Position numbers and translations under genes: made by a program. The notes under the pieces are model-generated. The model ran no database searches. It was not told the DNA's origin and worked only from the letters and a program-made list of their open reading frames with translations. Source: a virus. Taken from it: a DNA stretch of 38,394 nucleotides. Below are positions 1-38,394 of the stretch, piece by piece (within the stretch, counting starts at the first letter, position 1; every line of letters starts with the position of its first letter). Where the stretch lies: positions 1 to 38,394 of the IMG/VR virus record IMGVR_UViG_3300042923_000166; one strand, 5' to 3'.

Positions 1-62
1 GTTTTTTGTCTCCCACTTTTGTGTACTTTTTAGGGGGGGATTAGGGTTTCTCTCCCACTTTC
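1..62. other. Left end of presumed cos / packaging region
   Basis: Non-coding DNA between the window end and the HNH gene stop. It holds two copies of CTCCCACTTT (10-19 and 52-61) and a G-run. A third CCCACTTT lies at 38366-38373 in the other window end. If the ends are joined, these repeats sit between the HNH gene and the terminase small-subunit gene, the usual place of cos and terminase-binding sites in HK97-type phages. The exact nicking site cannot be seen; the cos assignment is inference from gene order. Confidence 0.5.
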
Positions 63-377
63 CTACTCTTTTTCCTGTACTAGTTCCCCATATTCATTAA
101 AACATAATCCTTTTCTCATAGGTTTCTTTCTCTCATGAGTTATATCTTGATGGCAAGTGAAGCATAGTAGTTGTAGGTTGCTCCATGCTAATGTAATGTT
201 CGGATCATCTATGTTGTCAGGTGTGAGTTCTATCTTATGATGTACCTCGTCGCCTAACTTGACCTTGCCTTCTTCTATACACTTCTCGCATAGTCCATCT
301 ACTGATTGATAGTAAGACTTTCTGCATACCCTCCAAGCCTTACTATTGTAGAACTTAATGGCGAATGGTTTAGCCAT
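63..377 (-). CDS. HNH endonuclease of the packaging module
   Basis: An HNH nuclease of about 104 residues. It has paired CxxC zinc knuckles (CEKC near residue 31 and CFTC near residue 73) around an EVHHKIELTPDN core, the His-His-Asn arrangement of the HNH fold. In many cos phages an HNH protein directly before the small terminase gene takes part in DNA cleavage and packaging; here the small terminase lies just across the window ends, which supports that role. The start at 377 is preferred because GGAG lies 8 bases upstream; an upstream in-frame ATG at 413 has no comparable ribosome site and would add 12 atypical residues. It is the last gene of the left arm. Confidence 0.8.
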   Translation of the reverse strand: MAKPFAIKFYNSKAWRVCRKSYYQSVDGLCEKCIEEGKVKLGDEVHHKIELTPDNIDDPNITLAWSNLQLLCFTCHQDITHERKKPMRKGLCFNEYGELVQEKE

Positions 378-449
378 ACTATCTACTCCACATACAGTAC
401 CACACCTTATCATTAACCTTTACTACCCATACGCAACCCTTACACTTGT

Positions 450-734
450 TCATCGTACTAACCCTTTGTTTATATTAATAAACCCTAGCTTGTTACGGTC
501 TTTGATTATCTTCTGGTTAACCTTATCTATATACGCCTTGTCAGTCGATACCCTCAACACTGTCCCTCTCAGGTAATCAGAGTCAGGCACAGTACCTTTC
601 TTCATCATCTTAATTACCTTCTTGGCTATATGTAAAGACTTGAGATGCCCATGCGATTTGTACTCTCCTATCGTGTTAATAAGTACATAACCTTTACTAT
701 CTCGGATTACTTTGTATATTCCCTCTTGGTACAT
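450..734 (-). CDS. Hypothetical phage protein, basic, 94 aa
   Basis: A 94-residue, Lys-rich soluble protein with no signal or membrane segment and no motif I recognise. The ATG at 734 is preceded by AAGGTG at close spacing. It lies between a terminator-like hairpin (761-793) and the packaging HNH gene, so it may be the first gene of the late transcript that continues across the joined ends into terminase. A function in packaging or late regulation is only a guess from position. Confidence 0.55.
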   Translation of the reverse strand: MYQEGIYKVIRDSKGYVLINTIGEYKSHGHLKSLHIAKKVIKMMKKGTVPDSDYLRGTVLRVSTDKAYIDKVNQKIIKDRNKLGFININKGLVR

Positions 735-760
735 ATCATCACCTTAGTTTGTGACATAAA

Positions 761-793
761 AATAAGACTACCTCGCCACAAGGTAATCTTATT
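761..793 (-). terminator. Rho-independent terminator (minus strand)
   Basis: A 13-base inverted repeat with one non-Watson-Crick position (761-773 pairs with 781-793) around a 7-base loop. On the minus strand it is followed directly by TTTATG, making a T-rich tail. It would end the early transcript after the late-regulator gene and separate it from late genes to its left. Confidence 0.7.
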
Positions 794-817
794 AGTTTCT
801 TTGCCAACAACATATTT

Positions 818-823
818 ATTATA
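818..823 (-). promoter_or_regulatory. Possible late promoter -10 box
   Basis: TATAAT on the minus strand inside the 124-base gap 794-917. No good -35 box lies 16-18 bases upstream, which fits an activator-dependent promoter. A direct TGTTGCA repeat occurs further upstream (about 897-915). The late-regulator gene lies just upstream. The terminator at 761-793 is downstream, so any transcript from here would have to pass it. Tentative. Confidence 0.3.
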
Positions 824-917
824 CTTCTTGTTTCGTTTTACTACTTACCGATATACTTCTACAGTAGTAGCATATCACATTTTGTCTATCTAAACTGTTG
901 CATGATTGTTGCACATT

Positions 918-1067
918 TTAATTAAAGCTTTTACCACATGACTTACACAGTCTTAGTTTTTTACCATTGAACCGATTTTTAATCCCTACGGTACTTTTTA
1001 CTCTAGTGAGTTTATTGCAAAGTTGGCATCTTGTAATTCCAAACTTGCTTAGTATCTCTTTTCTCAT
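918..1067 (-). CDS. 49-aa zinc-ribbon miniprotein
   Basis: A small ORF of 49 residues with two CxxC knuckles: CQLC near residue 14 and CKSC near residue 42, separated by a basic linker. This is a typical single zinc ribbon, probably nucleic-acid binding. The ATG at 1067 lies just after the stop of the upstream late-regulator gene (1073), with a weak AAGTGA ribosome site, suggesting translational coupling. The paired cysteines and operon fit argue that it is real although short. Function unknown. Confidence 0.6.
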   Translation of the reverse strand: MRKEILSKFGITRCQLCNKLTRVKSTVGIKNRFNGKKLRLCKSCGKSFN

Positions 1068-1072
1068 GTTAT

Positions 1073-1474
1073 TCACTTATTCATAGCCACCTTTCTTATA
1101 TGCCCATAGTTATAATCTAACTCCCTTGCTATCTCCCTTAAACTCTTGCCCTCCACTAACTGCATATACTTCACCTTTTGCTTTAATCCCTTGAAACTCT
1201 TTATTGTCTCATCTATCTTCTTAATGTCTAACTCTATAACCTTAATCTTATTTATCTGCTCTACTATGTCTATCCTCAAACTCTCCATTACCCTCAAAGC
1301 ATCAGCGAACGTCATTGAACCACTACCATGTATATTATCATGCACTTCATAGCTTCGCCCCTTATTTAACCCTTTGGGGCTTAAGTTAATTTCTAACTTC
1401 TTATACTGTCTCTCTAAGCTATGTAATGTCCTAGTTTCAATTTCTAATTCTCTTGATAGGTTATATATGCTCAA
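1073..1474 (-). CDS. ArpU/RinA-type late transcription regulator
   Basis: About 133 residues: an N-terminal coiled-coil region rich in Leu and Lys, then a C-terminal helix-turn-helix (GKSLREIARELDYNYGHIRK) like sigma-factor region 4. This is the layout of ArpU/RinA-type phage late regulators, which sit at the end of the early region next to the packaging genes, as here. I prefer the TTG at 1474: AAAGGAG stands 10 bases upstream and the context GATAACTCATTGA is shared with the next gene's TTG start. An ATG at 1501 is in frame but lacks a clear ribosome site and would overlap the upstream gene. It likely activates late transcription. Confidence 0.65.
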   Translation of the reverse strand: MSIYNLSRELEIETRTLHSLERQYKKLEINLSPKGLNKGRSYEVHDNIHGSGSMTFADALRVMESLRIDIVEQINKIKVIELDIKKIDETIKSFKGLKQKVKYMQLVEGKSLREIARELDYNYGHIRKVAMNK

Positions 1475-1481
1475 TGAGTTA

Positions 1482-1697
1482 TCACTCCTTTTCATCTTCA
1501 ATGCTTGGTATTATCATTAATGAATTATTTGTTCCTTTTGCAGGAATATATATACCTTCAACCAAAATACTTTCTTTTTCGAAATGAACCATTTCTATAC
1601 CGTAAGTTCTAAGATTGTTGGATAATTGGATTAGATGTTCTTCAGACATACCAACACTTTTAAATTTTCCATCATTTATCAAATAACACTCTATCAA
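1482..1697 (-). CDS. Hypothetical protein, 71 aa, TTG start
   Basis: A 71-residue acidic protein with no recognised domain. The start is TTG at 1697, eight bases after a strong AAGGGGG ribosome site; no ATG is available nearby. Its last codons supply the ribosome site for the late-regulator gene downstream, so the two are probably coupled. Function unknown. Confidence 0.6.
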   Translation of the reverse strand: MIECYLINDGKFKSVGMSEEHLIQLSNNLRTYGIEMVHFEKESILVEGIYIPAKGTNNSLMIIPSIEDEKE

Positions 1698-1710
1698 TGA
1701 GTTATCCCCC

Positions 1711-1863
1711 TTATTGATTTTTAGTTACTTCACACTTAACCACTTTAACTTCACCGTTTATTCTTTTATACTGAGTTATTACTGTATATCCGCCATTGTT
1801 TGAATAATCCGCCACTATGTAAGGAATCTTATTCCTACTCTTCTTGGCTTGACGTTTATTCAT
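1711..1863 (-). CDS. Hypothetical basic protein, 50 aa
   Basis: A 50-residue protein with a Lys/Arg-rich N-terminus and a beta-strand-like remainder. The ATG at 1863 is seven bases after GGAGG; another ATG directly before it is too close to the ribosome site. It overlaps the upstream gene by 8 bases. No family recognised. Confidence 0.55.
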   Translation of the reverse strand: MNKRQAKKSRNKIPYIVADYSNNGGYTVITQYKRINGEVKVVKCEVTKNQ

Positions 1864-2074
1864 CATCCTTCCTCCCAGATTTCAATTCAAACTTCTTAAT
1901 CTTTTCCATCATTGCCCTTGCATCTTTTAAAAGCCATTCCCTATATGATACTTCGGCATTAAATTTACACCTTAGCTTATTAATTCTTTTTTCACTCTTT
2001 TTTATAAGTTTCATTCTTTGACTTATGATAAGTTGCATGAAAAACATTTCTACAATATCCGTGATTATTTTCAC
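1856..2074 (-). CDS. Hypothetical helical protein, 72 aa, GTG start
   Basis: A 72-residue, highly charged, probably helical protein. The start is GTG at 2074, overlapping the previous stop as GTGA, with GGAGG upstream inside the previous gene. An internal ATG exists but would lose the conserved spacing. No family recognised. Confidence 0.55.
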   Translation of the reverse strand: MKIITDIVEMFFMQLIISQRMKLIKKSEKRINKLRCKFNAEVSYREWLLKDARAMMEKIKKFELKSGRKDDE

Positions 2075-2400
2075 TTTACTTCCTCCCCGAAACTTCTCTC
2101 ATACTTTTCTATCATTGCAGCAACTTGTATAGCTTCTTTGATTAGGTTAATTGTGGCATCTTTCATATATTCCATTTCGTACTGCATCCCACAAGAATCG
2201 GTCTCATCTTCTTTTATAAATCCCCACATACATTCAAGTTTAATTTTAATTTGTTTAAACTCTTCTTCTACTTCTTCAACTTCTTCTTTTATCACTGCAT
2301 AGCACTCATGAGGAGAGTGGAATTTTTCTCCATGCTTTTCATTAGCGTACGCCAATTCTACGATTATCAAATCTTCTATCATCGTTTCTATATCAGTCAC
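2071..2400 (-). CDS. MazG-like nucleotide pyrophosphohydrolase-like protein
   Basis: A 109-residue, mostly helical protein. After a HGEKFHSPHE segment (about residues 23-32) it has an EEVEEVEEE run (about residues 39-47) that matches the metal-binding ExxE helix of all-alpha NTP pyrophosphohydrolases, and later a helix IKEAIQVAAMIEKYE (about residues 86-100). Phage MazG-like proteins act on (d)NTPs. The second acidic pair is not clear, so activity is uncertain. GTG start in a GTGA overlap with the preceding zinc-ribbon gene; an internal ATG (codon 7) is an alternative. Confidence 0.5.
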   Translation of the reverse strand: MTDIETMIEDLIIVELAYANEKHGEKFHSPHECYAVIKEEVEEVEEEFKQIKIKLECMWGFIKEDETDSCGMQYEMEYMKDATINLIKEAIQVAAMIEKYERSFGEEVK

Positions 2401-2504
2401 TCTTCTTCACTCTCCTTCGCTATCTCATTTTCACATCTAGGGCAGACTGGCAAGTGTATACTCTTATATCTTGTGTTACATCTTGGGCAAAGTTCTTCTT
2501 CCAT
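2397..2504 (-). CDS. 35-aa zinc-ribbon miniprotein
   Basis: A very small ORF with two CPRC knuckles (residues 6-9 and 21-24), enough for one zinc ribbon. It starts in a TAATG overlap with the upstream gene and ends in a GTGA overlap with the downstream gene, so it is locked into the translation chain. The Cys pairs and perfect overlaps make it likely real. Function unknown. Confidence 0.55.
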   Translation of the reverse strand: MEEELCPRCNTRYKSIHLPVCPRCENEIAKESEEE

Positions 2505-2806
2505 TATTCGACATCCCAGTTGAGTTTTTGACCACAATCACAATGTTTAACACTCTTATGATTTTCAAATATTCTTTTCTTCTCTGTCTCAAATTCAATC
2601 ATAGTTATGTACTCGCCACAATTGGGACAAATAACTTTTTGGACCACCATCATTCTCATTATGTCTTTAAAAGATTTTATAGTTGGTTTCTTAGGTATCT
2701 GCTTTTCAAGTGATTCTATTGCTAATTTTCTAGCTTTAGATTCATTTGGATTTTTAATAAAATACTTTGTATTATTTAAGGCTTCTATCGCTTCTTTTAT
2801 CTCCAT
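2504..2806 (-). CDS. Zinc-ribbon phage protein with LEKQxPKK module
   Basis: 100 residues. An N-terminal helix ends in LEKQIPKKP (about residues 33-41), followed by a zinc ribbon made of CPNC (about 60-63) and a C-terminal CDCGQKLNW. The LEKQ-PKK helix recurs in the gene at 8361-8816, and GQKLDW-type endings recur in 4949-5419 and 8361-8816, so the early region reuses these parts. AAAGGA lies upstream of the ATG. Role unknown, probably an accessory early protein. Confidence 0.6.
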   Translation of the reverse strand: MEIKEAIEALNNTKYFIKNPNESKARKLAIESLEKQIPKKPTIKSFKDIMRMMVVQKVICPNCGEYITMIEFETEKKRIFENHKSVKHCDCGQKLNWDVE

Positions 2807-2910
2807 TTCTCATTATCCTTTCTTGGGCAGAACAAGCCGAAACTGCCGTGCCAAACAACATATTTTTCAATATATTTTTGCTTGTTTTTTATATGTAAAG
2901 GGTTTTTACA

Positions 2911-3221
2911 TCAGTGTATAGTTAAATTTTCAAACATTATTACCCATACTGGAAAACTACCTCTTTCACCTTTGTCACAGTATGAATAACAACCGCCTTC
3001 ACCATCATATCCGCAAAATTCAGGGATTTTCACATACCATCTTACTGTTTCTTCTTTTACATCATCCACGGTAGGTTTCTTGTACAATTCTTTTCTAAAC
3101 CTATACTCCCAATGTTCTAAACAAATATCCACTACTTCTTGTTTTGTAAACTTTTTTTTGCATGAGCTACAAATTCAAAATCTTGTCCACCTGAGAAATC
3201 ACAATAATCAAATTTACTCAC
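2911..3221 (-). pseudogene. Zinc-finger gene with an apparent 1-base deletion
   Basis: From a GTG at 3221 (GAGGGGTGAGG upstream) a frame encodes MSKFDYCDFSGGQDFEF and then stops within about a dozen codons. A single missing T near 3170 would join it to the second frame, which reads CSSCKKKFTKQEVVD and continues with the 73-residue ORF whose GTG at 3132 has no ribosome site. The joined product would be about 103 residues with a CxxC knuckle and further Cys pairs (CYSYC). Possible causes are a true frameshift mutation, a sequencing error, or -1 frameshifting at GAATTTG; no canonical slippery heptamer is present. Confidence 0.5.
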
Positions 3222-3261
3222 AACCTCACCCCTCTATAATTTATTAATAACCCATATCAAC

Positions 3262-3678
3262 TCAGAATGGGAGATCGTCATCTTCCTCTTCCATCGGATA
3301 AAAATCATCTACTGGCGGTGAATGTTGTATGTTTACATTGTTACTTATATCTCGGTTATCGCTCTTACTACCTAAGAATGTAATCTCCTCAGCGATAACC
3401 TCTGTTACATATCTCTTTGTCCCATCATTAGCCTGATAATTCCTTACTTGTAATCTTCCATATACTGCAATTTGACTACCTTTAGCACAATACTTAGCTG
3501 TGTTCTCTCCTTGATTGCCCCATGCTACTATTGGGATGAAATCTGCATCCGTGTCCCCTGTTTTGCTTTTGAATCTTCGGTTCACTGCTAGTGTGAAACT
3601 CGCTACTGGCGTTCCTTGTCCAGTATATTTGAGTTCAGGATCCTTAGTTAATCTTCCTACTAATACAACCTTATTAAT
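3262..3678 (-). CDS. ssb: Single-stranded DNA-binding protein (SSB), probable AUU start
   Basis: A 138-residue OB-fold SSB: the N-terminus NKVVLVGRLTKDPEL and the core FTLAVNRRF are family hallmarks, and the acidic C-terminal tip DDDLPF recruits partner proteins. It binds ssDNA during phage replication and recombination. SSBs normally begin MNKV; here that position is ATT (3676-3678), nine bases after GGGAG and overlapping the upstream TAA. The only conventional candidate, TTG at 3687, touches the GGGAG with no spacing and adds three atypical residues. I therefore favour an AUU start, though TTG cannot be excluded. Confidence 0.9.
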   Translation of the reverse strand: MNKVVLVGRLTKDPELKYTGQGTPVASFTLAVNRRFKSKTGDTDADFIPIVAWGNQGENTAKYCAKGSQIAVYGRLQVRNYQANDGTKRYVTEVIAEEITFLGSKSDNRDISNNVNIQHSPPVDDFYPMEEEDDDLPF

Positions 3679-3865
3679 AACGATCAACTCCCATTTCTTC
3701 TATTTTTGAATCTAAAACTATATTTAATTTGTCATATGTTTTTATAACCATTCGATGTTCTTCGTAAGTACTACCAACCTTTTTGAGTTGCATCGCGTTT
3801 TGTATCACCCTAATTATTTGTGTTGCCACTAAAACCGTTGTTATTACTGCTAGATATTTATTCAT
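3674..3865 (-). CDS. Small membrane-anchored protein, 63 aa
   Basis: 63 residues with one N-terminal hydrophobic helix (about residues 4-23) and a charged C-terminal tail. ATG at 3865 lies nine bases after GGGGG. It overlaps the ssb start. No family recognised. Confidence 0.55.
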   Translation of the reverse strand: MNKYLAVITTVLVATQIIRVIQNAMQLKKVGSTYEEHRMVIKTYDKLNIVLDSKIEEMGVDRY

Positions 3866-3868
3866 TAT

Positions 3869-4030
3869 CTAATTCCCCCTATTTTGCTTTCTTGCATTTT
3901 CCAAAACTTTCACATAAAACTTAAAATCTTTATTCGCACTCGCGATAACCATATTGTGTATTGGGCGTTTTTTAGTTTTGTATATTTGGTCTAACTCATT
4001 GAGTATTTTCATTTTCTGTTTAAATTTCAT
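3869..4030 (-). CDS. Hypothetical basic protein, 53 aa
   Basis: A 53-residue Lys-rich protein starting at ATG 4030, seven bases after GGAGG, in an ATGA overlap with the thyX stop. A longer frame from 4072 exists but has no ribosome site. No recognised domain. Confidence 0.5.
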   Translation of the reverse strand: MKFKQKMKILNELDQIYKTKKRPIHNMVIASANKDFKFYVKVLENARKQNRGN

Positions 4031-4713
4031 TGTTCCACCTCCTCTAAGCAATCCCAACAAGTCACTCCGCAATTCATAACCTTGTAATTTGCAAATGGTA
4101 TAACCTCTTTAACCAACCTCATCATTTCCCTTGCCAAGCCTTGTATCTCCCATTGAGCATGTTTGCAATTTCTCTGTCTATAGAAGTTCCTAAAATTATG
4201 TAGATCTATCTTAAAGATGATATTTGAGGTGCAAGCATTGGGTAAGACGTACCTTGCATCTTCGATAGCTTTTTTATTAGCTTCAGTTGCCTTCACGCCA
4301 TCGTACATATATCTAGTTTGTAATCTATTAGTTATTAATTCATAAGCTAACCAGTCTGCTTCCATAATTTTGAGAAAAAAATCTTTTGCAATTTCGTCTT
4401 TTGCTATCTCTGGCGGTATCACATATTCAAATTGCCCTAATTCTACATATCTTTGGCTCTGCTGATTAATATTCGCTGTTCTATGCCTAACTAATTGATG
4501 TGTTAACGCCCTTGAAACTCCTTCGATATAGAAAGTTACCTCAGCTTGTTCTAGTGGTGTTGTATGCCCCATTTTAGGCTTGATAAACTCAATCATCTTA
4601 TCTTCACTTGGAGCTTTTATGTTAGTTGGAGAATTGGAACTGTAACAGATCTTATAGGCTTTGTAGATTGCTTCTATTGGGTTTGGAGTTACATTTGCTA
4701 ATACTACTTTCAT
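4027..4713 (-). CDS. thyX: Flavin-dependent thymidylate synthase ThyX
   Basis: Makes dTMP from dUMP using methylene-tetrahydrofolate, FAD and NADPH, supplying thymidine for phage replication. About 228 residues, the usual family length. The ThyX signature RHR-x7-S is present at residues 76-86, followed by QRY, together with the FxIEGVSRALTHQLVRHR dUMP/FAD-binding region. Start at ATG 4713 after GAGGTGG; a longer frame to 4752 adds 13 residues that belong to the overlap with the upstream FTR-like gene. Very secure. ThyX rather than ThyA is common in anaerobes and their phages. Confidence 0.95.
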   Translation of the reverse strand: MKVVLANVTPNPIEAIYKAYKICYSSNSPTNIKAPSEDKMIEFIKPKMGHTTPLEQAEVTFYIEGVSRALTHQLVRHRTANINQQSQRYVELGQFEYVIPPEIAKDEIAKDFFLKIMEADWLAYELITNRLQTRYMYDGVKATEANKKAIEDARYVLPNACTSNIIFKIDLHNFRNFYRQRNCKHAQWEIQGLAREMMRLVKEVIPFANYKVMNCGVTCWDCLEEVEQ

Positions 4714-4904
4714 ATTTCCACCTCTTTCTTGATAAGCAACCCACAATGGCATTCTTTCTTTTCCTTTGAATCTTTACAAGGACACTCAGTATCTTTGTTG
4801 TATTCATTTGGCGGTATACAAGGACAGTAGCCACCAGTTATTTCTAGCCTGTCTATTATTTTATGTACTTGATTATAATCTGTATTAAATTTCAAATGAT
4901 TCAC
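4710..4904 (-). CDS. Ferredoxin-thioredoxin-reductase-like mini protein
   Basis: 64 residues containing three Cys pairs: CPC (27-29), CPC (about 41-43) and CHC followed by GLL (about 52-57). The CPC-x8-CHC spacing matches the catalytic subunit of ferredoxin-thioredoxin reductase, whose cysteines hold a 4Fe-4S cluster and the redox disulfide; the first spacing is 11 instead of 16. It would act in thiol redox chemistry using reduced ferredoxin. It overlaps thyX by 4 bases and has AAGGAG upstream, so it may serve nucleotide metabolism. Activity is inferred, not shown. Confidence 0.6.
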   Translation of the reverse strand: MNHLKFNTDYNQVHKIIDRLEITGGYCPCIPPNEYNKDTECPCKDSKEKKECHCGLLIKKEVEI

Positions 4905-4948
4905 TCCTTCTTATTTTGTTTGGTGCGGATTTTATTTGAAATCTTCAA

Positions 4949-5245
4949 TTATTTTTCTTCTTCCACAAACACAGTTTTGCCAAAGTCTGTATAGTAGAAA
5001 TCAATTATTTTGCATCCGCTGTATAAAACCCTTATAATCTTTTTATCCTCAAATATTGCAACTACTTCACCATGTATATATGCTTCATGCCCATTATAAG
5101 GTCTGCAAACAGTTGCTTTTACCTTGTCACCAATTTTACAAGGTGAATCAATTAACTTTTCCCAATCTAATTCTTGACCACAATTAGGGCAGAAATCTCC
5201 TGCTTGCCCATCTTCATCTTTGCCGTACGTATCACAAATAGGACA
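4949..5245. repeat. Duplicated 297-bp segment, copy A
   Basis: Encodes the zinc-ribbon and SH3-like half of paralogue A. Copy B is at 8361-8657, same orientation. By eye roughly nine bases in ten match, with mismatches spread along the length, so this is an old duplication, or an exchange between phages. Confidence 0.85.
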
Positions 5246-5419
5246 ACAATCTAACCCATTTACTTTTTTCTTTTCAATTTTAAACTTAGATAGTTTCTCA
5301 AAACTAACTTCTTCATCTTCTGATAATCTTCCAATAATTATTCCTGTGCTTGGCATTCTCATAATCCCATTCTTTTGAAGTTCAACTTGTAAGAATATTG
5401 TTTCTATACTATCTCCCAT
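4949..5419 (-). CDS. Zinc-ribbon plus SH3-like phage protein, paralogue A
   Basis: 156 residues: a variable N-terminal part, a zinc ribbon (CPIC 59-62 and CPNC about 77-80, ending GQELDW), then a beta-rich C-terminal domain from PCKIGDKVKATV to DFGKTVF. Residues 59-156 are nearly identical to the last 98 residues of the protein at 8361-8816, and the DNA is clearly duplicated. The C-terminal domain resembles small SH3-like barrels common in Clostridium-type phages. AAGGGGG precedes the ATG. Role unknown. Confidence 0.65.
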   Translation of the reverse strand: MGDSIETIFLQVELQKNGIMRMPSTGIIIGRLSEDEEVSFEKLSKFKIEKKKVNGLDCCPICDTYGKDEDGQAGDFCPNCGQELDWEKLIDSPCKIGDKVKATVCRPYNGHEAYIHGEVVAIFEDKKIIRVLYSGCKIIDFYYTDFGKTVFVEEEK

Positions 5420-5451
5420 TTAAGTTCCCCCTTATTTATTGCATACTTTCT

Positions 5452-5817
5452 TCACATTCCGCGGTACCTCATAACCTCGTCATACCCGAAACACATATCA
5501 TAATTCTTAAGCTTCACCTTTACGCAATGAGGATAACACGTCACAACTTTTCCTTTCCTCAATTCCTTTTCGTGCATCACCTTCACTGGTTCTCCAACCT
5601 CGAAATTTTTCCTTAGCTTGTCTATATTGATCGCATTACTTGTATCAACTTCTTTGTCTGATTTAATCCCAGTGCCTTTTCTATTTCTGTTGCTTCGTCT
5701 TTCGTCACTTTCTTTAAGCAACTTTATTCGTCTTACTTTCGCACACTCAGGAGAACAAGTTTTGTACTTTCGATTTATTCGTTTGAACTCTTTTCCACAT
5801 TCAGGGCATATTACCAT
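5452..5817 (-). CDS. Zinc-finger phage protein, 121 aa
   Basis: An N-terminal zinc finger (CPEC 4-7, then CSPEC about 21-25), a long charged linker, and a beta-rich C-terminal segment (VGEPVKVMHEKELRKGKVV) ending RYRGM. It starts in a TAATG overlap with rusA and has GGAGAGGTGG upstream. The end sequence, with CCGCGGTACC, has a matching fragment near 8841 next to the paralogue of the neighbouring gene. Probably a DNA-binding accessory protein; function unknown. Confidence 0.6.
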   Translation of the reverse strand: MVICPECGKEFKRINRKYKTCSPECAKVRRIKLLKESDERRSNRNRKGTGIKSDKEVDTSNAINIDKLRKNFEVGEPVKVMHEKELRKGKVVTCYPHCVKVKLKNYDMCFGYDEVMRYRGM

Positions 5818-6182
5818 TAGTTTTCCACCTCTCCTATGAATATTTCCATTCGTTCCTCATCCTTTTGGCAAGGGTATTTCCAAACATGAGCTTCGGTTAT
5901 TTGCCGATCATCTATGTAAGCAATCCCATTAAGAGAATCACAGGCGGTTTTTAGGTAATTATCTGAATCTCCATCCATCCCCATAGGAGTCTTTTTGCCA
6001 TTTAGGTATATAAATACACTAATCTTTATTTTCTTATCGCTCACGTGGATATTTGAGGTTTTGGCGGTATATCCTACTATATCTTTGTACGCTAGATATC
6101 TTTGAGCGTTCTTTTTTACATATTTACCTCGTTGAGTCATCCTGACATATGGGATAGGTCTACCTGGTATTACTATTCTCAT
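5817..6182 (-). CDS. rusA: RusA-family Holliday junction resolvase
   Basis: Cuts four-way DNA junctions during phage recombination and before packaging. 121 residues, the normal RusA length. The catalytic acidic set is visible: D70, D72 and D74 in GMDGDSDN, K78, and D91/D92 in AYIDDRQI. It starts at ATG 6182 in an overlap with the upstream stop and has GGAGG six bases upstream. It sits among replication and recombination genes. Confidence 0.9.
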   Translation of the reverse strand: MRIVIPGRPIPYVRMTQRGKYVKKNAQRYLAYKDIVGYTAKTSNIHVSDKKIKISVFIYLNGKKTPMGMDGDSDNYLKTACDSLNGIAYIDDRQITEAHVWKYPCQKDEERMEIFIGEVEN

Positions 6183-6370
6183 TCATTACCTCCTGTGTAA
6201 ATTACAATTGTTGCTACCCATTGATTGCATATATCACCATTTCCATATGAATACCTGTCTAACATGGGACACATATTTACATTTTGGACTTTTATACTAG
6301 GATTTTCTTTTAACCATTCATTTACTTCATTTTCATTGTTTCCTTTTCCTTCGAATATTTTTATTCCCAT
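6179..6370 (-). CDS. Cse60-like small protein, 63 aa
   Basis: 63 residues beginning IKIFEGKG and NEVNEWLKENP, then a beta strand QWVATIVIY at the end. This strand-helix-strand layout is like the Cse60-type small proteins seen in Firmicutes genomes and phages; the match is by memory of pattern only. AAGGTG precedes the ATG at 6370. Function unknown. Confidence 0.5.
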   Translation of the reverse strand: MGIKIFEGKGNNENEVNEWLKENPSIKVQNVNMCPMLDRYSYGNGDICNQWVATIVIYTGGNE

Positions 6371-6372
6371 AG

Positions 6373-6645
6373 TTACACCTTCTTTAGTTTATTTTCGTAG
6401 CTTTGTTTGAGCAGGAGAATAGTCTCTTCATAATGATTAACAAAATCATCTAATTCTCTTTGGTGTTCTCTGTTCTTTTTATTTTTTTCATCCAGATACA
6501 TAGTTTTCCAGTTGTCGCCTCGTCGCTTTTGTTCTTCCATTTCTTTCTCTGTGTATATATAGTCGCTACCTAACTTACCTCTTGCCATAAACCATAAGAT
6601 GATCACTACTATTGCTACGAGCCAGAATATACTAATCCCTACCAT
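6373..6645 (-). CDS. Membrane-anchored coiled-coil protein, 90 aa
   Basis: One N-terminal transmembrane helix (about residues 4-20) followed by a highly charged coiled coil. AAGGAT precedes the ATG at 6645, which lies inside the upstream gene's end (13-base overlap). No family recognised. Confidence 0.55.
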   Translation of the reverse strand: MVGISIFWLVAIVVIILWFMARGKLGSDYIYTEKEMEEQKRRGDNWKTMYLDEKNKKNREHQRELDDFVNHYEETILLLKQSYENKLKKV

Positions 6646-6859
6646 CTATTACATCCTTCATATGCAAAGTGACTTTTTTAGATATTTCTTCTACTCTTGT
6701 GCCACTTTCCATAATTTGCATTAATTCAGCATAATGTTTATTGCAAAGAGTTCTTTTTATGTGTTTTCCTTCAACAATTATATCCACGTGAATTTTAAAC
6801 TTATCTTTGCAACCACGAGATACACAACGTCCTAATAATCTTTTTAATATTAATTTCAT
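6632..6859 (-). CDS. Zinc-binding hypothetical protein, 75 aa
   Basis: 75 residues with Cys/His pairs (CVSRGC at about 12-17, CNKH at about 39-42) that could bind one zinc ion. GGAGGG lies about 9 bases before the ATG; the start overlaps the stop of the small membrane protein at 6856. Function unknown. Confidence 0.55.
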   Translation of the reverse strand: MKLILKRLLGRCVSRGCKDKFKIHVDIIVEGKHIKRTLCNKHYAELMQIMESGTRVEEISKKVTLHMKDVIDGRD

Positions 6860-6963
6860 TTCTTTTCCCTCCTCATGGCTATAAACATTAAAATTGGACC
6901 TATCGAACTAATTATCAAGAGTGATACTGCTACCACTTTTATTACTTCTACGAATGTTACCAT
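6856..6963 (-). CDS. Tiny membrane protein, 35 aa
   Basis: A 35-residue ORF that is almost entirely one transmembrane helix, ending RREKK (positive-inside anchor). GAGGG precedes the ATG at 6963, and its start and stop overlap both neighbours. Plausible but short; function unknown. Confidence 0.45.
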   Translation of the reverse strand: MVTFVEVIKVVAVSLLIISSIGPILMFIAMRREKK

Positions 6964-7130
6964 CTACCCACCCTCTTTAAATCTCTATAGTTGCGACTCT
7001 TGTCCAAACTTCGGTTTCTGTACATTGCATCCCTGGAAGCTTCGTGGTCCTTTAATGCTTTGCAAGTAGGTTGTTCTTGGCATCCTGTAGGTGCTTTGTG
7101 GCATGATTGACACGGACTAACTTTCCTCAC
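6957..7130 (-). CDS. Cys-rich miniprotein, 57 aa
   Basis: 57 residues with CQSCHKAPTGC near the N-terminus and another Cys at 23, then a charged helix. Small proteins with a CxxC-GC-C head and helical tail are common beside replication genes in Clostridium-type phages. It begins with GTG in a GTGA overlap with the replication organizer stop. Probably zinc binding; function unknown. Confidence 0.55.
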   Translation of the reverse strand: MRKVSPCQSCHKAPTGCQEQPTCKALKDHEASRDAMYRNRSLDKSRNYRDLKRVGRW

Positions 7131-8011
7131 TTAACTTCACCCCTCCCTCTCATTAGCTTTTCAAACGCCTTTTTCTCTATCTCGTCCAACATATCATCAC
7201 TATAAACATCTTCTAGGCGACCACTGTTTGTAGTTGCTTCTTTATCTTTGTAATTGCCTTCAAGGACTTTTATGTAATTACTGGGCTTCATAATCCAGTC
7301 AAATGTTGCTGTCCAATTCCTGTCGTTATCTCCTGACATGAATTTGCTTTTACTTGAGTTCTCAAAGACTATATCTATTGATTCGATTCCATTTTCTTTT
7401 ACTCTAGCCAGTATTGATTGTTTTCGCTTTGTAGTCATTGTAGTTATTGGATTAAGTTTGGTACACTTTATGTTGAAGTCTTCCTTGATCTTGTTGTAGT
7501 CGATAGATAATTCTTTAGGAGAAGGAAGGGGAGGTTTCTTTATCTCTTCTTCTTTCTCTTCTTCTAGTTCTAGTTCTTTTTCTAGTTCTGTTGCGTCATG
7601 TGACGTCACGCTAACGTCATTTAATAGTTTTTGTTTTTGCCGATATTTAACATTGCGTAGTCTTGTTTGTTCTCTAATCTTGTCCATACCTTCGATATTC
7701 TGGTATTCTCCCCAGTTCTTTATATAGATTACATCTTCAAAGATTTCTATCATTTCAAACTTTTCTAATATGTTTAAAGCGAGTCTTATAACATCTACCT
7801 CAAAATCAAACTCAATAGCTAGATCATCAACATTGAACGGCATTAAGTCGGTTAAAAATAAGCCGCCATTTTTATTACATTTTCCAGCTTCGGATATTAG
7901 GAATACCCAAATCAATATCACATTGTTACCTTCTGGCATTTTACGGATGCGTTTTATCTTCTTGTTGCTTAACATATCTGTATAAATCTTTATCCATTTA
8001 ACGTCTGCCAT
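7127..8011 (-). CDS. Phage replisome organizer (replication initiation)
   Basis: 294 residues. The N-terminal about 120 residues (MADVKWIKIYTDMLSNKKIK onward) match the winged-helix N-terminal domain of phage replisome organizers, which bind the phage origin. An acidic low-complexity linker (about 143-165) is followed by a C-terminal DnaD-like region that loads the host helicase. No helicase gene is present, so the phage likely recruits the host replisome. GAGGTG precedes the ATG at 8011. The origin is often inside such genes; I do not see clear iterons here. Confidence 0.85.
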   Translation of the reverse strand: MADVKWIKIYTDMLSNKKIKRIRKMPEGNNVILIWVFLISEAGKCNKNGGLFLTDLMPFNVDDLAIEFDFEVDVIRLALNILEKFEMIEIFEDVIYIKNWGEYQNIEGMDKIREQTRLRNVKYRQKQKLLNDVSVTSHDATELEKELELEEEKEEEIKKPPLPSPKELSIDYNKIKEDFNIKCTKLNPITTMTTKRKQSILARVKENGIESIDIVFENSSKSKFMSGDNDRNWTATFDWIMKPSNYIKVLEGNYKDKEATTNSGRLEDVYSDDMLDEIEKKAFEKLMRGRGEVK

Positions 8012-8313
8012 ACTTTTATCACCTCTTTAGCGTTCAAAAATCCAGTTTCTTTGTCTTTTATCGTTACATTGCATTGTCTACAAATAACTGATATGTTGCC
8101 TAATTTATGCTTACCACCTTTTGATATAGGTTTATTATGTTGTATCGTTGGTATCCTATTTTTAATCCCAAACTCACGATCTATCGACATATTAGAGTTA
8201 CATATTGGACACTGTTTACCGTAAAAAGCACTTCTAATTTTATAACCAAATGAATATGGTAAATCACTTTCTTTTATTGCTATTTGCCTTTTGGTCATTC
8301 TTCTTTCTGCCAA
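7990..8313 (-). CDS. HNH endonuclease, 107 aa
   Basis: Contains CPIC, then IQHNKPISKGGKHKLGN and VICRQCN, a complete HNH with its zinc knuckles. The start is TTG at 8313, eight bases after GAGGTG. It overlaps the replication gene by 22 bases. It may be a free-standing (homing-type) nuclease, or have an accessory role in DNA processing. Confidence 0.75.
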   Translation of the reverse strand: MAERRMTKRQIAIKESDLPYSFGYKIRSAFYGKQCPICNSNMSIDREFGIKNRIPTIQHNKPISKGGKHKLGNISVICRQCNVTIKDKETGFLNAKEVIKVWQTLNG

Positions 8314-8360
8314 ATTTGTATCACCTCTTTTTTATTGCGTATTTTATTTGAAATGTGCAA

Positions 8361-8657
8361 TTATTTTTCTTCTTCCACAAACACAGTTTTGCCAAAGTCC
8401 GTATCGTAAAAATCAATTGTTCTGCACCCATTATATAAAACCCTTATAATCTTTTTATCCTCAGATATTGCAACTACTTCACCATGTATATATGCTTCAT
8501 GCCTATTATAAGGTCTGCAAACAGTAGCTTTTACCTTGTCACCAATCTTACAAGGTAAATCAATTAACTTTTCCCAATCTAGCTTTTGACCACAATTAGG
8601 ACAATACTCTCCAGGGACATTATTATCATCTTTTCCATCGGTGTTACAGATAGGACA
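8361..8657. repeat. Duplicated 297-bp segment, copy B
   Basis: Second copy of the segment at 4949-5245, same orientation. Similarity also continues a few bases past the shared stop codon (TTTATTTGAAAT in both). Confidence 0.85.
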
Positions 8658-8816
8658 ATAATCCTCATTTACTACCTTTTTTGGCATCTGCTTTTCAAGT
8701 GCTTTTACTGCTAAATCTATATGTATCATTGATTGACTACCTACTTTTAAATGATTTATTGCTATTTGTGTATTGTTTATTTTTTCTTTATTAATCAAAT
8801 TATCAATTCCTTTCAT
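8361..8816 (-). CDS. Zinc-ribbon plus SH3-like phage protein, paralogue B
   Basis: 151 residues: an N-terminal helical part containing ALEKQMPKK, as in the 2504-2806 protein, then CPIC (54-57) and CPNC ending GQKLDW, then the same C-terminal domain as paralogue A. It is thus a mosaic of parts found in two other genes of this genome. The ribosome site before the ATG at 8816 is poor, so expression may be weak or coupled. Confidence 0.6.
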   Translation of the reverse strand: MKGIDNLINKEKINNTQIAINHLKVGSQSMIHIDLAVKALEKQMPKKVVNEDYCPICNTDGKDDNNVPGEYCPNCGQKLDWEKLIDLPCKIGDKVKATVCRPYNRHEAYIHGEVVAISEDKKIIRVLYNGCRTIDFYDTDFGKTVFVEEEK

Positions 8817-8849
8817 CTATTGAACATTTTATTCAGAATCCGCGGTACT

Positions 8850-9134
8850 CTATATATAATTTTTCTTAAAAATCTCCATAAATTTCTCGTGCCCATACAT
8901 CTTTTCGAACAACCTCTGGAACTGTATTTTTAGCTTTAGATTCAGCTTGGATCCATTCTTCCCGTGGACACCATTATGACCGCGGTGACACTCAGGGCAG
9001 AGGTTTACTTTAAGTCCGTACTTCTCGCTGTGGTCTCTATTGGAACTATTGAACACATGATGATCTTCTAAGTAGCCACCTTTCCCACATACATAGCAAG
9101 TCTCTTGATCCCCTAAGATGCTTTTAGTTCTCAT
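8850..9134 (-). CDS. HNH-type nuclease, 94 aa
   Basis: Zinc knuckle CYVCG near residue 13, EDHHVFNSSNRDHSEKYG core with His-His and Asn, then CPECHRG and GVHGKNG. This matches the small phage HNH-like proteins found in replication regions. ATG at 9134 overlaps the upstream stop (ATGA). Possibly a structure-specific or homing nuclease. Confidence 0.7.
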   Translation of the reverse strand: MRTKSILGDQETCYVCGKGGYLEDHHVFNSSNRDHSEKYGLKVNLCPECHRGHNGVHGKNGSKLNLKLKIQFQRLFEKMYGHEKFMEIFKKNYI

Positions 9135-9562
9135 AATTTTCTAATCTCCTGTTTTTGTGTGAACATTCTTTCAGTGTCCCAATTGCGAGAATGTCTATGA
9201 CAAATAGTTTTATATGATAATCCAGTTATTCTAGACCATTCAGCTAAGGTATGTGTTTGGTTTTTATATGTAACGAATGTATTTCTGCTTGTATTATTAT
9301 TCTGTACATACCTATCGACCCATCTACAATTTAAAGGTTCGTAGTTTTTATTGCTATCGATCCTGTCAATTGTGAGTCCTTGCTTGTACCCATTTTCCAT
9401 GGACCATGCAATGAATTTTTCTTTATCCAATAGCCATGTTTCGCATATTCTTATTCCTTTACCGCCATATAAATAATAAGCTTTATTCCTGCTGCTATAA
9501 CATCGAGTTTTCATGCTCCTATACACGCTGGATAATTTATCGTAGATTTCTTTATCTATCAT
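9131..9562 (-). CDS. Homing-type HNH endonuclease, 143 aa
   Basis: Carries the LYGGKGIRICETWL segment, GLTIDRIDSNKNYEP and NCRWVDR, the hallmarks of a widespread phage HNH family, followed by a C-terminal HTH-like module (HTLAEWSRITGLSYKTI) that probably recognises DNA. Such genes are usually selfish mobile inserts. GGAAGG precedes the ATG at 9562. It lies between the exonuclease gene and another HNH gene. Confidence 0.75.
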   Translation of the reverse strand: MIDKEIYDKLSSVYRSMKTRCYSSRNKAYYLYGGKGIRICETWLLDKEKFIAWSMENGYKQGLTIDRIDSNKNYEPLNCRWVDRYVQNNNTSRNTFVTYKNQTHTLAEWSRITGLSYKTICHRHSRNWDTERMFTQKQEIRKL

Positions 9563-9563
9563 A

Positions 9564-10361
9564 TTAAATACCTTCCATAATCTGAGAAAAATGTATAGGA
9601 CCTGTTAGAATTTTTGTAAATCTACAATAGTCACAATGCCCGCACCTATCAGGTTCAATCTCACCTTTTTTCAGAGATATAATCCTAGAGACGTTCGATT
9701 CCATTAATGATAAAGCGTCACTCAAAGTTCCGTTGTCAATTTCTATTATCTCTAAATTCGGTTCTTTTTCTTTTGTCACACCAGCTATGTAAAAAGGTAA
9801 TTTCTTTCCTGTGTTTAACTCGACTATCTTTTGATAAATAGCACCTTGGATCGTATAACCCCAATACTCTACAAAGTTCATTTTTCCATAATCTTTGACC
9901 CACTCTGATTTTGTAAGTGATGCCATACATTTCAGATCCACTATTGCAATATTGGGATGATAGCTATCTATCTTAATTTTCCACTTAGAACCGAAAAACT
10001 CACCTGTCATTATGACTTGTTTCTCACCGCTCATATATTGCATAAACTTAGGATCACGTTCTACTCTTGTGATAATTTCGTTAGCTTTTTTGTATTCTGC
10101 TTTCAATTCGCCTTTCTTGGTAAATATCTCAGGATTTTGTGCTTTGAAAATATCTAACGTCCCCTCGAAGTGCGCATCTACAAATCCACCAACTAATAAA
10201 GCGGTTGTTTTTTCTTCGCCCCAGTAACCGTTCAATTCAGCTATCGCCTTTGCTTCACACCCTTGTTTTCCAGATGTTCCAGCGAAACTTTTGTATTGCG
10301 AAGAGCCTAAGAACTCTAGGCTTGCTTCCTTACTAAAATAATTCTCGTTGGTAATTATCAT
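9564..10361 (-). CDS. PD-(D/E)XK exonuclease of the recombination module
   Basis: 265 residues. The VDAHFEGT segment, the core IAIVDLKC (D-x-K active-site pair, about residues 139-146) and QGAIYQ motif fit the RecE/YqaJ-like nuclease fold; the C-terminal CGHCDYC cluster is typical of the DUF3799 type. It resects dsDNA ends so the neighbouring RecT-like protein can load. It overlaps the RecT gene by 4 bases (ATGA) with GAGGTG upstream. Confidence 0.8.
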   Translation of the reverse strand: MIITNENYFSKEASLEFLGSSQYKSFAGTSGKQGCEAKAIAELNGYWGEEKTTALLVGGFVDAHFEGTLDIFKAQNPEIFTKKGELKAEYKKANEIITRVERDPKFMQYMSGEKQVIMTGEFFGSKWKIKIDSYHPNIAIVDLKCMASLTKSEWVKDYGKMNFVEYWGYTIQGAIYQKIVELNTGKKLPFYIAGVTKEKEPNLEIIEIDNGTLSDALSLMESNVSRIISLKKGEIEPDRCGHCDYCRFTKILTGPIHFSQIMEGI

Positions 10362-10975
10362 TTCGACACCTCTTTGAAAGCATCGGTAACTTCTATTGAC
10401 ATGGGTTTATTTACATCCTCAACTTCTCCTTCGACTTGTAATCCCATTAGCGCATTAGGTATATGTACTCTTGCGAAAAACGCACTTGCTCTGTAAGCTA
10501 ACATTAATTCAGGCATTGTTTTCCACTTACTACCGTTCTTACTAACCCAACCTTCGTCTTTTGCCATTTTAATAGTTACTTCAACACCTTTTACAACTTC
10601 GTTATCTTCTAGCCTTGTCGCTTGCAAAAAGCAACCCCAATCATCCGCGCCTTTTGTTCCTGTGTAAACATGCTTCACATTTGTATACCTTCCACTACCT
10701 TCTACTAGAGCCTTACAAGCTTGACCACTCCATGAAGGTTTACCCATGACTACCCAAAGATTTTGCATCACCATCATTGGAGATAATCCCATGCGATTTG
10801 CCATATCTACTGCTATTGCGCAATCCATCGGTTTTTTTTGATAAGCTTGCGGAACTAGAGTTGATGATGCGAACATTTTTCCTATATCGTAAAGTTCCTT
10901 GAAATTCTCTAAGTTTTCAAATACCCCTGTTATTAGATCATGTTTTGGTTCTATGTTTATAATTTCGTTTTCCAT
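10358..10975 (-). CDS. recT: RecT-family single-strand annealing protein
   Basis: 205 residues. The segment VPQAYQKKPMDCAIAVDMAN and GLSPMMVMQNLWVVMGKPSW is the RecT/Bet-like core. The acidic C-terminal part is short. It pairs complementary single strands, working with the exonuclease directly downstream and the ATPase upstream. AAGGAG lies nine bases before the ATG at 10975. Confidence 0.8.
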   Translation of the reverse strand: MENEIINIEPKHDLITGVFENLENFKELYDIGKMFASSTLVPQAYQKKPMDCAIAVDMANRMGLSPMMVMQNLWVVMGKPSWSGQACKALVEGSGRYTNVKHVYTGTKGADDWGCFLQATRLEDNEVVKGVEVTIKMAKDEGWVSKNGSKWKTMPELMLAYRASAFFARVHIPNALMGLQVEGEVEDVNKPMSIEVTDAFKEVSK

Positions 10976-10992
10976 TATGTATCACTCCTTTT

Positions 10993-12423
10993 TTATAGTT
11001 CGATTACTGTTAAATCTGCATCGTCCGTTGTACGACTTGCAATGAATTGCAATCCTTTAGCTTTGCATTTTTCATATAGTCTAGTTCTATTCTCTGTAGA
11101 CAATTTCTCTACTCCATCAATCAAAACAATTTGTAGTGCGTTCGGCTTTTGAACCGCTACATCTATGCAAAGATCAAGTTTCTCACCTTCTGATAGATTA
11201 GACACTGGAAGTCCTTTTATTAGTGGGATGCCATCCTTTACGGTCAAATCAGTTATCGGGATAGTAGCTGTCTCAAGTATTACGCCAGGAAGTGTTCTAG
11301 CTTTCTCGATCTTTTCAGTTAATCCCTCGGAAACTTCCGATAATTCAGCAACTTCACCTTGCAGAGTAACCATTCTTTTGTACTCATTCAAGTGAGATTT
11401 CATTTTCTCGGTATTGGTGGCCTGTTCTGTTAATTCAGATAAGTCTTTAGTTTCTTTATTTGCTAAATCTTTGTATTCTTCCACCTCTGCATCATACTGA
11501 GCGATATTTGCTTTGTAAGTCTGTTCAATAACTTCTTGCTTGTCTGCTCTTTTGTCCGCGATAGAGTCCTGTTCGGCTTCTAGTGACTTTATTTGTTCTT
11601 TTAGACTAGTAAGTTGATTAGAAATTTCATTGGCTTTAAAATTCATTTCTCGGTCTAAAGTGGATAACGATATTTCTCTATCTGCATCAAATTTTCTAAC
11701 CTTATTATTTCTGTTTTCGACTATATGTTTTGCTTTTTCAATCTGTCCGTTTTGGTTTCTGATAGTTTCAATTTCTCTGTAGAGTTCGCTTAGATTTGCT
11801 TCCTCCCAAACTTTTGCATTATATCCAGTTGGCAGCTCGTTTCCTATATCCTCAATAAAGGCTTTTTTATTTCTCGTGTCTCTATTAATCTCTTGTCTTC
11901 TTCGGAAATAAAAACCACCTTCGGATTGGATGTCGTTTAGTACTTGTAGAATATTTTGTTCGTAATTTACGTCAGGAACGATCTCTCCAAATTGTTCTTT
12001 TATCCAAGCTAAGTCCCAAGGAAATTCGATCATGTCTAGGATGATTGCATTCTGTTTTTTCTTATCCATAAACATGAACTCTACTGGATTCAACTGCAAT
12101 TCTGTGAAGATATCTTTAAGAAAAGTTTCGGGACTTTGCACCTCAGCACCGTTTTTCTTTATACTCTTATAATCTGATTGGGTTGTCCTAGATTTTCTGT
12201 TTATGGTTAACCCTGCATCAGTTTCGATTAATATTTCACCCTCTGTTTCTCCATTTCTTACTATGTAATCGCGGTTTGACTTATTAGTTAATGCGTATCT
12301 AATGGAATCTATTACAGAGGTTTTACCGGCTCCGTTTTCGCCTGTTAACTCTAACGATTTTCCACCTGCTTCATATTCTTTGATGCCAAACAAGTTTTTT
12401 ATTTTGATTTTAGTTATTTTCAA
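10993..12423 (-). CDS. SbcC/SMC-like ATPase of the recombination module
   Basis: 476 residues. Walker A GENGAGKT at 28-35, a long coiled coil (about 205-370), the ABC signature LSEGE (about 408-412) and Walker B with IVLIDG near 432. This is a compact Rad50/SbcC-like ATPase. The trio ATPase, RecT, exonuclease in one operon is known in Firmicutes phages and likely works in end processing. Start is TTG at 12423, seven bases after GGAGG, in a TTGA overlap with the upstream small gene. Confidence 0.8.
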   Translation of the reverse strand: MKITKIKIKNLFGIKEYEAGGKSLELTGENGAGKTSVIDSIRYALTNKSNRDYIVRNGETEGEILIETDAGLTINRKSRTTQSDYKSIKKNGAEVQSPETFLKDIFTELQLNPVEFMFMDKKKQNAIILDMIEFPWDLAWIKEQFGEIVPDVNYEQNILQVLNDIQSEGGFYFRRRQEINRDTRNKKAFIEDIGNELPTGYNAKVWEEANLSELYREIETIRNQNGQIEKAKHIVENRNNKVRKFDADREISLSTLDREMNFKANEISNQLTSLKEQIKSLEAEQDSIADKRADKQEVIEQTYKANIAQYDAEVEEYKDLANKETKDLSELTEQATNTEKMKSHLNEYKRMVTLQGEVAELSEVSEGLTEKIEKARTLPGVILETATIPITDLTVKDGIPLIKGLPVSNLSEGEKLDLCIDVAVQKPNALQIVLIDGVEKLSTENRTRLYEKCKAKGLQFIASRTTDDADLTVIEL

Positions 12424-12575
12424 TTTGATTCCTCCTTCAATTCTTTAATCCATGTAGCGATTTCCTTCTTTTGCTTTGTTAAGTCTTTAAGAATTACAAC
12501 AAGTTTATCCTCTTTCTGCTCGATTTCTTTGAGCCAATAGGTGTATTTTTTTATTAGCAGATCATCGCTATTCAC
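12420..12575 (-). CDS. Coiled-coil miniprotein, 51 aa
   Basis: A short helical, charged protein. An ATG at 12581 touches the AAGGAGG site, so the GTG at 12575 (seven bases after GGAGG) is the better start. Its end overlaps the ATPase start. Function unknown. Confidence 0.5.
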   Translation of the reverse strand: MNSDDLLIKKYTYWLKEIEQKEDKLVVILKDLTKQKKEIATWIKELKEESN

Positions 12576-12628
12576 AAACATTCCTCCTTGTGGTATAATC
12601 TACGTAAGTTTATTTTCTTACCGTTCTG

Positions 12629-12796
12629 TCAGCGCCAACTTTCAGAACTTTTTTTTACTTTCAACTTCTCCCTGTGGCTCTCTAGCAACTCTATATCCTC
12701 AGTAATTTCTTTCTTGTTACTCTCGTATGGTAATATAGATTTCAACGCTCTAATTATGGTATTTGTGGCTTGTATGGTTTTTGGCAGGGTAATCAT
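12629..12796 (-). CDS. Hypothetical helical protein, 55 aa
   Basis: A 55-residue charged protein starting at ATG 12796, seven bases after GGAGG, overlapping the upstream stop (ATGA). No domain recognised. Good ribosome site and overlap support it. Confidence 0.5.
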   Translation of the reverse strand: MITLPKTIQATNTIIRALKSILPYESNKKEITEDIELLESHREKLKVKKSSESWR

Positions 12797-12873
12797 TGTT
12801 GTTCCTCCTTGTAATCTAGGTAGGTGATGATCCCTAAGAGTAAAAAGAATGCTAGGAATATCTCTCCTGTCAT
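12793..12873 (-). CDS. Tiny membrane peptide, 26 aa
   Basis: A 26-residue ORF with one hydrophobic helix (IFLAFFLLLGIITYL). GAGG lies seven bases before the ATG, and the stop overlaps the next ATG, whose ribosome site is inside this gene. It may serve mainly to couple translation. Confidence 0.4.
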   Translation of the reverse strand: MTGEIFLAFFLLLGIITYLDYKEEQQ

Positions 12874-12874
12874 G

Positions 12875-13048
12875 TCAATACCTCAAGCTAATCGGTTTTT
12901 GACTTTGATCTATTACCTGAAATACTTTGACCTCTGCATTTTTCTCCAAGATCATAAATTCGTAAGGGTTGTGATTGTTTTCTTTTAGCAAGTCAATATC
13001 TTCGAGACTCAGGAGACAATTTAGCTTTTGTTTGGTTTTTAATTTCAT
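12875..13048 (-). CDS. Hypothetical protein, 57 aa
   Basis: 57 residues, Lys-rich N-terminus then a probable beta-rich segment. ATG at 13048 overlaps the previous stop (ATGA), with GGAGG ten bases upstream. No recognised family. Confidence 0.5.
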   Translation of the reverse strand: MKLKTKQKLNCLLSLEDIDLLKENNHNPYEFMILEKNAEVKVFQVIDQSQKPISLRY

Positions 13049-13575
13049 AGTGGGATAACCTCCTTGATTTCTACATTTACAACTTTCATGTGGTTTAGCA
13101 TCGAATCTAAGGCTCTATTAGTGGCACTTTCTTTGGTGGGTTCTGTTGGGTATCTCATTGTTCGTTTATATATATTCGGTTTAGCTATGAATGGATTTTT
13201 AACATCTTCTTTTAGTGAATAGGTAGCCTTTACCATGAATCCGTTTATAATTGGTCTCTTTTTGTATACTATGCATTTGTTCGTATTTCTCTTAGGTACT
13301 CCTAGAAACTTTCTTCTTTTCACTACTGAGCCATAAGTTTTCTTCAGATGGTCAGATACTTCTCTAGTTGTCATATTTACGTTGTCGAATAAAAACTGGT
13401 CCTGCTCTTCTGTCCAATCATCATTGTTGCGAATCCCTATGGTGAATGTTCTCATTTCAATTGCTCCCATTGTTCTACCAGTAAACTTCTTTTCTAGTTC
13501 CTCGCTCGGTATTTTACCGTAATGCTTTTTTAATATATTATCCTCTGCTTTAGTCCAAAACTTATTACTTGCCAC
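13045..13575 (-). CDS. SANT/Myb-like DNA-binding protein
   Basis: 176 residues. Two tandem SANT/Myb-like helices: FWTKAEDNILKKHYG (6-20) with GRTMGAIEMR, and DWTEEQDQFLFDNV (about 53-66) with TTREVSDHLKKTYGSVVKR. Such repeats bind DNA. The C-terminal part is unassigned. GTG start at 13575 after GGAGG. Likely an early regulator or DNA-organising protein. Confidence 0.65.
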   Translation of the reverse strand: MASNKFWTKAEDNILKKHYGKIPSEELEKKFTGRTMGAIEMRTFTIGIRNNDDWTEEQDQFLFDNVNMTTREVSDHLKKTYGSVVKRRKFLGVPKRNTNKCIVYKKRPIINGFMVKATYSLKEDVKNPFIAKPNIYKRTMRYPTEPTKESATNRALDSMLNHMKVVNVEIKEVIPL

Positions 13576-13586
13576 CTCTACCCCTC

Positions 13587-13733
13587 CTACATTTCTACGT
13601 CTCTTAAAATATCTTCTATAACTTCAATAGCCTTGTCCATTGCTTCGCTTTGTTGTTTGAAATTGCTTGCGCTTTGATTTAGTTCGGATTTTATTAATCT
13701 CAGGTATGAGGTTGTAACTCTTAGTGGTTGCAT
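13587..13733 (-). CDS. Hypothetical helical protein, 48 aa
   Basis: A 48-residue amphipathic helical protein. ATG 13733 lies seven bases after GGAGG. No recognised family. Confidence 0.5.
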   Translation of the reverse strand: MQPLRVTTSYLRLIKSELNQSASNFKQQSEAMDKAIEVIEDILRDVEM

Positions 13734-13786
13734 TGGTTGTCCTCCTTTTGGATTTAGTTTGGTACGTGGTTTATTTGAATTATGTT

Positions 13787-14089
13787 TTAATTAAGTTCTT
13801 CTATACTGCTATCTAACATTCTAATAACTTCTTGAAAGTCGTCATTGCTTCCTAAATATTCACCATCTAAACAGTAATGAATAGTAGTAGATTCTGTTAC
13901 ATCAAACTCTTTTAGTAAACAATCTCCACAATAAAATTTGTTATTATATTTATACTCTGTACCCAACCCACATTCACAACATAAGTACATATGCTTGTCG
14001 CATATATTTTCTATAGGTTTACTTTCGTTATATATACAAAATTTATTTTCATACCATTTCCAATAACAATTATCACAATTTTTATTCAT
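13787..14089 (-). CDS. Cys-rich hypothetical protein, 100 aa
   Basis: Eleven cysteines, including CDNC at 5-8, CCEC at about 37-40 and CGDC at about 54-57, suggesting two zinc sites. AAGGAG lies 13 bases upstream of the ATG, longer than usual. No family recognised. Confidence 0.55.
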   Translation of the reverse strand: MNKNCDNCYWKWYENKFCIYNESKPIENICDKHMYLCCECGLGTEYKYNNKFYCGDCLLKEFDVTESTTIHYCLDGEYLGSNDDFQEVIRMLDSSIEELN

Positions 14090-14122
14090 AACTAACTAAC
14101 AACTCCTTCACATTTATTCATA

Positions 14123-14845
14123 TTACGCATCAAACCCCACCTGACTATTAACTCCTTGAATTTCTTCATTTAAAGCAAACGGTGGTGTATACTTCTTTAC
14201 AATATCTACTGCTAAATCACTTTGAATACGTTTTATAGCCTTGTAAGATGTAACTCCAAACTCTCTTTTGAGTTGTCCGTATATATCAGAGTAGATGCGA
14301 CTCCTGAGAGACTTGTTTTGATACGATGGCGATTGTTTACCGCCTAGGCAAGTTACACCTTTGGTTCGTACTGTAGAGGTTATTCTTTCGCATTCAATGC
14401 CTAATAACGGTATGTCTAGTTTAAAATTTTGTAAGTCACTGTTTACTGCTTCGATTTTCTCGTCCTGTTCTCTGAACGTTTCTGCAAAGAGTTGGAGTTC
14501 TTCTTTTTTAGTCCGTGGCATTTGATATGATCCTGTTTTTCTGATTTGTGGAACTACATCGTGAGTAATCCATCTTTTAAATTGCTTTGCTTCGGGTTTT
14601 CTACTTCCTAAAATCAAAGAGTATAAACCAAATTCGTTGACGATTTGTAATATTTGTTTTCCTCCAAGGGTGTCGGTTAAAACTACATCCTTCTCATCTT
14701 CATCTAATCTTGCGACCGCATCCCTATTGTTTTTAATTTCTAAAATAGAACATACGTCTTTCCCAACAAACCAAGGTTGTCCATCTTTTTCTAAAACTCT
14801 AACTTGTCCAAATTCTATGTTGTTAAATATTTGCAACTCGTTCAT
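14123..14845 (-). CDS. BRO-N / ORF6C antirepressor
   Basis: 240 residues: an N-terminal BRO domain (about 3-105, with VRVLEKDGQPWFVGKDVC and FKRWITHDVVPQIRKTGSY) and a C-terminal ORF6C-type domain (about 130-225, with SLRSRIYSDIYGQLKREFGV). Such antirepressors bind the phage repressor and favour lytic growth. GGAGG precedes the ATG. Its place just after the Cro-like and excisionase-like genes fits this role. Confidence 0.85.
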   Translation of the reverse strand: MNELQIFNNIEFGQVRVLEKDGQPWFVGKDVCSILEIKNNRDAVARLDEDEKDVVLTDTLGGKQILQIVNEFGLYSLILGSRKPEAKQFKRWITHDVVPQIRKTGSYQMPRTKKEELQLFAETFREQDEKIEAVNSDLQNFKLDIPLLGIECERITSTVRTKGVTCLGGKQSPSYQNKSLRSRIYSDIYGQLKREFGVTSYKAIKRIQSDLAVDIVKKYTPPFALNEEIQGVNSQVGFDA

Positions 14846-14849
14846 TAAC

Positions 14850-15026
14850 TTATCCTCCTATGTATTCTTTAAAAAGTTTTGGTGATATATGGTAAGTGTA
14901 GATACTGCTCATTTTTACTGCTGTTCCAAACGGCAATTCACCACTTTGTAATCCTAGTCTCACATATTGTTCTGATATCCCTAGAATTTTAGCAGCTTCT
15001 TTAATTGTTACTCTTTGTCTCTCCAC
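14850..15026 (-). CDS. Excisionase-like HTH protein
   Basis: About 58 residues, nearly all one MerR/excisionase-like winged helix: VTIKEAAKILGISEQYVRLG, then SGELPFGTAVKMSS and SPKLFKEYI. It probably bends attachment DNA for prophage excision; a plain early regulator is the alternative. The GTG at 15026 is seven bases after GGAGG; an in-frame ATG at 15062 overlaps the Cro-like stop but lacks its own site. Confidence 0.65.
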   Translation of the reverse strand: MERQRVTIKEAAKILGISEQYVRLGLQSGELPFGTAVKMSSIYTYHISPKLFKEYIGG

Positions 15027-15058
15027 ACCTGTTCCTCCTCGCTTTGTCACTAAGTGTG

Positions 15059-15262
15059 TCATTGTTGGTTAAAAAAAATATCTTCAACTTTCAATCCGTA
15101 ATACTTTGCGATCTTGATCTTTAGTTCATCACGGGGTATTCTATCACCTCTCTCGTAACTTACTATAGATGCGTAAGCGACCCCAAGGTCTACTGCCACT
15201 TGTTCTTTGGTTTTATCACCTCTCAACGATATCAGTTTTTTTGCTATCTTGTCTTTGTCCAT
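15059..15262 (-). CDS. Cro-like XRE-family regulator
   Basis: 67 residues with a classic lambda-type HTH (KTKEQVAVDLGVAYASIVSYERGD). First gene of the early minus-strand transcript, facing the repressor across the operator region. ATG 15262 lies eight bases after GGAGG. It likely represses the repressor promoter and tunes early transcription. Confidence 0.85.
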   Translation of the reverse strand: MDKDKIAKKLISLRGDKTKEQVAVDLGVAYASIVSYERGDRIPRDELKIKIAKYYGLKVEDIFFNQQ

Positions 15263-15300
15263 TAATTTCACCTCCACTCATTTATCTTTTGTTAATTACT

Positions 15301-15329
15301 ATAATATATCACTCCACACATAGTGTCAA
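15301..15329 (-). promoter_or_regulatory. Strong early promoter (PR type)
   Basis: On the minus strand TTGACA (15324-15329), a 17-base spacer, and TATTAT (15301-15306). A perfect -35 with near-consensus -10 at ideal spacing, just upstream of the Cro-like gene. Both flanking palindromes overlap the -35 box, so repressor binding would block it. Confidence 0.8.
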
Positions 15330-15375
15330 GCACTAAGTGTAAATTGTTTTATATATATTTATTTACTAAATGTAA
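15316..15375. promoter_or_regulatory. Repressor/Cro operator cluster
   Basis: Three short palindromic sites between the divergent regulators: ACAC-ATA-GTGT (15316-15326), CAC-TAA-GTG within GCACTAAGTGT (15330-15340), and TTAC-TAAAT-GTAA (15363-15375). The first two have the same arms and flank the -35 box of the early promoter. The third lies toward the repressor gene and is weaker. Binding by the repressor and Cro-like protein is inference. Confidence 0.6.
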
Positions 15376-15439
15376 TTATTTTGTGTACTTTTATGTAGTA
15401 TTGTGGTAAAATAGTATCACATTAGGAGGTAATGAAAAA

Positions 15440-15799
15440 ATGGGTGGTTTTAAAAGCGTGTTTAAATATTTAAGAATTAGAGATGGACTTAATCAAAATG
15501 AATTGGCAATAAAATTAGGAATATCTAGAAGTGCGGTAAGTATGTATGAAAGTGGGAAAAGAGAACCTGACATTAATGCGCTTGAAAAAATCGCCGACTT
15601 TTTTAATGTGGATATGAATTATCTTACAGGAACTAAAAAAGAATCAGGAGAATATTACACCGACTTACAAACAAGACAAATAGCTCAAGAAATATTTGAG
15701 AATAAAGAGTTGAAATTATTATTTGATGCAAGCAGAAACGCAAAGCCAGAGGATTTAGATATAGTTAGAAATTTATTATTGCAATTAAAAAACAAATAA
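15440..15799 (+). CDS. CI-type repressor without peptidase domain
   Basis: 119 residues: N-terminal XRE HTH (GLNQNELAIKLGISRSAVSM, about 16-35), then a short helical tail, probably for dimerisation. There is no S24 (LexA-like) autocleavage domain, so induction must occur another way: the ImmA-like protein directly downstream or the antirepressor are the candidates. AGGAGG lies 8 bases before the ATG. Only a weak -10 (TAAAAT, about 15407) is visible for its promoter. Confidence 0.85.
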   Translation: MGGFKSVFKYLRIRDGLNQNELAIKLGISRSAVSMYESGKREPDINALEKIADFFNVDMNYLTGTKKESGEYYTDLQTRQIAQEIFENKELKLLFDASRNAKPEDLDIVRNLLLQLKNK

Positions 15800-15835
15800 G
15801 CTGAGGAAAAATAATTCTACATCAGGAGATGCACA

Positions 15836-16069
15836 ATGATTATAGTGTTAATGATGGATTTACCTTGCAGAGTTAAAGCGACAAGCACAATCAATGAAGA
15901 TGGTAGCTACACTATAGTAATCAATAGTAAACTTAACATTGAGCAACAATTAGAAGGATATTTACACGAATTACATCACATAGACAATAATGACTTTTAC
16001 AGTGAAGATGTTAGCGAAATAGAAATATGCAATCATAAATTGGATGGTGTTTATTGTGAAAATGCCTAA
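15836..16069 (+). CDS. Mini ImmA/IrrE-like metallopeptidase
   Basis: 77 residues carrying HELHH (about 43-47), the HExxH zinc-protease motif of ImmA/IrrE proteins. In ICEBs1 and related elements ImmA cleaves the ImmR-type repressor after DNA damage; the same pairing here suggests SOS induction. It is much shorter than typical ImmA, so the third zinc ligand and activity are uncertain. GGAG lies seven bases before the ATG; an internal ATG ATG pair five codons in is an alternative. Confidence 0.65.
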   Translation: MIIVLMMDLPCRVKATSTINEDGSYTIVINSKLNIEQQLEGYLHELHHIDNNDFYSEDVSEIEICNHKLDGVYCENA

Positions 16070-17156
16070 TGGATATGGAAGTATCTATAAATTGTCAGGC
16101 AATAGGAGAAAACCATGGGTAGTAAGAAAAACTACGGGCTGGAAGGAAGAAACAGTAACTCGTAAACTTGATTCGCAAGATGGCAAAGATATAAATAAAG
16201 AGATTAAGGTTAAAAAGCAATTATATTACACTATAGGTTACTACGAAAGTAGACCCAAAGCTTTAGCTGCTCTTGCAGAATATAATAAAAACCCAATCGC
16301 CGAACGTGGAGATATTACATTAAAAGAGCTTTACGATAAATGGTCAATAAAGAAATATGAAAACATAGCAAAGAAAACTGCTGAAAGCTACAGAACTGCG
16401 TGGAACTATCTCGGTACGCTTGGCAATATGAAGTTTAAAGAAATTAGAAAAGATGATATGCAGAACATTATCGATAAAATGTATGATGATGGAATGAGTC
16501 AAAGTTCGTATGGAAAAGTTAAAACCCTTGCTGGATTGTTATACAAATCAGCACTAGAGAATGATGTCGTAAGTAAGAATTACGCTCAATTTATAGATGC
16601 ACCGTATAAAGAGGTTGGAGAAAAGGAATCATTTAACGACTTAGAAATTAAAGTTATAGAAGAATATGCAAAAGTTAATGAGTGGGCGAATACGGTACTT
16701 ATATTGATTTACACGGGCATGAGGATCGGCGAGTTATTGGCACTCACTAAGTTTAATGTAGATATAGATAACATGATCATTACTGGTGGAGCAAAAACGG
16801 AAGCTGGTAAAAATAGACCAATCCCCATTAATCCTAAAATTCAGAAGTATATGAAAGAATGGTATGAAAAAAATGGAGAAACTTTGATTTGTAGAAACGG
16901 AAAAGGCATAAAGATAAAATACTATAGAGATTATTTATACTATCCTGCGATTGAAAAAATAAAAGTTGGAGATAGTACAATAAGAAGATTAAATCCACAT
17001 TGTACCCGACACACATTTGGTAGTTTGTTAGCTAGAGCCGGAGTAGACCCGCTACTTATACAAAAGTTAATTGGTCACGCAGATTATGCTACCACTGCAA
17101 ATATTTACACTCATTCTAATATTAAAGATTTAAAGCAAGCAATTGAAAAGATATAA
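16062..17156 (+). CDS. int: Tyrosine site-specific integrase
   Basis: 364 residues from MPNGYGSIYK. N-terminal arm-binding region, SAM-like core-binding domain (about 84-180) and catalytic domain with R221 (TGMRIGE), K245, H313 and R316 (PHCTRH), H339 (GHAD) and nucleophile Y349 (NIYTH). It integrates the phage at a tRNA gene and, with the excisionase, removes it. An upstream in-frame ATG at 16044 exists; the later start matches the family N-terminus. It overlaps the ImmA-like gene by 8 bases and attP follows directly. Confidence 0.95.
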   Translation: MPNGYGSIYKLSGNRRKPWVVRKTTGWKEETVTRKLDSQDGKDINKEIKVKKQLYYTIGYYESRPKALAALAEYNKNPIAERGDITLKELYDKWSIKKYENIAKKTAESYRTAWNYLGTLGNMKFKEIRKDDMQNIIDKMYDDGMSQSSYGKVKTLAGLLYKSALENDVVSKNYAQFIDAPYKEVGEKESFNDLEIKVIEEYAKVNEWANTVLILIYTGMRIGELLALTKFNVDIDNMIITGGAKTEAGKNRPIPINPKIQKYMKEWYEKNGETLICRNGKGIKIKYYRDYLYYPAIEKIKVGDSTIRRLNPHCTRHTFGSLLARAGVDPLLIQKLIGHADYATTANIYTHSNIKDLKQAIEKI

Positions 17157-17161
17157 TGATT

Positions 17162-17205
17162 TTTGTTAGTTACTTGTTAGTTACCGATAAAAAACGATAG
17201 AAATT
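17162..17205. repeat. attP arm repeat, left copy
   Basis: A 44-base repeat; 40 of 44 positions match the copy at 17403-17446. Each copy begins with a tandem 11-mer, TTGTTAGTTAC twice. They flank the tRNA-like core at similar distances, so they are probably arm-type integrase (or excisionase) binding sites. Confidence 0.75.
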
Positions 17206-17297
17206 CACACTAACCCATATAATATAAAATACCAACAAATACAATGGATTCAAGCGATATCAGTAGTTTAAGAACAATTAAAAAATGTACTCTAATC

Positions 17298-17345
17298 TGA
17301 CTGGCAGTCAAGGGGCCGTGGGTTCGAATCCCATTGTCTCCACCA
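17298..17345 (+). other. attP core: 3' half of tRNA-Ala(GGC)
   Basis: Bases 17298-17345 fold as the 3' half of a tRNA: anticodon loop CTGGCAG with GGC at 17303-17305, anticodon-stem 3' strand TCAAG, five-base variable loop, T arm GTGGG-TTCGAAT-CCCAT (17318-17334), acceptor 3' strand TGTCTCC, A, CCA. Position 70 is U, matching the alanine G3-U70 identity pair. The 5' half is absent: upstream of TGA the stem no longer pairs. Integration at the host tRNA would restore an intact gene. A tmRNA origin is less likely because the anticodon register fits so well. Confidence 0.75.
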
Positions 17346-17402
17346 ATAATAAGTAGTAGCACCAGTGGTTTCAAATTATATTGAAACTTTTTTAATATCC
17401 AC

Positions 17403-17446
17403 TTTGTTAGTTACTTGTTAGTTACTGATAGAAAACGGTACAAATT
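17403..17446. repeat. attP arm repeat, right copy
   Basis: Second copy of the 44-base repeat, starting 241 bp after the first, with the same tandem TTGTTAGTTAC. Between core and this repeat there is a small hairpin (TTTCAA/TTGAAA, about 17369-17386) of unknown meaning. Confidence 0.75.
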
Positions 17447-17537
17447 AATAAGAAGTTATTTGTATTTTTATCCTCAAACAGAAAGTATTTTGCTAAATTT
17501 TGTAGTATAGTAGAATATATAAAAAGGGGGAATAATT

Positions 17538-18374
17538 ATGACAAAAGGAAATTTTAAGATAGCATTCATTACGATCATACTTGCAGTTATATTAATATTT
17601 GGTGGCTGCTCATCATCGGAAAATAAAGAGGAAACTGTAGGTAATGAAACATTCAAATTTGACGAAAACAAGGCTCTTTCCGCTGAAGAATTTTCTACAA
17701 TATACGACGCATCTACACCTTTTAAAGGTTCGAGCGTTGATTTGTATGGGCAAGTTTTTTATCTGGAAAAAACCACAGAAGGTGTCGCATTACAAGTGAA
17801 TGTAAATATGGGAAATCGTCAAGATCATATAATTGCATACCACTTCGATCCCAACTCAGATATTAAAGAAAATGAATTCGTGCATATACAAGGGGTGATA
17901 GGAGATGTATATGAAGGTGAAAACGCCATGGGTGGTACGCTTAGTTACCCAACAATATCAACCTATAAAGTCGAGAAATCAAGCTACGCAGAAGTCTTCA
18001 GTCCTGCCGTAAAATCAATTGAAGTAAATCAGAAGCAGAGTCAACATGGTTTAAATGTAGAAATTAAAAAAATAGAATTAGCAGAAAACGAAACTAGGGT
18101 TTACTTTAAAATTTCTAACGAATCAAATACAAATATGAGCTTTTATTCATTCAATACAAAATTGATACAAGGCACAACTCAATTTGATGAGGAACGTAAT
18201 TATGAAGCCGGATATCCAGAGGTGCAAAGCGATTTATCTTCAGGAGTTGAAACGGAAGGAATTGTTACATTTAAATCTATCGGCAAAGATGAAGGTTTTA
18301 AAATAACTTGCGAAGGAAATTCAGACGATTATTCAAAAGATTTTGAGTTGTTTACATTTGATATTGGTAAATAA
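17538..18374 (+). CDS. Surface lipoprotein, probable lysogenic-conversion gene
   Basis: 278 residues. A lipoprotein signal peptide with hydrophobic core (about 8-21) and lipobox FGGC. Then an OB-like tRNA_anti-like domain (about 38-150; DLYGQV, then GTLSYPTISTYKVEKSSY) and a C-terminal beta-sandwich of the DUF4352 type (about 155-275). Both are common in Firmicutes surface lipoproteins. AAAGGGGG precedes the ATG. It is on the opposite strand to the late genes and next to attP, so it would be expressed in the lysogen. Possible roles are immunity to other phages or a host surface change; neither is shown. Confidence 0.7.
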   Translation: MTKGNFKIAFITIILAVILIFGGCSSSENKEETVGNETFKFDENKALSAEEFSTIYDASTPFKGSSVDLYGQVFYLEKTTEGVALQVNVNMGNRQDHIIAYHFDPNSDIKENEFVHIQGVIGDVYEGENAMGGTLSYPTISTYKVEKSSYAEVFSPAVKSIEVNQKQSQHGLNVEIKKIELAENETRVYFKISNESNTNMSFYSFNTKLIQGTTQFDEERNYEAGYPEVQSDLSSGVETEGIVTFKSIGKDEGFKITCEGNSDDYSKDFELFTFDIGK

Positions 18375-18379
18375 AAAAA

Positions 18380-18397
18380 GAGGGGATCTCTCCCCTC
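18380..18397 (-). terminator. Terminator of the late operon
   Basis: GAGGGG/CCCCTC stem with a 6-base loop, followed on the minus strand by seven T. It ends the transcript after the endolysin gene and stops it entering attP. It directly adjoins the stop codon of the convergent lipoprotein gene; in the plus direction there is no T-run. Confidence 0.9.
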
Positions 18398-18400
18398 GAA

Positions 18401-19453
18401 TTATTTCACTAACTCACTCCATGTTGCAATCCCGATGACTCCATCAATCTTTAATCCCTTATTCTCTTGAAATATTCTAATCGCTTTATTTGTCTTGGAT
18501 CCAAAGTCACCATCTGCCCCACTCTTTCCCAAACCATAGCCTTTGTCTAGTAGATGTTGTTGCGCAATCTTTACATATTTTCCTGTAGCACCTTGCCTCA
18601 ATACTGGATAACTTCTTGCAATCTTTTCTTCAAGCTTGGCAAATGTTTTAGCTCCAGCGAGTCCATCTGCAGATAAACCATTTTCGGACTGAAATCTAAT
18701 CAAGGCGTTATATGTATTTTGACCAAGTATTCCATCCGCAGCACCACAATCATATCCAGCCTGATTTAATTTAGTTTGGAGTTCTCTACAACGTATTCCT
18801 ACATAGCTTCTAGCTTTATCGATATTCGATTCAACTTTAACTTCAACATTAACATTAGTTGTAGCCCCTCTGTTTGGCAAAGAAGCCGAACCTGATATTC
18901 CTAGTAGCTTGAAAATCATATCAGCGTAAATACTAGCTAATTTTCTATGAGTTTCATCTTGTAATAACAAACTTTCCTCGACTAAGTTATCATGGAACAT
19001 AGACTCTACTAGAAATACGTGAGGTACTCCACCTTTTTGAGCAGTAGCAATTACGGTTAAAAAATCATAGCCTGGGTACTTAACACTCTCTTTGAATTTT
19101 GCACCTCTATTCTTAACCCCAAACTCTTTGGAAATTGAATCGGATATTAATTGAGCGTAAACTCTATCACTAGGTAATCTGATGGAGTAGTAGCACTCTG
19201 AGCCTTGTCCACCACCGGCGTTACTATGAATACTAAAAAATACATTAGCACCCCATTTGACCGCTTCTTGCCCTCTACGAGTTAAGGAATCACCATCATA
19301 AATATCATTCGAGACTCTTACTTCGATTCCTGAACTTTCTAATATGTTCTGAAGATATCTAGCAGACTTGAGATTGCCTTGTTCCTCTTTGTAACCTTGT
19401 GAGCCACCGTTAACGTTTCCTTTTGGGTGTCCATCATCTATATAAACTTTCAT
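18401..19453 (-). CDS. Endolysin: N-acetylmuramoyl-L-alanine amidase
   Basis: 350 residues. N-terminal Amidase_3 zinc hydrolase (about 1-185) with H9 (DDGHP), E23/E24 (KEEQGN), H76 (SIHSN) and catalytic E150 (LVESMF). Two C-terminal peptidoglycan-binding type-1 repeats follow (about 217-275 and 283-348). It cuts the amide bond between the glycan and stem peptide at lysis. No signal peptide, so release depends on the holin upstream. GAAAGGAG precedes the ATG. Confidence 0.95.
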   Translation of the reverse strand: MKVYIDDGHPKGNVNGGSQGYKEEQGNLKSARYLQNILESSGIEVRVSNDIYDGDSLTRRGQEAVKWGANVFFSIHSNAGGGQGSECYYSIRLPSDRVYAQLISDSISKEFGVKNRGAKFKESVKYPGYDFLTVIATAQKGGVPHVFLVESMFHDNLVEESLLLQDETHRKLASIYADMIFKLLGISGSASLPNRGATTNVNVEVKVESNIDKARSYVGIRCRELQTKLNQAGYDCGAADGILGQNTYNALIRFQSENGLSADGLAGAKTFAKLEEKIARSYPVLRQGATGKYVKIAQQHLLDKGYGLGKSGADGDFGSKTNKAIRIFQENKGLKIDGVIGIATWSELVK

Positions 19454-19693
19454 TTATTTCTCTCCTTTCATTATTTCATCTGCATACTGTGCCGGTTGGG
19501 TAAAAGAGTTATTCTTCCACCAAGTTACGATTGACATTACGATAGCAAATACAGCCGAGAAACCTTCTCCAAACTCTTCAGGAGTAAATGGTAACGTGTC
19601 AATCCCAAACTCCCTCAAAGCGATATTTACCAGTGATACCACCAATATAATTGTTCTTATCCAAGTTTCTTTACTTACTTTTTTCAAATTCAT
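19454..19693 (-). CDS. Holin (phi LC3/SPP1-type)
   Basis: 79 residues from MNLKKVSK. One clear N-terminal transmembrane helix (IRTIILVVSLVNIALREFG) and a second hydrophobic stretch (FSAVFAIVMSIVTWW), with a charged tail, as in Firmicutes phage holins. It forms membrane lesions that free the endolysin. ATG 19693 is nine bases after GGAGG; an upstream ATG at 19702 touches the site. It lies between the XhlA-like and endolysin genes. Confidence 0.85.
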   Translation of the reverse strand: MNLKKVSKETWIRTIILVVSLVNIALREFGIDTLPFTPEEFGEGFSAVFAIVMSIVTWWKNNSFTQPAQYADEIMKGEK

Positions 19694-19698
19694 TATTA

Positions 19699-19941
19699 TC
19701 ATCCTCCTAGGTTTTTGCTCAGTGTCCAGAGCATTGTTAAAATATTTAATACGACGAATCCTATTGTTGTGTTTTTTATCGTTTTGTAGGTGTCTAAAAT
19801 GGACTTAACATTGATTTGAATTTCAATATTAGTTTTTTCTATCTCTGTCACACTTACATTTATATCTTTTATTTCAACTTTAATTTCGTTTATATCTTTG
19901 TCGTGATGTTCTAAAATTGTATCTGTTCTTTCTTCGCCCAT
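19699..19941 (-). CDS. XhlA-like membrane protein of the lysis cassette
   Basis: 80 residues: a coiled coil with heptad Ile/Val (about 10-53) and a C-terminal transmembrane helix (about 60-75). This is the XhlA layout; in PBSX-like phages XhlA works with the holin and amidase in lysis. The 'hemolysin' name is historical. GGGAGG precedes the ATG. Confidence 0.75.
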   Translation of the reverse strand: MGEERTDTILEHHDKDINEIKVEIKDINVSVTEIEKTNIEIQINVKSILDTYKTIKNTTIGFVVLNILTMLWTLSKNLGG

Positions 19942-19964
19942 TTTAACCTCCCATATTTCGCCTA

Positions 19965-19993
19965 TTGTCTTTTTGCACCAAATTAACTATAAT
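19965..19993 (+). promoter_or_regulatory. Plus-strand promoter of candidate small RNA
   Basis: TTGTCT (19965-19970), a 17-base spacer and a perfect TATAAT (19988-19993), pointing against the late genes. It is followed by two hairpins and a T-run within 80 bases. Confidence 0.5.
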
Positions 19994-19999
19994 GTGACT

Positions 20000-20070
20000 T
20001 GTAACCTTTCGAGGTTATGTGTTCACCCTCAAAGTGTATTTTCACGATTGCTTTGAGGGTTTTGTTTTAT
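20000..20070 (+). ncRNA. Candidate small RNA, about 70 nt, opposite strand
   Basis: Downstream of the promoter at 19965-19993: a 6-bp hairpin TAACCT-TTCG-AGGTTA (20002-20017), then a 10-bp stem ACCCTCAAAG/CTTTGAGGGT (20025-20034 with 20051-20060) followed by TTTGTTTTAT. The T-run lies only on the plus side, so this is a plus-strand terminator although no plus-strand gene exists nearby. It is complementary to the late mRNA just before the lysis genes. No known family recognised. Confidence 0.45.
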
Positions 20071-20071
20071 C

Positions 20072-20107
20072 CTAAATGAATAACCACCACCAGAAGAACA
20101 ATGTCAT
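20072..20107 (-). CDS. Possible 11-aa Trp-rich micropeptide
   Basis: MTLFFWWWLFI, with AAGGTG five bases before the ATG. Very hydrophobic, just upstream of the lysis genes. It could be a membrane micropeptide or just a leader. An in-frame ATG six codons upstream exists. Low certainty. Confidence 0.25.
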   Translation of the reverse strand: MTLFFWWWLFI

Positions 20108-20144
20108 GATATCACCTTCTTTCATGATTCTTTGGCGTTAAAAA

Positions 20145-20162
20145 AGCACCATTTAAGGTGCT
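20145..20162 (-). terminator. Internal terminator after 58-aa gene
   Basis: AGCACC/GGTGCT stem, 6-base loop, followed on the minus strand by a run of six T. It covers the stop codon of the 58-aa gene. Lysis genes lie downstream, so it must be partly read through or antiterminated. Confidence 0.75.
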
Positions 20163-20329
20163 GTGACTTCTGAGACATACTTGATGTCTATCCTTGAGTA
20201 GATGTTTTTACCTATCAAAACCGTTTGAATCTCATTGCTGTTTAAATCTGCATTTAGTTTGACTGGGTCATACTCTAATACCTCAACTGTATCGTCTATT
20301 CCGCTGTGAGTTATAACTTTTAAATACAT
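20153..20329 (-). CDS. Small phage protein, 58 aa
   Basis: 58 residues with several beta strands (YLKVITHSG, TVLIGKNIYSRIDIKYVSEV). Small beta-rich proteins of this kind commonly sit between tail and lysis genes of Clostridium-type phages. AAGGAG lies eight bases before the ATG. Function unknown. Confidence 0.55.
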   Translation of the reverse strand: MYLKVITHSGIDDTVEVLEYDPVKLNADLNSNEIQTVLIGKNIYSRIDIKYVSEVTAP

Positions 20330-20357
20330 TTCATCGACTCCTTTCTGTAATAAAAAA

Positions 20358-20376
20358 AGAGTAGGATTTCTACTCT
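20358..20376 (-). terminator. Terminator of the lipoprotein unit
   Basis: AGAGTAG/CTACTCT perfect 7-bp stem, 5-base loop, followed on the minus strand by seven T. It sits at the stop codon of the lipoprotein gene. Confidence 0.85.
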
Positions 20377-20741
20377 CTGTATTCTTCTGGCTTATAGAAT
20401 AAACCAGGCATCATTTTATCATAAACTTCTTTGGTTACTTCGTATATTATCTCATTGTCTGGTCCTGCTGGTTGAGTTGGGTCTTTTGCAACTATTACTT
20501 TATATATAACCGGATTACCATTTGCAAACTTAGTGGTTAATAAGTCACCTTCAACTTCAGCTAAATCTTCTAAATTAGGCGAAACTGTTGGTCTACCTTC
20601 TACATCTTCTAATTTTAAGTCATCTTCTATTGTTTGATTAGATTCAATTTGTTTATCATTCTTAACCTCTTTGTTAGAAACCTCGTTAGTACAGCCACCT
20701 AAAAACAAGATTAATATAAAGGCAAATATTATTTTCTTCAC
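20370..20741 (-). CDS. Small lipoprotein, autonomous unit (moron)
   Basis: 123 residues: signal peptide and lipobox FLGGC (Cys 17), then a charged linker and a domain with YKVIVAKDPTQPAGPDNEIIYEVT. No family recognised. It has its own promoter (20765-20793) and terminator (20358-20376) inside the late operon, the pattern of a 'moron' gene that can be expressed from the prophage. A surface lipoprotein here could block infection by similar phages; that is inference. GTG start, with GGGAGG upstream. Confidence 0.65.
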   Translation of the reverse strand: MKKIIFAFILILFLGGCTNEVSNKEVKNDKQIESNQTIEDDLKLEDVEGRPTVSPNLEDLAEVEGDLLTTKFANGNPVIYKVIVAKDPTQPAGPDNEIIYEVTKEVYDKMMPGLFYKPEEYRE

Positions 20742-20764
20742 GGAACATCCCTCCCATTGATATT

Positions 20765-20793
20765 ATTATATACCAATAAGAGCGAAATGATAA
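20765..20793 (-). promoter_or_regulatory. Promoter of the lipoprotein gene
   Basis: On the minus strand TTATCA (20788-20793), a 17-base spacer and TATAAT (20765-20770). It lies in the short gap after the Tal gene, 24 bases before the GTG start. Good -10, spacing exact, -35 four of six. Confidence 0.6.
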
Positions 20794-20799
20794 GTGCTT

Positions 20800-22629
20800 T
20801 TAGTAATTTCCTCCAAGACGCGATTGAATAAATACGCGTAGTATTAAATCAGCCTCTATCCTAGCCAATCCATTAGGTAATATTTCAACCTCATGTCTAC
20901 CTCTTGTAATCTTTCCGCTGCTCTCTTTATTCATATAGTTGACTAGATTTATTCTGTCACCTGTTGTGGAGTCGTGTGATATTAAATTTCCATCCACTTT
21001 AATCGCTACGCTAGATGGCGTTGTTTCAAGTTCATAAATACCATGTTTAATCCCATGTTCATGATTTGGCAACGTTACTTCGTGACTATGATCAGGTGTA
21101 TTAAATGAATGACTATGCGCTGGAATGTTTACACTATGTGTATGAGCCGGTATATCAATGGTGTGAGTATGTTCATATGAAGCCCCTGAGATAGAAAAAG
21201 TATGAAAGTGTCCACCACCAGTGTATTCAACTGCGCCACTTGTCCCACCGGACACAGAATCTATGAAACCGGTTGGTGCTATAACGGTACTATTCCCACC
21301 AGAACTTGATGTTTGAGCACTGCCACCACCACTATCTGTTGACTTACTTGTACCTCCACCACTACTGGTAGAACTCACAGTTGCCCCTCCACCATCAGTA
21401 GCTTGACTGTATGCCCTAAAAGCCTTCGTCCTAAAAGTCAATTCGCAAGTGTTTACGTTAACTACATCATCATCAATATAAAATGGGACAATCGCTGGAA
21501 TCACACTATCACAATTATCTTGGTAGGTGAAGTTGATTATATTAGTTGCCCCTTGGGAATAGGCGTCATTAACTTGTTGCTTTCTCTCGATATCAGTCTG
21601 TGTAGTGGCCATGTCGTTAAGTTTATTATTTATGTCATAACTTACATCGTATTCTTTCGACAAATCTGTAATGTTCTCGCCAATAATTCTCCCATAATAA
21701 TTTTCATCATCAACTATAATTCTAGTTACACCATTCAAAATTTTTCTTTCCTGAGCAAATTCAGGCAATATTGAAAGGTCTGTGGAGTCCAAAGGAAAAC
21801 TTACTTTAGGTTCTTTCCATTGTTCAAGCAAAGCTTGCGCATTATCCTTTAAAGTTTGTGCATCCTCAAAACGTGAGTCAATCCATATATAAGACCGTTT
21901 ACCCCACTTTACAATTGACGCATCATCCTTAAGATAATTAAGTCCACCATTTACACTTTCAATTGTTACTTGATTAACTCCCTCGCCTGAACCTTTTGGA
22001 ATTAGATAATTAACTATGTCGGTAGGGTCTGATACTTCGCTAAAATCTATCATATCCTTTCCCCATCTAATTTCAGCCTTTACAACGTCACTAGCTTGGA
22101 TTAGATTTAATGTCCAAGGATAATTTTCTGTATCGAATGTAAACTCGTATGGCTCGCTAAAAGGCTTAGGGATTGATAGGATAGGTGCTAAGAGTCCATT
22201 CTCATTCTCGAAAGAGTAACTAAAGTACCTTGTAAAATCTATTTGACCTAATACCCACCTCTCAGTTTCTTGTAGGCTTAAAATGTATTCTAAGGCTTGT
22301 CTTGTAGTATAGTTTGTGTATTGGTGGTAGCCATTCATTACATCATCGAGCAATGTTGCTAATACGTGTTCGCAAGTATATGTGATACTTTCATTTGTAT
22401 CGTTTATTCGAGTTTCCGTAGGCATTATCCTATACAGTCCGTAATATCGCTCACTCTCTCCGTATATAGCTACATAATTCATGTGTGAGCAAAGTTCGTT
22501 CTTTGGGTCTTTTTTGAGTAAAGAAAAAGAGGATTGCCAGATTGAATTGACTGTCCTCTTTATTGATATGTTGTATGCACTTTCTAGGATACCTAGTTCT
22601 TTTTGATTTTTATCTTTTACGATTAGTAT
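20800..22629 (-). CDS. Tail-tip protein Tal / antireceptor with HxH repeats, probable AUA start
   Basis: About 609 residues. The first about 350 match the minor-structural/endopeptidase-tail family (LIVKDKNQKELGILESAYN, then CEHVLATLLDDVMNGYH, then WTLNLIQASD). A Gly/Ser linker follows, then five 9-residue His-x-His repeats (HTHTIDIPA and variants; 21053-21211 includes an extra HFH), like the iron-binding needle tip of T4 gp37. It sits at the tail tip and probably contacts the cell. The open frame reaches 22632 but has no ATG/GTG/TTG before 22482; the AUA at 22629 is nine bases after GGAGG and gives the family N-terminus. A start at ATG 22482 would delete 49 conserved residues. Confidence 0.85.
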   Translation of the reverse strand: MLIVKDKNQKELGILESAYNISIKRTVNSIWQSSFSLLKKDPKNELCSHMNYVAIYGESERYYGLYRIMPTETRINDTNESITYTCEHVLATLLDDVMNGYHQYTNYTTRQALEYILSLQETERWVLGQIDFTRYFSYSFENENGLLAPILSIPKPFSEPYEFTFDTENYPWTLNLIQASDVVKAEIRWGKDMIDFSEVSDPTDIVNYLIPKGSGEGVNQVTIESVNGGLNYLKDDASIVKWGKRSYIWIDSRFEDAQTLKDNAQALLEQWKEPKVSFPLDSTDLSILPEFAQERKILNGVTRIIVDDENYYGRIIGENITDLSKEYDVSYDINNKLNDMATTQTDIERKQQVNDAYSQGATNIINFTYQDNCDSVIPAIVPFYIDDDVVNVNTCELTFRTKAFRAYSQATDGGGATVSSTSSGGGTSKSTDSGGGSAQTSSSGGNSTVIAPTGFIDSVSGGTSGAVEYTGGGHFHTFSISGASYEHTHTIDIPAHTHSVNIPAHSHSFNTPDHSHEVTLPNHEHGIKHGIYELETTPSSVAIKVDGNLISHDSTTGDRINLVNYMNKESSGKITRGRHEVEILPNGLARIEADLILRVFIQSRLGGNY

Positions 22630-22658
22630 AAGTCAAGACCTCCTTTCTGCATTAAAAA

Positions 22659-22678
22659 GAGACCTCTTTTGAGATCTC
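22659..22678 (-). terminator. Terminator between SGNH protein and Tal
   Basis: GAGATCTC/GAGGTCTC 8-bp stem (one G-U pair), AAAA loop, followed by TTTTT on the minus strand (A run at 22654-22658). Tal and lysis genes are downstream, so it probably attenuates. Confidence 0.75.
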
Positions 22679-22708
22679 AAGTACCGCACACTTTATTCCT
22701 AATATGTC

Positions 22709-24814
22709 TTAACTCCAATATCCTAAATCTTTGCCAAACTCATAAACTTGTTTAGCTACAATATCATATCCAGCAGTATTAAGATGTACTGCGTCACTTC
22801 TCAAGCTTATAGGGATTTCACCATTAGCTATGTCTGTTGTATCTTGTGTAGTTGGAGTAATCCCTGCATCAGCAAGTCCATAATTAAGTAAATATTGTCT
22901 TATATCCAAGAAACGATTACCGTACTTTTTACGAAATAATACGTTGATATCTGCCACGTTTGACATATAGGTTTTAGCTGTCATTCCAATCACAATGTAT
23001 TGTCTATGATTAATGGATTCAATCATTGCATCAATGTTATTAAATGTATCGGTTACTCCATTTACAGTGATTCCATCGTTCGTGCCTGCCCAAATAACAT
23101 GAATATCATCTTTATGATTTTTCATTGTTTCTGTGATAAATAATGTTGGTCTAGTATTTGTTACCGCACTTCCTGCCACTGTTCTAGTAAATTTCACTCC
23201 GCTACTATAAGATAATGTTCCTTCAATACCATTAACAAAACAAGGATTAACACCAAACATTAAGCCGTTCAAAGCACTTAAATTGACGGTATCACCATTA
23301 GCGTTTTTTAATACTATAGACACTACCGATGTATCAGCAGGAATTGTGCATGGTTGAACATATAAAGGCATACCACCTTGTCTATAAGCCACACTTAAAC
23401 TTCCGTCACCACCTACTCCAAAACGATTTACTATTCTATCAACAAGTAGCGTTCCCAACACATATGGATATGGGTAGGGACTTCCTGTTCCTTGGGTTAA
23501 ACTGTCACCATTACAAGACACATCTTTAGTTGTCATACCTGTAGCTTCAGCAACCGCTTCAGCAATTATATCTTCTTTTGTGCTACCACCTAATTTTTTA
23601 CTATCATATGAATTTAAAGTTTTTAATAGTGCTTTATCCCTGCAACTAATAATATGTGCTTGATTATTTACATCATCAAACTTAAAATTAAAAAAGTAAG
23701 AAGATTTTGCAATAAACGAAATGAATTGTTGCTCAAGAATTACATCAACAATTGTTCCATCACTCGTAAATTTAACCGCTGCACCACCTGCGATATCATT
23801 AAATGCTAAGTTTGATATATATTCTGAAATTGCATAATACTCAGTATTAGGTTGAACATTTATATTACAATCAACTACCTGGGTAACACTTGTAGTATAC
23901 AACGCATTCGTTATTTTTAAATTTCCAGTGTAATCTCCTGTTTTAAACTTAGTTATGTATACTATTTTATCTCCAACAGCACAATTAAAAACACTTCCTT
24001 TGACACTATTGTATACATAACCAATACCGTTAGCATCTGTTGTAATCTTAATACCTAGTGCATCTAATACCCTTGTTCCATTTAATGCTGCCCACCATGT
24101 TAACGAGTTTAAATGCAAATTACCTTCACACTTGTTTAAAAACGCCTCACTTTTGGAATTATAGCTATCTACATTAAAAGATGATACTGCACTATCAGGA
24201 AGTACTGTCCCTCCGTATTGTACATTCGTGTTAGTCCAAGCACCATCAATCCAATCATATATATACCCCGTCGTTGTTCCGACTACATATATATTTCCAT
24301 CGTCTGTAGGATGAGCAGCTTGCAATAAAGCCAAAGTGGTATAAGCACCATTTGGACGTCCACTCAAAGATGTTTGTATTAAATTAGAGTTAATTGCAAT
24401 CGCATTAGAATTTACTTCAAGTTGTAGCGTAGTTTCTGCCAATTGCGCAGCAGTCTCAGTTTCTTTTTTATCTAATCTAGCTTTTAATGTAGTATTTACA
24501 GTACCGTCTTGTTCAACTCTAGCTTGAGCGGCTTCAACGGAGGAGTCACCATTTATAACAATTGTATTTAACTGAGTTTGAGTATTTTCTGATTGTTCTA
24601 GCGCTTCGCTAGATATTACTATTACTTCATTGGTTACTCTTACTGCTTCGGCAACCGCTTCATCTACAGATGCAAGTACCGTGCCTGCTATATCTTCAAC
24701 CGTATCACTTGCAATAGTAGATTTAGTTAATGCTTCTTCTGATTGTAAAATTGCGACGTTTAGTTTTTCTCTGCCATCATTAAGACTGTCGCCTACCTCT
24801 ATTAGTTCTGCCAT
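22709..24814 (-). CDS. Receptor-binding tail protein with SGNH hydrolase domain
   Basis: 701 residues. N-terminal coiled coil and attachment module (VEVGDSLNDGREKLN and GDSSVEAAQARVEQDGTVN, shared with the next gene upstream), middle beta-rich section, and a C-terminal SGNH/GDSL hydrolase: GDSLTQGTG (block I, Ser nucleophile), WAGTND (block III) and SDAVHL (block V, Asp and His). Such tail esterases remove acetyl groups from surface sugars during adsorption. GGAGG precedes the ATG by seven bases. Confidence 0.8.
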   Translation of the reverse strand: MAELIEVGDSLNDGREKLNVAILQSEEALTKSTIASDTVEDIAGTVLASVDEAVAEAVRVTNEVIVISSEALEQSENTQTQLNTIVINGDSSVEAAQARVEQDGTVNTTLKARLDKKETETAAQLAETTLQLEVNSNAIAINSNLIQTSLSGRPNGAYTTLALLQAAHPTDDGNIYVVGTTTGYIYDWIDGAWTNTNVQYGGTVLPDSAVSSFNVDSYNSKSEAFLNKCEGNLHLNSLTWWAALNGTRVLDALGIKITTDANGIGYVYNSVKGSVFNCAVGDKIVYITKFKTGDYTGNLKITNALYTTSVTQVVDCNINVQPNTEYYAISEYISNLAFNDIAGGAAVKFTSDGTIVDVILEQQFISFIAKSSYFFNFKFDDVNNQAHIISCRDKALLKTLNSYDSKKLGGSTKEDIIAEAVAEATGMTTKDVSCNGDSLTQGTGSPYPYPYVLGTLLVDRIVNRFGVGGDGSLSVAYRQGGMPLYVQPCTIPADTSVVSIVLKNANGDTVNLSALNGLMFGVNPCFVNGIEGTLSYSSGVKFTRTVAGSAVTNTRPTLFITETMKNHKDDIHVIWAGTNDGITVNGVTDTFNNIDAMIESINHRQYIVIGMTAKTYMSNVADINVLFRKKYGNRFLDIRQYLLNYGLADAGITPTTQDTTDIANGEIPISLRSDAVHLNTAGYDIVAKQVYEFGKDLGYWS

Positions 24815-24826
24815 TTCATCGCCTCC

Positions 24827-26299
24827 TTAAGCCTGTATAACTCCATCTTTTATAAAGTGTTTTACGCTACTGCCATTTAAACTGTATGTATCAACGTGAT
24901 TTCCGTAACACTCGTAATATGATGCGTCACTATATACGTACAACCTACTAGCTATATTTTTGTCGCAAGTAAACTTTTCCACCCATGACATATAAATTTC
25001 TTCATTTGTGCAACAACCTGGAAATACAGTATTGCCACTACATTGAAATTGCTTTGTCCTATTAAAAAGTATGCCATGTTTGATAGTGTTAGCAGGTGCT
25101 TTTATTGTGTTGTCTTTTATTTTTACATTTACTCTGCCGGCATTCGAAGCGTCCGAAACAAATATACCGACCGAATCAGGAAGAACAGAACTAAAGAATG
25201 ATATATGATTATCTTTTACCTCGATAGGATGCGGGTCAAAATTAGGGGTAACGATTTGAATACCGTAGCAAACCTGTGCGCCATCCATAGCAATCCAAGT
25301 ATCTGTAAGAATGTACCCTCCACTAGCTGAGTTAATAAATGCACCAATTTTTTTGCAGTAATCCAAATCCATTGCATCGTATACACCAAATAAACAATCA
25401 TCTTGATATATTCCGTAATCATGGCCGACGAACCCACAGGCTCTAGTTTTTACAGATTCAGGATTTTGGTACACTCCATTGTGGCTACTGCCACCTACGT
25501 ATAATCCGCATTTCTTACCTCCGTTAATAGTCGTTGTAACACTAGTTGCTACATCTAGATTTGATGTAATAGCGTTAAGTGTAGCTTGTACGATTTGACC
25601 TACCAGCATTACAGCATTCATGGCACCTGTTAGCCCCACGTGACTAATGTCAAGCCTAAACATATCATAAAATAAAAATCCGGCACCAAAACGACCTTCT
25701 CCACCAATTTCTATGTGGTGAATATTATAACCTAGTGCTCTATTAGTAAGATGTTGTTCAGACGTAAAAGCACAGAAATTGTCACAATTAACTCTTGATG
25801 ATAGAACTCTGAATGAATGTATCTCAGTTATTTTTCTGCCAGTAGATACCGATAATTTAAAACCATCACAACCATCTATATCAAATATTGTATTTTGACC
25901 AGAACCCACAAAATCAAGCGATCCTAGAATAACTGTATTGGCAATTCGATACCGTCCATCTGGTACAATTACTTTAACTCCTAGATTAATAATAGCTTGA
26001 AATATTTCCGAATCGTCAGCTATATTATCGGCCGCTGGTGGCATTAATGGTATTGGAGGGAACATAACGTTTATGCCCCTACCTTTAATATCAAGAGTGT
26101 TCTTGTTTAATTCAGTATCTTTTTTATTTAATCTAGCTTGTAGTGTTGCGTTAACGGTTCCATCTGCTTCAACCCTAGCTTGAGCGGCTTCGACAGAACT
26201 GTCACCATCAATTACAGTTTGATTAAATTCTTCCATGAATGCGTTTATCTTTTGTCTTCCTTGGTTAAGTTTGTCGCTTGAATTTATTATACTTGCCAC
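24827..26299 (-). CDS. Receptor-binding tail protein, pectate-lyase-like beta-helix
   Basis: 490 residues. N-terminal module SSDKLNQGRQKINAF plus GDSSVEAAQARVEADGTVN, shared with the SGNH protein, then a parallel beta-helix region beginning IPLMPPAADNIADDSEIFQA and IVPDGRYRIA, a typical start of pectate-lyase-3-like tail spikes. It likely binds or cuts a surface polysaccharide. GTG start 26299, seven bases after GGAGG. It lies directly after Dit, where Tal is usually found. Confidence 0.75.
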   Translation of the reverse strand: MASIINSSDKLNQGRQKINAFMEEFNQTVIDGDSSVEAAQARVEADGTVNATLQARLNKKDTELNKNTLDIKGRGINVMFPPIPLMPPAADNIADDSEIFQAIINLGVKVIVPDGRYRIANTVILGSLDFVGSGQNTIFDIDGCDGFKLSVSTGRKITEIHSFRVLSSRVNCDNFCAFTSEQHLTNRALGYNIHHIEIGGEGRFGAGFLFYDMFRLDISHVGLTGAMNAVMLVGQIVQATLNAITSNLDVATSVTTTINGGKKCGLYVGGSSHNGVYQNPESVKTRACGFVGHDYGIYQDDCLFGVYDAMDLDYCKKIGAFINSASGGYILTDTWIAMDGAQVCYGIQIVTPNFDPHPIEVKDNHISFFSSVLPDSVGIFVSDASNAGRVNVKIKDNTIKAPANTIKHGILFNRTKQFQCSGNTVFPGCCTNEEIYMSWVEKFTCDKNIASRLYVYSDASYYECYGNHVDTYSLNGSSVKHFIKDGVIQA

Positions 26300-26310
26300 A
26301 TCACCACCTC

Positions 26311-27171
26311 CTATAGGTATTTGTCTCTGTATTTAATTCGTATATCAATATCAATACCACTTCCTGATATTCCAACTTTCCCAGCACCTTTTAACAACAT
26401 AAATTCTCTCAAACCTATTTCAAAAGTGTTGACTCCGTTTTTCAACACTGTGTAATTTTCACAATCTATATCCCAAATAGAATTACTGAAAGTAGGGAAG
26501 TTAAGCGTTTTTCCATTTGCTGATATCACTAAATTTGTTGCACTTCCGCTTATTTCAATAATTGGTTTAACTACTAACCCATCTACATATACATCTAGTT
26601 CGGTCTGGCCTGTAACATTTATTGCTCCTACAGCATCGGTATATCCCATTTCATAATCACCATCGAATGTTAATTCATCACTACCCCACAACACAACATT
26701 TCTTGACATCGAATGTCCTAAAAGGTAATATGATCGAAAAGTTAAAACCTCACTGCCCCACATAACTTCATCCGCAAATATATTAGATTGAGCATAAGGA
26801 TCGTAACCCACAAACCTTAAATCAAATTTTCCAGTTCGGAGTACCCTATCAGGGTCTATCTGAGATATAACTTTAACTGTATAAAACTTGTCTGATTCAT
26901 AATTATAGATCAATTTAATGTCTCTTGGTTTTCCAAAATCATCAAATAAAAACGAAATGAAAGTTCTTAGTTTATGCTGAAGATCAATTTTGTCTATTCC
27001 TTTTGTGCTTATTTCAAATTCAAAAGGTTTCTCTTTAATTTCTGCCCCAAAATTTACAACTCCAACTCCGGGAATATCTTGTGTTTTGTGAGTGTATTCA
27101 GGAGTCAATGGGTTTTTTTGCTTTTCACAATGTAGTCCAAAGTATTTTAATGTATATCCATCTAGCGTTAT
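26311..27171 (-). CDS. Distal tail protein (Dit), probable AUA start
   Basis: 286 residues if started at AUA 27171. The N-terminus TLDGYTLKYFGLHCEKQ and NPLTPEYTHKTQDIPG is the Dit/Sipho_tail hallmark, followed by the tail-tube-like fold and a C-terminal galectin-like domain (about 150-286). It forms the hub between tube and tip. The frame has no ATG/GTG/TTG before a TTG at 27108, which lacks a ribosome site and would remove 21 conserved residues. GGGGGTGG lies seven bases before the AUA, which overlaps the tape-measure stop as ATAA. Confidence 0.85.
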   Translation of the reverse strand: MTLDGYTLKYFGLHCEKQKNPLTPEYTHKTQDIPGVGVVNFGAEIKEKPFEFEISTKGIDKIDLQHKLRTFISFLFDDFGKPRDIKLIYNYESDKFYTVKVISQIDPDRVLRTGKFDLRFVGYDPYAQSNIFADEVMWGSEVLTFRSYYLLGHSMSRNVVLWGSDELTFDGDYEMGYTDAVGAINVTGQTELDVYVDGLVVKPIIEISGSATNLVISANGKTLNFPTFSNSIWDIDCENYTVLKNGVNTFEIGLREFMLLKGAGKVGISGSGIDIDIRIKYRDKYL

Positions 27172-30100
27172 CGTACTACCACCCCCATCTGCCTTGCTCC
27201 TGATTTATTTAATGAATTTAACGCTATACTCATATCTCCTGATGTGGCAGTTGCAAATTCTCTACCATTTATACTTAATGTAATAGGTCTATTGGCTAGC
27301 GAAGTTATTGCACTTACTAAACTGCCTAGATCAAGTCCACCAGTGCTAGAAGATCCATTTATTGATGTATTTACACTTGCATTTATAGGGTCTAGGCTTA
27401 TTTCTTTATTAAGTACTCCCATTGCTCTATTAACATCGGCTGCACTATTCTCGATCCCTATTGCAAGTCCAGCACCTAACATCATTCCAACTTCATCCCT
27501 AAAAACTCTAGATGGAGATTTAATGCCATACTTATCTTTAACCCACTTCATCGCACCACTAACAATTCCGCCTAATGCACCCGACACATTGAAACCATTG
27601 TTCGCTATTCCGAGTGAAATTCCATCTACTAAAGCCTTGCCTATTGAGGTAGTCCCTGTGGATTTCTTTTCACCAGCAGTTTTTGCATCACCAACTACTG
27701 TACCCATTGCGTTTGATGCTTGATAACCATTCACTGATATTCCACTACCTAAATTAGTAGCTGTTGCCATACCGGTTTTTAGTCCTATCCCTGCTAAAGG
27801 TTGAAGCTTGCCATCTACACCAATCTTCATATTATCGGCTGCTCCTGTAACTCCCGGAGTACCTTGTTGTAATTTTTCCAACATTCCAAAAGCCATGCCA
27901 CCGGCTGCTGCTATGCCATTTTCGCTCATTTGTCCAGTTTCGGTCGTTACCCCATCTTTAGTTAATCCAGCTTGCTCTATTGCTACAGCTGTGGCTTGTG
28001 CGGTTTTCTCTAGCCATAGTCGGTTATACTCTGTAAGTTGTTCGCCAGTCATTCCATTTAAGGCTGCGATTTCGGTATATGCTTCGGGTCCCATGTCTCT
28101 TAACTCTTGCAATAGTCCTTCGTCTATGCCTTTTTTCGCTAATTCGGTAATATTAGTAGCCCACTCTGCAACCCCAGTTACTTGAGATCTAAGATTCTCC
28201 ATTAATGTTTCACTTGATACATCGGTGCTTTTCGAAAACTCGTCAAATAATCCTGTTGAGTTATATATACTATCACTCATTGATTGTACTGCTTCGGCGG
28301 TTTCAGCTGACATTGTGTTCACTGACTCAGTTACTTGACCGGATGCACTCTCAGCCGAACTTCCTAATTCGCCATATTGTGCACCATTGGCATTTAATTT
28401 ATCTGTGTTATCGCCTACATATTTTGAGGTTGAGTCAAATTCAGCGCCTAGACCTTTCATTGTGCCTTTGGTTTTCGCTATCTGTTCGTCTAGCGATTCC
28501 ATCTGATCGTTATAATCTTTTCGCTGACTAGAACTTAAATGGAAATTCTTCTCGCTTAATGCGTTTAGTTTATCTTGGATTTCTCCTTTCCGTTCCATTT
28601 GCTCGCTTAGATTTATTTCTGCTTTTGCCATATCCTCAGTTATACCAATAAGCTTTTCTTGAGATACTTTAACTTTGTAATATTCTAAATTGGCTCTCGT
28701 TACTTTTTCAATTTCACCATGATTTTTATTTAAGTGTCCAGTTTCCTTGTCTATTTGTAGATTTAACTCAGGCATTAATTCGTTTAATTGCCCTACGATA
28801 GACACCATCTGAGCCTTTTCAGAGTTAGATTTATTGGTCTTGTCTGCCAACTTGTATAATTCATCAGTAAGAATAGATATGGAACCGTACTCTGATTCAA
28901 CCGCTTTTGTAGAGTCTTTTCTAGCTTGAACATTATCTTTAATTGTTCCGGTCAATGCTTTAGATTTTTCATTTAACGCATCAGTTGCACTTGATGATTT
29001 ATCTGCATTAAGTGCATATATTGCCAATCCTCCGACTGCGAGTCCAACCGCTGCCGCCACTAACCCCATAGGACTAGCTAACTGTACAACATTTAATGCT
29101 GCGGTTGCTCCGGCCGCTATTGTTGTTTCTGCTGCATAAGCTGCCATTGCTGCTTGGGTTAATTCAATGCCGGCAACTATTACACCCCCTGCTTTAAACA
29201 CCGCAAGTCCAGTAGCTATGCCAACAATACCACCTATTACTAAATCAGAGTTATCAATAACCCACTCAAGACCATCAACCAAAACCGGCAACGTTCCTTC
29301 ACTAAAATCTTTAACTCCATCCGATACTTTCTGCATGGCTCTATTTAAAGATGGTGCAACCGCAGTCGCAATATCAGACATTGCTTCACGCATATCATAT
29401 TGGGCATCAGCATTAGCAATTAATTCTTTATTATTTTCTCTATATTGCTTATTAACATCAGCAAGTCCAGTAGATGCAAGTACATCTAAAATATATGCTT
29501 GCTTTTCTGCTTCGCCATTACAAGCTGCTAACCCTTTGTCAAAGTCAGCTAAGTTATATCCTAACCTCTCAAGCATTTCTCCAAATGTTCCAACTGCTTT
29601 CCCTGTGGCAAGTGTTTCTTGTAGTCCGTCGGATAAACCTTCTATCTTCATCGTGTCGGGAAATTTTATTACTGCACCAGATAAGGCTTCTACTGCTTTT
29701 GTAAGCCCTTCACCTTTAAATCCGGCAGCCATTAAGTTTGATAAACCTTCTATATTTGCATCTGTCTCGCCTGTTATTGCATCAAGTTTTTTGAGTTCTC
29801 CTGATACTCCATCGATTCCAGTTCCAACATCTCTAGCATTCTGTTCGAGTTTAGAGAAATCTTGCCTAAATTCTTTGGTACTTTCTGTGACTCCATATAG
29901 TGCAGCACCCAAGCCAACAACCGCACCCACCGCTACTTTGCCAAAGCTAGATAGTCCACCCTTTACAGTATCCAACTCTTTGCTAAGGTCTTTCGTTTCC
30001 TTTTTGGCATCGTCTAACTCATCACTAAAAGATTTTGTTTCAACCGTACTTTGCTTGACTTGTCTACCATATTGGTCAATTGATGTTGCGACTCCATCTG

Positions 30101-30482
30101 TAGATTGCTTAGCTTCTTCTAAATATTTGTCATTCGTTTGGAGTTCTCTATCGAGTTTTACAAGTTCGGTTTCCGCTTTATTTAAAGACGCTTGCCACTC
30201 TTTAGTCTTGTTGTCGTTCTCTCCGTATTGTTGTTCTGAGTTAGCCAACGCTTTTCTAAGTGCTTCAACTTTATCTTTTTGTGTGTCAAATTCTTTGCTT
30301 AATACATCACTTCTTTTAGTTAACGCTTGCATGGAGTTTGCGTTATCACCAAATTCAGCTGACACTAGACCCACTTCACTTTTTAGTACTTTTAGATCTT
30401 TGTTTATATTCGTTATGCTTTGTCTAAATTCTTTTTCTCCATCTAATGCTATTCCTGCGCCTATCGTTCCTTTTTTAGTTAT
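27168..30482 (-). CDS. Tape measure protein, probable AUA start
   Basis: About 1104 residues: long coiled coils (10-190), hydrophobic membrane-active segments (about 195-210 and 400-475), more coiled coil, and a Gly-rich C-terminal region (KYGIKSPSRVF). It sets tail length; at about 0.15 nm per residue the tail would be roughly 165 nm. A GTG at 30491 overlaps the GGAGG site; the AUA at 30482 is eight bases after it and matches the spacing in the portal gene. It then starts MTKKGTIGAGIALDGEKEF, as expected for the family. Confidence 0.9.
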   Translation of the reverse strand: MTKKGTIGAGIALDGEKEFRQSITNINKDLKVLKSEVGLVSAEFGDNANSMQALTKRSDVLSKEFDTQKDKVEALRKALANSEQQYGENDNKTKEWQASLNKAETELVKLDRELQTNDKYLEEAKQSTDGVATSIDQYGRQVKQSTVETKSFSDELDDAKKETKDLSKELDTVKGGLSSFGKVAVGAVVGLGAALYGVTESTKEFRQDFSKLEQNARDVGTGIDGVSGELKKLDAITGETDANIEGLSNLMAAGFKGEGLTKAVEALSGAVIKFPDTMKIEGLSDGLQETLATGKAVGTFGEMLERLGYNLADFDKGLAACNGEAEKQAYILDVLASTGLADVNKQYRENNKELIANADAQYDMREAMSDIATAVAPSLNRAMQKVSDGVKDFSEGTLPVLVDGLEWVIDNSDLVIGGIVGIATGLAVFKAGGVIVAGIELTQAAMAAYAAETTIAAGATAALNVVQLASPMGLVAAAVGLAVGGLAIYALNADKSSSATDALNEKSKALTGTIKDNVQARKDSTKAVESEYGSISILTDELYKLADKTNKSNSEKAQMVSIVGQLNELMPELNLQIDKETGHLNKNHGEIEKVTRANLEYYKVKVSQEKLIGITEDMAKAEINLSEQMERKGEIQDKLNALSEKNFHLSSSQRKDYNDQMESLDEQIAKTKGTMKGLGAEFDSTSKYVGDNTDKLNANGAQYGELGSSAESASGQVTESVNTMSAETAEAVQSMSDSIYNSTGLFDEFSKSTDVSSETLMENLRSQVTGVAEWATNITELAKKGIDEGLLQELRDMGPEAYTEIAALNGMTGEQLTEYNRLWLEKTAQATAVAIEQAGLTKDGVTTETGQMSENGIAAAGGMAFGMLEKLQQGTPGVTGAADNMKIGVDGKLQPLAGIGLKTGMATATNLGSGISVNGYQASNAMGTVVGDAKTAGEKKSTGTTSIGKALVDGISLGIANNGFNVSGALGGIVSGAMKWVKDKYGIKSPSRVFRDEVGMMLGAGLAIGIENSAADVNRAMGVLNKEISLDPINASVNTSINGSSSTGGLDLGSLVSAITSLANRPITLSINGREFATATSGDMSIALNSLNKSGARQMGVVVR

Positions 30483-30494
30483 TGTTCTCACCTC

Positions 30495-30710
30495 CTAGAA
30501 AGAGACAATATTTTCTCTTGGTTTTCCTTCGATTATTAAATCCGAATAACCTAGCTTATTTCTTTTTAAACTTTCTTCTAAGTCGAAATTATCTTTGTAT
30601 TGTCTAAATAATGTAATTATTTTACCTATTGTCATTTCCCAAACTTCTTCTTCTTTATATCCTAATAACATTTTGCCTACATAAATCAAGCGAGCAACAT
30701 TTACTTTTTC
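30495..30710 (-). CDS. Tail chaperone T region, made by -1 frameshift (gpGT)
   Basis: An open frame with no ribosome site of its own, beginning inside the end of the gpG gene. It encodes about 70 residues (VNVARLIYVGKMLLGYKEEE and so on, ending at TAG 30495) typical of the C-terminal part of gpGT chaperones. A slippery GAAAAAG (30704-30710) just before the gpG stop would fuse it to gpG. The fusion product helps assemble the tail tube around the tape measure. A TTG at 30689 is possible but unlikely as a start. Confidence 0.7.
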   Translation of the reverse strand, partial: EKVNVARLIYVGKMLLGYKEEEVWEMTIGKIITLFRQYKDNFDLEESLKRNKLGYSDLIIEGKPRENIVSF

Positions 30711-31108
30711 GTTTGCTCGCTCATTTCGTTTGGGGAAGTATCGTCACTCTTTGGCATCGTACCGTTAAACGACAACAACATTAAAGCTGATATTAGTTTA
30801 GATGTTGAATTGCTTAGAATTTCAGTTCTTATATATTCCTCAGACAAATCTTCCCATCTATCATCTGGATTATATTTGTTGTGCAATCTTACATCTTCAT
30901 TCAACACCACCGTAAGCATGTGAGCCAACATTGCATATGCTTTCTTTTTCTTTTCTTTATCTTCTAATTCAAATATTTCATTTATAATGCTGACAATGTC
31001 ATTGTCATAATCCTCTTGTAGTTGATCTATAACATTCACATTAAACAGTAAATGTCTTTCTTTACCGTCAAATTCTAATACTTCTCCAACTGGTTTTAAT
31101 ATTCTCAT
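30701..31108 (-). CDS. Tail assembly chaperone gpG-like
   Basis: 135 residues, mainly helical and acidic (FELEDKEKKKKAYAMLAHML). Its place between major tail protein and tape measure, with a -1 frameshift extension, identifies the gpG/gpGT pair. It begins at ATG 31108 after GGAGG. The last codons ACG AAA AAG TAA hold the slippery site. Confidence 0.75.
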   Translation of the reverse strand: MRILKPVGEVLEFDGKERHLLFNVNVIDQLQEDYDNDIVSIINEIFELEDKEKKKKAYAMLAHMLTVVLNEDVRLHNKYNPDDRWEDLSEEYIRTEILSNSTSKLISALMLLSFNGTMPKSDDTSPNEMSEQTKK

Positions 31109-31129
31109 TGTTGCCTCCTAAAAAAATAA

Positions 31130-31146
31130 GGCGGAGGTTATCCGCC
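31130..31146 (-). terminator. Internal terminator after major tail protein
   Basis: GGCGGA/TCCGCC 6-bp stem, 5-base loop, followed on the minus strand by TTATTTTTTT. Located between the major tail protein and the chaperones, it would let most transcripts stop after the abundant tail protein. Confidence 0.85.
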
Positions 31147-31151
31147 AGTTA

Positions 31152-31745
31152 TTATGCTACAAATAAAGATTCGAGATATTCTATTGCCACTGCTAGAGTG
31201 TCAAAGTCTACTTCTTCCATCCAGTTTCCGTTTGGTAGCTCATAAATCGTTCCATTAAGCTGAGAGTAAACGTAAGTAGTTGCACCTTCTTTTGTTCTTA
31301 CGGTCTCCATTGTTGGTGAAAACTCGATTTTGTAAAAGAATCTTACTGTGTAGACGTTTTTATTCTCAGTTACGTTCAGATCATTAATTATGTACCCGAA
31401 TCCTTGCGCCACTGGAATGTCGTTGGTATTTGAGATATGTTTTGACACCGGGGTTGCAACCGCGCCTTCTCCAGTTGGCGTAAACGTTGATTCTTCAACC
31501 GTTCTGCCATACAGTGGTGACAATAGTGCTTTATCCGCATAATCTACTGTCAGCGATAATGTTCCATCCGAAAATGCCACATCTTTATGTTTCAATACAT
31601 TGTCCGAGTAGATAGTTGCGGAACTGTAATTGATTGACGGTGCTGCTTCAATTGCTCCGCTAAGTTTAGCTGATGCTCCATATGTAGTTAATTCCTCGCT
31701 AGTTAGTGGTGCGTGTAAAAAAGTACTTAATCCTTTAATTGCCAT
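31152..31745 (-). CDS. Major tail (tube) protein
   Basis: 197 residues, beta-rich, with the phi13-type layout (MAIKGLSTFLHAPL, then DGTLSLTVDYADKALLSPLYG and ending in a YLESLF helix). It polymerises into the tail tube. GGAGG lies eight bases before the ATG. A terminator directly after the gene fits high expression. Confidence 0.85.
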   Translation of the reverse strand: MAIKGLSTFLHAPLTSEELTTYGASAKLSGAIEAAPSINYSSATIYSDNVLKHKDVAFSDGTLSLTVDYADKALLSPLYGRTVEESTFTPTGEGAVATPVSKHISNTNDIPVAQGFGYIINDLNVTENKNVYTVRFFYKIEFSPTMETVRTKEGATTYVYSQLNGTIYELPNGNWMEEVDFDTLAVAIEYLESLFVA

Positions 31746-31748
31746 TTT

Positions 31749-32096
31749 CTATTCCTCCGTTTCTGATTTTCCTTCGATTTCACATTCAAAGACAATGTGA
31801 TTTGTATTTGTTTCATCCTCGTATAAAGTAGTAATTTGAGGATAAGCAAAACCCGCCTTAAACAACTTCGAGCGGATCTGTTTTTTTAGTGTATGAAAAT
31901 TGAATGTTACTGGACAAAATAGGTGAATTTGCATGTAGGCAATGTCAATTATTGGCTCATTGTCTGCAAATATTACACCTCTGTCGTCTACGTAGTTGAA
32001 AACTATGTAGGTTGGATTAGTTCCAGTGTATTTGCTTGGGACTACTGGATAACCTAGAGGTGTTAGGGTGGTTATTATTAAGCTATTTACATTCAT
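31749..32096 (-). CDS. Tail completion protein
   Basis: 115 residues; beta-alpha pattern with PTYIVFNYVDDRG and HLFCPVTFNFHTLKKQIRSK. Position before the major tail protein and fold pattern fit the tail-terminator/completion protein that caps the tube toward the head. GAGGTG precedes the ATG; it overlaps the upstream gene by 4 bases. Confidence 0.65.
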   Translation of the reverse strand: MNVNSLIITTLTPLGYPVVPSKYTGTNPTYIVFNYVDDRGVIFADNEPIIDIAYMQIHLFCPVTFNFHTLKKQIRSKLFKAGFAYPQITTLYEDETNTNHIVFECEIEGKSETEE

Positions 32097-32488
32097 TCGC
32101 CTATCACCTCGTTAAATGTTTCCTGTAGTACATTCATCACTTCACTTTCAGCATTGTTTAAAGTCTTTGCTATGATTGGGGTTGGAGATTGTTGGCTTGT
32201 ACCATACTCCGAGTGAACAAGTTTCTGCATGTTACTCACGCCTTTTCTATCTTTGCCAGTAGGTCGAGCCGATACATACCAACCATGCTGATTCTTTTTA
32301 GCTTTTGTTTTTTTAATTGAATTGGTTAGATCGCTTGTTAATGCGTGCTTTGAGGCTTCGCTTTTCATACTACGCTCTAAAATTGGAATGGCATCATTTA
32401 GCATCTTTGGTGCTATCTCGTCAAAGTTATCTAATCTTTCCAATTGTCTTACAAGTTCCGGGTCAAAATCAAAGTTGAAATTCGCCAT
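32093..32488 (-). CDS. HK97 gp10-like tail/neck component
   Basis: 131 residues; RQLERLDNFDEIAPKMLNDA helix, then KKTKAKKNQHGWYVSARPTG and a C-terminal GTSQQSPTPIIAKTLNNAE. These are typical for the HK97-gp10 family, which joins tail to head. AGGTGG precedes the ATG. Confidence 0.75.
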   Translation of the reverse strand: MANFNFDFDPELVRQLERLDNFDEIAPKMLNDAIPILERSMKSEASKHALTSDLTNSIKKTKAKKNQHGWYVSARPTGKDRKGVSNMQKLVHSEYGTSQQSPTPIIAKTLNNAESEVMNVLQETFNEVIGE

Positions 32489-32498
32489 ACCTCACCAC

Positions 32499-32816
32499 CT
32501 AACTACATGTTAACTCCATTATTTCGTTTTGTTTTACATAGGTTCTAATAATTTCATATATTGCACCTTCGTACTCAACTTTATCTGCATACAAAGCTTT
32601 ATTTCCAACCATGTGTTTAGTTAAGTCAAAGTCAAACGAATGCACCTCAAATCCGATTGTTGGCTTGTACCCAGATTGCAAAGCTGAATAAAACTCTGTT
32701 CTTGCAACTGATTTCACATTCACACATACTTCTGTTTCGGTTTTGGTTTCAATATCGAACCCATCAGCATCTTGTGTTATTGTTGTATAGATTAATTTAG
32801 CAATATCTTTCCACAT
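32499..32816 (-). CDS. Head-tail adaptor (stopper) protein
   Basis: 105 residues, beta-barrel pattern with EVCVNVKSVARTEFYSA and YEIIRTYVKQNEIMELTC, matching the phage head-tail joining family (SPP1 gp16-like stopper). Its leader GAGGTGATCTAA before ATG is identical to the leader of the preceding connector gene, where ATT takes the place of ATG. Confidence 0.75.
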   Translation of the reverse strand: MWKDIAKLIYTTITQDADGFDIETKTETEVCVNVKSVARTEFYSALQSGYKPTIGFEVHSFDFDLTKHMVGNKALYADKVEYEGAIYEIIRTYVKQNEIMELTCS

Positions 32817-33107
32817 TTAGATCACCTCAACTGGTGCAACCGTATATTCTTGAGATAGCGTCAGATGGGTTTTAAGGCTTGTATAAGATGCTATATATTT
32901 TTCACTATCTGCATTGCCTGAACCAAAATTAGCCTTGCTATACAGGATTACTGCCCTCTTTATAAGCGGGTCACTATCCACAACCTTGGCTTCTAGTACG
33001 CCACTTAAAATTAGGTCGGCTTTTGCAGAATCGATTATATCTTGAACATCATCATTGAAATAAGTTGTTGATATTCGTAATGATTTTTTAACATCATCTA
33101 AGATAAT
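32817..33107 (-). CDS. Head-tail connector (HK97 gp6-like), AUU start
   Basis: 96 residues, all-helical: LDDVKKSLRIS, DDVQDIIDSAKADLILSGV, then DPLIKRAVILYSKANFG, a clear gp6/connector-1 pattern that forms the ring under the portal. A stop codon (TAA) lies directly before ATT 33107 in frame, and the first ATG/GTG/TTG afterwards is near residue 43. So translation must begin at ATT or another unusual codon. GAGGTG lies six bases before ATT. Easily missed by standard gene finders. Confidence 0.85.
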   Translation of the reverse strand: MILDDVKKSLRISTTYFNDDVQDIIDSAKADLILSGVLEAKVVDSDPLIKRAVILYSKANFGSGNADSEKYIASYTSLKTHLTLSQEYTVAPVEVI

Positions 33108-33133
33108 TTAGATCACCTCTTTTATTAAGAAAA

Positions 33134-33149
33134 AGGGACAAAAGTCCCT
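33134..33149 (-). terminator. Internal terminator after major capsid protein
   Basis: AGGGAC/GTCCCT stem, 4-base loop, followed on the minus strand by TTTTTC. It follows the capsid gene and should reduce transcription of connector genes relative to capsid. Confidence 0.8.
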
Positions 33150-33154
33150 AAATA

Positions 33155-34366
33155 TTAAGCGTGTTTCTTGGTTATTGTTACAAGTGAATTTTTATCTACA
33201 ACTTTACCATCTACAAGCATGATAGCTTTTGTTACTTCGTCGTCAGTGTCATTATCTTCGTAACGCTTTAAAGTCATATTGTAGTTAGTGTTCAAAATAT
33301 AGTCTTTAAAGTTAAATAAGAAAGCTACAACGGAAGTTGCTACAGGCGCATCAACTAAAGAATCCATGTAATCAACTAAGACAACTGCGCGACCTAGCAG
33401 TGTACGTTCTGGACGACCATTAATGCCATAATTCACTCTTGCGATAGGTTGTTTTTGTGAATCCACCATTCCGATAAACCTCATAAACGTTTTCTTTGTC
33501 ATTACCCAAAGAGCTTCTGTCTCATAAGCCAAAGGTAATGCAGCTTCGGCATCGATTAAAGTTTGATATTCTGGTTTGCCTGCTAGTGTAATATCTACAT
33601 TTTGACCAACAACTACAACCTCAGTTAAAACTCCTTTAGGCTGTCCGACACCTGAACCACTAATAATAGCTTGCTCTATCGCCTTAATCATCGCTTCAGT
33701 AACATTGTTAATTAAAGTTGCTTCAAACACTGGTAATGAAGTTACTCCAGCTTCTAATGAAATCGAAACAGCGCAACGTAATTTATAATAGTTAAAAGTA
33801 ATTACGCCAGTTGTTTTCTTTTGCTTGTCACTTCCTGCACCCTCTACGACCCATGTTGCGACTGGTTTTACAGTAGATGTAGGGATCGACATTCCGCCCT
33901 TGTAAGCTGTACGAGTAACTAAAGGCAAAATCATTCCAGTAGATTCTAGCTTTTCAATAATTTTTTCTAAAACAGTAGTAGGAATAACTGATCCTATATC
34001 AGTTGTTTTTGTATTAGCATCTACATTTAGGAATTTTTCTGGAATTGCAGAACCTTTTAAAACGTTATTCATAAACGCTTTTCTATATTCTACTGATGCA
34101 AACATATCATCGTTTAACACGCTTTCTGTCGAATCAATTACTGTGCCCACAATATCCACCCCTTTATTTTGTATATCTGTGATCTTCGTACTACCTTTCA
34201 GGGCGTTTAAATTAGCATTAGCCAACTTTACTTCTTCCCATTGGTTGTCTAGTGTTTCTACTTCTTTCATTTTTACATTTGATTCCTCAATTTTCCCCTC
34301 AGCTATAAAAGCCTTAGCCTCATCTAGTAAAACGTTTCTTTGTTCTAAGTATTTTTCAAAAGTCAT
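33155..34366 (-). CDS. Major capsid protein (HK97 fold)
   Basis: 403 residues. An N-terminal coiled-coil scaffold-like delta domain (about 1-100: MTFEKYLEQRNVLLDEAKAF), then the HK97 shell domain (SVIPTTVLEKIIEKLESTG, GGMSIPTSTVKPVATWV, GSGVGQPKGVL). The upstream protease removes the delta region during maturation. ATG lies nine bases after GGAGG. Confidence 0.95.
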   Translation of the reverse strand: MTFEKYLEQRNVLLDEAKAFIAEGKIEESNVKMKEVETLDNQWEEVKLANANLNALKGSTKITDIQNKGVDIVGTVIDSTESVLNDDMFASVEYRKAFMNNVLKGSAIPEKFLNVDANTKTTDIGSVIPTTVLEKIIEKLESTGMILPLVTRTAYKGGMSIPTSTVKPVATWVVEGAGSDKQKKTTGVITFNYYKLRCAVSISLEAGVTSLPVFEATLINNVTEAMIKAIEQAIISGSGVGQPKGVLTEVVVVGQNVDITLAGKPEYQTLIDAEAALPLAYETEALWVMTKKTFMRFIGMVDSQKQPIARVNYGINGRPERTLLGRAVVLVDYMDSLVDAPVATSVVAFLFNFKDYILNTNYNMTLKRYEDNDTDDEVTKAIMLVDGKVVDKNSLVTITKKHA

Positions 34367-35055
34367 CTATGTGACCCTCCTTTTAATTTAAGTAGTTTTA
34401 ATTGTGCTTCTGCTTTTTGTTGCATAAAAATATCCGACTCATTTCTTATCGGATTGATTGTATTTCTTATTTTGTTTATTAATTCTTTTGGAAGAATTGA
34501 ATTTCCATAACTAGCAACTAAATCTAATTGATTACTAAACATTATTTCATCAATAAATTTATGGTCTAGTGCTTGTTGTGGGGTGAGCCACGTTTCATGG
34601 TCCATCATAGCTAATAATTCATCTTTACCCATACCACTTTTTATCGTATATGAGTTAGCTATTGTTTCATTTGCGTTTTTAAGGACTTCAGCAGTATGTT
34701 CCATATCTCTGTGATCTCCACTGGCCCTAGTTGACACGTTATGTATCATAAGTTGTGCAGTGGGTGACATCAATACCTTTTTACCTGCCATAGCTATTAC
34801 ACTTGCAGCACTTGCAGCCAAACCGACCACTTTGACTACTACATTGCCTTGATAAGATTTCAAAGCTGTGTAGATTTCAGATCCGGCAAATATATCACCA
34901 CCACCCGAGTTAATCTCAACCTCCAATTCATCGCCATTGGCATCATTAATTTCTTTCATGACTGATTTTGGACTTGTGGACTCAATATCACACCATTCAT
35001 ATATCCATTGATCATCATTTGAGACTATGGCACCTTTAATATTAACTTTCTTCAA
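34363..35055 (-). CDS. ClpP-like prohead protease
   Basis: 230 residues with the ClpP/S14 fold: INSGGGDIFAG (about 49-58), catalytic S82 in GLAASAAS, H105 in MIHN and D152 in MMDHETW. It cleaves the capsid delta domain. Start is TTG 35055, nine bases after GGGGG; it overlaps the portal stop. The acidic/Lys tail past residue 200 is usual. Confidence 0.9.
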   Translation of the reverse strand: MKKVNIKGAIVSNDDQWIYEWCDIESTSPKSVMKEINDANGDELEVEINSGGGDIFAGSEIYTALKSYQGNVVVKVVGLAASAASVIAMAGKKVLMSPTAQLMIHNVSTRASGDHRDMEHTAEVLKNANETIANSYTIKSGMGKDELLAMMDHETWLTPQQALDHKFIDEIMFSNQLDLVASYGNSILPKELINKIRNTINPIRNESDIFMQQKAEAQLKLLKLKGGSHR

Positions 35056-36268
35056 TATTTATCACCCCCTTTAATGCCTTTTTAATCTCATTTAACTTAT
35101 TATTAACCTCAGTTACTACCGCAGTATCTAAACGTCTAACTGGGACATCTCCACCTTGCACTGGTGCCAATCCTCCAAGTATCTTCCTCCACTCGTTCGG
35201 AGTCAATGCGCCCCTATCTACCATTTGTAATAAATTTAACTTAGTAGACATTGAAGCATATTGAAGGTTTGATGCTTCAAATATAATTGAGTTTCCAAAA
35301 CCTCTTTCTCTCCTGGTGAATAGTTTTCTAGTAAATTCACCACTTAATTGCATTGCCAAAGGTTCAATTTCTGACTCATAGTAAGAGTTCCATTCATCTT
35401 CTGAGTATTTAGATTGAACTATCTTCTCATTAGTGCCAAAGAACGAATATATCCTTACAGTAGTTCTGTCCATCTGCGGGGCATTGGGAACATAGTCATT
35501 GGGACTAACTTGTTGTGCATCTACTTTAGCATCAACCGCAGCAGCGCCTACCGACGTACTATCTATATTTAAATAGTTAGTGACGAAATCTTCTGTTTGC
35601 TTTTTCAGATCCTCAGGCCTTAGTGTTTGATTAAATTTAAGTAACCATTTTATGATATTAGAGTTTCTGATTGCTTTAACTATTCCTTGATCTGTTGTAT
35701 TAACTATTTCCATGAGTGGAAGCAAAGCATCTCTGGGACTTTCTCCGAATATATCATTTTCATTGTAATCTTGGCGCAAATGGATAATATCTGTATATGG
35801 ATAAGTAACCATCTTCCCATTTCTCATAGTACACTTCAAAAACAACTCGCCTTGGCTATTATACTTAGCTTCTGCACCCAAACAAGGCACAGGATATAAC
35901 TCATTAGGATAGCCATTGTCATCCCTGTTGATGTATATAAAAGCGTTGTTGTTTAACTGTAACTGAGTAGTGATTTTCTCTTGCATCATCTGTCCTGTCA
36001 TGTATGGGTTGGGTTCTTCTAGTAGAAATCTCATATACACGTCAGGATTTACCTTTAAATCTGTTGATCCATCGGGTTTAAGGGTTTCTCTGATGTGCTT
36101 AGCTACTAATTTGCCTACCGCCTTTGATTTAGGTCTTATACATGCTCTTACAATGTCACTTTTATATAACTTGCCATTCCAGGCGTAATATCCGTTACCA
36201 TTATCGCTAATCATTTCAAATCTAGTCACAGAGGTGCTTTTATTTTTAAACCTATCTAGTATGCCTAT
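35042..36268 (-). CDS. Portal protein, probable AUA start
   Basis: 408 residues of the HK97-type portal family (GILDRFKNK, RACIRPKSKAVGKLV, ITTQLQLNNNAFIYI). It forms the dodecameric ring for DNA entry and binds terminase. A GTG at 36277 is in frame but lies within the GGGAGG ribosome site. The AUA at 36268 lies eight bases after GGAGG, the same geometry as in the tape-measure gene, and gives the usual short N-terminus before LDRF. Confidence 0.9.
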   Translation of the reverse strand: MGILDRFKNKSTSVTRFEMISDNGNGYYAWNGKLYKSDIVRACIRPKSKAVGKLVAKHIRETLKPDGSTDLKVNPDVYMRFLLEEPNPYMTGQMMQEKITTQLQLNNNAFIYINRDDNGYPNELYPVPCLGAEAKYNSQGELFLKCTMRNGKMVTYPYTDIIHLRQDYNENDIFGESPRDALLPLMEIVNTTDQGIVKAIRNSNIIKWLLKFNQTLRPEDLKKQTEDFVTNYLNIDSTSVGAAAVDAKVDAQQVSPNDYVPNAPQMDRTTVRIYSFFGTNEKIVQSKYSEDEWNSYYESEIEPLAMQLSGEFTRKLFTRRERGFGNSIIFEASNLQYASMSTKLNLLQMVDRGALTPNEWRKILGGLAPVQGGDVPVRRLDTAVVTEVNNKLNEIKKALKGVINIEES

Positions 36269-36282
36269 TTTTCTCACCTCCC

Positions 36283-37968
36283 TTAAATAAGATTCATATA
36301 ATCCTCATAGATGCGTTCATATGTGATGTACGCATCTAGTAAACTTGCAACCCCATCTATTCTTCGCTTCGCATTACTGGTTTTGCAAAGTGCATAGTTT
36401 TCATTTCTATCTATTGTTATTGAAGCGTTACTTAAATTCCATTTTAAGATTGGTGAATTGTTATAATTGATTCTTTTAGCTGCTAAATCTGCTTGAAAAC
36501 TTTTCATAGGGCTAGAAAACGTTTTAGCTCCCTGGACAACCGGATCAGTTGAAGTCTTGCCAAAGCTTTGTTGCAACTCATCTATGATGTATTGACTATT
36601 CCAACTATCGTAACCTATTTTGTATATGTATATATCGAGTTCGTTTTGAACTTCAAGGAACCAACTTGTCACATCTTTATAATTAATCTTGTTCCCTTCA
36701 CTAACTCTTAATAACCCTTGTTCTAACCATATATCATAAGGTATTTTATCTTCCTTTGTACGTTGTTCAAGTAAATCTCCTGGTAACCAATACATTTGTT
36801 TAACATATAGGGTTTCATCATCAAGAACTCTGAATATTACAGTTGCACAGGTTAAATCTGTTGTGGTTGAAAGGTCAAGACCGCCGATACCATATCTAGG
36901 CTTTAATTCTTTAATATCAAAAGTCTCTATATTATTAAGGTCTTCGAAAGTGAGCCACGCTTCGCTTGAAGTTTCTCTTATGTTGAACTCTTTGCACACC
37001 AGATTCTTAACTAGCATATTATTTGACTTAGCTTTCTCGACTTTCGTAGCTAAGGTCTTTTCATTTTTAATTGTGCCTAGTCCTGGATTAGCTTTTCTCC
37101 AACATTTAGGATCTGTCCACTCCTTACGATTATCCAACTCATAAATAAAAGCTATAAACCGATCATCTCTATATCCTCCTGGATCAAAGTAACCATTTAT
37201 AACTTGTTCTGCTTCGTTGTATTTTTGATCATATATATCTTCTCTAATGGTCCCGGCTGTAGATGTAATAAATATTAACGGTTGTTCTCTCGCCCCCACA
37301 CCATCCGCCATTATGTCAAATAAGGCTTTCCCATTCTTCCATTGATGTATTTCATCCATAAGCACACCAGAACAGTTTAAACCATCTAATGTGTCAGTGT
37401 CAGATGCAACTGGTTTGAATGAACCATCATTAAAGTTGCTAACCATTTCAGCAACGAGACCTTTTATCCTCTTTTTCAACGTCGGGGATTTCATAACCAT
37501 TCGTTTTGCTTCGGACCATATGATTTTAGCTTGATCTTTTTTTGTTGCTACTGCATATATTTCGGGTCCAGCTTCACTATCTCCAACTTGCAGATACAAG
37601 CCAACGCATGAAGATATAAGTGATTTTCCATTCTTTTTACCAACTATTAGTAGCGATTCTCTATATTTCCTATTACCTTCTATATCAATAAATCCGAATA
37701 TTACAGCCAACATTGCCTTTTCCCACAGTTCTAAAATTACAGGTTTGCCACCCATTTTGCCTTTTGAGTGTCTACAAAAGTTTTCTATAAATTCGATTAT
37801 ATGATTTGCTCTTTGAGGACTATAATAATATTCGCTAGTATTATCTGTGAGATCATAGACCGCTTTTTTATACGTTTTGCATATTTTCTTTGATACTACT
37901 TCTTGACCATTTTCCATCAGGTCCCAATATTCAATTATTGGATTGTATGTTAAAGGGTACTTAATCAT
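36283..37968 (-). CDS. terL: Terminase large subunit
   Basis: 561 residues. ATPase domain with Walker A GKKNGKS (110-116) and Walker B VLMDE (202-206), then an RNase-H-like nuclease domain with D365 in GIGGLDLS and a further acidic region. It packages DNA and cuts at cos. It belongs to the Terminase_1 group typical of cos phages. ATG 37968 overlaps the small-subunit stop by eight bases; no strong ribosome site, so it is probably coupled. Confidence 0.95.
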   Translation of the reverse strand: MIKYPLTYNPIIEYWDLMENGQEVVSKKICKTYKKAVYDLTDNTSEYYYSPQRANHIIEFIENFCRHSKGKMGGKPVILELWEKAMLAVIFGFIDIEGNRKYRESLLIVGKKNGKSLISSCVGLYLQVGDSEAGPEIYAVATKKDQAKIIWSEAKRMVMKSPTLKKRIKGLVAEMVSNFNDGSFKPVASDTDTLDGLNCSGVLMDEIHQWKNGKALFDIMADGVGAREQPLIFITSTAGTIREDIYDQKYNEAEQVINGYFDPGGYRDDRFIAFIYELDNRKEWTDPKCWRKANPGLGTIKNEKTLATKVEKAKSNNMLVKNLVCKEFNIRETSSEAWLTFEDLNNIETFDIKELKPRYGIGGLDLSTTTDLTCATVIFRVLDDETLYVKQMYWLPGDLLEQRTKEDKIPYDIWLEQGLLRVSEGNKINYKDVTSWFLEVQNELDIYIYKIGYDSWNSQYIIDELQQSFGKTSTDPVVQGAKTFSSPMKSFQADLAAKRINYNNSPILKWNLSNASITIDRNENYALCKTSNAKRRIDGVASLLDAYITYERIYEDYMNLI

Positions 37969-38332
37969 CTCTTGCGTTTACGAAGCTGTTAAAACCATCA
38001 TCAACCTCTTTAACTTCTTCCTTTGGGAGTTTGTCATCCAGTTGTTTGATTGCGCTCTGATAATTCTTGGTCATTGTATTATAGAGTCTTGCTGCAGGTC
38101 TTTCCCTTTCATAGGGTTCCGTTTTCTCCGATTGGGTGAATTTCTCAACATAACCATTTTCATCTAAGTCTTTCTCATAATCTTCTAAGGTTGCTCTCAT
38201 ATATGCCGCTCTCCGAAAGAGTCCATCCATTATACTAATTACATCTTTCGGTAAACTTTTGTAAGTCCTTCTAAGTCTGGCTTCTTCTTTGTTGATTCTT
38301 TCAGCTTTGGGTAACTCTTTCTTCTTCGTCAT
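37961..38332 (-). CDS. terS: Terminase small subunit
   Basis: 123 residues, helical and charged, with an N-terminal HTH-like part (ERINKEEARLRRTYKSLPKD) and a C-terminal coil ending FNSFVNARDD. Placed directly before terL and matching the phage terminase small-subunit (P27-type) layout. It recognises the cos region. AAGGTG precedes the ATG at 38332. Confidence 0.85.
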   Translation of the reverse strand: MTKKKELPKAERINKEEARLRRTYKSLPKDVISIMDGLFRRAAYMRATLEDYEKDLDENGYVEKFTQSEKTEPYERERPAARLYNTMTKNYQSAIKQLDDKLPKEEVKEVDDGFNSFVNARDD

Positions 38333-38394
38333 AAATTCACCTTCTTTTCTCGGGGTAGGGGGTCACCCACTTTTTCTTGTGTGTCGAGCTGACC
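38333..38394. other. Right end of presumed cos / packaging region
   Basis: Non-coding DNA upstream of the small terminase gene. It contains CCCACTTT (38366-38373), the same element found twice at the left end, and GGTCA (38361-38365) opposite TGACC (38390-38394), an inverted pair near the end. Joined to the left end it forms a gap of about 125 bases between HNH and TerS. Confidence 0.5.

Follow-up and report, generated by a model that had tools for sequence, protein, structure and literature searches.

In Staphylococcus aureus, infC, ccpN and citZ start at AUA and cvfC1 starts at AUU, each behind an extended Shine-Dalgarno (SD) sequence; reporters of ccpN, cvfC1 and citZ yielded about 10% of the expression from AUG, with ccpN reaching up to 30% in rich medium (Kohl et al., 2026; PMC13009471). 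The non-canonical starts of ccpN and cvfC1 are conserved across species (PMC13009471). In Escherichia coli, infC and pcnB have an AUU start that limits expression and is sensitive to initiation factor 3 (IF3), as cited in the same report. In Streptomyces, the non-canonical GTC start of sigR is repressed by IF3 and adds a level of control, as summarized in PMC5472188. Unlike the stoichiometric virion parts considered here, infC and pcnB are single autoregulated or rate-limited host genes, and sigR is a host regulator with a different codon, for which control by IF3 is demonstrated. The S. aureus genes are closest to our case, sharing AUA or AUU at normal spacing, an extended and very stable SD and no better start; they are isolated cellular genes, whereas here several virion genes of one phage are involved, and the feature recurs in the tail-tip genes of many phages. 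Siphophages set the ratios of their virion proteins translationally, by the tail chaperone frameshift and by weak GTG or TTG starts. The present case would likewise concern the ratio of late proteins at the level of translation, but with codons outside the annotated start set instead of a frameshift or conventional weak starts.

Non-canonical start codons in the window

The DNA analysed here, a stretch of 38,394 nucleotides referred to as a whole as the window (IMG/VR record IMGVR_UViG_3300042923_000166), belongs to a temperate Bacillota (Firmicutes-type) siphophage. Judging from its sequence, at least four of its genes for scarce virion components, and probably a fifth, start at AUA, AUU or ACG rather than at AUG, GUG or UUG. 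The predicted starts and SD sequences are as follows (SD energies in kcal/mol, spacings in bases).

36273..36284, minus strand: extended SD of portal, AAGGGAGGTGAG
36266..36268, minus strand: AUA start codon of portal (CDS 35042-36268; SD -15.7, spacing 7)
33111..33120, minus strand: SD of connector, AGAGGTGATC
33105..33107, minus strand: AUU start codon of connector/neck (CDS 32817-33107; SD -10.1, spacing 7)
30487..30496, minus strand: SD of tape measure protein (TMP), AGGAGGTGAG
30480..30482, minus strand: AUA start codon of TMP (CDS 27168-30482; SD -14.5, spacing 7)
27179..27186, minus strand: SD of Dit, GGGGGTGG (energy -12.9)
27169..27174, minus strand: Dit start region, ACG 27174-27172 (spacing 6) then ATA 27171-27169 (spacing 9), overlapping the TMP stop
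22638..22646, minus strand: SD of Tal, AAAGGAGGT
22627..22629, minus strand: AUA start codon of Tal (CDS 20800-22629; SD -13.1, spacing 9; no conventional start)
3676..3678, minus strand: probable AUU start of SSB (CDS 3262-3678; SD -7.8, spacing 7)

For portal, TMP, Tal and connector, AUA or AUU as the true start is well supported. The SD energy scan placed an SD of -10 to -16 kcal/mol 7-9 bases 5' of each of these codons (7 in portal, TMP and connector, 9 in Tal; conventional starts peak at 6-8), and none of the four frames had ATG, GTG or TTG at a usable SD spacing. Upstream GTG or TTG codons were rejected as true starts because they lie within the SD, as do GTG 36277, the sole nearby or upstream conventional codon of portal, and GTG 30491, the sole upstream one of TMP. 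In connector, an in-frame TAA directly precedes the AUU, and the frame has no conventional start with an SD. The next downstream conventional codons would cost about 18 (portal), 39 (TMP), 49 (Tal) and 42/96 (connector) residues, and PHROG models match the four proteins from residues 2-7 (residue 2 both in portal and, with phrog_5223, in connector), that is, inside the stretch that a downstream start would delete. This bore out, for these four genes, the claim of the first-pass annotation that conventional alternatives are absent, lie within the SD or delete conserved residues.

The four codons also coincided with the start codon of relatives (ATG, TTG or GTG). Portal relatives carry TTG, GTG or ATG at the homologous codon, with TTG in the nearest ones (85% identity); the TMP of L177 has ATG there behind a leader nearly identical to that of the window, and the connectors of three relatives (L007, L010 and L026) have ATG or GTG. 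In Tal, the start lies at offset 0 from the aligned first residue of a family of 46 lineages. The first-pass annotation had regarded ATG in relatives, combined with read errors, as evidence against these starts. ATG and TTG were indeed seen there; we take them as confirming the site, since five independent errors limited to start codons are implausible.

Two of the six starts originally listed, those of Dit and SSB, need more caution. AUA had been proposed for Dit, and the codon aligned with the ATG or GTG of relatives was instead ACG 27174-27172; the PHROG match begins at residue 1. The Dit start is probably non-canonical with either codon, ACG or ATA, and AUA is not proven. Related-locus scans gave one relative with the TMP query and none with the Dit query. 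For SSB, the AUU start is plausible, although weaker than the virion-gene cases: TTG 3687 sits within the SD, and relatives have ATG at the aligned codon or one codon upstream, many starting one codon earlier (MINRV), where the window has GTT. An AUU start in SSB would count against the throttle proposed below, SSB being a non-virion protein. A small ORF (2911-3174) begins with ATT after a stop and has no SD at proper spacing. No own-species relative or near match of this virus record was found in the phage collection, the Rfam search gave no match, and the sigma-70 promoter scan scored below chance.

Distribution across genes, lineages and phages

We compared start codons among strong-SD genes, with AUH denoting AUA, AUC or AUU. 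AUH or ACG starts accounted for 5/27 such genes in the window, the highest share, for 18/651 in relatives, and for 1/116 and 0/153 in two host-type chromosomes (1/269 together). Within the window, 5/15 late genes versus 0/26 early genes had such starts (Fisher p=0.004); the early genes used only ATG, GTG and TTG, and AUG was kept within the late region by the genes for the major capsid and major tail proteins.

Across lineages, weak starts were commoner in virion genes of low than of high copy number, most markedly in portal and Tal. ATG was used in 58/60 lineages for major capsid (97%), 25/54 for portal (46%) and 13/46 for Tal (28%); for ATG use, p was 7e-11 for portal versus capsid and 5e-9 for Tal versus capsid, both calculated on an earlier count set. 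AUH was found in 0 of 60 major capsid lineages and, at the same aligned residue of Tal, in 10/46 lineages. When Tal had no conventional start, AUH stood exactly at the aligned first residue in 10 of 11 lineages (binomial p ~1e-10). SD energy was -10.4 for ATG, -11.7 for TTG, -11.8 for GTG and -12.5 for AUH, and the difference between AUH and ATG genes gave p=0.008 with a small AUH class (n=11). A scarce protein need not have a weak start: other low-copy genes of the window (tail terminator, head-tail adaptor) have ATG, and among relatives ATG also prevails in connector, TMP and Dit. The AUH calls made in relatives for terminase, head-tail adaptor and protease, together with the ACG calls for TMP (L040-L096), were dismissed as spurious on account of a weak SD, a gene-internal position or an adjoining ATG.

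AUH starts of the same type were present in the isolate genomes CD2301, JD033 and YPHTV-1. In Clostridioides difficile phages, the AUU or AUC start of a hub gene was kept in six phages, down to 64% protein identity, and the AUA next to it was not conserved (TAG in CD1801). Gene finders accept only ATG, GTG and TTG (sometimes CTG), so such virion genes are missing or truncated in public records: the hub gene of Clostridioides phage CD2301 has no annotation at all, its annotated start in JD033, phiCD08011 and CD1801 is about 65-74 codons too late, and Tal of YPHTV-1 is annotated from a GTG lying inside the SD. The earlier remark that no phage is described with so many starts of this kind agrees with our phage-specific literature searches, which found no report of such virion-gene starts; AUH starts as such are not peculiar to this phage, however: Tal genes of other lineages and the hub gene of C. 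difficile phages have them too.

Probable low initiation rates and alternative explanations

The best explanation, which we regard as probable, is that low-copy virion proteins are throttled by start codons of constant low efficiency, at which extended SD pairing rescues initiation. On the evidence of sequence and comparison, the site of initiation is fixed by an extended SD duplex, which pairs over about 8-10 bases with the 16S 3' end and sets the codon in the P site; no other start is available. Ordinary fMet-tRNA would then initiate at AUA, AUU or ACG with a one-base mismatch, only about a tenth as efficiently as at AUG. This low rate would set how much is made of the proteins that a virion needs in 3-12 copies, copy numbers that come from other siphophages and not from this phage, while capsid and major tail keep AUG. 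Three terminator-like hairpins would cut expression further.

33134..33149, minus strand: terminator-like hairpin between major capsid and connector
31130..31146, minus strand: terminator-like hairpin after the major tail protein
22659..22678, minus strand: terminator-like hairpin directly upstream of Tal

The suggestion that the unusual codons could set protein ratios gained comparative support: weak starts are found above all in virion genes of low copy number, SDs are stronger behind weaker codons, and in S. aureus starts of this architecture yield 10-30% of what AUG gives. A broader reading, offered tentatively, is that annotation-invisible AUH starts with extended SDs are a standing throttle for scarce virion parts in Bacillota phages, tail-tip hubs above all, and that here they may form a multi-gene programme for the stoichiometry of portal, connector, TMP, Dit and Tal, perhaps with a link to IF3 and growth state. 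Naturally low starts, if selected in scarce virion proteins, make it testable how one late region yields 3-copy to 400-copy proteins, a long-standing question, and the sites are natural test sequences for the SD strength at which Gram-positive ribosomes accept a mismatched start codon.

The throttle competes most seriously with neutral drift, which is unlikely but keeps an appreciable share of our credence. Here the starts are real but represent tolerated losses, a strong SD and low demand letting AUG or UUG decay to AUA, AUU or ACG without advantage. Every window site has relatives with ATG, TTG or GTG at the same codon, so the start changes are derived and gene-specific; the TTG of the nearest portal relatives and the resemblance of Dit to a simple ATG-to-ACG change fit as well. 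Drift should, however, also hit capsid or early genes, and it left AUH in none of the capsid lineages and in none of the 26 strong-SD early genes. Moreover, the C. difficile hub gene holds AUU or AUC over deep divergence, and weak Tal starts are kept in 72% of lineages.

IF3 discriminates against AUA- and AUU-type start codons, which counts for a regulated switch tying late virion translation to IF3 level or growth state and coordinating assembly with host physiology. The late-gene bias of the non-canonical starts points the same way, as does S. aureus ccpN, whose AUA initiation was about 10% in one medium and 30% in another (PMC13009471). We nevertheless consider a switch improbable: the AUU of S. 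aureus cvfC1 showed no medium effect (PMC13009471), the late region also contains capsid and major tail genes that lie outside such control, and profile matches revealed no phage gene in the window resembling an initiation factor.

That the starts are artefacts, through errors at start codons or real starts at nearby GTG or TTG, is very unlikely. The virus record has no near match in the phage collection and its reads are not open to inspection; yet five separate errors confined to the start codons of otherwise intact genes are implausible, the types of change differ, which also speaks against hypermutation, the three isolate genomes show the same feature, and the GTG and TTG codons sit within SDs or, in connector, a stop directly precedes the AUU. 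Altered decoding, with AUA read as Met in the host or initiation globally relaxed, would accommodate several AUA and AUU starts in one genome but is equally improbable, given that early genes use only ATG, GTG and TTG, that the host-type chromosomes have at most 1/269 such starts, and that internal AUA codons align with Ile, Val or Leu in 82% of cases in relatives (I 48%, V 21%, L 13%) and with Met in 2%, which rejects a code with AUA as Met and leaves AUA as Ile elsewhere in the genome.

Non-canonical start codons in the head-tail module

None of 50,697 phage records closely matched the window, a 38.4 kb virus record, at the DNA level. The window represents a temperate siphophage of the Bacillota type with an integrase, a Cro/CI-like regulator, an ORF6C/BRO anti-repressor, a replisome organiser, ThyX, an endolysin, and a full head-tail module on the minus strand. 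All frames were translated stop to stop, and every possible start codon was scored by Shine-Dalgarno (SD) duplex energy (kcal/mol) and spacing (bases from SD to start codon; 5-11, mostly 6-9, at conventional genes). The first-pass annotation had assigned AUA starts to portal, tape measure (TMP), Dit, and Tal, and AUU starts to connector and SSB.

Start regions of the six genes (minus strand)
Portal: TTTAAGGGAGGTGAGAAAA-ATA-GGC; SD energy -15.7, spacing 7
TMP: TAGGAGGTGAGAACA-ATA; SD energy -14.5, spacing 7
Connector: AGAGGTGATCTAA-ATT; SD energy -10.1, spacing 7; in-frame TAA immediately 5' of ATT
Tal: AAAGGAGGTCTTGACTT-ATA; SD energy -13.1, spacing 9
Dit: GGGGGTGGTAGT-ACG-ATA
SSB (candidate): ATT at 3678; modest SD, -7.8

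The non-canonical starts are real, with qualification for Dit and SSB. AUA at portal, TMP, and Tal and AUU at connector follow a strong SD at spacing 7-9 and have no usable conventional substitute, any ATG, GTG, or TTG in these frames being missing, within the SD, or deep inside a conserved domain. Matches to PHROG models begin at residue 2 for portal, connector, and Tal, and at residue 7 for the best TMP model. Portal relatives (at most 85% identity) carry the same SD, and their corresponding codon is TTG, GTG, or ATG; the codon aligned to the connector ATT is ATG or GTG; and TMP of the relative L177 reads CTAAGGAGGTGAGACA-ATG-GCA-AAG against CTAGGAGGTGAGAACA-ATA-ACT-AAA in the window. These aligned codons indicate that the three start sites are correct and that their codons are a derived state in the window genome. 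Dit relatives such as L083 read GGGGTGGTTTT-ATG-ATA-ACA-CTA-GAT, which makes ACG the homologous codon and places ATA directly after it; judged by this alignment, the start is non-canonical in either case, but AUA itself is not proven. SSB relatives begin at the codon aligned to ATT 3678 or one codon upstream, and with its modest SD the AUU start is plausible rather than firm.

A code reading AUA as Met does not fit, because internal AUA codons aligned with Ile/Val/Leu in 82% and with Met in only 2%. Sequence error was likewise rejected, since non-canonical starts also occur in isolate genomes (YPHTV-1 and C. difficile phages). Tal of YPHTV-1 reads AGAAGGTGATCACA-ATA-ATA-AAA, and its deposited start is a GTG within the SD.

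Two other window ORFs were noted: a tail fibre-like protein that carries a GDSL lipase/acylhydrolase domain (22709-24814), and an 88-codon ORF (2911-3174) whose frame begins with ATT right behind a stop and lacks a properly spaced SD.

Tal and hub gene families

Tal is the clearest case. Among 46 lineages (<80% identity between one another), the starts were TTG in 21, ATG in 13, GTG in 2, ATA in 7, ATC in 2, and ATT in 1, and all 10 AUH (AUA/AUC/AUU) codons lay exactly at the aligned first residue. Where Tal lacked a conventional start, an Ile codon occupied this position in 10 of 11 lineages (~8% expected, p ~1e-10). Terminator-like hairpins were found at three places in the window.

Terminator-like hairpins
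22659-22678, minus strand, 5' of Tal
33134-33149, minus strand, between major capsid and connector
31130-31146, minus strand, 3' of the major tail gene

Across the Tal family, a hairpin 5' of the gene accompanies weak or AUH starts (8/10 AUH lineages versus 1/13 ATG genes, p=0.0007), an association that may come partly from gene order and shared ancestry.

The NlpC/P60-type hub gene of six C. difficile phages reads GGAGGTGATTT-ATA-ATT-AAC, with variants. In CD1801 the ATA is replaced by TAG, and in phiCD08011 ATC stands where the others have ATT; the alignment therefore points to AUU/AUC, not the neighbouring AUA, as the conserved start. This start is retained down to 64% protein identity (HGP05). 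The gene is unannotated in Clostridioides phage CD2301 (L249 10863-12608) and annotated 65-74 codons too late in JD033 (L251 22469-24217), phiCD08011, and CD1801. L255 and L257 are among the records in which the hub gene keeps AUU/AUC.

Frequency of AUH starts

By one procedure for all sets, AUH starts (or ACG/ATA of Dit) occurred in 5/27 strong-SD genes of the window, including the 96-residue connector, added although below the 100-residue limit of the run. Relatives had 18/651 (window versus relatives, p=0.0014), and their true rate is lower because some calls are false and four represent one hub lineage. Chromosomes gave 1/116 (Robertmurraya, 320 kb) and 0/153 (Clostridium, 400 kb). None of the other genomes compared had more than about two convincing cases. 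Within the window, such starts were found in 5/15 late genes versus 0/26 remaining genes (p=0.004).

Individual candidates were also seen elsewhere. The sole chromosomal one in the 720 kb sampled is a 441-codon minus-strand ORF of Robertmurraya korlensis (L267), with ATA behind GGATGGTGG (-12.6, spacing 7). In SSB of IMGVR_UViG_3300050123_000024 (L222, 3001), a non-virion gene, a near-perfect SD, GAAGGAGGTGG (-16.7, spacing 7), is followed by ATC at the first aligned codon. A Clostridium sp. MAG prophage (L095) has two AUU candidates together: portal (9976-11179), its ATT preceded by GGGGGTGA, and another ORF (14290-14689; INKRLELRK...), whose ATT follows GGGAGGTG.

Start strength and a possible role

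ATG starts the major capsid gene in 58/60 lineages, versus 25/54 for portal and 13/46 for Tal (each versus capsid p<1e-8, in tests on an earlier set of counts). Virions of other siphophages contain 12 portal and 3 Tal copies. Start strength thus tends to parallel virion copy number, as borrowed from those phages; it is a tendency only, because connector, TMP, and Dit mostly have ATG in relatives. The weaker the codon, the deeper the SD (energies: ATG -10.4, TTG -11.7, GTG -11.8, AUH -12.5).

Non-canonical starts with extended SDs are already known in bacterial genes. S. aureus ccpN, cvfC1, and citZ share this architecture with the window, and their reporters gave ~10% of the AUG version, ccpN reaching up to 30% in rich medium (Kohl et al., 2026; PMC13009471). 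In the open-access literature we found no phage paper on such starts, no report of a multi-gene AUH set in a virion module, and none of AUH starts recurring in Tal and hub genes.

From the copy-number and SD trends, the hairpins, and the S. aureus reporters, we infer that these start codons would be of fixed low efficiency, that extended SD pairing would rescue them, and that scarce virion proteins would thereby be held at low amounts. The sequence comparisons show the sites, codons, SDs, homology, and enrichment of these starts; initiation rate, benefit, and any control by IF3 are inferred. The connector SD is able to pair with its own start region (33090-33120; GAGGUGAU-CUAA-AUUAUCUU), which could further reduce or regulate initiation.

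Follow-up and report, generated by a model that had tools for sequence, protein, structure and literature searches.

Where does translation of a phage gene begin when its frame holds no ATG, GTG or TTG near the Shine-Dalgarno (SD) sequence? The question is raised by the connector (neck) gene of the virus in IMG/VR record IMGVR_UViG_3300042923_000166, whose whole stretch of 38,394 nucleotides, the window, is analysed here. The gene occupies 32817-33107 on the minus strand and comprises 96 codons. Its protein matches the profiles PF24829 (E 7e-16, residues 2-89 to 1-105 of 105) and phrog_5223 (E 8e-33). The gene order is portal-protease-capsid-connector-adaptor, so that the connector lies between the major capsid gene (33155-34366, minus strand) and the head-tail adaptor gene (32499-32816, minus strand), as expected for the family. 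Relatives were drawn from IMG/VR and phage records, with capsid and portal queries used to gather loci (L numbers below); a Dit query yielded no additional loci. Among named phages, the closest relatives are those of Clostridia and Bacilli. An exact-pattern search of viral and genome contigs found no second copy of the connector locus, and a sequence search for solved structures gave no match.

The start of the connector gene

The 5' end of the connector gene on the minus strand reads AAAAGAGGTGATC TAA ATT ATC TTA GAT GAT GTT AAA. As an earlier note on this DNA had described, the TAA (33110-33108) stands directly before the ATT (33107-33105) in the connector frame, which is open from there to the TAA at 32819-32817. 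The upstream TAA excludes every upstream in-frame start, including a GTG within the SD. The first in-frame ATG, GTG or TTG is a GTG at 32981, which is codon 43, in line with the earlier note's estimate of about 43 codons, and the 42-codon gap falls within conserved sequence. The extended SD, GAGGTGATC (33111-33119, minus strand), is complementary to the 16S tail, with a calculated duplex energy of about -16 kcal/mol, and the ATT follows its GAGG at the usual spacing of 8 nt. Because of the TAA just before it, the extended SD at the usual spacing, the canonical starts of homologues and the distance to the next NTG, the connector very probably starts at AUU, as first proposed in the earlier note. 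In a 96-nt fold the stretch 33099-33119 is predicted to form an RNA hairpin in which the connector SD pairs with the AUU and the next bases; the prediction is weak, and shorter stretches fold otherwise.

The leader of the connector recurs before the adaptor gene, where the same 14 bases, GAGGTGATCTAAAT, precede an ATG. These two leaders are the only sites of GAGGTGATC on the minus strand. The identity, which the earlier note had reported, is largely explained by the complementarity of both copies to the 16S tail, which marks the shared leader as an extended SD and not an unexplained repeat.

Alignment with homologous connectors places a canonical start at the corresponding position in 94 of 96 distinct proteins. 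The start codons are ATG in 85, GTG in five, TTG in four, an uncertain CTG in one (L142, which has a weak SD and is divergent) and ATT in this phage. Outside this phage a connector match was obtained in 86 loci, and these have a canonical start at or beside the N-terminus. The layout of SD, stop and start is common to many relatives, as in L021 and L052, in which GAGGTGATTAA is followed directly by an ATG at the position of the ATT. Connectors of the same family, PF24829/phrog_5223, precede the adaptor gene in Terrisporobacter phage TPDSL_ph2 and Paenibacillus phage PG1; homologues in this family start with ATG, rarely with GTG or TTG, whereas the gene studied here has ATT.

The earlier note had also claimed that the conserved N-terminus begins at the ATT. 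Homology does begin at residue 2, but some homologues place their methionine opposite the next codon, ATC (33104-33102, minus strand). Translation from this codon, giving MLDDVK as in several homologues, is quite unlikely. The methionines of L001, L010 and L014 align with it and ATC is also near-cognate, so that homology by itself does not separate ATT from ATC by one codon. The spacing favours ATT, as ATC lies 11 nt after GAGG compared with 8 nt for ATT; the ATG of the adaptor gene, behind the same leader, occupies the ATT position, and many homologues with a TAA directly before the start use the first codon. The practical meaning would be unchanged if ATC were the start.

Two further routes into the connector frame are hardly to be expected, although the sequences that they need are both present: termination-reinitiation on the two-codon mini-ORF GTG ATC TAA directly ahead of the ATT, and -1 slippage at A AAA AAT by ribosomes from the ATGATG at 33097. 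Neither of their starts has an SD at a workable distance, and GATGATGTTAAA is merely the coding sequence of the conserved DDVK motif. Entry by readthrough of the capsid stop was rejected, since the capsid gene is in a different frame.

Probable near-cognate starts elsewhere in the phage

At least five other genes, missed in the earlier reading, seem to begin with near-cognate codons behind strong SDs: those for the portal, the tape measure, Dit, Tal and SSB, all on the minus strand. This shared trait is stronger evidence that the AUU start of the connector is real, and comparison with relatives argues strongly for the identity of the near-cognate starts in this phage.

The putative AUA start of the portal gene lies at 36266-36268, behind the SD AAGGGAGGTGA (36284-36274). 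The leader runs AAGGGAGGTGAGAAAA and then ATA GGC ATA CTA GAT, and a relative with 85% identity reads TTG GGA ATA ATA. In the tape measure gene a candidate AUA (30480-30482) follows the SD AGGAGGTGA (30496-30488), as AGGAGGTGAGAACA and then ATA ACT AAA AAA; the nearest relative, L196, has AAGGAGGTGAGACA ATG GCA AAG AAT at the same place and a similar protein downstream, with one base fewer between SD and start. The Tal-like gene (PF06605/PF18994, phrog_4311) probably begins at an AUA (22627-22629) behind the SD AAAGGAGGT (22646-22638). It reads AAAGGAGGTCTTGACTT and then ATA CTA ATC GTA, preceded immediately by TGA CTT in the same frame (TGA at 22635-22633). Among its relatives, L173 has ATG at the same place, and in L178 an in-frame TGA is likewise followed by ATA.

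The Dit gene, with the SD GGGGGTGG (27186-27179), reads GGGGGTGGTAGT ACG ATA ACG CTA GAT GGA TAT, compared with GGGGTGGTTTT ATG ATA ACA CTA GAT GGA TAC in L176. The ATG of L176 stands opposite the ACG at 27172-27174, which is therefore the probable Dit start; in L173, L176, L179, L181, L183 and L184 an NTG lies one codon ahead of ATA or ATT. For SSB, identified by homology, position 1 of PF00436 falls on an ATT (3676-3678) behind a slightly imperfect SD, GGGAGTTGATC (3692-3682), in the context GGGAGTTGATCGTT ATT AAT AAG GTT GTA; the TTG given as start in the open-reading-frame list falls within that SD. NTG alternatives are absent for the connector, Tal and Dit.

Two overlaps were observed beside these genes. 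At 3674-3678 the TAA stop of a small upstream gene overlaps the ATT of SSB (TATTAA), which suggests translational coupling. In the region 30495-31108, the gene following the tail protein gene (30701-31108) is without an SD and start of its own and overlaps that gene, the pattern expected of a frameshifted tail assembly chaperone pair.

The portal and tape measure genes have an in-frame GTG inside the SD, at -3. If translation began there, only the connector, Tal, Dit and SSB would be near-cognate, a reading that we regard as unlikely. The spacing of the portals with ATA or ATT (L051, L058, L062, L063, L088, L091, L094 and the window, at 36268) is 8 and brings the GTG of GGAGGTG into frame; in most NTG portals the spacing is 7, one base fewer. 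The one-base difference from L196 in the tape measure spacer points the same way. An SD for this GTG would abut it, however, leaving no room for the helix, and in L091 a TAG closes the frame between GTG and ATT. Moreover, only ATA or ATT, never just any codon, takes the place of the NTG, and other families often have SD spacing 8. The argument is inapplicable to the connector, in which GTG ATC TAA ATT places a stop before the ATT. Initiation at the near-cognate codons of the portal and tape measure genes thus remains the preferred reading.

Whether such a set could arise by chance was addressed with a codon-blind scan, in which all frames were scored for SD strength regardless of start codon. 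A gene was counted as an orphan start when a strong SD was followed at the right distance by a near-cognate codon, with no NTG available instead. Orphan starts were found in 5 of 45 genes of this phage and in 22 of 1205 genes in 58 related genomes or loci (one-sided Fisher p 0.002, a descriptive value as several loci are related or overlapping). The contrast is underestimated because the controls include genuine cases. The five codons found by the scan are ATT, ATA, ATA, ATA and ACG, each one base off ATG, and all five genes are structural.

Six near-cognate sites make a sequencing error or a single dead gene unlikely. One G-to-T difference would be sufficient to turn a true connector ATG into ATT, and the data are one assembled virus record, but an error of sequencing or assembly is extremely unlikely: five further genes have a near-cognate codon at the SD-correct place, no frame is broken, and comparable starts occur in cultured relatives. 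Errors striking start codons alone six times are not credible. Silencing of the connector by a start-codon mutation in a decaying prophage is likewise very unlikely. The phage is temperate, with an integrase, but its structural genes are full length, and the excess of third-position differences from relatives suggests purifying selection on the portal and connector genes. Many of the other genes with near-cognate starts are essential, and ATA or ATT portals are found repeatedly in other phages.

A change of genetic code, with AUA or AUU reassigned to methionine, was rejected. Internal ATA codons align with isoleucine in 63% of cases and with methionine in 2%, and both AUA and AUU denote isoleucine inside genes. 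A search of the phage for known RNAs, an initiator tRNA among them, found none.

Start codons in related phages

The prevalence of weak starts varies across the genes of this phage group. UUG is the commonest portal start, and capsids begin almost exclusively with AUG. The 110 portal starts comprise 52 TTG, 32 ATG, 18 GTG, five ATA and three ATT, in contrast with 87 ATG, two GTG and one TTG among the 90 capsid starts (p 3e-25 for weak starts in portal versus capsid, from counts that ignore relatedness). The 15 Tal starts consist of seven TTG, four ATA, three ATG and one ATT. For portal and Tal, some relatives share the AUA of this phage. Protease genes display candidate ACG starts behind GGAGGTGA in L018 and, more ambiguously, in L048, L053 and L056.

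A comparable context is conserved in the YqbQ/NlpC hydrolase gene of Clostridioides difficile phages, in which GAGG is followed by TGA TTT ATA ATT, with the TGA in frame and no NTG start. The cases are the cultured phages CD2301 and JD033 and, in IMG/VR, L124, L125, L130 and L144; at the loci L189 (10863-12608) and L191 (601-2372), as at these four, the SD before this motif is strong. In GenBank the JD033 gene is annotated from an internal start about 65-70 codons late, and the CD2301 gene is not annotated. Across the unannotated 5' part, CD2301 and JD033 differ at 2, 0 and 8 sites by codon position, and the stretch is therefore coding. No equivalent TGA-ATA context was seen in the region of CD1801 (L192), which is accordingly not counted among the cases. 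The hydrolase is a myophage baseplate-region gene, unlike the connector.

Proposed mechanism and role in virion dosage

It is highly probable that the connector, together with no fewer than five further genes of the phage, uses near-cognate starts with long SDs, most likely setting a low output of mostly low-copy virion proteins. From the sequence we infer initiation at the connector AUU, methionine as the first residue, and the rate and role of the start. The extended SD (GAGGUGAUC) would pair with the 16S tail and position the 30S subunit on the AUU (33107-33105). The initiator fMet-tRNA would then pair with the first two bases and tolerate the third-base mismatch at a reduced rate, so that the protein would begin with methionine and its output would be a fraction of the AUG level. 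Strong SDs would likewise serve the AUA, AUU or ACG starts of at least five further genes. The proposed role is a low, fixed output of proteins present in few copies per virion, AUG being kept for the capsid gene and the majority of the others.

A siphophage virion contains some 3 to 12 copies of each of the portal, connector, tape measure, Dit and Tal proteins, and hundreds of the capsid protein. These copy numbers suggest that the weak starts may set dosage. An intrinsic-terminator-like hairpin (33134-33149, minus strand) between the capsid and connector genes points to dosage setting too; it recurs in the leaders of L003, L016 and L044 despite different sequence. Dosage does not account for every case: SSB does not belong to the low-copy virion proteins, and the genes for the adaptor and tail terminator, which are low-copy, have ATG. 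Relaxed initiation in the host could explain the weak starts instead of dosage setting. The connector shares with the class of near-cognate starts behind extended SDs the lack of a usable in-frame NTG near the SD and a long, properly spaced SD-antiSD pairing, but AUU is not conserved among its homologues, as no other connector has it, which, with evidence from one virus record, counts against the best explanation.

AUU and AUA starts are known in a handful of bacterial genes. In Escherichia coli, infC (encoding IF3; AUU/AUA) and pcnB (AUU) combine a near-cognate AUN start with a strong SD and lowered output, as proposed here. These genes are chromosomal and infC is autoregulated by IF3, whereas here several virion genes of one phage genome are involved and the product, a virion connector, gives no basis for feedback. 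Within the Bacillota, Staphylococcus aureus uses AUU in cvfC1 and AUA in ccpN, infC and citZ, with an extended SD for cvfC1, ccpN and infC; AUU and AUA reporters gave about 10% of AUG, and ccpN up to 30% in rich medium (PMC13009471). Those are host genes with experimentally mapped starts, unlike the phage structural genes read here from sequence. In Listeria, where infC starts with ATT and rnhC with ATC, reporters ranked ATG above ATA above ATT, and protein output was reduced in the AUN cases, which include rsbW start mutants (PMC13068326). The Listeria genes are bacterial regulators, in contrast to the virion dosage proposed here. An AUU start is also functional in Clostridium butyricum and C. 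sporogenes (PMC11040787).

The open literature yielded no description of a phage structural gene that begins with AUU or AUA, which is weak evidence of novelty. A broader possibility, put forward tentatively and at somewhat less than even probability, is that a lineage of Bacillota phages uses near-cognate starts (AUA, AUU and ACG, with UUG as a milder form) and extended SDs systematically in late and some early genes. Such starts may be an evolved dial for virion stoichiometry or may exploit a host with relaxed start selection, and gene finders restricted to NTG would miss essential genes or give them wrong starts. Should the six starts of this phage be used as proposed, near-cognate codons would be able to carry essential morphogenesis genes, such as those for the portal, connector and tape measure. 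The six would provide a natural test set for the compensation of weak codons by extended SDs, and missing or mis-started genes in phage annotation would be explained, as the usual gene finders overlook such starts.
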